Of a DNA stretch of 38,931 bases, positions 1 to 38,931 are shown piece by piece. Position numbers and translations under genes: made by a program. A model generated the notes under the pieces. The model did not search any database. It had not been told where the DNA came from and saw nothing but the letters and a program-made list of their open reading frames with translations. Within the stretch, counting starts at the first letter, position 1, and each line of letters opens with the position of its first letter. The DNA is from an uncultured bacterium (GTDB lineage: Bacteria; Patescibacteriota; Minisyncoccia; Minisyncoccales; Minisyncoccaceae), in NCBI GenBank assembly GCA_937870835.1, contig CALMWW010000005.1:1-38931 (forward strand), in the 5' to 3' direction.

Positions 1-2
1 TG

Positions 3-58
3 TGATGTTTACGGGGTCAGACCCCAAGGGCATTGGGGGGTCTGACCCCTAAACATCA
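3..58. repeat. REP-like inverted repeat with GGGGTCAGACCCC cores
   Basis: The left arm TGATGTTTACGGGGTCAGAC (continuing CCC, 3-25) is matched by the reverse complement of about 36-58, differing by one inserted base, so a single strand could fold into a long hairpin around a short loop near 26-35. Each arm carries its own small palindrome, GGGGTC-A-GACCCC. Palindromes with this core resemble REP/RAYT-type dispersed repeats; that assignment is from memory of such motifs and not proven here. No transposase is visible, but the window edge cuts the region. Confidence 0.7.
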
Positions 59-117
59 CCCAGTATAAAGACCTAAACATCACCCAGGTATAAAGAGGCA
101 TAAAGACCTAAACATTA
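48..117. repeat. Short direct repeats, CCTAAACATCACCCAG unit
   Basis: CCTAAACATCACCCAG occurs at 48-63 and 72-87, each followed by (G)TATAAAGA, and a shortened copy CCTAAACATT sits at 108-117 after another ATAAAGA. The unit shares the TGATGTTTAGG end of the flanking palindromes (reverse complement), so this looks like a decayed tandem array of the same element. Spacers are too short and irregular for a CRISPR. Confidence 0.65.
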
Positions 118-134
118 TTTTTTCCTTTTTCAAA

Positions 135-161
135 ATGTTTAGGGGTCTGACCCCCAAACAT
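135..161. repeat. Near-perfect REP-like palindrome downstream of elp3
   Basis: ATGTTTAGGGGTC (135-147), a central T (148) and GACCCCCAAACAT (149-161) form a 13-bp stem with one mismatch. It lies just beyond the elp3 stop codon. It could stop elp3 transcription, but no U-tract follows in the leftward direction, so a dispersed repeat is the better reading. Confidence 0.7.
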
Positions 162-172
162 CATTCTAAACA

Positions 173-1831
173 TCAGGATTTTAAAAGTTTTATCATATAG
201 CCATTTTTAAGCCGATAACCTAAGCGGCGATAATAATCTCTTACTCCTGCTCCAGAAATTATTGCGATTTTTTTGTAGCCAGCTTGTTTGGCTATTTTTT
301 CCGCCTTATAAATCAATTTTTTACCCAAACCTCTATGTTGGACTGGCGCATTTTTTTTATTAATTAAAGCTGTTGGACCATAAGTGTGGAGTTCTCTAAT
401 CAAAGCCGTCTTTTTTAATTCCGAGGGGAAAGAGTTAGTTGATGAATAAAATTTTAATATATTTTGAAAGGGAAGACGGAGGCGCAATAAACTATACAAA
501 TATTTTCTTTTTTTATCTTCAAAAGTTAAAAGTATTTCTTTTCCATTAGAGGCCTCGTAATCTTCTTGGAAGAGGTAAATATTTTTTAGGGAAATTTTTT
601 CATTTTCTTTTTTATTTTGAACTTCGCGGCAACGGATACATTGGCAATGCCAATTTTCTTTTTGCATCTCTTGTTCAAGCACTTGACGCAAATTAGAGAT
701 TTTAGTTCCTCCCTCTACGATTAAAGGCGAGGGGATGTCGCGGATAATTCGTTCAATTCTTACATAGCGAGGGGTAATTTTTTTAATAGCTTTTAAGGTG
801 TTAATTAAAACTTCTTTAGAACAAGGACTATATTTTCCTTGTTGGTATTTTTGATATAAAGCAGCTTGTTTTACTAAAGCGCAAGGATAAATTTTTAAGC
901 AGTCTGGCTTAAAGTCGGGATTATTAAATATTTCTTGGAACATCTGAATATCTTTTTCAGGACTAGAATCATAAAGATTAAGCATCATTTGATAAGAAAC
1001 CTTAAAACCAAAATTTTTTAAAATTTGAGTAGCTTGAATTATTTCTTTAACTCCATGCCCTCGTTGGTTTTGTTTTAAGATATTGTCATCAACAGCTTGG
1101 ACACCGAGTTCTATTTTAGTGGCTCCTAATTGGCGCATTCGTTCAGCTTCTTTAATATCAATATAATCTGGCCTTGTTTCAAAAGATAGGGCCACTATTC
1201 TGTGTTTAGCTTTTTCATTTTTCTTTTGCGCAATTTTTAATTTTTTCCATAAATTAGCTTCGCTTAATTTTTTATCATTTGAATTATTTTTATCTTGATT
1301 GCAAGCATCAAATATTTTTTTACAAAACCAAACTTGATATTTTTTAGGATACGCAGACCAAGTCGCGCCAATTATTCTTACTTCTATTTTATCAGTGGGA
1401 TGACCGCCTAAACTTAACATTTCTAAACGTTTTTGAATTTGTAAATATGGGTCAAAATTTAATTTTTTAGCTCTTTCAGCCGCTGGTTCGCCCGGTAAAT
1501 AGCTGCGCGGAAAATTAGGCGTGTTAGGGCAATATAAACAATTGCCCGGGCAAGGATATGGTTTAGTTAATACTGAAACATTTACTACACCGGACAAAGA
1601 ACGGACCGGCCGAGTTGTTAATAATTTTTCTAAGTTTTTATTAGGAGCAATACTTTTTTCTTTAACTAAATTGTGATATGCTTTTAAGAGAGCGATATTG
1701 GTTGAACAAGGAATTTTTTTTAATTTAGAAATTTTTCTTTTTACCATTGCTAAATCATCCGCGCTGTAAGCGTTTATATTAAGAAGTTCTTTGATGATTA
1801 ATTGATTGTTTTTTTCATTATCGTTTTTCAT
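173..1831 (-). CDS. elp3: Elp3 family radical SAM/GNAT tRNA uridine-34 carboxymethyl-type enzyme
   Basis: This 552-residue protein has the full Elp3 architecture. A radical-SAM domain carries the cluster motif C94-PGN-C98-LY-C101, followed by the family-typical segment around GEPAAERAKKLNFDPY. A Cys motif typical of Elp3 is at C396-Q-C398-IR-C401. A C-terminal GNAT acetyltransferase domain has the acetyl-CoA loop QHRGLG (498-503) and the RDYYRRLGY segment near the end. Known family role: Elp3 uses acetyl-CoA and a SAM radical to make 5-carboxymethyl-type modifications on wobble U34 of tRNA. Eukaryotes need the Elongator complex, whereas archaeal and some bacterial Elp3 proteins act alone; no other Elongator subunits are seen here. 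The ATG at 1831 is only 13 bases from the start of the divergent Trm9-like gene, which suggests a functional pair. The stop is TGA at 173-175. Confidence 0.95.
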   Translation of the reverse strand: MKNDNEKNNQLIIKELLNINAYSADDLAMVKRKISKLKKIPCSTNIALLKAYHNLVKEKSIAPNKNLEKLLTTRPVRSLSGVVNVSVLTKPYPCPGNCLYCPNTPNFPRSYLPGEPAAERAKKLNFDPYLQIQKRLEMLSLGGHPTDKIEVRIIGATWSAYPKKYQVWFCKKIFDACNQDKNNSNDKKLSEANLWKKLKIAQKKNEKAKHRIVALSFETRPDYIDIKEAERMRQLGATKIELGVQAVDDNILKQNQRGHGVKEIIQATQILKNFGFKVSYQMMLNLYDSSPEKDIQMFQEIFNNPDFKPDCLKIYPCALVKQAALYQKYQQGKYSPCSKEVLINTLKAIKKITPRYVRIERIIRDIPSPLIVEGGTKISNLRQVLEQEMQKENWHCQCIRCREVQNKKENEKISLKNIYLFQEDYEASNGKEILLTFEDKKRKYLYSLLRLRLPFQNILKFYSSTNSFPSELKKTALIRELHTYGPTALINKKNAPVQHRGLGKKLIYKAEKIAKQAGYKKIAIISGAGVRDYYRRLGYRLKNGYMIKLLKS

Positions 1832-1844
1832 AAAAAAATAAAAA

Positions 1845-2540
1845 ATGGAACAAGAATTAGCTAAAATTATTTTAGAAAAAACTGCGGACGATTACAATCG
1901 GATAGCCGCAAAATATTCTCAAGTTCGGGAAAAAAACTGGAAAGAAATGAATTTTCTTTTTGAGAATTATCTTCAGCCCAAAGATCGGGTCTTGGATTTG
2001 GGTTGCGGAAATGGCCGATTTTACGAAAATTTTGTCTCTCAAGATGTTGAATATTGGGGCACTGATTTTTCTGAAGAAATTCTTAAAATTGCTCAAAAAA
2101 ATTATCCGCTGGGACGGTTTGATTTAGCAGACGCTTTAAATTTGCCTTATGAAACCGAGTTTTTTGATAAAGTTTATAGTTTGGCGGTTCTTCACCATAT
2201 TCCTTCTTTGGAATTTCGTTTAGAATTTTTAAAAGAAGCTAAACGGGTTTTAAGATTAGGCGGTCTTCTTATATTAACAGTTTGGGATTTAAAAGAAAAG
2301 AGGAAAAAACGAAAATTTAATTTTTTAACTTGGTATTGGGAATTAGGATTAGATAAAGGCGATATGTTTTTGCCATGGTATGGGGTTAACGATGCTTATT
2401 TTCATTGTTTTGACCTGAAAGAATTAGTTGAATTAGTGGAAATGGTTGGATTGAAAATAATTAGAAAGGGGGAAATAAGGGTGGGAGAAAGGCCTTATAA
2501 TAATTTTTATGTAGTTGCCCAAAAAATAGATATAGAATAA
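1845..2540 (+). CDS. SAM-dependent methyltransferase, Trm9/ALKBH8-MT-like (putative tRNA U34 methyltransferase)
   Basis: A class I methyltransferase of 231 residues. Motif I is DLGCGNG (51-57), preceded by YNRIAAKYSQVREKNW (17-32), which resembles the YxxIAxxFSxTRxxPW start of Trm9 and the ALKBH8 methyltransferase domain. Further Trm9-like features are VLHH (115-118), LILTVWDL (142-149), the FLPWYG segment (175-180) and AYFHCFDLKEL (184-194), comparable to the RYYHxxxxGEL segment of Trm9. Trm9 methylates 5-carboxymethyluridine made by Elongator, giving mcm5U. Its position head to head with elp3 supports a shared pathway; that is inference, and a generic Methyltransf_11 enzyme remains possible. 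A partner like Trm112 is not visible. The promoter must overlap the elp3 start region; TTGTTT at 1806 and CATAAA at 1829, 17 bases apart, are a weak candidate. Confidence 0.75.
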   Translation: MEQELAKIILEKTADDYNRIAAKYSQVREKNWKEMNFLFENYLQPKDRVLDLGCGNGRFYENFVSQDVEYWGTDFSEEILKIAQKNYPLGRFDLADALNLPYETEFFDKVYSLAVLHHIPSLEFRLEFLKEAKRVLRLGGLLILTVWDLKEKRKKRKFNFLTWYWELGLDKGDMFLPWYGVNDAYFHCFDLKELVELVEMVGLKIIRKGEIRVGERPYNNFYVVAQKIDIE

Positions 2541-2589
2541 TTTTATTAAAATAATTAAATAAATAATAAAATAAATTAACAAAAACAAA

Positions 2590-3207
2590 ATGGAACAAAA
2601 CTCTTTTAAAATAAAAAATAAAGCAAAATATAATTTTGTTGTTTCTGGATCGGCTGATATTAAAATTTGTTGCCCTGATATTATTGAATTAAGCGAAAGA
2701 GTGGGTGCGGAGATAGCAATAAACGGGCATACTCTTATTACTGGCGCGACTAGCGGAGTGCCATATTATTGCGCTTTAGGTTGTAAAAAGGCGGGAGGAT
2801 TTAATGTGGGTTTTTCGCCAGCTGAATCTGAACTTTCCCATATTAAAAGGTATCACTTGCCAGTTGAACCATTTGATGTGATGATATATACAGGGGGAGA
2901 TTACGTGGGTCGCGATGTAACAATGACTAAAGCAGCTGACGCAGTTATTATAATTTGCGGACGAATGGGCACATTACATGAGTTTGCTACTGCTGTAGAA
3001 ACTAAAAAACCAATCGGTGTTTTAGAAAGAACTAAAGGAGTGGCTGATGAAATTAGGAATTTGATTAAACAGATTTATAGCCGTGAAAAAGAAAAAATTA
3101 TATTTGAAACAGAGCCAGAAATTTTAGTAAAAAAATTAATAAAAATTGTTGCGCAAAAGAAAAATAAAAGCAAATTATATATTAAAAATAAAAAAATAAA
3201 AAAATAG
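2590..3207 (+). CDS. LOG/SLOG Rossmann-fold protein (TIGR00725-like)
   Basis: A 205-residue protein with a nucleotide-binding Rossmann fold of the LOG (lysine decarboxylase-like) superfamily. The N-terminal strand FVVSGSAD (16-23) is followed by a glycine-rich segment LITGATSGVP (49-58) and by GRMGTLHE (124-131), a variant of the PGGxGTxxE motif that binds nucleotide in LOG phosphoribohydrolases. Known LOG proteins release free bases from nucleoside 5'-monophosphates; other SLOG proteins sense nucleotides. Replacement of PGG by CGR means substrate and activity cannot be assigned. The C-terminus is a short lysine-rich tail. The next gene follows after 8 bases, so co-transcription is likely. 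Confidence 0.7.
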   Translation: MEQNSFKIKNKAKYNFVVSGSADIKICCPDIIELSERVGAEIAINGHTLITGATSGVPYYCALGCKKAGGFNVGFSPAESELSHIKRYHLPVEPFDVMIYTGGDYVGRDVTMTKAADAVIIICGRMGTLHEFATAVETKKPIGVLERTKGVADEIRNLIKQIYSREKEKIIFETEPEILVKKLIKIVAQKKNKSKLYIKNKKIKK

Positions 3208-3215
3208 TTAATTTT

Positions 3216-3680
3216 ATGAAAAAAATTTCTAAAATTAAGATTAAAAATAATTCTCAAAAAAAAATTGTTAAATCTAAAACTAAAATCAAGATTAAAACAA
3301 AAACCAAAGCGAAAACCAAAACCAAAACCAAAACGACAAAAAGTAACATTACTCTTAAAGCAATAAAGAAAACTAAGTCAAACAAAAAGAATTTAAAAAT
3401 TATTAAATTAAAATCTAAAAATAATCAAGAAAAAAGAGTTGGTTTAGTTACTCATTATTTTAATAAAATTAAAGTTATGGCAGTAAAACTGCAAGGACCT
3501 TTATCAATTGGAGACACTATTCGAATTAAGGGCGGTCAAGGAACCAATTTTAAACAGAAAGTTTCTTCTTTAGAACTAAACAATGAAAAAATTAAGCAAG
3601 GTAAAAAAGGGCAAACAGTGGGAATTAAAACAAAAGAAAAAGTTAGAGAGGGCTACATAGTTTATAAAATAATACAGTAA
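3216..3680 (+). CDS. EF-Tu domain 2-like protein with Lys-Thr repeat tail
   Basis: A 154-residue protein in two parts. Residues 1 to about 70 are low-complexity and very basic, with alternating Lys-Thr dipeptides encoded by a tandem hexanucleotide. Residues from about 74 (RVGLVTHYFNKIKVMAVKL) to the end look like the beta-barrel of translation-factor domain 2, with the typical GPLSIGDTIRIKG and VGIKTKEKVREG segments. Similar short proteins are annotated as translation elongation factor-like in other genomes. There is no GTPase domain, so it is not a translation factor itself. An RNA- or ribosome-associated role is plausible given the basic tail but unproven. It is packed between the LOG-like gene and the EndoQ-like gene with gaps of 8 and 3 bases. 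Confidence 0.65.
   Translation: MKKISKIKIKNNSQKKIVKSKTKIKIKTKTKAKTKTKTKTTKSNITLKAIKKTKSNKKNLKIIKLKSKNNQEKRVGLVTHYFNKIKVMAVKLQGPLSIGDTIRIKGGQGTNFKQKVSSLELNNEKIKQGKKGQTVGIKTKEKVREGYIVYKIIQ
3312..3335 (+). repeat. Tandem hexanucleotide AAAACC, four units
   Basis: Three exact copies of AAAACC and one AAAACG encode the Lys-Thr run in the tail of the EF-Tu domain 2-like protein; less regular copies extend on both sides (about 3290-3342). Such runs can change length by slippage without shifting the frame. Confidence 0.8.
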
Positions 3681-3683
3681 GCT

Positions 3684-4928
3684 ATGAAATTTATCGCTGA
3701 TTTTCATCTGCATTCTAAATATTCTCGAGCAACCGGCAAAAATACTGATTTAGAGAATATAGATAAATGGGCCAAAACAAAAGGAATTCAAGTAATTACT
3801 TGTGGAGATTTTACTCACCCTATTTGGTTTAAAAATTTAGAAGAAAAATTAGAATTAGCTGAACCAGGACTTTTTAAATTAAAAGGATCTAAGACCGGAG
3901 TGCGTTTTATTTTAACCACTGAAATAAGCTGTATTTATAGCAAGAAAGGTAAAATAAGAAAAATTCATATACTTGTTTTTGCTCCTTCTCTAAAAATCGT
4001 GGAAAAATTAAATCAACGCTTGGCGGCTATTGGCAATATTTCTTCTGATGGTCGGCCAATTTTAGGCATAGATGCTATAGAATTGTTAAAAATAGTTTTA
4101 GATGTTTCTCCGGATTGTTTATTTGTACCAGCGCATTGTTTAACGCCGTGGTTTAGTATTTTTGGTTCAAAATCTGGGTTTGATTCTATTAAAGAATGTT
4201 TTGAAGATTATTCTCAATATATTTATGCTATTGAAAGCGGATTATCGGCTGACCCTGCTATGATTTGGCGAATACCTGATGGTCGGCGAGTGACTATTAT
4301 TAGCAATAGCGATGCTCATAGTGTAGAAAAAATAGGTCGGGAAGCTAATATTTTTAATACAGAAATAAATTATTTTTCTATTATAAACGCCATTAAAACA
4401 AAAAACCCAAAAGAATTTTTAAGCACCATTGAATTTTATCCTCAAGAAGGCAAATATTATAATGATGGCGATAGATTATGCAATATCTCTTTAAACCCAA
4501 AAGAATCTTTAGAATATGGCGAACTTTGTCCTTCTTGCGGGAAAAAATTGGTTATTGGTGTTTTAAACAGAGTTCAAAAATTAGCTGATAAAGAAGAAGG
4601 ATTTAAACCTGACAATATTACTCCTTTTCAAAATATTGTTCCCCTAAAAGAGATTATTGCTGAAGCGTATGGAGTAGGGGTAATTTCTAAAAAAGTTCAA
4701 AATGAATATGAAAAAATTACAGCCAATTTTCCAGAATTTGAAGTTTTATTAAATGTTTCTTTAGACGATTTGAAAAATATTGCCGATAAACAAGTTATAG
4801 AAGGAATAAAGCGGGTTAGAAATGGAGAAGTAAAAATTCAACCTGGTTTTGATGGGGTTTTTGGAAAAGTAAAAATATTTTCCGATATTGAAAAACAAGA
4901 ATCAATTCGTCAAGGCCGACTTTTATAA
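3684..4928 (+). CDS. Endonuclease Q-like PHP-domain protein
   Basis: A PHP-superfamily phosphoesterase of 414 residues with metal-binding residues in the expected order: DFHLHS (H8, H10), GDFTHP (D42, H45), E80, H95, AHCLTPWF (H151) and SNSDAH (D210, H212). A Cys cluster with C266 and CPSCGK (C282, C285) follows, then IGVLNRVQKLADKEEG, a layout typical of EndoQ. The family, described in Thermococcales and a few bacteria, cuts DNA 5' of deaminated bases such as uracil and hypoxanthine. The C-terminus ends in a Gly-rich GFDGVFGKVKIF segment. Many related proteins are annotated as UvrD-like helicase, but no helicase domain exists here. The histidine I recall just before the first cysteine in archaeal EndoQ appears as Asp (DGDRLC), so zinc ligation may differ. 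Confidence 0.82.
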   Translation: MKFIADFHLHSKYSRATGKNTDLENIDKWAKTKGIQVITCGDFTHPIWFKNLEEKLELAEPGLFKLKGSKTGVRFILTTEISCIYSKKGKIRKIHILVFAPSLKIVEKLNQRLAAIGNISSDGRPILGIDAIELLKIVLDVSPDCLFVPAHCLTPWFSIFGSKSGFDSIKECFEDYSQYIYAIESGLSADPAMIWRIPDGRRVTIISNSDAHSVEKIGREANIFNTEINYFSIINAIKTKNPKEFLSTIEFYPQEGKYYNDGDRLCNISLNPKESLEYGELCPSCGKKLVIGVLNRVQKLADKEEGFKPDNITPFQNIVPLKEIIAEAYGVGVISKKVQNEYEKITANFPEFEVLLNVSLDDLKNIADKQVIEGIKRVRNGEVKIQPGFDGVFGKVKIFSDIEKQESIRQGRLL

Positions 4929-4952
4929 AAATAATAAATTAAAAATAAAAAT

Positions 4953-5702
4953 ATGATTATTCAAACTATTATTACTATAATTGTGCTCGTAATTTTAGCT
5001 TCTATAAAACAAGTTAATCAATATGAAAATGGACTTAAATTTACTTTAGGAAAATTTTCTGGCATTATGAAGCCGGGTTGGAATTTAGTATTTCCAATTT
5101 TTCAATCGTATAACAAAGTAGATATGCGAGTTAAAGCTGTGGATGTTCCAGACCAAGAAGCCATTACGCGGGATAATATTTCGGTTCGTGTTAATGCTGT
5201 TATTTATTATCAAATTAGCTCAGCCGAGCAAGCAATTTTAAAGGTAGAAAATTTTTATTATGCTATTTCTCAATTAGCCCAGACCACTATGAGGAATGCA
5301 ATTGGGCAGGTTGAATTAGATGAGCTTTTGTCTCAACGCAGTAAAGTTTCGGAAAGTATAAAAAATATTATTGATGAAACAGCTAAAAACTGGGGCATTA
5401 ATGTTTCCAATGTAGAATTAAAAGATATTACATTACCAGAAGAAATGAAAAGAGTGATTGGGCGCCAAGCTGAAGCAGAACGAGAAAAAAGAGCTGTTAT
5501 TATTAAGGCCGAAGGAGAAGTTGTGGCGGCTAATAATATGGCTAAAGCAGCTGAAACTCTTGCTCAAGCCGAAGGAGCATTACATTTAAGGACTTTACAA
5601 ACTATTACAGATGTAAGTTCTGATGAATCAAATACATTAATTTTTGCCGTACCCTTAGAAGTTTTGAGGGCTTTTGAAAAAATTAATAAAAAATCAGAAT
5701 AA
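4953..5702 (+). CDS. Slipin family SPFH/band 7 protein
   Basis: A stomatin-like membrane scaffold of 249 residues. One N-terminal membrane segment (about residues 2-18) is followed by the SPFH domain starting at QVNQYENGLKFTLGKF. Typical slipin signatures are the KVDMRVKAVDVPDQEAITRDN block, TTMRNAIGQVELDELLSQR, and a helical KRVIGRQAEAEREKRA segment followed by Ala/Glu-rich coiled coil. Family members oligomerise on the inner membrane and often work with NfeD proteases; no NfeD gene is adjacent. The gene ends at a perfect bidirectional terminator shared with convergent mltG. Confidence 0.92.
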   Translation: MIIQTIITIIVLVILASIKQVNQYENGLKFTLGKFSGIMKPGWNLVFPIFQSYNKVDMRVKAVDVPDQEAITRDNISVRVNAVIYYQISSAEQAILKVENFYYAISQLAQTTMRNAIGQVELDELLSQRSKVSESIKNIIDETAKNWGINVSNVELKDITLPEEMKRVIGRQAEAEREKRAVIIKAEGEVVAANNMAKAAETLAQAEGALHLRTLQTITDVSSDESNTLIFAVPLEVLRAFEKINKKSE

Positions 5703-5721
5703 TTAAATTTTGTAAATTTAT

Positions 5722-5754
5722 AAAAGCTTCAGCTAGTAACTAGCTGAAGCTTTT
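5722..5754. terminator. Bidirectional intrinsic terminator between slipin gene and mltG
   Basis: AAAAGCTTCAGCTAG (5722-5736), loop TAA, and CTAGCTGAAGCTTTT (5740-5754) form a perfect 15-bp stem. The A/T ends supply U-runs in both directions. The mltG stop codon lies at the edge of the stem. Confidence 0.92.
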
Positions 5755-6799
5755 AATTTAGATATTTATTTTTAGCAATAACATGCTCTGTAAAATTTTT
5801 ACTATATACAGTTTCTCCGCTTGGTTTAGAAAGATAATACCAGTAATCGCTTGGAGCAGGATAAATTGCCGCTATTAAACTATCTAATCCGGGATTGGAA
5901 ATCGGTCCAATTGGCAACCCTTTATATTTGTAAGTATTATAAGGAGAATCTATTTCAGTAAATTTTGTATAAATATTATCGGGGTTTTGAATTTGCAAAG
6001 CATATAAAATTGTGGCATCAGCTTGTAATGGTTGACCATTTCTAAGTCTTTTCCAAAGAATTCCTGCAACAATTTTTTTATCGTCTAATGTTTTAACTTC
6101 TTTTTCTAATATAGAGGCCATAGTAACAATTTCGTAAATACTTTTATTTTGTTTTTTTATATCCTCTCTCATTTGCGGAGTAAGTTTATTGTCAAAATTA
6201 ATTAACATTTGGGTAACAATATTTTCTAACGAAGCATCAATAGAAACATAATATGTATCTGGAAAAAGAAATCCTTCTAAACTTGCTTGCGCTGGGCAGT
6301 CTTCTAAAAATTTAAACTGGGGAACCAAAGTATTATGAAAAGCAGCGTTTTTATTTTGAGCTTCTGCCGGCTTGCCGGTAATATTATAAAAATCTTGAAT
6401 AGTGCCAAAATTTTGAGATTGTAGATAAGCGCCTATTTTTGCTAAATCCCATCCTTCTACAATGGTTAGCTTAAGTTGGGCAGTTTTTCCGTTAGTTAAT
6501 ATCTCTGCAATTTGACGGCCAGTCATATTAGAGCTAATTTCATAAGCTCCAGCTTTTATATTTTTTAAATTTCCTGACGCGAAAAGGTAGGCTAGTAAGG
6601 GATAAGGATCGCTCAAAATGTTTTGACGAGCTAAATCAAAAGCCACCTCTTTGGCTGATGAAGATGGCTTAACCCTATAAATAATATCAATTTGTTTCAG
6701 ATTAGAATGATTATAAATGCCGTCGTAAAAATAATAAGCTGTAGAAAAAATAGTAAGGGCGATAAGAATTATAATAATATTTCTAAGTAAATGTGTCAT
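5753..6799 (-). CDS. mltG: Endolytic murein transglycosylase MltG (YceG-like)
   Basis: A 348-residue inner-membrane protein with one N-terminal membrane helix (about residues 5-25) and an outward catalytic region. Family signatures: EGFLFPDTY (175-183), the catalytic Glu region MASILEKE (227-234; E232 or E234), LQADATILYAL, and DSPYNTYKYKGLPIGPISNPG. MltG cuts nascent glycan strands and is thought to end their polymerisation, so this organism makes peptidoglycan. Length and domain order are normal, with a LysM-like segment between the helix and the catalytic core. It is transcribed leftward from a near-consensus promoter only about nine bases before its ATG (see 6809-6837). Confidence 0.95.
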   Translation of the reverse strand: MTHLLRNIIIILIALTIFSTAYYFYDGIYNHSNLKQIDIIYRVKPSSSAKEVAFDLARQNILSDPYPLLAYLFASGNLKNIKAGAYEISSNMTGRQIAEILTNGKTAQLKLTIVEGWDLAKIGAYLQSQNFGTIQDFYNITGKPAEAQNKNAAFHNTLVPQFKFLEDCPAQASLEGFLFPDTYYVSIDASLENIVTQMLINFDNKLTPQMREDIKKQNKSIYEIVTMASILEKEVKTLDDKKIVAGILWKRLRNGQPLQADATILYALQIQNPDNIYTKFTEIDSPYNTYKYKGLPIGPISNPGLDSLIAAIYPAPSDYWYYLSKPSGETVYSKNFTEHVIAKNKYLN

Positions 6800-6808
6800 T
6801 GCTTTTAT

Positions 6809-6837
6809 ATTGTAAATAAAAAATGTCTTTTAGTCAA
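6809..6837 (-). promoter_or_regulatory. Promoter of mltG, apparently leaderless
   Basis: On the minus strand TTGACT (6837-6832) and TACAAT (6814-6809) are 17 bases apart. The expected start point, near 6802, is about three bases before the ATG at 6799, so the message would have almost no leader. Confidence 0.75.
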
Positions 6838-6838
6838 T

Positions 6839-6868
6839 TTGACAAATTTAAGCAAGAGAGTATATTAT
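6839..6868 (+). promoter_or_regulatory. Sigma-70 type promoter of the small unit upstream of greA
   Basis: TTGACA (6839-6844) is a perfect -35 box. The -10 is TATATT (6861-6866, spacer 16) or TATTAT (6863-6868, spacer 18). It stands back to back with the mltG promoter: the two -35 boxes are one base apart within GTCAATTTGAC. Confidence 0.8.
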
Positions 6869-6884
6869 AGATAAATAAAAAATT

Positions 6885-6977
6885 ATGAACACCCCTTTAA
6901 AAATAAAAGCTTATCAAACAAATTGGGAGACTAAATTGATTACTTTAGTCGTTTTAAGCTTTTTGGCAAAGACATAG
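6885..6977 (+). CDS. Possible 30-residue peptide (alternatively part of a structured RNA)
   Basis: A short open frame from ATG to TAG. The bases before the ATG (AAATAAAAAATT) match the A/T-rich context seen before many real genes here. The peptide would have a polar start (MNTPLKIKAYQTNWE) and a hydrophobic stretch (LITLVVLSFLA). The same bases form nested stems, so a non-coding role is equally likely. No homolog is recognised. Confidence 0.35.
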   Translation: MNTPLKIKAYQTNWETKLITLVVLSFLAKT

Positions 6978-7013
6978 AGGGTGTTTAATTAAATAATAAT
7001 TATAGTTTAATAT

Positions 7014-7040
7014 AAACCCCTCTAAAAGAGAGGGTTTCTT
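7014..7040 (+). terminator. Intrinsic terminator-like hairpin before greA
   Basis: AAACCCCTCT pairs with AGAGAGGGTTT with one bulged A and a loop of about three A residues, followed by TTTCTT. It ends the small unit or acts as an attenuator 33 bases before the GreA-family start codon. Confidence 0.65.
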
Positions 7041-7072
7041 AATTTAATAATAAAAAATAAAATTCAAGACTT

Positions 7073-7543
7073 ATGGCGAACACATATTATCTTACTAAAG
7101 AAAAATTAGAGGAGCTTCAGGCAGAATATGAACTTATTAAAAAAAGTTTGCGAGAGGAATTAATTGAAAATGCCCCGAATTTATTAGAAGGTGAAGACAC
7201 TAACCCTGATTTTTCTGTATACGAAGAAAGTTTAGAAGAAAAAGAATCGCGATTAAAAGTCTTGGAAAACATCTTAAAAAATTATAAAATAATAAAAACT
7301 CCTCCCAAAGAAGATAGAAACAAGGTTCAATTAGGAGCCCGGGTTGTTTGTCAAAACGATAAAGCGGAATCAGTGGAATATAAAATTGTAGGAACAGTTG
7401 AAGCTAATCCTTTTGAAGGAAAAATTAGCGATGAATCTCCAGTGGGAATGGCTTTTCTTGGAAAGCAAGTAGGGGACACAATTTATTTGCCACAATTAAG
7501 CAAACAATATAGAATATTAAAAATACAATATGAAGATGCTTAA
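7073..7543 (+). CDS. greA: GreA/GreB family transcript cleavage factor
   Basis: A 156-residue protein. Residues 1 to about 75 form the predicted antiparallel coiled coil, starting TYYLTKEKLEELQAEYELIKK. The tip carries acidic residues in GEDTNPDFSVYEE (40-52), in place of the usual GDLSENxEYxxA(K/R)E. The C-terminal FKBP-like domain starts near VQLGARVV and includes the conserved SDESPVGMAFLGKQVGD. Gre factors enter the RNA polymerase secondary channel and stimulate cleavage of backtracked RNA. The tip is divergent and lacks the SEN triplet, so its cleavage activity may differ. The start follows a terminator-like hairpin; no clear ribosome binding site is present. Confidence 0.85.
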   Translation: MANTYYLTKEKLEELQAEYELIKKSLREELIENAPNLLEGEDTNPDFSVYEESLEEKESRLKVLENILKNYKIIKTPPKEDRNKVQLGARVVCQNDKAESVEYKIVGTVEANPFEGKISDESPVGMAFLGKQVGDTIYLPQLSKQYRILKIQYEDA

Positions 7544-7617
7544 TATATATTAGTTAAATTTTCTTAGTAAAAATTAAAATTAAGCAGTATTGTATTGAAA
7601 AAAATCAAAAAGATAAA

Positions 7618-8415
7618 ATGAAAAAAAGATATAAAATCATTATAAGTTTTATTGTGGGAATTTTAGTTATTTCTTTTATTTGGTTTGATTTATTTTTTTG
7701 GTCTGGCAATAATAAAATTTTTGAAAATTCTTTAAGGGAAAGCGCTCAAAATAATGAGGTTATTATTATTTTTAACTCCGGAGGGTTTGGAACAGTAAAG
7801 CCAGACCAAGCTTGGGATTTTAAACCCCTAATTGAAGGATTGCAATTTTCTATAGAAAATTTAGGTTATAGTGTTGAGGTAGTACCTTATTATCGCACTG
7901 AAGATAGCTGGCTTGGAAAAGCCGCCTATATTAAAGAAATTCTTTTTAATTTTCCTAAAGAATCTTCTTATTTAGCCAAAACTTTAGAAAATTTTTCTAA
8001 ACAAAATCCTCGCGAAATAATAATTTTAGCTGGTTTAAGCAATGGCGCTACTTTCACCGAATCAACTATGCAAAAAATAAATTGTTGTACTGATAAAATT
8101 TTTTCTATAGAATTTGGTCTTCCATTTTGGTCTCAAAGACAAAATAGAAGCAATACTTTATATTTAACTAATAATGATCGCGATGCGGTTTCTAATGGTA
8201 ATATTTTGGCCTTATCGTGGTCAATTCTTAAGGCGCCATTTGTAATGTCTTATACGAGAATAGCCGGACGGCCTATTTCTTTTCCAGAAGCAATGGATGT
8301 GCCGGGACATCAATATTATTGGTCCGAAGTTGAGCCGCAAATTTCTAATTTTATTCGTGAAAAAATTGGACAAAATTCCTACATAAATCTTTTTTTCTTT
8401 AGTTATTTAGCTTAA
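7618..8415 (+). CDS. Membrane-anchored protein with alpha/beta-hydrolase-like features
   Basis: A 265-residue protein not recognised as a named family. One N-terminal hydrophobic helix (about residues 6-28) suggests anchoring with the rest outside. The remainder has hydrolase-like features: a strand plus Gly-rich loop VIIIFNSGGFGT (48-59), a nucleophile-elbow-like GLSNG (139-143, S141), an Asp-containing loop TNNDRDA (184-190) and a late histidine in VPGHQYYW (H231). S141, D187 or D189, and H231 are in the right order for a catalytic triad. This is inference from motif order; an esterase, lipase or peptidase could all fit. It stands alone between intergenic spacers of about 75-90 bases. Confidence 0.55.
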   Translation: MKKRYKIIISFIVGILVISFIWFDLFFWSGNNKIFENSLRESAQNNEVIIIFNSGGFGTVKPDQAWDFKPLIEGLQFSIENLGYSVEVVPYYRTEDSWLGKAAYIKEILFNFPKESSYLAKTLENFSKQNPREIIILAGLSNGATFTESTMQKINCCTDKIFSIEFGLPFWSQRQNRSNTLYLTNNDRDAVSNGNILALSWSILKAPFVMSYTRIAGRPISFPEAMDVPGHQYYWSEVEPQISNFIREKIGQNSYINLFFFSYLA

Positions 8416-8421
8416 AAATAT

Positions 8422-8450
8422 TTTATTTTAAAAAATTTTTATGCTAAACT
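8422..8450 (+). promoter_or_regulatory. Candidate extended -10 promoter for the flippase-like gene
   Basis: TATGCTAAACT contains an extended -10 (TGC before TAAACT at 8445-8450). The -35 position (TTTATT, 8422-8427, spacer 17) is weak. The TATGCTA form recurs at other starts in this window. Confidence 0.5.
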
Positions 8451-8502
8451 TAAAGTCAGTTTCAGAAGAATAATTCTAGAATTGGTGTGAATATTTTAAT
8501 TT

Positions 8503-9522
8503 ATGAATTTTCGTCAAAAAAATACAATTTTAGTTACAGTTTCTCTCTTAGTAGGAGTAGGAATTTTTATTTGGTTAGGAAAAGTGATTGGCTGGGATAA
8601 AATTGGTGGAGCTTTTAAGGTTTTTCAAGGATGGCAGGGGATTGTAATTTTTTGTTTAAGTATATTAATTTTATTAATTGGTAATTGGCGTTGGTATGAA
8701 ATTTTAAAAGACGAGAAAGCCCCCGTCTCATTTTGGAAACTTTGGCAATCGTATGTAGGCGGTTATGCTTTAATGTATTTATTCCCAATCATCTTTCTTT
8801 CCGGCGAAATTTTTAGGATTTATGATATTTATAAAGAAGAAAAAATTTCTTTAGACAAAGCTGCTGCTTCAGTAATTATAGAAAGAATTTTAGAGTGGAC
8901 TGTTAATATTTTATTTATATTTTTTGCCTTATTCTTTTTTGCCTTTAAGTTAGAATTTTTACCATTGCAAGTTTTATATATTTTTGGATTAGCTCTTATA
9001 TTATTTGTGGGGATGGTGGCATTTTTTTATTTCAAGGCCTTTCGTCAAAAAGGAGTAGTAAGGGGATTCGTAAAAAAATTTACAAGCAAAGAATTAAGCG
9101 AAGGCAATACAGCTATAATAATTGAAAATGATATATTAAAATTTTTTAAAGAAAAGCGGCATTTTTTTAAAAGTTTATTTATATCAATTTTGCGTGCTGG
9201 TGTAATGGCAGTTCGTACTTGGCTTTTAATTCTTTTTTTGACTGGCTTAAATGTGGGGTTGCCAGCTGCTTTTTCTATTGTGGGGCTTACTTATTTTTCA
9301 GCCCTTATTCCAATTCCAACATCTTTAGGATCACATGAAGTTATTCAAACTGCTTCATTTGAAGCCCTTAAAATGGAGGCATCAATGGCTACTGCTTTTA
9401 CAATGATTATTCGGGCTTGCGAAACCATTATTTCATTAGCTGGTTTGGCAATTTTACTTAAAAAGGGATTTAATATAATGGAAGATGGATTTAATAAACC
9501 AAACGACAAAAATAATTATTAA
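8503..9522 (+). CDS. Flippase-like / LPG synthase TM-domain family membrane protein
   Basis: A 339-residue polytopic membrane protein with about eight predicted helices (first at roughly 10-26). It carries features of the lysylphosphatidylglycerol synthase transmembrane family (UPF0104/AglD-like): NWRWYEILKDEKAPVSFWKLWQSY near residues 62-85, a polar LSGEIFRIYDIYKEEKIS loop, AAASVIIERILEW, and the late IPIPTSLGSHE segment. Members without the soluble aminoacyl domain are often glycan- or lipid-carrier associated and are annotated as flippase-like. No catalytic domain is present and the substrate cannot be told. The next gene follows by 11 bases. Confidence 0.8.
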   Translation: MNFRQKNTILVTVSLLVGVGIFIWLGKVIGWDKIGGAFKVFQGWQGIVIFCLSILILLIGNWRWYEILKDEKAPVSFWKLWQSYVGGYALMYLFPIIFLSGEIFRIYDIYKEEKISLDKAAASVIIERILEWTVNILFIFFALFFFAFKLEFLPLQVLYIFGLALILFVGMVAFFYFKAFRQKGVVRGFVKKFTSKELSEGNTAIIIENDILKFFKEKRHFFKSLFISILRAGVMAVRTWLLILFLTGLNVGLPAAFSIVGLTYFSALIPIPTSLGSHEVIQTASFEALKMEASMATAFTMIIRACETIISLAGLAILLKKGFNIMEDGFNKPNDKNNY

Positions 9523-9533
9523 ATAAAATATTT

Positions 9534-10124
9534 ATGCACTTAAAAGAAATTAATAAAATTATTAAATATCTTATTTTATCAGATTTAACCTTTTGGACGG
9601 GGTGGGGATTAGTTACTCCTATCTTTGCTATTTTTATTACCGAACAGCTATCAGGGACAGCCCTAACAGTAGGGATTGCTGTTGCGGTTTATTGGATTAC
9701 TAAAGCAATTTTACAATATCCGTTTGGATTGTTTTTAGACCACTGCAAGGGAGATAATGACGATTATTTTTTCTTGGTTTGGGGAACTTCTATTGCTTCC
9801 TTAGTTCCCTTAGGATATCTTTTTGCGACTACAGAGTGGTATATTTATATTCTCCAATTTTTTTACGGAATTGGAATGGCTGCTTCAATTACTGGCTGGA
9901 GAGCAATTTTTACAAGAAACATAGACAAAGGACACGAGGCCGCGGATTGGAGTTTAGATGATACAATAATAGGTTTAGGAAACGGCTTGTCAGGATTAAT
10001 TTCCGGCTTTTTAGTTTATAAATTTGGATTTATCCCTTCCTTTTTAGCTGCTAGCGCATTAGGAATAATAGGAGTTATTTTTTTGCTTTGTTTAAGAAAA
10101 GATATTTTAAGATGGAAAAAATAG
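9534..10124 (+). CDS. Half-size MFS-like transporter
   Basis: A 196-residue membrane protein with about six hydrophobic helices and a typical MFS first half: VTPIFAIFITEQLSGTA after helix 1, YWITKAILQYPFGLFLDH around the helix 2-3 loop, and FYGIGMAASITGWRAIFTRN. Standard MFS carriers have 12 helices in about 400 residues; here a stop codon follows helix 6 and no second half lies downstream. Either it works as a dimer or it is a diverged short family. The frame is clean with no decay, so it is not called a pseudogene. Substrate unknown. It probably shares a message with the preceding flippase-like gene. Confidence 0.7.
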   Translation: MHLKEINKIIKYLILSDLTFWTGWGLVTPIFAIFITEQLSGTALTVGIAVAVYWITKAILQYPFGLFLDHCKGDNDDYFFLVWGTSIASLVPLGYLFATTEWYIYILQFFYGIGMAASITGWRAIFTRNIDKGHEAADWSLDDTIIGLGNGLSGLISGFLVYKFGFIPSFLAASALGIIGVIFLLCLRKDILRWKK

Positions 10125-10147
10125 TTTATAATCAATTATAAAATAAA

Positions 10148-10173
10148 CGGCTTAATAAACTGAGCCGCTCTTC
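10148..10173 (+). terminator. Weak terminator-like hairpin before polX
   Basis: CGGCTTA (10148-10154) pairs with TGAGCCG (10161-10167) with one G-U and a six-base loop, followed by CTCTTC. It is the only GC-rich stem in the 60-base gap. Confidence 0.5.
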
Positions 10174-10184
10174 TTACATCTTTA

Positions 10185-11933
10185 ATGAAAAATCAAGAAA
10201 TTGCTAAAATATTATTTGAAATTGGTGATTTTTTGGAGCTTAATGAAATTCCTTTCAAACCCAAAGCTTATCAGCAAGCTGCGATTGCCTTAGATTCATT
10301 AGAAGAAGATGTAGCTGAAATTTATAAGCGGGAAGGATTAAAGGGTTTAGAAAAAATTCCAGCCGTAGGAACAAGTATTGCCTTAAAAATAGAAGAATAT
10401 CTGAAAACTGGGAAAATAGAATATTATAAAGACCTGAAAAGAGTTTCGCCAATTGATTTTGAAGAATTAACCAAAGTAGAGGGGTTGGGAGTAAGAAAAA
10501 TTAAAAAACTTTATGACGAATTAGGAATTAAAAATTTGGCTGATTTGGAAAAGGCGGCCAAAGATAGTAAAATTGCTCCTCTTTTTGGATTTGGAGAAAA
10601 AACAGAAAAAAATATTTTACAATCAATTGAATTTTTAAGGCAATCTAAGGGACGATTTTTGTTGCGGGAAATTTTGCCATCTATCAAAAAAATAGAACAG
10701 CGAATTAAAAACATTAAGGGTGTGGAAAAAATATCTATTGCGGGAAGCACACGCCGCCGTAAAGAAACTATTGGTGATGCTGATATTTTAGTGTCTGTAT
10801 TAGATGCTTTAGACAAACATTTGATTGAAAAAATAATGAATACTTTTGTAACTTGGGATGAAGTGGTAAAGGTAGTGGCAAAAGGAGAAACTAAATCTTC
10901 TGTTAAGACTCAAGAAGGGTTAGATATTGATTTAAGAGTAGTCCCTCTAAGTTCTTATGGGGCAGCTTTGCAATATTTTACAGGGAGTAAAGAACATAAT
11001 ATTGCTATTAGGCGCTTGGCTATCAAACAAGGATTAAAGCTTAATGAATACGGTCTTTATAGAGGAGTAAAAAAAATTAAAGGAGAAACAGAAGAAGAAA
11101 TTTATGAATATTTAGGAATGGATTGGATACCTCCTGAAATTAGAGAAAATCAGGGCGAAATTGAAGCTGCTCAAACTCATCAATTGCCTAGTTTGATTGA
11201 ATTAAAAGATATTAAGGGAGATTTTCATTGTCATAGCGACTGGGATGGCGGAGAAAATTCATTAAAAGAATTAGCCCTTAAAGCCATAGAGTTAGGTTAT
11301 GAATATTTAGGTATTTGCGACCATACAAAATCATTAAAAATAGAAAATGGATTAAGCGAGAAAGAATTATTAAATCAGAAAAAAACCATAGATAAATTAA
11401 ATAAAGAGTTTCAAAAACAAGGACAAAAATTTAAACTTTTGCAAGGCGCAGAGGTGGAAATTTTAAAAGATGGCTCACTTGATTTTAATAATGAAATCTT
11501 AAAGCAATTAGATTTTGTAAGCGTATCAGTGCATTCTAATTTTAAGATGGGAAAAGTAGAAATGACTAAAAGAATTATTAAAGCGATAAGCAATCCCTAT
11601 GTAGACATCTTAAACCATCCCACTGGAAAGATATTAGGAAGCCGCGATTCTTATGAGGTCGATGTAGAAGAAATTTTGAAAGCGGCTAAAAAAAATAATG
11701 TTATTTTAGAAATAAATTGTTATCGCGGCGATTTAAGCTCTTCAATAGCAAGACAGGCAAAAGAATTGGGAATAAAATTATGTATTGGCAGTGATGCTCA
11801 TATAAAAAAAGAATTAACCAATATGGAATATGGCGTTTATCAAGCTCGTCGGGCTTGGTTAACAAAACAGAATATTTTAAATGCTCAGTCCTTAGAAAAA
11901 TTATATTTTAAGTCTTATGGCAAAAGAAGTTAA
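10185..11933 (+). CDS. polX: DNA polymerase/3'-5' exonuclease PolX
   Basis: A 582-residue bacterial family X polymerase with the usual two halves. The N-terminal half has the 8-kDa-like and helix-hairpin-helix segments ([16 protein letters not shown] at 58-73; [13 protein letters not shown] at 98-110), then the nucleotidyltransferase signature [18 protein letters not shown] (catalytic D198 and D200) and the third Asp in DIDLRVV (D249). The C-terminal PHP domain begins [12 protein letters not shown] (H348, H350) and continues with CDHTK, SVHSN, LNHPTG and SDAH. The family fills short gaps in base excision repair and the PHP domain trims 3' ends. With the EndoQ-like protein and an MGMT-like protein, the window holds several base-damage functions. 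It overlaps the next gene by 17 bases. Confidence 0.95.
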
Positions 11934-12837
11934 AGCTTTGTTATTAATGTCAGGAGGTTTAGATTCTATATTAGCAGCTAAAGTTTTACAAAAACAGGGT
12001 ATTCAAGTAGCGCCAATTTGTTTTAAGAGTTTCTTTTTTGGATGTAGAGCTGCTGAGGATGCTTGTCAACAATTAGGATTAAAATTAAGAAAGATTAATT
12101 TTGGTCAAAAGCATTTGAAAATTGTAAAGTCCCCTCAATTTGGTTATGGTTCAGCTATGAATCCTTGTATTGATTGCCATCTATTAATGTTAAAAGAAGC
12201 GAAAAAAATAATGGAGCAGGAAGGTTATGATTTTATCGCTACGGGTGAGGTATTGGGGGAAAGGCCAATGTCTCAAAACATCAAAGCTTTACATTTATTA
12301 GAACAACAAGCTGGTTTGCAAGGTTATTTATTAAGACCTTTGTCTGCTAAAAAATTATCGCCTACAATTGTTGAAAAAAAAGGATTAGTGGATAGAAAAC
12401 AGCTTTATGGCATAGAGGGCAGGTCTCGTCAGCCACAACTTCAATTAGCTAAAATTTTTGGTATTAAAAAATTTCCTTCTCCCGGAGGGGGATGTATTTT
12501 GACTGATAAAAATTATTCAAAAAATTTAAAACAACTTTTAACTTATAAAAAAAACCCGAATAATAACGATTTAAACATCTTAAAACAAGGAAGGATATTC
12601 TGGGATGATAATTGTTTAATAGTGGTAGCGCGGAACGAGAAAGAATGCCATTCTTTGAGAAATTTTATTCAAAAAAATGATATTCATTTAGAGCCATCAA
12701 ATTTTAGCGGTCCTTCTGTGCTTGTGCGTTTGATAAAAGGGAAAGATAGGAAAGTGGCTACGCAATTAGGGCAAACTTATTTATTAAAATATTCAAAAAA
12801 TATTCCCCAAAATGCTAAGATTGTTGTAGTAAAATAA
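11917..12837 (+). CDS. PP-loop ATPase of the tRNA thiolation (MnmA/ThiI-like) type
   Basis: A 306-residue protein with an N-terminal PP-loop SGGLDS (12-17), which binds ATP in adenylating and thiolating enzymes. Conserved cysteines occur in MNPCIDCH (C84, C87) and PSPGGGCILTD (C193). Related proteins are often annotated as tRNA (5-methylaminomethyl-2-thiouridylate)-methyltransferase (COG0482-like) or as ThiI-related. The motifs EVLGERPMSQ and LRPLSAKKLSPT are characteristic of this subgroup. A role in sulfur transfer to tRNA is likely; the exact base (U34 or U8) is not known from sequence. The first six codons overlap the end of polX, implying translational coupling. It ends at a terminator shared with rplT. 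Confidence 0.75.
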   Translation: MAKEVKALLLMSGGLDSILAAKVLQKQGIQVAPICFKSFFFGCRAAEDACQQLGLKLRKINFGQKHLKIVKSPQFGYGSAMNPCIDCHLLMLKEAKKIMEQEGYDFIATGEVLGERPMSQNIKALHLLEQQAGLQGYLLRPLSAKKLSPTIVEKKGLVDRKQLYGIEGRSRQPQLQLAKIFGIKKFPSPGGGCILTDKNYSKNLKQLLTYKKNPNNNDLNILKQGRIFWDDNCLIVVARNEKECHSLRNFIQKNDIHLEPSNFSGPSVLVRLIKGKDRKVATQLGQTYLLKYSKNIPQNAKIVVVK

Positions 12838-12838
12838 A

Positions 12839-12859
12839 AAACCGCCCTAACAGCGGTTT
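12839..12859. terminator. Bidirectional terminator between the PP-loop gene and rplT
   Basis: AAACCGC (12839-12845) pairs perfectly with GCGGTTT (12853-12859) around CCTAACA. Rightward it is followed by ATTTTTAC; leftward by an A/T-rich run, so both converging genes could end here. Confidence 0.8.
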
Positions 12860-12863
12860 ATTT

Positions 12864-13208
12864 TTACTTTGTTTTTTCTAATATTTTAGAAAAAATAGCA
12901 GGATTATTTTTAGCCAAATCGGCTAAAATTTTTCGGTCTATTTCAATATTAAATTTTTTAAGACCGGCTATGAATTTATTATAAGAAAGACCGCTTTCTT
13001 TACAAGCTGCAGCAATTTGAATTTGCCATAAACTTCGTTTAGCCCTTTTTAGATTTTTACGGTCTCTATAAGCATGAGACCAAGATTTCATTAAAGCTTG
13101 TTTGGCGGCTATATATTTTGATTTGCGGCTCCAGCGATATCCTTTTGTTTGCTTAAGGGTATTTTTTCTTCTTTTGTGGGAAGCTGTCCCTCGTTTTACT
13201 CTTACCAT
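12864..13208 (-). CDS. rplT: 50S ribosomal protein L20 (bL20)
   Basis: A 114-residue basic protein with the full L20 pattern: MVRVKRGTASHKRRKN at the start, then AKQALMKSWSHAYRDRKNLKR and RSLWQIQIAAACKESGLSYNKF. Length is normal. L20 binds 23S rRNA early in large-subunit assembly and in some bacteria represses its own infC operon. It is last in infC-rpmI-rplT, four bases after rpmI. Confidence 0.98.
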   Translation of the reverse strand: MVRVKRGTASHKRRKNTLKQTKGYRWSRKSKYIAAKQALMKSWSHAYRDRKNLKRAKRSLWQIQIAAACKESGLSYNKFIAGLKKFNIEIDRKILADLAKNNPAIFSKILEKTK

Positions 13209-13212
13209 ATAT

Positions 13213-13413
13213 TTATTTTATTCCTAATAATTTTTTTATTTTCTTAGCTTCAGGCTCTGACATTTTAACTAATTTTCTCAAAGCCCGTCTTTTCTTTCCA
13301 CTTTGTTTGCTCAAAAGATGGTCCTGTCCTACGGGCCTTCTCAAAACTTTTCCATTTTTTGTGATTTTAAATCTTTTGGCAATAGATTTTTTAGTTTTGC
13401 CTTTATTCTTCAT
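13213..13413 (-). CDS. rpmI: 50S ribosomal protein L35 (bL35)
   Basis: A 66-residue basic protein with the L35 signatures KSIAKRFKITKNGKVLRRP and HLLSKQSGKKRRALRK. It sits in its standard place between infC and rplT; only one base separates it from the infC stop codon. Confidence 0.97.
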   Translation of the reverse strand: MKNKGKTKKSIAKRFKITKNGKVLRRPVGQDHLLSKQSGKKRRALRKLVKMSEPEAKKIKKLLGIK

Positions 13414-13414
13414 A

Positions 13415-13924
13415 CTATTTTTTAATAATTATCATTGATAAGCCATAGGGCTCTTTTTTTAATTCGTTTTCTGTTTTATATTCTATTTTTGAACCTAAGA
13501 TTTCCAAAAATTTTTCTATTTTTTGCTCTCCCACGCTTATTAGTCCTTTTTGGCGGCCACGCAATGGCAAGTCTACTTTTACTTTATCTCCTTTTTTTAA
13601 GAATTTTTCAGCAGCTAAAGCTTTAGTCTTAATATCATTTTCTGAAATATTAAAAGTTAAACGGATTGATTTTACAGCGCCACCCTTAGTTCCAGCATTC
13701 ATTTTTCTTTCTTTTTTTTGTAAAGCATAAAGATATTTGCCATAATCGCCAATTTTACAAACTGGCGGCTCTACTCTTTCAGTAACCTGAATTAAATCTA
13801 ATCCTTTTTGACGAGATATTTCTAAGGCTTGCGTCAACGGAACTACGCCTAATTGTTGGCCAGTTTCATCAATTAGCCTTACTTCTTTAGCCCTTATTTG
13901 ATTGTTTTGGAGTGGTTTATTCAA
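13415..13924 (-). CDS. infC: Translation initiation factor IF-3, start revised to a rare codon
   Basis: The protein has the IF-3 N-domain (NNQIRAKEVRLIDETGQQLG), the linker around EPPVCKIGDYGKYLYALQKK, and the C-domain (IRLTFNISENDIKTKA to the end). IF-3 binds the 30S subunit and proofreads start codons. The open frame continues upstream to an ATG at 14044, but those extra 40 codons are the 3' part of the tmRNA gene and carry no IF-3 homology. The real start must lie after the tmRNA end at 13935. Candidates are TTG at 13924 (169 residues, used here) or one of three ATT codons just before it (13927, 13930, 13933). ATT would match the AUU start of E. coli infC, used for self-regulation. There is no room for a ribosome binding site outside the tmRNA. 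Confidence 0.93.
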   Translation of the reverse strand: MNKPLQNNQIRAKEVRLIDETGQQLGVVPLTQALEISRQKGLDLIQVTERVEPPVCKIGDYGKYLYALQKKERKMNAGTKGGAVKSIRLTFNISENDIKTKALAAEKFLKKGDKVKVDLPLRGRQKGLISVGEQKIEKFLEILGSKIEYKTENELKKEPYGLSMIIIKK

Positions 13925-13934
13925 AATAATAATG

Positions 13935-14280
13935 TGGAGGTGGCGAGTAGTGAGCTCGCGTCCAAAAATTATCCAATTAATAATTCTACAAGCTTGTTCC
14001 GGCTTAATTAGGCTGAGGGAAGAAAGCCGGACAAAATTTCCCAAAGCTTTGATTTAATTTTGGTTCGGCAAATTTTCTTAAATCAAAAAAATTTACCTAT
14101 TCCGCAAAATTATGCCCTTTTCCACTTAGCGGAAGTTAGTGGGAGGACATGCATTAAGCGTAAGCTAATGCAGGTTGTTCAAATAAGTTGTCACTTATTG
14201 ATTTTCTCTAAGTTTTACGAGATTAGAGAAAACTCGGCTTGCATATTATTTTCAAATTTTTGTCGAAGCGATTCACCCCC
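13935..14280 (-). ncRNA. ssrA: tmRNA (one-piece, SsrA RNA)
   Basis: A 346-base tmRNA. The 5' end GGGGGTGAATCGCTTCGACA pairs through GGGGGTG with CACCTCC at the 3' end; the third pair is G-U, the alanine identity mark. P2 forms from AAAAATT, AATAAT and TGCAAG (5' side) with CTTGTA, ATTATT and AATTTTT (3' side). PK1 is seen as CGAG/CTCG plus TTTTCTCTAA/TTAGAGAAAA. The tag frame is at 14154-14192, inside and before a stem TGCATTAGC/GCTTAATGCA that contains the stop, as in E. coli helix 5. CCA is not encoded (ACAT after the stem). The T-arm GCGAG-CTCACTA-CTCGC has an atypical loop. Its first eight bases overlap the end of smpB, and infC starts within 2-11 bases of its 3' end. It rescues stalled ribosomes with SmpB. 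Confidence 0.96.
14154..14192 (-). other. tmRNA proteolysis-tag reading frame (DNLFEQPALAYA)
   Basis: After PK1 the bases TCAATAAGT precede GAC, the likely resume codon (compare TAGTC before GCA in E. coli). Reading from GAC gives DNLFEQPALAYA and a TAA stop. The PALA core resembles the YALAA end of E. coli, but the tag ends AYA. The exact resume codon is inferred; if it were the preceding AGT the tag would begin with Ser. Confidence 0.8.
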
Positions 14281-14737
14281 GTGTTTTTAATGTATTTTGG
14301 ATTTTTCTTTCGGTTTCCCGCTTCTTAATAGCTTCGCGTTTATCAAAAGCTTTTTTGCCTTTTGCTAAACCAATTTCCATCTTGAGGCGGTGGTTCTTAG
14401 TATAAACCAATAAAGGGATTAAAGTCAAGCCCCTTTCTTTTATTTTAACATTTAATTCATTAATTTCTTTTTTATGTAAAAGGAGCTTGCGGTCGCGCTG
14501 GGGAACATAAGATGAGCCAGCGTTTTGAGGTTGATAAGGAGGAATGTTTGCCCCAACCCAAAAAATTTCAGGAGAGCCATTTTTTTTCCGTTTGATAGCA
14601 ATATAATTTCCATACAGAGAAACTCCTCTTTGTCTTAATGCTTTAACTTCTTGTCCGGTTAATTCTAAGCCAGCTTCATAGCGTTCTAAAATTTCGTAAT
14701 TGTATTTTGCTTTTTTATTTTCTGCCAATATCGCCAT
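14273..14737 (-). CDS. smpB: SsrA-binding protein SmpB
   Basis: A 154-residue SmpB of normal length. The OB-fold core starts NKKAKYNYEILERYEAGLELTGQEVKALR and includes SLYGNYI, PYQPQNAGSSY, the RDRKLLLHKKEI segment, and the C-terminal GLAKGKKAFDKREAIKKRE, whose tail becomes helical in the decoding centre. SmpB carries tmRNA to stalled ribosomes. Its final codons CGG GGG TGA are also the first bases of the tmRNA gene: G14280 of the Arg codon is tmRNA base 1. The gene is divergent from argS with a 172-base gap that holds promoters for both directions. Confidence 0.97.
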   Translation of the reverse strand: MAILAENKKAKYNYEILERYEAGLELTGQEVKALRQRGVSLYGNYIAIKRKKNGSPEIFWVGANIPPYQPQNAGSSYVPQRDRKLLLHKKEINELNVKIKERGLTLIPLLVYTKNHRLKMEIGLAKGKKAFDKREAIKKRETERKIQNTLKTRG

Positions 14738-14776
14738 TTTATTTATATTATATTTTATTTATAGGATATTATATAT

Positions 14777-14805
14777 ATTATACAGGTTTTTTATTTTTTA
14801 GAAAA
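14777..14805 (-). promoter_or_regulatory. Candidate smpB-ssrA-infC operon promoter, proximal
   Basis: On the minus strand a perfect TATAAT (14782-14777), preceded by CTG, lies about 40 bases before the smpB ATG. The -35 position, 17 bases upstream, is a weak TTTTCT (14805-14800). Confidence 0.55.
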
Positions 14806-14821
14806 TCTTAGAGAGATATTA

Positions 14822-14851
14822 TTGCCTAAAAATGTTTTTTAGGTATATAAT
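14822..14851 (+). promoter_or_regulatory. Candidate upstream argS promoter
   Basis: TTGCCT (14822-14827), an 18-base spacer and TATAAT (14846-14851). The spacer contains CCTAAAA/TTTTAGG, an inverted repeat. The leader to argS would be about 50 bases. Confidence 0.6.
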
Positions 14852-14870
14852 CATAATTAACAGCTGTCAA
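14842..14870 (-). promoter_or_regulatory. Candidate smpB promoter, distal
   Basis: A perfect TTGACA (14870-14865) on the minus strand is followed after 17 bases by TATACC (14847-14842). It overlaps the rightward promoter at 14822-14851, so the two could compete. Confidence 0.45.
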
Positions 14871-14892
14871 CTGTTTATATTTTTTATTTTTC

Positions 14893-14901
14893 TGCTACAC
14901 T
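14893..14901 (+). promoter_or_regulatory. Extended -10 close to argS start
   Basis: TCTGCTACACT has TGC before TACACT (14896-14901), only eight bases before the argS ATG at 14910, so a transcript from here would be nearly leaderless. There is no good -35 box. Confidence 0.45.
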
Positions 14902-14909
14902 AAAACAAA

Positions 14910-16520
14910 ATGAATGCGCGTCAATATCTTACTAAAATAAGCCGAGAGGCTATTATAAAATTGTATCCCGAGTGGATAACTCAGAATAGTTCTAAGGAAT
15001 TAAAGGGAGTGCCAATTTTAAAGCCAAAAGAAAAATCTTTTGGCGATTATTCTATAGGAATAGCAATGCAAATTGCGAAAGAGCGGAAACAAAATCCAGA
15101 ACAAGTGGCCGAAGACCTTAAAGAAGCCTTATCAAAAGATGATGAATTTTTTGATTATTTTGATTTAGCGCAAGTTGTTGCCCCCGGTTTTATTAATTTT
15201 TATTTATCCAAACAATACTTATGGAAAATTGGTCAAGAAGTTTTAAGAAGGGGTAGTCACTTTGGAAATTTAAATATTGGGGAAAAACAAAAAATTCAAG
15301 TAGAGTTTGTCTCTGCTAATCCTACTGGTCCCTTAACTATTGGAAATGGGCGAGGCGGACCTTATGGAGATGTTCTGGCTAACATTTTTCAAAAAGCGGG
15401 CTATCAAGTTAGAAAAGCTTATTATATCAATGATTATGGCAACCAAATTTTAGCTTTAGGCCATTCAGTTTTAAAGGACAACGAAGCTAAGTATACTGGT
15501 GAATATATTGATAAATTACATCAAGAATTATCTTATTATAATGGCGATGCATATAAAATAGGAAAGCGCGCTGCCAAAATAATTTTAGAGAAAAGCATTA
15601 AGCCAACTCTTAAAAAACTAAATATTCAGTTTGATGAATGGTTTTCCGAAACAACTCTTTATAAAACAAAAGAAGTTGATAAAACAATTGCTTTATTAAA
15701 ACAAAAAGGATTTTTATATGAAAAAGACGGGGCAACTTGGTTTAAATCCACTGAGTTTGGCGATGAGAGAGATAGAGTAATTATAAAATCTGATGGGACA
15801 AAAACTTATTTAGCCGGAGATATTGCTTACCATTATTATAAGTTTAAAAAACAAAAATTTAATAAAGTAATAGATATTTGGGGAGCCGACCATTTTGGAG
15901 ATGTGCCGGGCTTAAGGGCTGGGGTAGAAGCTTTAGGCTATCAAGGAAAATTAGAAATCATTCTTTTACAATTTGTAACTATAATGAAAGATGGGAAGCC
16001 TATGAAAATGTCTAAACGATTAGGAACGGCAATTACCTTAGATGATTTGTTAGATGAATTGCCAGCAGATGTTATTAGATTTTTCTTTTTGGAGAAAAGT
16101 TCAGATACTCATTTAAATTTTGATATGAATTTAGCCAAAGAGCAATCAGAAAAAAACCCAGTTTATTATATTCAATATGCTTACGCAAGAATTAATAGTC
16201 TTTTAAGCAAAAATAATGGGAAATTAAAAAATGCCAAAGAGTTGAGCCCCTTAACCAAATCAAAAGAATTAGATTTATTAAAACAAATTAGCTATTTTCC
16301 AGAAATAATTGAAGACATTGCTAAAGACAAACAGGTTCAGCATTTAACGCAATATGTACTTGATTTAGCGGCAACTTTTCATATTTTTTATAATGATTGT
16401 TATGTTTTAGTAGATGATGAGCCATTAAGACAGGCAAGGTTAAGTTTAGTAAAAGCCACTCAGATTGTCTTAAAAAATACTTTAGATATTTTAGGTATTT
16501 CCGCGCCTAAAAAAATGTAA
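14910..16520 (+). CDS. argS: Arginyl-tRNA synthetase
   Basis: A 536-residue class I synthetase. Recognisable ArgRS blocks are KSFGDYSIGIAMQIAKE near 42-58, VEFVSANPTGPL (131-142), YINDYGNQILALGHS, IKSDGTKTYLAGDIAYH, WGADHFGDVPGL and KMSKR (366-370), with a C-terminal anticodon domain ending in a Leu-rich helix. The HIGH signature that normally follows GPL is TIGN (143-146), so both histidines are replaced; see findings. The enzyme charges tRNA-Arg in the cytoplasm. It opens the long rightward block of genes and is followed after 11 bases by the MGMT-like gene. Confidence 0.96.
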   Translation: MNARQYLTKISREAIIKLYPEWITQNSSKELKGVPILKPKEKSFGDYSIGIAMQIAKERKQNPEQVAEDLKEALSKDDEFFDYFDLAQVVAPGFINFYLSKQYLWKIGQEVLRRGSHFGNLNIGEKQKIQVEFVSANPTGPLTIGNGRGGPYGDVLANIFQKAGYQVRKAYYINDYGNQILALGHSVLKDNEAKYTGEYIDKLHQELSYYNGDAYKIGKRAAKIILEKSIKPTLKKLNIQFDEWFSETTLYKTKEVDKTIALLKQKGFLYEKDGATWFKSTEFGDERDRVIIKSDGTKTYLAGDIAYHYYKFKKQKFNKVIDIWGADHFGDVPGLRAGVEALGYQGKLEIILLQFVTIMKDGKPMKMSKRLGTAITLDDLLDELPADVIRFFFLEKSSDTHLNFDMNLAKEQSEKNPVYYIQYAYARINSLLSKNNGKLKNAKELSPLTKSKELDLLKQISYFPEIIEDIAKDKQVQHLTQYVLDLAATFHIFYNDCYVLVDDEPLRQARLSLVKATQIVLKNTLDILGISAPKKM

Positions 16521-16531
16521 AATAAAAGTTT

Positions 16532-16783
16532 ATGAAAACTTTTCAGGAAAAAGTGTTAGCAATTGTTAAAAAAATACCTAAAGGCAGGACATTAACTTAT
16601 AGAGAGGTGGCTAAACGAGCCGGAAGTCCGGGGGCTTATCGGGCAGTGGGCAATATCTTAAGCAAAAATTATGACCCCAAGATATTTTGCCATCGGGTTA
16701 TTAGAAGCGATGGAAAAATTGGCGGATATAATCGCGGAGTTAAGAAAAAAATAAAATTATTAAAGCAAGAAAAGTTTTTGTAG
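16532..16783 (+). CDS. MGMT/Ada C-terminal DNA-binding domain protein
   Basis: An 83-residue protein equal to the DNA-binding domain of O6-alkylguanine-DNA alkyltransferases, with no N-terminal domain. Visible features are the helix-turn-helix (GRTLTYREVAKRAG), the arginine-finger segment YRAVGNIL (R37), and FCHRVIRSDGKIGGYNRG, where C53 matches the alkyl-acceptor Cys of PCHRV, although the Pro is Phe. Alkyltransferase-like (ATL) proteins of this size usually have Trp instead of the Cys, so this one may still transfer alkyl groups or may act as a lesion sensor. It lies 11 bases after argS. Confidence 0.85.
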   Translation: MKTFQEKVLAIVKKIPKGRTLTYREVAKRAGSPGAYRAVGNILSKNYDPKIFCHRVIRSDGKIGGYNRGVKKKIKLLKQEKFL

Positions 16784-16806
16784 GGTATTTTAAAAGATAA
16801 TATAAT
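16778..16806 (+). promoter_or_regulatory. Promoter for the histidine phosphatase-ileS unit
   Basis: TTGTAG (16778-16783), a 17-base spacer and a perfect TATAAT (16801-16806). The -35 box overlaps the end of the MGMT-like gene; the leader would be about 34 bases. Confidence 0.7.
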
Positions 16807-16846
16807 TGCTTAAAATTTAGGAAAATGTTAATTTATTAATATAAAT

Positions 16847-17434
16847 ATGAGCTTAAAATTAAAAAATAATTATTTTTTGTTAAGGCATGGAAAAAATATT
16901 CACCAGACTGTAAAGAAGGATATTGTTTATGAGTGGCCAGACGATCCAGAACCATGCGTTCTTTTAGAAGAAGGAAAAGCAGAAGCTGAGGCAGCTGGTT
17001 ATGTATTAAAAAACCAAAATATTAATTTAATTTTTTGTTCGGATATATGCCGAACCAAACAGACCGCTGAGATTGTGGCAGAAATTATTGGTTTTTCTAA
17101 AAATAAAATAATTTACGACGCACGCTTAAGAGATATAAATTGGGGAATTTTAGGAGGTAAAACAAAAAAACAAGCTTGGGAATTTTTTAATGGAGATCCT
17201 TTAAGAAAATTTGAACAAGCTGTACCCCAAGGAGAAAGCTGGAATGATTGTCAAAGCAGGATGCTTAATCTTTTAACTGAAATAGAAAATAAATATGCGG
17301 GCAATAATATTTTAATAGTTTCGCATGGAGACCCTTTATGGCTTTTGGAATGTTATTTTAAGGGATTAAATTATGAAGAAGCATTAAAATATAGAGAAAG
17401 ATTAATTAAAACTGGAGAAGTAAGAAAATTATGA
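16847..17434 (+). CDS. Histidine phosphatase family protein (phosphoglycerate mutase-like)
   Basis: A 195-residue protein of the branch-1 histidine phosphatase superfamily. The phospho-acceptor signature is LRHGKN (R13, H14, G15). Other conserved parts are CSDICRTKQTAEIVAE, RLRDINWGILGGKTKKQ with the catalytic acid region, and VSHGDPLWLL with the second catalytic His. The family includes phosphoglycerate mutases, phosphatases of nucleotides and sugars, and others; sequence alone does not choose. It overlaps ileS by four bases (ATGA), a sign of translational coupling. Confidence 0.85.
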   Translation: MSLKLKNNYFLLRHGKNIHQTVKKDIVYEWPDDPEPCVLLEEGKAEAEAAGYVLKNQNINLIFCSDICRTKQTAEIVAEIIGFSKNKIIYDARLRDINWGILGGKTKKQAWEFFNGDPLRKFEQAVPQGESWNDCQSRMLNLLTEIENKYAGNNILIVSHGDPLWLLECYFKGLNYEEALKYRERLIKTGEVRKL

Positions 17435-20289
17435 ATAATGAAGAAAAAATATTAGAATTTTGGGATAAGCAAGATATATTTCATAAATCTATTAAAAATA
17501 GGGAAGGAGCGCCATTCTTTAGTTTTTATGATGGACCGCCTTTTGCCACTGGCAAACCTCATTATGGTCATATTTTGACAACCACATTAAAAGATGCGGT
17601 TTTGCGCTATTGGACCATGAAGGGCTATCAAGTCCCGCGCCGAGTGGGGTGGGATTGTCATGGTTTGCCAGTTGAAAATTTGATTGAGAAGCAGTTAGAC
17701 ATTAAAAACAAAAAACAAATCGAAGAATTAGGTATTGAAAAATTTAATGAATCCTGCCGAGCGTCTGTTTTTACTTGTGTGGCTGATTTTGAGAAAACAT
17801 TAAAGAGAGTAGGGCGTTGGGCTGATTATGACCAAGCCTATGCTACTTTAGAAAATAATTATATTGAATCAGTTTGGTGGGTGTTAAAACAGCTTTGGGA
17901 TAAAAATTTAGTTAAAAAAAATTATCGGGTTTCTCCTTATTGTCCTCGTTGCGGGACAACTTTATCAAATTTTGAAGTTAATCAAGGATATAAAGAAACA
18001 AAAGACGTTTCTATTTATGTAAAATTTAAGATTAGTGATGAAAAATTTAAGGATGCTAATTTTTTAGTTTGGACTACTACCCCTTGGACCCTGCCAGGCA
18101 ATGTTGCTTTAGCTGTTAATCCAAAATTGACTTATTGTTTAGTGAAAAATAATAATGAATTATATGTTTTAGCTAAACCTCGCTTAAATGTATTAGAAGG
18201 AGAATTTGAAATTATAAAAGAAATATTAGGTCAAGAGCTGATAGGAACAAAATATGAGCCTATATTTTTTGATTTAATAGAAGCCAAACCAGAAAATATT
18301 GAAAATGCGTTTCAAGTTTTAGAAGGAGATTTTGTGACTGCCGAAGATGGAACCGGAGTTGTCCATATTAATCCTATGCACGGAGAAGATGATTTTAATT
18401 TAGGAGCAAAATATAAATTGCCGACCTATCATTTAATTGATGAAATGGGGAAGTTTAAATTAGAGGTTAAAAATTATGGAGGTGAGTTTGTTAAAGAAGC
18501 GGACAAAAAAATTTTAGAAGACCTAAAAGAACAGCATATTTTTTATAAACAAGAATTAGTTACGCACGAATATCCATATTGTTGGCGGTGCGATACTCCC
18601 TTAATTTATTATGCGATTGAAAGTTGGTATATTTTAGTGACTGAATTTAAAGACAAGCTTATTAGCAATAATCAAAAAATTCATTGGGTGCCAGCCCATA
18701 TTAGAGAAGGAAGATTTGGAAAATGGTTAGAAGGAGCGCGAGATTGGAATTTTGCAAGAGAAAGATTTTGGGGCGCCCCCATTCCAATTTGGGAATGTGG
18801 AGAGTGTGGGAGAAAAGTTTGTATAGGCAGTTTAGCTGAATTAAAACAATTAGCAGCTCAAGAATATGACTTAAAAGATTTGCATCGTCCTTATATTGAT
18901 GAGGTAAAATTAAAATGCCAATGCGGCAGTGGAATGAAGCGGGTTTTGAGCGTATTTGATTGTTGGTTTGAATCAGGGTCTATGCCGTATGCTCAATGGC
19001 ATTATCCGTTTGAGAATAAAGAATTAGTGGAAAAAACTTATCCCGCTGATTTTATTGCGGAAGGATTAGACCAAACACGAGGTTGGTTTTATACTCTTCA
19101 TGTAATTGCTGCAGCCTTAACATTAGACGATATTGGTCTTGGCAAAGACAATCCTGCCTTTAAGAATGTAATTGTTAATGGATTAGTTTTAGATGCTCAA
19201 GGACGCAAACTTTCCAAAAAATTAAAAAATTATCCTGATGTAACAGATATATTTTTAAAATACGGAGCTGATGCTTTGCGATATTTTTTATTGGCTTCTA
19301 CCAATATTGGAGAAGAATATAGATTTTCTGAAGACAAAGTTAAAGATGTTTGGCGTCAAGTTATTTCCGGTCTTGAAAACTGTTTCATTTTTTACAACAC
19401 TTATAAAAATGAGTTTACTTGGACAGGACTAAAAGATTCTAAAAATATTTTAGACCAATGGATTTTAAGTAGAATTGAAAAAACAAACAAAGAAGTTGAT
19501 AAATGGATGAGTCAATATGAGTTAACCAAAGCAGCTAGACCAATAGGAGAGTTTATAGAAGAATTATCTAATTGGTATATTCGTCGTTCTCGCCGTCGTT
19601 TTCAAAAGCCAAAAGACATAGCTGAAAAGGAAGAGGCTTTGGCGACCTTATATTATGTTTTAATGAAATTTGTTAAATTGTCTGCTCCTTTTATTCCATT
19701 TTTAACAGAATATATTTATCAAGCCCTAAAAACAGAAAATGATTTAGAAAGCGTTCATCTATGTGACTATCCTCAAGCTGATGAAAATTTTATTAACGAA
19801 AATTTAGAAAAACAAATGGAAGATATTCGCGCCATTGTCAATTTAGCTTTAGCGGAAAGACAAAAATTAGGAATTAAAGTTAGACAGCCGTTATCAGAAT
19901 TAAAGATAAAAAATAAAGATTTAAACATAGACCTTCTTCCATTAATTGAAGATGAAATAAATGTTAAAAAAATAATTTTTGATCCTTTTCTTGAAAATAA
20001 AATTTGGTTAAATCCAATGCTTACAGAAGAATTAAAAGAAGAAGGGCTGGTTAGGGAATTGGTTAGGCAAATTCAGCAAATACGCAAAGAGATGAAATTA
20101 GTGCCAGCTCAAAGAATTGTAATCTACTATCAAAAATCTGATTTTTTTGATAAGATAATATTACGAAATAAAAAAATTATTTTGAATGAAGTTTTGGGTG
20201 ATGATATAATAATTGAATCAGAAGTTAAGGGAGGGGTAAAACTAAGCTTAGATGGTCAAGATATTTTTTTGAGTATTAGAAAAATATAA
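17431..20289 (+). CDS. ileS: Isoleucyl-tRNA synthetase, eukaryal-like type 2
   Basis: A 952-residue class I synthetase. The ATP-site signatures are HYGH (44-47) and KLSKK (593-597). The editing domain includes FLVWTTTPWTLPGNVALAV and GTGVVHINPMHGEDD. The segment VFDCWFESGSMPYAQ (508-522) and FIAEGLDQTRGWFYTLHVIA match the eukaryal/archaeal form (IleS2) rather than the common bacterial form. Type 2 enzymes are known to be less sensitive to mupirocin. The C-terminal part has the anticodon-binding domain and a tail (KMEDIRAIVNLALAERQKL-like) typical of the long form. The start codon overlaps the stop of the preceding phosphatase. Confidence 0.96.
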   Translation: MNNEEKILEFWDKQDIFHKSIKNREGAPFFSFYDGPPFATGKPHYGHILTTTLKDAVLRYWTMKGYQVPRRVGWDCHGLPVENLIEKQLDIKNKKQIEELGIEKFNESCRASVFTCVADFEKTLKRVGRWADYDQAYATLENNYIESVWWVLKQLWDKNLVKKNYRVSPYCPRCGTTLSNFEVNQGYKETKDVSIYVKFKISDEKFKDANFLVWTTTPWTLPGNVALAVNPKLTYCLVKNNNELYVLAKPRLNVLEGEFEIIKEILGQELIGTKYEPIFFDLIEAKPENIENAFQVLEGDFVTAEDGTGVVHINPMHGEDDFNLGAKYKLPTYHLIDEMGKFKLEVKNYGGEFVKEADKKILEDLKEQHIFYKQELVTHEYPYCWRCDTPLIYYAIESWYILVTEFKDKLISNNQKIHWVPAHIREGRFGKWLEGARDWNFARERFWGAPIPIWECGECGRKVCIGSLAELKQLAAQEYDLKDLHRPYIDEVKLKCQCGSGMKRVLSVFDCWFESGSMPYAQWHYPFENKELVEKTYPADFIAEGLDQTRGWFYTLHVIAAALTLDDIGLGKDNPAFKNVIVNGLVLDAQGRKLSKKLKNYPDVTDIFLKYGADALRYFLLASTNIGEEYRFSEDKVKDVWRQVISGLENCFIFYNTYKNEFTWTGLKDSKNILDQWILSRIEKTNKEVDKWMSQYELTKAARPIGEFIEELSNWYIRRSRRRFQKPKDIAEKEEALATLYYVLMKFVKLSAPFIPFLTEYIYQALKTENDLESVHLCDYPQADENFINENLEKQMEDIRAIVNLALAERQKLGIKVRQPLSELKIKNKDLNIDLLPLIEDEINVKKIIFDPFLENKIWLNPMLTEELKEEGLVRELVRQIQQIRKEMKLVPAQRIVIYYQKSDFFDKIILRNKKIILNEVLGDDIIIESEVKGGVKLSLDGQDIFLSIRKI

Positions 20290-20308
20290 AAATTTTTAAT
20301 TTAATTTT

Positions 20309-20620
20309 ATGGAATTTCAAACACCGATTGAAAAACCGGGAGCAAAACAAAATTTTTCCGCTGCCTCAAAGCCGTGGTCAAAGAAAACTCATTCTGAAAA
20401 AGATTTAATTAAACAGCCAAAACAAGACTCATTAAAAAATATTGGAGAGTGGCGGCAAAGAGTTCCGAGCAGCAATCAGCAAAGAGACCCTCTAAAAAAT
20501 AAAAAATCAAAACAAAATTTAGCTGCTCTGAAAGAAAGAGCTCTTTTCAAAGACAAAAAAGAGCTTTTGAAAGAGCAGGAGCGTCTTAAATTCTATAAAG
20601 TTAAATTTTTAAAAAAATGA
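20309..20620 (+). CDS. Small charged hypothetical protein
   Basis: A 103-residue protein of unknown function. It is hydrophilic, rich in Lys, Gln and Ser, with a disordered-looking first half (KPGAKQNFSAASKPWSKK) and a charged helical C-terminal half from LAALKERALFKDKKELLKEQ. There is no signal peptide or membrane segment. Its last four bases overlap the start of the DUF11-like surface protein (ATGA), so the two are probably translated together. It may be a cytoplasmic partner of that membrane protein, which is a guess from position only. Confidence 0.6.
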   Translation: MEFQTPIEKPGAKQNFSAASKPWSKKTHSEKDLIKQPKQDSLKNIGEWRQRVPSSNQQRDPLKNKKSKQNLAALKERALFKDKKELLKEQERLKFYKVKFLKK

Positions 20621-22236
20621 GCCGAAAAACTATTTTTATATTAATTTTTTTCATTATCATCGCCGCGATTTTGGGTTTTACTTGGTTCCAAATGTCTTAT
20701 TCTAAAGAAGTTTTGAAATTGGAAATTTTGGGTCCTAGTAAGGCCGATACCGGCGAAAGCATTACTTATACTGTTAAATTTAAGAATAATGGCAATGTTC
20801 GTTTAGAAAATCCAGAATTGTATTTTACTTTTCCTGATGGAGCAATTACCGAGAATGGACAAAAAGTGGTGCGCTTAGATTCAACAGCCCTGAAAGGGGA
20901 TATTTATCCGGGCGAAGAAAGGTCTTTTCAATTTAAGGCGCGCTTAATGGGACGGACCAACGAAATTAAAGAAGCCCAAGCAAGAATGACTTTTCAACCG
21001 TCTGGATTAAAAACTAAAAACGAAGTTAAAACTAGTTTTACAATTATTTTAGGCAATGTGCCGATAAGTTTAAATATTCAAATGCCTGACCAAGTGGCTA
21101 ACAATAAAGTGTTTACAATTAATATTAATTATACTTCCAATGTTTCTTATCCCTTGAATGATTTAACTATCAAAGTGCAACTGCCGCCCGAATTTACTCT
21201 GGTTAGTCAAAAACCAAAAGGCATAGATAATGAATGGAATATCCCGGTTTTAAACGAAATGAGCGGTGGCAATATTCAGTTGATTGGTTCATTATCGGGT
21301 CAAGATAAAGATAAAAAAGTTTTTAAGGCTGAATTAGGTATATGGCAAAATGGTAATTTTGTGTCCCTTAAAGAAGCAGTAAGAAATGTAGAAATTATTG
21401 CTCCCTCTATTTATTTATCTCAAACAATTAATAATAGCGATGCTTATGCAGCTAGTCCAGGCGACCAATTACATTATCAAATTTTATTTACCAATATCGG
21501 TCAAGATGCTCTTAAAGACATTGTTCTTATTAGCCGTTTAAGCGGTAATTATCTTGATTTAAATTCTGTTAGAGTGCCAATTGGAAACTATCAACAAGGA
21601 GATAATTCAATAATTTGGGACAGCTCTCAAATTCCTGAATTAAATTATTTAGCTCCGGGGCAAACTGGAAAAGTTGAATTTTGGGTAAATGTTAATAAAC
21701 GCTGGGCTATAAACAGCCAAGCCGATATTAACCCAGTTATTAAAAATACTGTTACAATTGGACAAAATACACAGGAATTTATTACAAAAATTAATTCTTC
21801 TTTAGTGGCTGAGCAAAAAATATATAATGAAAGTAAATATTTTATCAATTCTGGCCCTTATCCTTTGAAAGTTGGTCAAAAAACTTATTTAACCGTAGAA
21901 TGGACAGCTAAAAATTATTATAACGATATGGAGGGCGTGATTATGAAAGCAGTTTTGTCGCCCAATGTTAATTTTGAAAATAAAATTTATCCAGAAGATA
22001 TGAAAATTAGCTATGATGCTGGCACACAGGAGGTGACTTGTACTATTGGGTCATTAAAGGCTGGCGCTGGATTTTTGTCTGAAGCTTCCAAGTGTGCGTT
22101 TCAAGTTTCTATTATCCCTGAATTAAATGAAGATGCCTTAATTACCGGAGCCTTAGAAATAACCGGCAATGATCAATGGACCGGCAAACAAATAAGCGCT
22201 CAAACCGAGCCAAGTTATGTTCCGGTTTTTGAATAA
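20617..22236 (+). CDS. Membrane-anchored surface protein with DUF11-like repeats
   Basis: A 539-residue protein with one N-terminal membrane helix (about residues 5-24, after MSRK) and a long predicted external part. At least three beta-sandwich repeats are visible, each opening with a phrase such as GESITYTVKFKNNGNVRLENPEL, NKVFTININYTSNVSYPLNDL or GDQLHYQILFTNIGQDALKDI. These resemble the DUF11/conserved repeat domains of cell-surface proteins. A cell-surface or adhesion-stalk role is likely. There is no LPXTG or C-terminal membrane segment; it is held by its N-terminal helix. It sits between the small charged protein and the pilin-like protein. Confidence 0.75.
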   Translation: MSRKTIFILIFFIIIAAILGFTWFQMSYSKEVLKLEILGPSKADTGESITYTVKFKNNGNVRLENPELYFTFPDGAITENGQKVVRLDSTALKGDIYPGEERSFQFKARLMGRTNEIKEAQARMTFQPSGLKTKNEVKTSFTIILGNVPISLNIQMPDQVANNKVFTININYTSNVSYPLNDLTIKVQLPPEFTLVSQKPKGIDNEWNIPVLNEMSGGNIQLIGSLSGQDKDKKVFKAELGIWQNGNFVSLKEAVRNVEIIAPSIYLSQTINNSDAYAASPGDQLHYQILFTNIGQDALKDIVLISRLSGNYLDLNSVRVPIGNYQQGDNSIIWDSSQIPELNYLAPGQTGKVEFWVNVNKRWAINSQADINPVIKNTVTIGQNTQEFITKINSSLVAEQKIYNESKYFINSGPYPLKVGQKTYLTVEWTAKNYYNDMEGVIMKAVLSPNVNFENKIYPEDMKISYDAGTQEVTCTIGSLKAGAGFLSEASKCAFQVSIIPELNEDALITGALEITGNDQWTGKQISAQTEPSYVPVFE

Positions 22237-22244
22237 TTAATAAA

Positions 22245-22658
22245 GTGAAATTTTCATATTCAACCAAAACACTTTTTTTTCGTTCTCTGTCGGCAATAAT
22301 TGTTTTTGGATTATCTTTTTCCATACCAATTTTTATTTTTCAGCAATTAAAAATTTCTGCTTATAATACAATTATTCAACAGAATATGGAATCATTTAAA
22401 AATTGGGCGATGATTTATAATATAAAAAAAAATACCTATCAAGGACTTTTAACTGACATTAACATAATTAAAGAACAAGAAGAGATTAAAAAAATAGGAA
22501 GCAAAATTGATATTTATATTGATTCTAATGGTCAAAGTTATTGCGCTAAAACTAACTTTATTGGCCTTTCAAAAAATAAAATATATTGTGTAGATTCTTT
22601 TGGATACTCTGGTTACGATGGCTATTGCGGCAGTTTAGATATTCCAAAATGTAAATAA
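22245..22658 (+). CDS. Pilin-like small membrane protein, GTG start
   Basis: A 137-residue protein starting with GTG, eight bases after the preceding stop. A hydrophobic helix (about 12-33) leads straight into an amphipathic helix (NTIIQQNMESFKNWAMIYN), then a small C-terminal part with four cysteines in YCAKT, YCVDSFG, YCGS and PKC. This shape, with a C-terminal YCVDSxG phrase, resembles minor pilins of Patescibacteria, but the prepilin cleavage motif G-F-T-L-I-E is missing. It could be a non-cleaved pilin-like protein or an unrelated exported protein stabilised by disulfides. Neighbourhood: surface-protein gene upstream, glyQS downstream with its own promoter. Confidence 0.55.
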   Translation: MKFSYSTKTLFFRSLSAIIVFGLSFSIPIFIFQQLKISAYNTIIQQNMESFKNWAMIYNIKKNTYQGLLTDINIIKEQEEIKKIGSKIDIYIDSNGQSYCAKTNFIGLSKNKIYCVDSFGYSGYDGYCGSLDIPKCK

Positions 22659-22666
22659 ATTTTAAG

Positions 22667-22694
22667 TTGCGAAAGAGAGTAAATATGCTAAAAT
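22667..22694 (+). promoter_or_regulatory. Promoter of glyQS
   Basis: TTGCGA (22667-22672), a 16-base spacer and an extended -10, TATGC-TAAAAT (-10 at 22689-22694). The leader to glyQS is about 39 bases. Confidence 0.7.
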
Positions 22695-22739
22695 CAAGAC
22701 AGGGTTTGATGTTTCATAAAAGTTTAATATTATAAAATT

Positions 22740-24125
22740 ATGGAAGAAAATTTAGACAAAATTGTTTCATTTTGCAAGAGAAAGGGCTTCGTATTCCAAT
22801 CTTCAGAAATTTACGGCGGCTTTGCCGCAGTTTATGATTATGGGCCTTATGGCGCTTTATTAAAAAACAATATTCGCGATGCTTGGTTGAAACAAATGCT
22901 TCAATCGCAGAACAATATAGTAGTTTTAGATAGCGCTATTTTTATGCATCCTTTAGCTTGGAAGGCTTCAGGTCATTTAGATAATTTTGACGATCCTCAA
23001 ATAGATTGTAAAAAATGTAAAAATAGAATGCGGGCTGACCAAGTTTTAGAATCTTTTGGCATTAACGCAGACAAGGCTCCTTTAGATTTTATAAATAGCG
23101 AATTAGACAAGCTTAGAAAAGCAGGTAAATTAAAATGTCCGGTTTGTGGTTCTAAAGATATTACTCCAGCTAAAAGATTTTCTTTAATGGTAAAATCTAA
23201 TTTAGGTTCGCCAACCGAATCATTAAATGATTCAGAAGCAGTTTACTTGCGTCCGGAAACTTGTGGGGGCATTTATCTTAATTATAAAAATATTTTAGAT
23301 TCAACAAGAGTAAAAATACCATTTGGAGTAGCGCAAGTAGGCAAGGCTTTTCGCAATGAAATTGTAGCTCGGCAATTTATTTTTAGAACGCGCGAGTTTG
23401 AGCAAATGGAAATGCAATATTTTTTACATCCGAGCCAAATGAAAGAAAAATACGAAGAGTGGAGGAATATCCGTTATCAATGGTATTTAGAATATGGTAT
23501 TGAAGAAAAAGATATTCAATGGCATCGTCACGAAAAATTAGCGCATTATGCGAGCGAAGCTTATGATATTGAGTATGATTTTAAGTGCATAGGAGGATTT
23601 AAGGAGGTGGAAGGAATTCATGCTAGAGGAAATTGGGATTTGTCTCAGCATTCAAAATTTTCAGGAGCAGATTTATCTTACCATGACGAAAATGGTGAAA
23701 AATTTATTCCTCATATTTTAGAAACATCTGCTGGTTTAAATAGGTTTTTCTTAATGTTTATAGATAAAGCTTATACCGAAGAAGCAGTGAATGGGGAAAC
23801 GAGAGTAGTTTTGAAATTAGACCCGCGCTTAGCTCCCATAAAGGCAGCCATTTTCCCGCTTTTGAAAAACAAACTTCAACTTAAAGAAAAAGCTCAAGAA
23901 GTTTATAATCTTTTGAAATTAGAAATGATGTGCGAATATGATGACAGCGGTAATATTGGCAAAAGCTATCGCCGCCAAGACGAAATTGGCACACCTTATT
24001 GTATCACTATTGATTTTGACACATTAGAAGATAATACCGTTACTGTTAGAGACAGAGACACTATGCAGCAAGAAAGGATTAAGATTGATAATTTAGTAAG
24101 TTATTTATTAAAGAATTTGCAATAA
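22740..24125 (+). CDS. glyQS: Glycyl-tRNA synthetase, dimeric (eukaryal/archaeal) type
   Basis: A 461-residue class II synthetase in one chain, the alpha2 form, not the GlyQ/GlyS two-gene form. Features: KRKGFVFQSSEIYGGFAAVYDYGPYG at the start (motif 1 region), the cysteine-bearing insertion IDCKKCKNRM with KCPVCGSKDIT, YLRPETCGGIYLNYKN, motif 2 AFRNEIVARQFIFRTREFEQMEMQYF, motif 3 around SAGLNRFFLMFIDKAY, and the C-terminal anticodon domain ending RQDEIGTPYCITIDF and VTVRDRD. It charges tRNA-Gly. It has its own promoter and is followed one base later by a membrane-protein gene. Confidence 0.97.
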   Translation: MEENLDKIVSFCKRKGFVFQSSEIYGGFAAVYDYGPYGALLKNNIRDAWLKQMLQSQNNIVVLDSAIFMHPLAWKASGHLDNFDDPQIDCKKCKNRMRADQVLESFGINADKAPLDFINSELDKLRKAGKLKCPVCGSKDITPAKRFSLMVKSNLGSPTESLNDSEAVYLRPETCGGIYLNYKNILDSTRVKIPFGVAQVGKAFRNEIVARQFIFRTREFEQMEMQYFLHPSQMKEKYEEWRNIRYQWYLEYGIEEKDIQWHRHEKLAHYASEAYDIEYDFKCIGGFKEVEGIHARGNWDLSQHSKFSGADLSYHDENGEKFIPHILETSAGLNRFFLMFIDKAYTEEAVNGETRVVLKLDPRLAPIKAAIFPLLKNKLQLKEKAQEVYNLLKLEMMCEYDDSGNIGKSYRRQDEIGTPYCITIDFDTLEDNTVTVRDRDTMQQERIKIDNLVSYLLKNLQ

Positions 24126-24126
24126 T

Positions 24127-25203
24127 ATGCTTAAAAAAATTTCTTATACTCTAAAAGTAGCATTGCCAATTTTGGGTTGGGCAATTTTATGCATATTTTT
24201 CTTTTTTACTTTAATTATTTCTACAACTCAGTTTGGGCAATCAGGCAATTATAGCTTTTTTTTGAAGTTTGTTTTAACCCTATCTATTGTTTTAGTAATT
24301 TTAGTAATTTTAAGAATGAGCGGGCTTTTGGGAGGAGGGGATATAAAAACAATTAATAAAAATATTATAGATGAGACTTTAAATCCTCAGATATCTCTTG
24401 AAGAGGCGCAAAAAACTTTTTATTATTTAGTGCGTTTTTGCCGCAATAATTTTAGCCATTTAATTTGGATTGGTTTACCTCTCACTATTTTGGTGGGGAG
24501 TATAATGAAGGTTTATAAAAATATTTCTGAGGCAGATTTTTTAATTATTTTAGCAAGTGGAGTTGTATCAATGGTTTTATCGGCTGTTTTTGCTTCTTTA
24601 TATTCTGAATATGCGACCTTCCCAGTTATTAAGGCTATCCGAAAAAAAATAATTCAATCAAATGGAAAAATTCCTAAAATTAATTTTGATAGCATAATGT
24701 CAAAGTTTTATTTTTTATTTCTTTTCCCAATCATTACCATGCTCGTTGTTTTAATTTGCGTTTTTCCTTTCGGTTTTAATGTGGTCATTCTTTCTTTAAT
24801 TGGCACAGTGATGATTTTGATTATTGACCGGGTAATATTTTTATATTTAACAAAATCATTTTTTGAGACGCAAGAATTTGCCCAAGAAATGTATCAAGGC
24901 AAAGAAGAAATTTTTGCTATTGGCAGCATAGACAAAGAATTTGTTGAGTTAATGGATAATTTGAATGCAGCTGGTGAAAAGGTTTGGTCATTAAAGCAAG
25001 AATCTGATTTGGCGCGAAAAAATATGGAGGAAAAAGTTAAAGAATTGGAAAAATTTTTTGACTTAACCATTAATCGTGAAATTAAAATGGTTGAATTAAA
25101 AAAAGAATTAAAAGCAGCCAAACAGGCCCTAAAAGAGTTTAAAAATAGAAAAACAAAGAATAAAAAAAATGACAAAACAAACAATAAAACAAAAAAATTA
25201 TAA
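24127..25203 (+). CDS. Polytopic membrane protein with C-terminal coiled coil
   Basis: A 358-residue protein not matched to a named family. Two hydrophobic helices lie near 12-34 and 44-64, and about four more between 110 and 245. The soluble C-terminal part after about 255 is charged and helical; it runs through VELMDNLNAAGEKVWSLKQESDLARKNMEEKVKELEKFFDLTINREIKMVELKKELK. This part resembles the linker that follows HAMP or PAS domains in sensor proteins, but no kinase, cyclase or receiver domain follows. It may be a sensor remnant or a scaffold. It follows glyQS after one base and overlaps the M16 peptidase gene by 35 bases. Confidence 0.6.
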   Translation: MLKKISYTLKVALPILGWAILCIFFFFTLIISTTQFGQSGNYSFFLKFVLTLSIVLVILVILRMSGLLGGGDIKTINKNIIDETLNPQISLEEAQKTFYYLVRFCRNNFSHLIWIGLPLTILVGSIMKVYKNISEADFLIILASGVVSMVLSAVFASLYSEYATFPVIKAIRKKIIQSNGKIPKINFDSIMSKFYFLFLFPIITMLVVLICVFPFGFNVVILSLIGTVMILIIDRVIFLYLTKSFFETQEFAQEMYQGKEEIFAIGSIDKEFVELMDNLNAAGEKVWSLKQESDLARKNMEEKVKELEKFFDLTINREIKMVELKKELKAAKQALKEFKNRKTKNKKNDKTNNKTKKL

Positions 25204-26461
25204 TAAAATAACTTTAGAAAATGGGTTAAGAATTATTACAATTCCTCAAAAAGAAACCAAAGCGGTAACAATTTTAGTATTGGTGGGAACTGGTTCTAAA
25301 TATGAAACTAAAAATATATCTGGCGTTTCTCATTTTTTAGAACATATGTTTTTTAAGGGCACCAAAAAAAGAAAAACGCCTACGGAAATAGCAGAGTTTT
25401 TAGATAGGTTGGGCGGAGATTATAATGCTTTTACTAGCGAAGAAATGACTGGTTATTATGCTAAAGTAGAAGCTAATCATTTTAAGGAAGCGTTAGATTG
25501 GGTTGCGGATATATTTTTACATTCAACCTTGCCCATACAAGAAATAGAAAAAGAGCGGGGAGTAATTATTGAAGAGATTAAAATGTATGAAGACAATCCA
25601 ATGCGTTATATTGGAGAAATTTGGAAAGAGCTGCTTTATGGAGATCAGCCAGCAGGATGGGATATTGCTGGAACACGAAAAACTGTTTCTCAAATTAAAA
25701 GAGAAGATTTATTAAAGTATATGGCCACTCAATATGTAGCCAAAAACACAATTATTTGTGTGTCTGGTAATTTCCAAGAGCAGGAGGCAATTAGTAAAGT
25801 TAAAAATCAATTTCTTAATATCCGAACCGGAACTTATAAAGACAAGCCAAAAGTTAATGAATGCCAGACCAAACCTCAAACAAAATTGCTTTATAAAGAT
25901 ATTAAACAAACTCATATTGCTTTAGGAGTGAGGGCTTATAATATTTTTCACCCAGACCGTTTTGTTTTAGATATTTTAGCTATTTTATTAGGAGGAATGA
26001 TGAGCTCGCGCTTGTTTAATAAAGTTCGTGAAAAATTAGGAGCAGCTTATTATGTTAGAACTAATTATGAAAGCGATACAGATACAGGAGAAGTGGTAAC
26101 TTTTACGGGAGTAGATAATGCTAAATTAGAAAAAGTTATTAAGACAATTTTACAAGAATATAAAAAAATTACTAAAGAGAAATTAGGAGCAGCTGAATTA
26201 AAAAAGGTTAAAGATTGTTATAAAGGAAGATTAATTTTAGGATTAGAATCATCTGACGATAAAGCATCTTTTTATGCTACTCAAGAGCTACTAATGAAAA
26301 ATATTTTAACCCCAGAGCAAATTATTGAAAAGATTGAAAAAATAACAGCAGTAGACATTCAAAGAGTGGCGCGGGACATTTTTGTTCCTGAAAAATTAAA
26401 CTTCGCTATTTTAGGGAAACACAAAGATGATAAACTTTTTCAAAAATTATTGCATTTTTAA
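25169..26461 (+). CDS. M16 family zinc metallopeptidase (insulinase/processing peptidase-like)
   Basis: A 430-residue protein with the inverted zinc motif HFLEH (H55, E58, H59) and the downstream Glu in GVIIEEIKMYEDNP (E135 or E136). The second, inactive-type domain includes the conserved SSRLFNKVREKLGAAYYV. Length matches bacterial M16B peptidases. No signal peptide is seen, so it is probably cytoplasmic, acting on peptides or short proteins. The start ATG lies inside the end of the preceding gene; a later start would cut the conserved first strand (ITLENGLRIITIP), so the overlap is likely real. Confidence 0.93.
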   Translation: MTKQTIKQKNYNKITLENGLRIITIPQKETKAVTILVLVGTGSKYETKNISGVSHFLEHMFFKGTKKRKTPTEIAEFLDRLGGDYNAFTSEEMTGYYAKVEANHFKEALDWVADIFLHSTLPIQEIEKERGVIIEEIKMYEDNPMRYIGEIWKELLYGDQPAGWDIAGTRKTVSQIKREDLLKYMATQYVAKNTIICVSGNFQEQEAISKVKNQFLNIRTGTYKDKPKVNECQTKPQTKLLYKDIKQTHIALGVRAYNIFHPDRFVLDILAILLGGMMSSRLFNKVREKLGAAYYVRTNYESDTDTGEVVTFTGVDNAKLEKVIKTILQEYKKITKEKLGAAELKKVKDCYKGRLILGLESSDDKASFYATQELLMKNILTPEQIIEKIEKITAVDIQRVARDIFVPEKLNFAILGKHKDDKLFQKLLHF

Positions 26462-26513
26462 TAATAATATAATTAATATATTAAAAGCTTAAAATTATAA
26501 AAATAAATTTTTT

Positions 26514-27542
26514 ATGGCGCAACAAAATACTTTAAAGTGGGATATTCCTTGGTCAGCTTTATTTAAAATTGTTTTAGTGGCAGCAGTCGCGTATGCTTTG
26601 TTTCTTATTCGCGATATTTTAATTTTGGCATTAGCGGCCTTAGTAATATCTATTATTTTTAATCCAGCTATTAATTTTTTAAGCAAAAAAAGAATTCCTC
26701 GCCCCGTTGCTGTGGTTTTGGTTTATTTAGTAGTTGTTGGCATAATAGGCTTGCTTGTTTATTTAGCAGCTCCGCCAATTATTGAAGAAGTAGGCAATTT
26801 TTATCAAAATTTTTCAGATTATTTTTCTGAATTTATGGAAAGATTTTCTGAATTATTTAGAATTAATTTACTTGATTGGAATAGCTTGCTAAATAATTCT
26901 ATTATCAATGATAATTTATTAAATGTTTCTAAAAACATAATAAATTTTCTTTATTCGTTCATAGGAGGGACAGCTTCAATGGTGACAATGTTTGTTTTAG
27001 CATTTTTCTTATCGGTAGAGGAAAATGAGTTAACTAAAATGATTAAATCTTTTGCCCCTAAAAAGTGGGAAGAAGATATTTTGAAAGCTTGGCAAAAAAG
27101 TCAAGAACAAGTGATGGGTTGGTTTGGCGGTCGGCTCATTGCCTCATTAGCTGTAGCCTTAATGACTTTTATTGTTTGCCTTTTTTTAAATATTAAATTA
27201 GCAGTGTCTATTAGTTTAATTTCTGGAATGTTAAATTTGGTTCCTTTGATTGGGCCAATTATATCAGGAGCGCTTTTGTTTTTGCTGGGAATATTAAATT
27301 CTTGGCAAACCGCTTTTTTACTTTTAATTTTTTCTATTATAATTCAATTTATAGAAAATAATTTATTAACTCCTTTTGTATCTAAACAAATTATTGGCAT
27401 TCCTAATTTTTTAGTTTTATTATCAATTTTAATAGGCGGACAACTATTGGGAGCAGTGGGGGCGATTTTAGCTATTCCTTTAGCGGCCGTAGTATACGAA
27501 ACGTTAAGAAACTATATTGTTTATAAAAAAGAGAATGAATAA
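26514..27542 (+). CDS. AI-2E family transporter (PerM/UPF0118-like)
   Basis: A 342-residue membrane protein with about seven to eight helices, the typical layout of AI-2E transporters: two N-terminal helices (about 18-50), a third near 62-85, a soluble loop with FYQNFSDYFSEFMERFSELF, then helices with the family phrases MVTMFVLAFFLSVEENELTKMI, KSQEQVMGWFGGRLIASLAVALM, SGMLNLVPLIGPIISGAL and QLLGAVGAILAIPLAAV. Members include export channels and Na+/H+ exchangers; the substrate cannot be read from sequence. It precedes metG by six bases. Confidence 0.92.
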   Translation: MAQQNTLKWDIPWSALFKIVLVAAVAYALFLIRDILILALAALVISIIFNPAINFLSKKRIPRPVAVVLVYLVVVGIIGLLVYLAAPPIIEEVGNFYQNFSDYFSEFMERFSELFRINLLDWNSLLNNSIINDNLLNVSKNIINFLYSFIGGTASMVTMFVLAFFLSVEENELTKMIKSFAPKKWEEDILKAWQKSQEQVMGWFGGRLIASLAVALMTFIVCLFLNIKLAVSISLISGMLNLVPLIGPIISGALLFLLGILNSWQTAFLLLIFSIIIQFIENNLLTPFVSKQIIGIPNFLVLLSILIGGQLLGAVGAILAIPLAAVVYETLRNYIVYKKENE

Positions 27543-27548
27543 ATTCAA

Positions 27549-29024
27549 ATGAAAAAAATATTTATTAGCACAGCTATTGATTATGTAAATGCAGCTCCTC
27601 ATTTGGGTCATGCTTTAGAAAAAATTCAAGCCGATGTTTTAGCAAGACATTATCGTGCCTTAGGCAATACAGTTTTTTTCTTAAGCGGGACTGACGAAAA
27701 TAGTTTGAAAAATGTGCGGAGCGCTGAAAAAGCAGGACAGCCAATAAAAGAATTTGTAGACCGAAATTACGAAAGGTTTTTTGCCCTAAAACAATCCTTA
27801 GATTTATCTTATGATGATTTTGTTCGGACAACAGAATCGCGCCATATAGCGGCTGTTCAGAAATTATGGCAAGTTTGCTCTAAAGATATTTATAAGAAAA
27901 AATATGGAGGGCTTTACTGTGTAGGTTGCGAAGAATTTTATAAAGAAGACGAGTTAGCTCCAGGGGGTTTATGCCCTGACCATTTAACAAAACCAGAATT
28001 TATAGAAGAAGAAAATTATTTTTTTAAGCTTATTAATTATGCTGATAAAATTAAAAAAATTATTGAAACCGATGAATTAAAAATTATTCCCGAATCTCGC
28101 AAGAATGAATTATTAAGTTTTATTAATTCAGGATTGCAAGATTTTTGCATATCTCGTTTATCCGAAAGAGCAAAGGGGTGGGGGATTGATGTCCCCAATG
28201 ATTCAAGTCAAAAAATTTGGGTTTGGTTTGATGCTTTAAGCAACTATATTTCCGCTTTAGGTTATGGGAGCGAAAGAGAAGATAAATTTAATGAATATTG
28301 GCAAGGAGAGAGTTTGCGTTTGCATGTGGTTGGCAAGGGAATTACCCGCTTCCATACTATTTATTGGCCAGCCATGCTTATGTCAGCTGGTTTAAGTTTA
28401 CCTAATATAATTTTTAGTCATGGCTATGTTACTGTTAATGGTCAAAAAATGTCTAAATCTTTAAATAATATTGTTGACCCGTTTGAATTAGTTAAACAAT
28501 ATGGTGCCGATGCTGTCCGTTATTATCTTTTGCGTGAAATTCCAACCCTAGGAGATGGTGATTTTACTTATGAAAAATTTGAAAAAAGATATAATTCCGA
28601 TTTAGCTAAAGGATTGGGCAATCTTTTTTCTCGGACCACGGCAATGACTTTTAACGCTGGCCTTAATCAAAATTTTAAGATTAATCCAAGTATTCAGGCA
28701 ATTCAAAAAATACAAGAAATTCAAAAAAAATATGAAAACAGTTTTGCTAATTTTAATTTAAATGAAGCATTGTCTCAAGTTTGGGAATTAGTATCAGCTT
28801 GTGATAAATATATTGATATTGAACAGCCGTGGAGTTTGTCTGAAACAAAAAAACAGCAAGAAGTATTTTCAAATTTATTATATTCGCTTCAAAAGATAGG
28901 CGAATTGCTTAATCCATTTATGCCCCAAACATCAGAAAAAATATTAATTAGTTTAAATGAGAAAAATGGCATTTTTAATATTACAAAAACAGAACCATTA
29001 TTTCCTCGCTTAAAAAATGTTTGA
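27549..29024 (+). CDS. metG: Methionyl-tRNA synthetase
   Basis: A 491-residue class I synthetase with YVNAAPHLGHAL (HLGH at 18-21) and KMSKS (300-304). A single zinc site C124-VG-C127 with C142-PDH145 is of the Thermus-like CxxC...CPxH form. The anticodon domain follows and there is no C-terminal tRNA-binding EMAP domain, so this is the short form. It charges initiator and elongator tRNA-Met. It overlaps tatD by eight bases, a pairing seen in many bacteria. Confidence 0.97.
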   Translation: MKKIFISTAIDYVNAAPHLGHALEKIQADVLARHYRALGNTVFFLSGTDENSLKNVRSAEKAGQPIKEFVDRNYERFFALKQSLDLSYDDFVRTTESRHIAAVQKLWQVCSKDIYKKKYGGLYCVGCEEFYKEDELAPGGLCPDHLTKPEFIEEENYFFKLINYADKIKKIIETDELKIIPESRKNELLSFINSGLQDFCISRLSERAKGWGIDVPNDSSQKIWVWFDALSNYISALGYGSEREDKFNEYWQGESLRLHVVGKGITRFHTIYWPAMLMSAGLSLPNIIFSHGYVTVNGQKMSKSLNNIVDPFELVKQYGADAVRYYLLREIPTLGDGDFTYEKFEKRYNSDLAKGLGNLFSRTTAMTFNAGLNQNFKINPSIQAIQKIQEIQKKYENSFANFNLNEALSQVWELVSACDKYIDIEQPWSLSETKKQQEVFSNLLYSLQKIGELLNPFMPQTSEKILISLNEKNGIFNITKTEPLFPRLKNV

Positions 29025-29769
29025 TACACATGCCCATCTTAATTTTTCTGATTTTGACGAAGATAGAGAAGAAATAATTACAGAATGCGGAAAAAATAAT
29101 ATTAAAATAATCAATCCGGGGACTGATTTAACTACTTCTATTTCTGCTGTTGAATTAGCGCGTCAATATAATAATGTATATGCTGGCATAGGAATGCATC
29201 CAACTGAAATTAATAATTTAGATTTTCAACCCGAAGATTATAAAAAACTTTTTTGTTCTAAAGTTGTGGCAATTGGGGAAATTGGTTTAGATTTTTGGCG
29301 ATTACCAAAACAAGAAGATGACCGAAATAATGAGATAAAAAAACAAGAAATTATTTTTAATCAGCAATTAGACTTAGCTTCCGAATTTAATTTGCCTATT
29401 ATTGTCCATTGCCGAGCTGCCTTTGATTCTGTTTTTAAGATTCTTCAAATTAAACAATGCCAAGGAGTTTTACATTGTTTTAGCGGCAATTGGAAAGAGG
29501 CTCAAAAATTTTTAGATTTAGGTTTTTATTTAGGAATAGATGGTATTATTTTTAAGTTAAATCTAATTGATGTAATAAAAAATTGTCCCTTAAACAAGAT
29601 ATTGCTTGAAACAGATTGTCCTTTTTTATCTCCGCCTAATTTTTCAAAAAGAAATACGCCCTTATCCTTGCCTATAATAGCCAAAGAAGTGGCAAAAATT
29701 AAAAATATCAGCGTAAAAGAGGTAGAAGAAATTACAGACCGCAATGCCAAAACATTATTTAATATCTGA
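29017..29769 (+). CDS. tatD: TatD family DNase/hydrolase
   Basis: A 250-residue metal-dependent hydrolase with all TatD landmarks: FDTHAHLNFSDFDEDR (H4, H6), GEIGLDFWR (catalytic Glu), IVHCRAA, VLHCFSGN and LLETDCPFLSP. TatD proteins are 3'-5' exonucleases acting on DNA or RNA with repair or turnover roles. The start overlaps the end of metG, so translation is likely coupled. It ends 35 bases before the next gene, with a promoter in that gap. Confidence 0.95.
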   Translation: MFDTHAHLNFSDFDEDREEIITECGKNNIKIINPGTDLTTSISAVELARQYNNVYAGIGMHPTEINNLDFQPEDYKKLFCSKVVAIGEIGLDFWRLPKQEDDRNNEIKKQEIIFNQQLDLASEFNLPIIVHCRAAFDSVFKILQIKQCQGVLHCFSGNWKEAQKFLDLGFYLGIDGIIFKLNLIDVIKNCPLNKILLETDCPFLSPPNFSKRNTPLSLPIIAKEVAKIKNISVKEVEEITDRNAKTLFNI

Positions 29770-29798
29770 TTGATAATTATTTTTGGGTATGCTATTCT
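29770..29798 (+). promoter_or_regulatory. Promoter giving a leaderless transcript before the small membrane protein and leuS
   Basis: TTGATA (29770-29775), a 17-base spacer ending TATGC, and TATTCT (29793-29798). The expected start point falls on the ATG at 29805. Confidence 0.75.
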
Positions 29799-29804
29799 TT
29801 AAGT

Positions 29805-30008
29805 ATGGAAATAAGTTTTTGGGCTATTTTAATAAGGAAATTCTTATTTGGTTTGGCAGTAGGAGTGGGTTTTTATGCCGTAATGTTGTATGGCAAAGCA
29901 ATGTTAGAAAGAGCAATTTTAAACCGAAAAATTGAAGATAATGCTTATTTTTGGGGGGGAGTAATTATATCAATTTTCTTAGCTATTTTAGCTATGATTT
30001 TTATTTAA
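29805..30008 (+). CDS. Small two-helix membrane protein
   Basis: A 67-residue protein with two predicted membrane helices (about 5-28 and 48-66) and a short charged loop MLERAILNRKIEDNAYFW between them. Not recognised. It begins about six bases after a strong -10 box and is followed by leuS after seven bases. An alternative start inside the first helix is unlikely because it would remove the helix. Confidence 0.65.
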   Translation: MEISFWAILIRKFLFGLAVGVGFYAVMLYGKAMLERAILNRKIEDNAYFWGGVIISIFLAILAMIFI

Positions 30009-30015
30009 TTAAATT

Positions 30016-32463
30016 ATGAAAGAACAATATCAACCACAAATAATAGAGAAGAAATGGCAGGATTATTGGGAACTAAATAAAATTTTTGAAACCAAAGAAA
30101 TAGCAAATCAACCTAAAATATATATTTTAGATATGTTTCCATATCCCTCTGGGGTTGGCATTCATGTGGGCCACCTAAAGGGATATGTAGCTACTGATAT
30201 TTTGGCGCGTTTAAAAAGAATGCAAGGATTTAATGTTTTACATCCGATTGGCTGGGATGCTTTTGGTTTGCCCGCGGAAAATTTTGCTGTCAAAACCGGC
30301 ATTCATCCGGTTATTACTACTGCCGAAAATATAGCTAATATTAAAAGTCAGTTTAAGAAAGTTGGTTTAAGTTATGATTGGGATAGAGAAATAAATACTA
30401 CTGATCCAAATTATTATAAATGGACGCAGTGGATATTCTTAAAATTATATGAACATAATTTAGCTTACAAAAAAATATTGCCTATTAATTGGTGTCCTTC
30501 TTGCAAAACTGGGTTAGCAAATGAAGAGGTTGTGAGTGGTTGCTGTGAACGGTGTGGCGCTAAAGTTACCAAAAAAGAATTAAACCAATGGGTTTTGAAA
30601 ATTACCGAATACGCAAACCGGCTTTTAGAAGATTTAGAACCATTAGATTGGCCAGAAAAAATTAAAGAAATGCAAAGAAATTGGATTGGACGAAGCGAAG
30701 GATGGGAGTTGATTTTTAATCTTAAAAATAGCGATGAAAAAATTGTTGTTTTTACAACTAGGGCCGATACTTTATTTGGATGCACATATATTGTTTTAGC
30801 TCCTGAACATCCTTTAATCAAAAAAATTATTAATCAAATTGAAAATAAGGAAGAAGTATTAGATTATATTGAGCAAAGTAAAAATAAAAGCGACATAGAA
30901 AGAATTAGCGAAGTTAAAAATAAAACCGGTATAGAGGTTAAAGGGCTTGTTGCCATTAATCCAATTAATGAGCAAGAAATAAAAATTTTTGTAGCCGATT
31001 ATGTTTTAGGAGAATATGGAACCGGAGCAGTAATGGCTGTACCAGCTCATGATGAGCGAGATTTTGATTTTGCGAAAAAATATCAGTTGCCAATTAAATA
31101 TGTAATAAAGCCAAAAACAGAAAATAATCAAAATCCGTTTTCTAATAATATAGTTGAATTTAATCAAGCTTTTATTGAAGACGGAATTTTATTAAATTCC
31201 GGTGAATTTAATGGATTGTCATCTGAAGAAGCCCGGGAAAAGATTGGCCAAAAATTAAAACAACAAAATAAAGCCGAAAAAAAAGTCAATTATAAACTTC
31301 GTGATTGGATTTTCAGTCGGCAAAGATATTGGGGCGAACCAATTCCAATTATTCAGTGCGAAAAATGCGGTTTAGTGCCTTTAGAGGAAAAAGATTTACC
31401 ATTAGAATTGCCCCAGGTAGAAAAATATGAACCGACTGGAACTGGTGAATCTCCTTTAGCTAATATAAGTGAATGGGTTAATGTAAAATGTCCTCGCTGC
31501 GGCGGATTAGCCAAAAGAGAAACCAATACAATGCCTCAATGGGCTGGTAGTTGTTGGTATTATTTAAGATATCTTGACCCTCATAATAATCAAGCTTTAG
31601 TTGATTCAGAAAAAGAAAAAAAATGGATGCCGGTTGATTTATATGTAGGGGGTGTTGAACATGCAGTTTTGCATTTGCTTTATGCGCGTTTTTGGCACAA
31701 ATTTTTATTTGATATTGGCGTTGTTTCTACTAAAGAACCTTTTCAATCTTTAAGAAACCAAGGGCTTATTTTAGCTTATGATGGACAAAAAATGTCTAAA
31801 TCAAAAGGCAATGTTGTTTCTCCAGATGAAATTATTGATGAATTTGGCGCTGATACTTTACGGGTTTATGAAATGTTTATGGGTCCTTTTGACCAAGCAA
31901 TTATTTGGAATCCTCAAGGAGTTAGGGGTGTTTTTAGATTTTTAAATCGGACTTGGGATTTAATTATGGAAGCAAAAGATAATTTAAGCAGTTCAGCAGA
32001 AGTAATGTCTGAAACGGAAAAGTTAATTAAAAAGACAACCCAAGAATTAGAAAAAATGAAATTTAATACTGCAATTGCGTTTTTTATGGAATATATTAAT
32101 TTTGTTTCAGAGAGAAAAACCGAGTTAGGAAGAGAAGCAATTGAAAAGTTTTTAATTATTTTTTATCCTTTTGCCCCTCATTTTTGTGAAGAACTATGGG
32201 AGCAATTAGGACATCAAGAAAGCTTAAGCTTGGTTTCTTGGCCTAAAGCAAATGAACAAATTATTTTAAAAAATAAAACCATTTTAGTAGTTCAAATTAA
32301 TGGCAAAGTAAGAGATAAATTAGAAGTAGAAGAAGGATTAAGCCAAGAGCAAATTTTAGATGTCTTAAAGAAAAATAAAAAAATAATTAAATGGTTGGAT
32401 GGCGAAGCAATTAAAAATGTTATTTTTGTGCCTAATAAAATTATTAATCTTTTAACAAAATAA
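30016..32463 (+). CDS. leuS: Leucyl-tRNA synthetase
   Basis: An 815-residue class I synthetase of bacterial type. It has the N-terminal FPYPSGVGIHVGHLKGY (HVGH at 50-53), a Cys cluster CPSCKTGLANEEV and CERCGA, an editing domain with VFTTRADTLFGCTYIVLAPEH and VMAVPAHDERDFDFA, the second zinc-like CEKCGLVPL and KCPRCGG, YVGGVEHAVLHLLYARFWHKFL, KMSKS (592-596), and a C-terminal anticodon domain plus the Leu-specific tail. It follows the small membrane protein and is followed by glmS after two bases. Confidence 0.98.
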   Translation: MKEQYQPQIIEKKWQDYWELNKIFETKEIANQPKIYILDMFPYPSGVGIHVGHLKGYVATDILARLKRMQGFNVLHPIGWDAFGLPAENFAVKTGIHPVITTAENIANIKSQFKKVGLSYDWDREINTTDPNYYKWTQWIFLKLYEHNLAYKKILPINWCPSCKTGLANEEVVSGCCERCGAKVTKKELNQWVLKITEYANRLLEDLEPLDWPEKIKEMQRNWIGRSEGWELIFNLKNSDEKIVVFTTRADTLFGCTYIVLAPEHPLIKKIINQIENKEEVLDYIEQSKNKSDIERISEVKNKTGIEVKGLVAINPINEQEIKIFVADYVLGEYGTGAVMAVPAHDERDFDFAKKYQLPIKYVIKPKTENNQNPFSNNIVEFNQAFIEDGILLNSGEFNGLSSEEAREKIGQKLKQQNKAEKKVNYKLRDWIFSRQRYWGEPIPIIQCEKCGLVPLEEKDLPLELPQVEKYEPTGTGESPLANISEWVNVKCPRCGGLAKRETNTMPQWAGSCWYYLRYLDPHNNQALVDSEKEKKWMPVDLYVGGVEHAVLHLLYARFWHKFLFDIGVVSTKEPFQSLRNQGLILAYDGQKMSKSKGNVVSPDEIIDEFGADTLRVYEMFMGPFDQAIIWNPQGVRGVFRFLNRTWDLIMEAKDNLSSSAEVMSETEKLIKKTTQELEKMKFNTAIAFFMEYINFVSERKTELGREAIEKFLIIFYPFAPHFCEELWEQLGHQESLSLVSWPKANEQIILKNKTILVVQINGKVRDKLEVEEGLSQEQILDVLKKNKKIIKWLDGEAIKNVIFVPNKIINLLTK

Positions 32464-32465
32464 TT

Positions 32466-34280
32466 ATGTGTGGTATTGTTGGCTACATTGGCTCTAAAAG
32501 AGCGCTTCCCATTATTTTTTCGGGATTAAAAAGATTAGAATATCGCGGTTATGATAGTTATGGTGTTTGTGTTTTGAATGGTTTGCCCTTTTTATATAAA
32601 AATGTAGGTAAAATTTCGGAAAATACCGAAGATTTTGATAATGTTACGGGCAACGTTGGTATTGGGCATACTCGTTGGGCCACCACTGGAGAGGTTACAC
32701 AAGAAAATGCGCATCCTCACATAGATTGTCAAGGGCAGTTTTTTGTAGTCCATAATGGCATTGTTGAAAATTATAAAGAATTAAAACAAAAATTAATTAA
32801 AGAAGGACACCGCTTCCGTTCAGACACAGATACAGAGGTTATTGCGCATTTAATTGAAAAATATTTTGATAGTAAATTAGAAGAAGCAGTAGAGCGGGCA
32901 TTGCAAGACATTCGAGGCACTTATGGTTTAGCAGTTGTTTCTCCCCGCGACCCTAAAAAAATAGTGGTTGCACGAATGTCTTCTCCTCTAATTATTGGAG
33001 TAGGAACAAATGAATTTATTGTTGCGTCTGACCCGAGCGCTATTATTACTCGGACTCGCCAAATTATTAATTTAGATGATGGCGAAATAGCAGTTTTAAC
33101 TGAAAAAAATTTAGTTATAAGCAAAGAAAAGAAAGAATTAAATAAAAAAATTGAAATTATTGAGTGGGATTTAGAGCAAGCCGAAAAAGGCGGTTACGAG
33201 CATTTTATGTTGAAAGAAATTATGGAAGAGCCTAATATAATTGAAGATGCAATGAGAGGAAGATTATTGCCCGAAGAAGGTAATGTAAAATTGGGCGGAT
33301 TATTTTCCGTAGAAAAACAATTACGAGATGTTAATAATTTATTTTTAATTGGTTGCGGGACAGCTTATTATGCTTGTAAGGTGGGAGAGTATATGTTAGA
33401 AGAAAATGCCAACATTCCAAGCGCCACCGATGTTGGCTCTGAGTTTAGATATCGTAAGCCAGTGACCGATAAAAATACGGCGGCAATTTTTGTTTCTCAA
33501 TCTGGAGAAACAGCCGATACTTTAGCTGCTTTAAGAGAAATGAAAGAAAAAGGAGTTTTAACTTTAGGAGTGACCAATGTAGTTGGTTCGTCTCAAGCTC
33601 GAGAAAGTGAAGCAGGAGTTTATACCCGTTCTGGTCCTGAAATAGCCGTTGCTTCTACAAAAGCTTTCTTGGGGCAATTGACAACTTTAGCTATGATTAC
33701 TGTTTATTTAGGAAGACAAAGAGATATGTCAATTGTGACAGGTCGTCAAATTACTCAGAGCTTGTCAGGACTTCCTGATTTAGCAAGAAAAATTTTAGAG
33801 CAAGCCCCGGAAATTAAAGTAATTGCTAATAAATATAAAGATTATAAAAATTTTTGGTATATTGGCAGAAAATATAATTACCCGATTGCCTTAGAAGGAG
33901 CGTTAAAATTAAAAGAGATTTCTTATTTGCATGCCGAAGGAGTGGCGGGAGGAGAATTAAAGCATGGGCCCTTGGCCTTGATAGATGAAAATTGTCCGGT
34001 TGTAGCTATTTGCCCCTCTGATTCAGTTTATGAAAAAATGTTAAATAATATTGAAGAAGTTAAAGCGCGAAAAGGAAAAGTTATTGCTATTGCCACAGAG
34101 GGCAATGCTGAAATTAAAAATATTGTTGATGATGTTTTTTATATTCCAAAAACTTTAGAAATACTTACTCCCATTTTATCTGTTATTCCTTTGCATTTAT
34201 TTGCTTATTATGTTGCCGCTGCTCTTGGGAGAAATATTGATAAGCCCAAAAATTTAGCCAAAAGCGTTACTGTAGAATAA
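32466..34280 (+). CDS. glmS: Glucosamine-fructose-6-phosphate aminotransferase (isomerizing)
   Basis: A 604-residue enzyme with the N-terminal glutamine amidotransferase domain starting MCGIVGYIG, where Cys2 is the nucleophile, then HTRWATTGEVTQENAHPH and HNGIVENY. Two SIS domains follow (GCGTAYYACKVGEY and SQSGETADTLAALREM; then GRKYNYPIALEGALKLKEISY and GGELKHGPLALI), ending KPKNLAKSVTVE as in all GlmS proteins. It makes glucosamine-6-phosphate from fructose-6-phosphate and glutamine, the entry to UDP-GlcNAc and peptidoglycan. The glmU-like gene lies later in the same run of genes; no phosphoglucosamine mutase (GlmM) is in the window. Confidence 0.98.
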   Translation: MCGIVGYIGSKRALPIIFSGLKRLEYRGYDSYGVCVLNGLPFLYKNVGKISENTEDFDNVTGNVGIGHTRWATTGEVTQENAHPHIDCQGQFFVVHNGIVENYKELKQKLIKEGHRFRSDTDTEVIAHLIEKYFDSKLEEAVERALQDIRGTYGLAVVSPRDPKKIVVARMSSPLIIGVGTNEFIVASDPSAIITRTRQIINLDDGEIAVLTEKNLVISKEKKELNKKIEIIEWDLEQAEKGGYEHFMLKEIMEEPNIIEDAMRGRLLPEEGNVKLGGLFSVEKQLRDVNNLFLIGCGTAYYACKVGEYMLEENANIPSATDVGSEFRYRKPVTDKNTAAIFVSQSGETADTLAALREMKEKGVLTLGVTNVVGSSQARESEAGVYTRSGPEIAVASTKAFLGQLTTLAMITVYLGRQRDMSIVTGRQITQSLSGLPDLARKILEQAPEIKVIANKYKDYKNFWYIGRKYNYPIALEGALKLKEISYLHAEGVAGGELKHGPLALIDENCPVVAICPSDSVYEKMLNNIEEVKARKGKVIAIATEGNAEIKNIVDDVFYIPKTLEILTPILSVIPLHLFAYYVAAALGRNIDKPKNLAKSVTVE

Positions 34281-34297
34281 ATTTATAAATTATTAAA

Positions 34298-35953
34298 ATG
34301 AACAAAGAATATTCAATTATAATAGGGGGAGCAGCCGGTCAAGGGTCGCGCAAAGCAGGACTCCTTATTGCTAAAATTTTTAGTCAACTTGGCTATTATA
34401 TTTATATTTATGAAGATTACCAATCTTTGATAAAAGGCGGTCATAATTTTTCGCAAATTATTGCTTCAGAAAAGAAAAATCCAGCTCTAAAGTCAGAACT
34501 AAATTTTCTTTTAGCTTTAGACCAAAACACTATTGACCGCCATCAGAAAAAATTAAAAAAAGATGGTCTTTTATTTTTTAATAGCAACAAAATTAGCGCC
34601 GAGGGAATTGGCATTCCAGCTGATGAAATTTTGAAAGAATGTGACGGTTTGCCTATTATGGCAAACACAGCCTTAATAGCAGGAATGGCCAAAGGACTTG
34701 GTATAGATTGGGAGTTATTAAGAAGAGTTCTAGAACAAGAACTGCCTAAAGAAAAAGATAAAAATTTAATAATTGCAGAAAGAGCTTATAATCAAGCTAA
34801 ACAAATTTTTGTTGTTGAAAAAACAGGTTCTTCGATTTGTGATTTAATGACTGGAAATGAAGCCATTGCTCAAGGATTAGTTAAGGCTGGATTAGAAATT
34901 TATTTTGCTTATCCAATGACTCCAGCTTCTAGTATTTTACATTATTTAGCTTCTCATCAAAAAGATTGGGGAGTTTTAGCTGTTCAACCAGAAAGTGAAA
35001 TTGCTGTAGCAAGCGAAGCCCTAGGAGCTGCTTATGCTGGTAAACGGACTGCTGTCGGCACATCAGGGGGCGGTTTTTCTTTAATGGTAGAAAGTTTGAG
35101 CATGGCCGCGCAAGCGGAGCTTCCTTTTTTAGCAATTGATAGCCAAAGAATGGGGCCGGCCACTGGCGTGCCTACCTATGGGGCGCAATCAGATTTATTA
35201 TTTACTCTTTATGCTGGCCATGGTGATTTTAAGAGGTTTGTAGCTGCGCCATCTAATGCGGAAGAATCTTTTTATTGGGCTGGAACATTATTAAATTTAG
35301 CTTGGAAATATCAAACGCCAGCAATTTTATTAACCGACAAAGATGTATCAGAAGGAACTTTTTCTATTGAATCAGAATTATTCAAGCAAATTAAAAAACA
35401 AGAAGCTTTATTGTGGAATCAAAAAGGAGAATATCAGCGCTATAAAATTACCAATAAAGGAATATCTCCCTTAGCTTTCCCCGGACAGGCAAACGCGATA
35501 ATTAAATCTAATAGTTATGAGCATAATGAATTTGGAATTACTGAAGAGGTTGATAAAGATATAATTGAAGCAATGCAAAATAAACGTTTAGTAAAATACA
35601 AAGCCATGGAAGAAGAAGCAGAAAAATTGCCAGCTCTTAAAATTTTTGGTAATCAAAATTCAAAAATTGCGGTAGTGGCTTGGGGTTCAACCGTTTTAAC
35701 AGCTTGCGAAGCAGTTGAAAATTTAGAGTTAAAATTAATTCAACCTATTTTGATATCTCCATTTCCCAAAAAACAAATGCAAGCTGCTTTAAGGGGGGTT
35801 GAAAAAATTATTTGCGTTGAAGCAAACGCTTTGGGCCAAATGGCCATGCTTTTAGAAGAGCAGGGATTTCCTGTTTTTCAAAAAATATTAAAATATAAAG
35901 CTGAATTATTTTCAGTTGAAGAGCTAAAAGAAGAATTACAAAAAATAATTTAA
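34298..35953 (+). CDS. korA: 2-oxoacid:ferredoxin oxidoreductase, fused gamma-alpha subunit
   Basis: A 551-residue subunit. Residues 1 to about 170 are the gamma domain (IGGAAGQGSRKAGLLIAKIF, then EDYQSLIKGGHNFSQI); from about 180 the alpha domain follows (MTGNEAIAQGLVKAGLEIYFAYPMTPAS, QPESEIAVASEALGAAYAGKR, GTSGGGFSLMVESL, GPATGVPTYGAQSDL). The fused gamma-alpha layout is typical of KorA of the 2-oxoglutarate or branched-chain type. With KorB it decarboxylates a 2-oxoacid to an acyl-CoA and reduces ferredoxin. The substrate cannot be fixed from sequence; pyruvate or a branched-chain acid is possible. No ferredoxin-like delta subunit is adjacent. Confidence 0.9.
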   Translation: MNKEYSIIIGGAAGQGSRKAGLLIAKIFSQLGYYIYIYEDYQSLIKGGHNFSQIIASEKKNPALKSELNFLLALDQNTIDRHQKKLKKDGLLFFNSNKISAEGIGIPADEILKECDGLPIMANTALIAGMAKGLGIDWELLRRVLEQELPKEKDKNLIIAERAYNQAKQIFVVEKTGSSICDLMTGNEAIAQGLVKAGLEIYFAYPMTPASSILHYLASHQKDWGVLAVQPESEIAVASEALGAAYAGKRTAVGTSGGGFSLMVESLSMAAQAELPFLAIDSQRMGPATGVPTYGAQSDLLFTLYAGHGDFKRFVAAPSNAEESFYWAGTLLNLAWKYQTPAILLTDKDVSEGTFSIESELFKQIKKQEALLWNQKGEYQRYKITNKGISPLAFPGQANAIIKSNSYEHNEFGITEEVDKDIIEAMQNKRLVKYKAMEEEAEKLPALKIFGNQNSKIAVVAWGSTVLTACEAVENLELKLIQPILISPFPKKQMQAALRGVEKIICVEANALGQMAMLLEEQGFPVFQKILKYKAELFSVEELKEELQKII

Positions 35954-35976
35954 GGTAAATAAAAGTTATTAAAATT

Positions 35977-36777
35977 ATGGATTCATTTAATTTAGAAACA
36001 AACATTCAAAATACTTGGTGCCCCGGATGCGGAAATTTTGGTATTATAAGCGCTTTTAAGCAGGCCATTCAAGAGATTATAAAAAACGGTTTTTCTAAAG
36101 AAAAAATTGTAGTTGTAGGTGACATTGGTTGCAATAGTAAAATTGTAGATTATTTAGCGCTAAATAGTTTAATTGGTTTGCATGGTCGTTCAGTTGTTAC
36201 TGCTGAAGGCATTAAATTAGCCAATCCAGAGTTAAAAGTTTTTGTTTTTTTGGGAGACGGAGCTGGTTTAGATGAAGGAATTGAACATTTAATTCATGCA
36301 GCTAAACGCAATTCTAATATTAAAGTAATTTTGCACAATAATCGTTTATTTGCTTTAACAACAGGACAATTTACAGCTGTTTCTCCGGAAGGATTTAAAA
36401 GCGCTTCTAGCCCTTTTGGAACGATAGAAGAGCCCCTTAATCCCTTAAAGCAAATGATAGTTTCGCGAGCCTCTTTTGTAGCGCGTGGGTATTCAGCCAA
36501 AATTGAGCATCTTAAAAATTTAATTTTAGCAGCTGATAAGCAAGATGGGTTTGCTTATATAGAAGTTTTACAGCCTTGTATTTCATTTTTTAATACTATT
36601 GAATTTTATAATCAAAAAGTTTATGAATTAGCCGGGCACGATATAAGTTCAGAAGCAGCAGCCCTAAAGTTAGCTAGTGAGTGGGAATATAATGCCGAAG
36701 GAAAAATTCCCTTAGGAATATTTTTTGCTAAATCACGGCCAGTTTTTGAAACAAAAGCTTATAGCTTTATAAAATAA
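35977..36777 (+). CDS. korB: 2-oxoacid:ferredoxin oxidoreductase, thiamine-binding beta subunit
   Basis: A 266-residue beta subunit with NTWCPGCGNFGIISAFKQAI at the start (cysteines of the cluster region), GDIGCNSKIVDYL, HGRSVVTAEGIKLANPELKVFVFLGDGAGLDEGIEH (the thiamine-diphosphate motif GDG...), and HNNRLFALTTGQFTAVSP. It is the catalytic partner of the preceding gamma-alpha subunit, 23 bases downstream. The stop overlaps the start of yvcK by one base. GDGAGLDEG replaces the more usual GDGDxxxIG, a variation also seen in archaeal-like forms. Confidence 0.92.
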   Translation: MDSFNLETNIQNTWCPGCGNFGIISAFKQAIQEIIKNGFSKEKIVVVGDIGCNSKIVDYLALNSLIGLHGRSVVTAEGIKLANPELKVFVFLGDGAGLDEGIEHLIHAAKRNSNIKVILHNNRLFALTTGQFTAVSPEGFKSASSPFGTIEEPLNPLKQMIVSRASFVARGYSAKIEHLKNLILAADKQDGFAYIEVLQPCISFFNTIEFYNQKVYELAGHDISSEAAALKLASEWEYNAEGKIPLGIFFAKSRPVFETKAYSFIK

Positions 36778-37736
36778 TGATTTTATTTAGAAGAAAAAAA
36801 AGAATTGTGTGTATTGGAGGAGGAAGCGGGATGCCACGAGCCGTGCTTTCAGAACTTAAAAAAACTCCCCACTATTTAACTGTTATTTCAGCAGTTTTAG
36901 ATTCAGGCGGGTCGGCTGGAGAATTAAGGCAAGACTATCAGACGATTGCTTTTGGCGATATTCGGCGAGCTTTTATAGAATTAGTTGATTGGCCATTAGA
37001 TATTAAAGATTATTTAAGTTTTCGTTTTCAAGGCGGTTGTTTAGATAATCATGTTTTAGCTAATATTATGCTTTCTGCCTTATATCTTTCGGAAAAAAAA
37101 TACCGGATGTTTTTTGAAAAAATTAATAAATTATTGCCAGACCGGCAATGTATTTTACCAGCCACAGTTTCTAATTCTCATTTGCACGCTATTTTAGAAA
37201 ATGGCGAAGAGATCAAAGGAGAAGAAAACATAGATGTGCCAAAGCATGACAGTAATTTAAGAATTAAAAAAATATTTCTTGCGCCAGAAGCCAATCCTTG
37301 TCCCATTACCTTAAAAAAAATAGCGGAAGCAGATGCAATTATTATTGGGCCCGGAGATTTATATACTTCTTTGTTGCAAACTCTTTTAATTAATGGTTTA
37401 GGGGAGGCAATTATAAAAAGTTCAGCTAAAAAAATTTTAATTTGTAATCTTATGACCAAGAGAGGAGAATCTAATAATTTTAATGTTCAAGATTTTAGTA
37501 ATGAGATTGAGCGTTATTTAGGAGGAGAATTAGATTATGTTATCTATAACAGCGCCGAACCTTCAAAAAAGCGCTTATCACAATACTTAAAAGAGCGCTC
37601 GGAATTATTAAGTATGGTTGAGGTTCCTTTAGGATTAGATAATAAAAAATTTATCGGCGCTGATTTATTAGAATTGCGTGGGCCAATTGTCCATAATCCT
37701 ATTGTTTTAAATAAAATAATCTTAAAATTAATTTAA
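36777..37736 (+). CDS. yvcK: YvcK/CofD-like gluconeogenesis factor family protein
   Basis: A 319-residue protein with the YvcK/CofD fold: RIVCIGGGSGMPRAVLSEL near the start, AVLDSGGSAGELRQDY, GDIRRAF, GGCLDNHVLANIMLSALY, and ADAIIIGPGDLYTSLLQTLL. YvcK is needed for normal cell shape and growth on gluconeogenic carbon sources in Bacillus, and binds UDP-sugars there. The CofD branch instead makes a deazaflavin cofactor, but no F420 genes are seen. The position next to a glmU-like gene suits a role in UDP-GlcNAc and cell-wall control. It overlaps both neighbours by a single base (TAATG junctions). Confidence 0.88.
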   Translation: MILFRRKKRIVCIGGGSGMPRAVLSELKKTPHYLTVISAVLDSGGSAGELRQDYQTIAFGDIRRAFIELVDWPLDIKDYLSFRFQGGCLDNHVLANIMLSALYLSEKKYRMFFEKINKLLPDRQCILPATVSNSHLHAILENGEEIKGEENIDVPKHDSNLRIKKIFLAPEANPCPITLKKIAEADAIIIGPGDLYTSLLQTLLINGLGEAIIKSSAKKILICNLMTKRGESNNFNVQDFSNEIERYLGGELDYVIYNSAEPSKKRLSQYLKERSELLSMVEVPLGLDNKKFIGADLLELRGPIVHNPIVLNKIILKLI

Positions 37737-38914
37737 TGCAAGCAATTATTTTGGCCTCTGGCCAAGGAACTAGATTTGTGCCATTTTCTATAACCAAACC
37801 AAAACCTCTTTTTTCGGTTTTTGGGCAATCTATTTTAGAGCATAACTTAAATGCTTTAATTGGAATTGTAGATGAGGTTTTAATAATTATAGGTTATAAA
37901 AAAGAACAAGTTAAAGAATTAATTGGAAATAAATATAAGGGAATTAAAATAAAATATATTGACCAAGATGAGCAAACAGGAACAGGGGCAGCTGCAAAGT
38001 TAGCCGCCCCGTACTTAAAAGATAAATTTTTGCTTTTGAATGGTGATGATTATTATTTTCAAGAAGATATAAAAAGAGCAATAAATAATTTTCCGAGTAT
38101 ACTTGTGAAAGAGCATTCTAATCCATCGGCCTTTGGTGTAGTTTCTGTTTTAGATGCTAAAGTTGTAGATTTAATTGAAAAACCAGTTAATCCTTCTACT
38201 AATTTAGTTAATACTGGTTTATATTATCTGCCCAAAAGTATTTTTGAATTTCAGATTGAAAAATCTTTACGCGGAGAATATGAATTTACTGACTACCTAA
38301 GGCTTTTTTTAGAAAAAAATGATTTATACTTTACAATAGCGCAAAATTGGTTTCCGGCTTCTTATCCTTGGGATATTTTTAATGCCTTGCCAATGCTTTT
38401 TCAAGAAAAAGAAAAAATTAATCAAGGAATAATAGAATCTAATGTAGAAATAAAGGGCGACATTATTGTGGGCAAGGGGAGCGTAATAAAAAGCGGAGCT
38501 TATTTAGAAGGTTTGGTTTATATTGGAGAAAATTGTGTGGTTGGTCCAAATTGTTTTATTCATGGCGTTACTTCTATTGGAAATTATTGTCATATTGGCA
38601 ATGCTGTGGAAATAAAAAATTCAATTTTAGGAAATTATACTAATGTTGCTCACTTGTCTTATGTGGGAGATTCAATTATCGGAGATAATTGCAATTTGGC
38701 GGCTGGAATCATTACCGCCAATTTAAGACACGATAATGCCAATGTTAAAACCAAAGTTAAAGGTAATTTAGTTGATACTCAAAGAAATAAACTCGGCGCT
38801 TTAATCGGAGATAATGTTAAAATTGGGGTAGGCACCTTAATTAATCCGGGTCGGAAAATATGGCCCAATAAAACAACCTTGCCGGGCTTGATTGTAAAAG
38901 ATGATATTGAATGA
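37736..38914 (+). CDS. glmU: Archaeal-type bifunctional sugar-1-phosphate nucleotidylyltransferase/acetyltransferase (GlmU-like)
   Basis: A 392-residue protein. The N-terminal nucleotidyltransferase domain has ILASGQGTRFVPFSITKPKPL, NGDDYYF, and VVDLIEKP, with VNTGLYYLP. From about residue 235 a left-handed beta-helix of hexapeptide repeats begins (IKGDIIVGKGSVIKSGAYLEG, IGENCVVGPNCFIHGVTSIG) and ends GIITANLRHDNANVKTKVKG. This layout resembles Sulfolobus ST0452, which has both acetyltransferase and uridylyltransferase activities, more than E. coli GlmU, whose first domain differs. It most likely makes UDP-GlcNAc or a related nucleotide sugar, downstream of GlmS. It ends 17 bases before the window edge, so the right neighbour is unknown. 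Confidence 0.85.
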   Translation: MQAIILASGQGTRFVPFSITKPKPLFSVFGQSILEHNLNALIGIVDEVLIIIGYKKEQVKELIGNKYKGIKIKYIDQDEQTGTGAAAKLAAPYLKDKFLLLNGDDYYFQEDIKRAINNFPSILVKEHSNPSAFGVVSVLDAKVVDLIEKPVNPSTNLVNTGLYYLPKSIFEFQIEKSLRGEYEFTDYLRLFLEKNDLYFTIAQNWFPASYPWDIFNALPMLFQEKEKINQGIIESNVEIKGDIIVGKGSVIKSGAYLEGLVYIGENCVVGPNCFIHGVTSIGNYCHIGNAVEIKNSILGNYTNVAHLSYVGDSIIGDNCNLAAGIITANLRHDNANVKTKVKGNLVDTQRNKLGALIGDNVKIGVGTLINPGRKIWPNKTTLPGLIVKDDIE

Positions 38915-38931
38915 TGTTCTTGCTGTTAAAT

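Follow-up and report, generated by a model that had tools for sequence, protein, structure and literature searches.

Overlapping smpB and tmRNA genes in a patescibacterial lineage, with an apparent ssrA promoter in the codons of smpB

Introduction

The window analysed here, 38,931 nucleotides of contig CALMWW010000005.1 from an 822-kb draft genome in 158 contigs, carries an smpB gene whose stop codon lies inside ssrA, the gene for tmRNA. This arrangement raises the question of how tmRNA is produced from such a locus, and what becomes of the smpB message when it is. The overlap itself, a promoter motif embedded in smpB codons, the tie of that motif to an adjacent ssrA and the neighbouring infC gene are all read directly from the sequences compared. 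Taken together, the anatomy and the predicted promoter point with considerable confidence to a compacted smpB–ssrA–infC locus, in which the signals that usually occupy spacers are nested in neighbouring genes.

Anatomy of the smpB–ssrA junction

The features at the junction and upstream of it are as follows.

14737–14273, minus strand: smpB, 154 aa, ATG to TGA (PF01668, E = 1.3e-47, residues 5–151)
13935–14280, minus strand: ssrA, mature one-piece tmRNA (RF00023 match, tag frame and acceptor stem fold)
14273–14280, minus strand: 8-nt overlap, the final smpB codons and stop being tmRNA nt 1–8
14738–14909, no strand assigned: argS–smpB gap between divergent genes, with TTGACA and TATA-rich sequence (weak scan hits)

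The Rfam model RF00023 matches the minus strand from 14280 to 13932 over its full length (model positions 1–374) with a score of 118 bits, against a cut-off of 47 (E = 1.1e-45). In this placement, tmRNA base 1 is G14280, the second base of a CGG codon in the smpB 3′ end, which reads AAA ACA CGG GGG TGA on the minus strand. The smpB stop codon at 14275–14273 is therefore the UGA of tmRNA nt 6–8. The first-pass annotation had described this eight-base overlap exactly, and the span that it gave, 13935–14737, comprises smpB and the mature tmRNA.

The acceptor stem has 7 bp, formed by GGGGGUG (14280–14274) and CACCUCC (13942–13936), contains the G–U pair at position 3 and is recovered when the region is folded without constraints. 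The tag reading frame ends in DNLFEQPALAYA-stop, a degradation-like tail that is similar in most family members. The discriminator base is A at 13935, and CCA is not encoded, the sequence there being ACAT. ARAGORN called no tmRNA at 13932–14280, where the Rfam match is clear, and surveys of Patescibacteria based on that program may consequently undercount tmRNA genes.

A misassembly or a misplaced tmRNA start was considered and rejected. Whereas a draft of 158 contigs would give some room for an assembly or annotation artefact at the junction, identical junctions occur in many separately assembled genomes and the acceptor stem pairs exactly, so that an artefact is exceedingly improbable.

Upstream, the argS–smpB gap is the likely site of smpB's own promoter, judging from its sequence. 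An aminoacyl-tRNA synthetase cluster extends over 14910–32463, with Arg, Ile/Val-type, Met and Leu types by Pfam and, by eye, a glycine-type synthetase at 22740–24125.

The overlap among relatives

Among named genomes, the nearest relatives are metagenome-assembled members of Patescibacteria / Candidatus Paceibacterota (Parcubacteria group). The identical 8-nt overlap is found in 18 of the 19 family genomes in which both genes are readable, which excludes chance; in the remaining genome, G016, a frame change has produced a 19-nt overlap. Beyond the family, 104 further loci of the order comprise 27 with the +8 overlap, 4 with another overlap, 39 with the stop 0–14 nt ahead of the tmRNA, 32 with a longer gap and 2 that are unreadable. 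The overlap had been called unusual at the outset, yet within this lineage it is shared by 45 of the 123 order loci. One further +8 locus (G223) comes from outside the order. The junction is thus largely kept within the family, while many relatives in the order have a spacer of 0–14 nt or more.

Families of the order contain +8 and short-spacer states side by side, and an SmpB tree implies ~25 changes of overlap state, an upper figure given that a tree of one short protein is weakly resolved. Judged by this distribution, the overlap is a labile state, gained and lost easily. Against a purely labile state, its retention across the source family exceeds what would be expected of one.

The sequence of tmRNA itself suggests how such overlaps arise. 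The Rfam consensus for the tmRNA 5′ end, GGGGRUGA, has a built-in UGA at nt 6–8, and TGA occupies this position in 77/122 order loci. An smpB frame without its own stop that entered the tmRNA in the right register would read xGG GGR UGA and terminate there. If no promoter were required between the two genes, the smpB–ssrA spacer would be free to shrink, and its loss would then yield an 8-nt overlap and an [R/W/G]-G C-terminus. As predicted from this register, overlapping SmpBs end in RG, WG or GG; the registers +1, +17, +18, +19 and +30 are also seen. The overlap would thus be a ready-made result of spacer loss, because the tmRNA start carries UGA at nt 6–8.

A predicted ssrA promoter in smpB codons

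The spacer could be dispensable in this way if ssrA were transcribed from within smpB, where two elements are predicted.

14423–14428, minus strand: –35-like TTGACT of the predicted ssrA promoter, in smpB Leu-Thr codons
14399–14404, minus strand: –10-like TATACT of the predicted ssrA promoter, in smpB Tyr-Thr codons

The resulting motif, TTGACT-18-TATACT (14428–14399), matches a sigma70-type promoter at 10/12 positions with a spacing in the 16–18 nt range, and ends 118 nt before tmRNA base 1. It is spelled by the codons of a conserved L-T-x-x-P-x-x-x-Y-T stretch of SmpB. Transcription is predicted to start at ~14392, giving a leader of ~112 nt. A general promoter scan returned 12 sites, this one among them, against 6.8 expected. 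An excess of this size was not taken as sufficient proof, and codon and adjacency controls were therefore added.

In the family alignment, synonymous conservation peaks at codons 111–130, reaching 2.4 times expectation. The conserved bases there are TTG ACT and TAT ACT, and the 18-nt spacer between them varies more. Across the order, the Leu codon of the motif is TTG in 114/115 cases, compared with 20% elsewhere in smpB, and the Thr codon is ACT in 85%, compared with 26% elsewhere. A site matching at least 10/12 positions lies 60–420 nt upstream of the tmRNA in 137/146 loci; on the reverse strand, 3/146 loci have one. In overlapping loci, the –10 end is a median of 118 nt from tmRNA base 1.

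Where the motif departs from its usual codons, a promoter-like sequence is found nearby. In G063 and G364, Tyr-Ser is written TAC TCT and TATACT recurs two bases upstream, in a shifted register. The motif is lost in three f4 genomes and in G335, each of which has another promoter-like site close by.

These observations bear on the simplest alternative, pure compaction, in which the overlap is neutral, the promoter-like codons reflect protein conservation and AT-rich usage, and tmRNA derives from the smpB promoter. Such genomes are small and AT-rich, and generic scans of them yield many chance sites, as the 6.8 expected among the 12 returned illustrates. However, the codon bias at the motif is far above that of the rest of smpB, and the motif both persists in a shifted register and is absent where ssrA lies elsewhere (see below), which leaves pure compaction very unlikely. 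Instead, ssrA is apparently transcribed from a sigma70-type promoter of its own that lies within the smpB frame, and most tmRNA would probably derive from a short transcript without complete smpB. The open-access literature searched, on overlaps of smpB and ssrA, on ssrA promoters within smpB, on tmRNA of Patescibacteria and on ssrA beside infC, yielded nothing recognisable as the present arrangement.

Dependence of the motif on an adjacent ssrA

The tie between motif and neighbour was examined in a phylum-wide sample, with 'adjacent' defined as ssrA up to 373 nt downstream of smpB. The promoter motif is present in 34 of 41 smpB genes with an adjacent ssrA, compared with 1 of 64 without (p = 1.7e-19, uncorrected for relatedness). 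All 17 genes with a gap of <50 nt have the motif, and the 7 adjacent smpB genes that lack it have gaps of at least 57 nt, which could accommodate a promoter between the genes. When independent pairs were drawn from all branches of the tree, 6 were for, 0 against and 4 tied (p = 0.03); restricting this phylogeny-corrected test to well-supported branches left two pairs, too few for a result. Several ssrA genes located away from smpB have a promoter-like site 8–17 nt before tmRNA base 1.

The association extends to the protein. Tyr is followed by T, N or S in 33/41 adjacent compared with 13/64 non-adjacent smpB genes, a bias that fits a requirement for the codons to spell TATANT. SmpB residue choice is thus apparently steered by the promoter, and part of the conservation of SmpB in these bacteria would lie at the level of the DNA.

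Against a strict dependence on adjacency, the motif is retained 467–491 nt away in three order loci where an insertion separates smpB from ssrA. In G319 (L234), G290 (L155) and G295 (L170), a frame of ~85–105 aa separates the two genes, the smpB motif being retained; by eye, the inserted frames resemble GIY-YIG nuclease domains (MYYVYILKS...LYTGHT).

Viral contigs also carry smpB. On L339 (IMGVR_UViG_3300006037_000015, ~2501–3282), smpB is followed by a tmRNA that matches the permuted and betaproteobacterial Rfam models, and TTGACA-18-TATAAT lies in the corresponding L-T...Y-N codons, which makes this contig a possible parallel case of a codon-embedded promoter. The contigs L336, L350, L344 and L333 have smpB and an RF04321 (permuted tmRNA) match, without the full promoter motif.

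Downstream genes

Three genes follow ssrA on the same strand.

13415–13924, minus strand: infC (IF-3; PF05198/PF00707), TTG start
13213–13413, minus strand: rpmI (L35; PF01632)
12864–13208, minus strand: rplT (L20; PF00453)

The TTG start of infC at 13924 lies 10 nt past the tmRNA discriminator base, where relatives have ATG, and infC is the next gene after ssrA in 119/123 order loci. The interval is too short to accommodate a promoter for infC itself, so that infC mRNA is likely to arise by read-through from ssrA, in a transcript that would be punctuated by tmRNA processing. No Shine-Dalgarno sequence is visible ahead of infC; directly upstream lies the tmRNA 3′ strand CACCUCC, which is anti-Shine-Dalgarno-like (13922–13942). 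After tmRNA 3′ processing, translation of infC may therefore take place on an mRNA that has almost no leader.

Fate of the smpB message

For the compacted locus we infer promoter activity, a start site, processing, read-through and tolerance of the consequences, in the following scheme. The internal promoter would supply most tmRNA and then read through into infC-rpmI-rplT. RNase P would trim the ~112-nt leader from these short transcripts to yield tmRNA, and with infC only a few nucleotides past the tmRNA 3′ end, tmRNA processing would punctuate the transcript. Long transcripts from smpB's own promoter would hold smpB as well as tmRNA; RNase P cleavage of these before 14280 would produce an smpB message that breaks off at ...ACA C and has no stop. 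In turn, a ribosome in the act of termination on the UGA would mask the acceptor strand and slow tmRNA folding.

That RNase P cleavage before G14280 would strip the last smpB codons and the stop, as the first-pass annotation pointed out, follows from the geometry, and the genome has an RNase P RNA gene. It had further been suggested that this loss constitutes a selected, self-limiting loop, in which tmRNA maturation cuts smpB mRNA and SmpB–tmRNA tags the product, thereby keeping SmpB in check. smpB would be read to its stop only on unprocessed transcripts, tmRNA maturation and SmpB completion would be mutually exclusive on each RNA molecule, and SmpB made from cut messages would be tagged; if true, homeostasis between SmpB and tmRNA, the two components of the rescue machinery, would be built into the locus. 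The geometry, by which every processed long transcript loses the smpB stop, the RNase P RNA gene and an overlap that is kept in 18/19 family genomes are all in keeping with the idea, although none points to it specifically. It also has a precedent in ArfA, a rescue factor whose mRNA lacks a stop and whose synthesis is repressed by trans-translation (PMC3985003).

The predicted promoter within smpB, however, would uncouple tmRNA output from smpB mRNA, and the overlap is absent from most of the order and changes often. The overlap by itself cannot discriminate in favour of a loop, as relatives with 0–3 nt spacers would face a nearly equal 3′-end problem. The view that tmRNA synthesis necessarily consumes smpB mRNA is not supported, given the conserved sigma70-type motif. 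An ssrA promoter inside smpB had been named in advance as an observation that would count against the loop; in part it is now at hand, as a conserved motif, and tmRNA need not derive from the smpB message. Relatives with a spacer had been named as a second such observation, and many exist in the order. The loop is weakened in its strong form, in which tmRNA synthesis marks the smpB message, since most tmRNA is probably at no stage joined to a complete smpB. A selected loop is accordingly rated unlikely, as is the mutual exclusion on each molecule that it entails, and processed long smpB transcripts without a stop are probably a tolerated side effect of the compacted locus.

Comparison with known systems

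Across much of the phylum, a structured RNA gene apparently has its promoter in the codons of its partner protein and, in the source family, the body of the RNA also supplies the stop codon of that protein. For Patescibacteria, the junction provides a concrete rule by which the ends of smpB and tmRNA can be annotated, and the locus is a natural system in which competition of translation, RNase P processing and ribosome rescue on one transcript could be studied.

In mitochondrial tRNA punctuation, RNA genes abut or overlap reading frames and are excised by RNase P and a 3′ endonuclease. The present locus likewise has a structured RNA gene overlapping a reading frame; it differs in that the RNA has its own predicted internal promoter and that the overlapped frame encodes its partner protein. 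Intragenic sigma70 promoters, those within reading frames, are a second point of reference, in comparison with which the present motif is conserved phylum-wide within a single protein motif and apparently constrains both codons and residues.

In Streptomyces coelicolor, smpB is also immediately upstream of ssrA and most tmRNA is reported to come from ssrA's own promoter, and the parts of that report consulted describe neither an overlap nor an smpB-embedded promoter (PMC2635970). The likeness to ArfA lies in a rescue factor whose message would be non-stop and a substrate of trans-translation (PMC3985003). For ArfA, cleavage is by RNase III and its effect has been demonstrated, whereas here RNase P would be the nuclease and SmpB itself the target, as predicted from geometry. 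In promoter sequence there is a resemblance to Escherichia coli, in which smpB lies directly upstream of ssrA and the strong sigma70 ssrA promoter, TGGTCA-18-TATACT, shares the TATACT element and 18-nt spacing and ranked first among the RpoD-binding peaks of a SELEX study (PMC3946193). In E. coli this promoter occupies the smpB–ssrA spacer, whereas in the present locus there is no spacer and the predicted promoter lies inside smpB.
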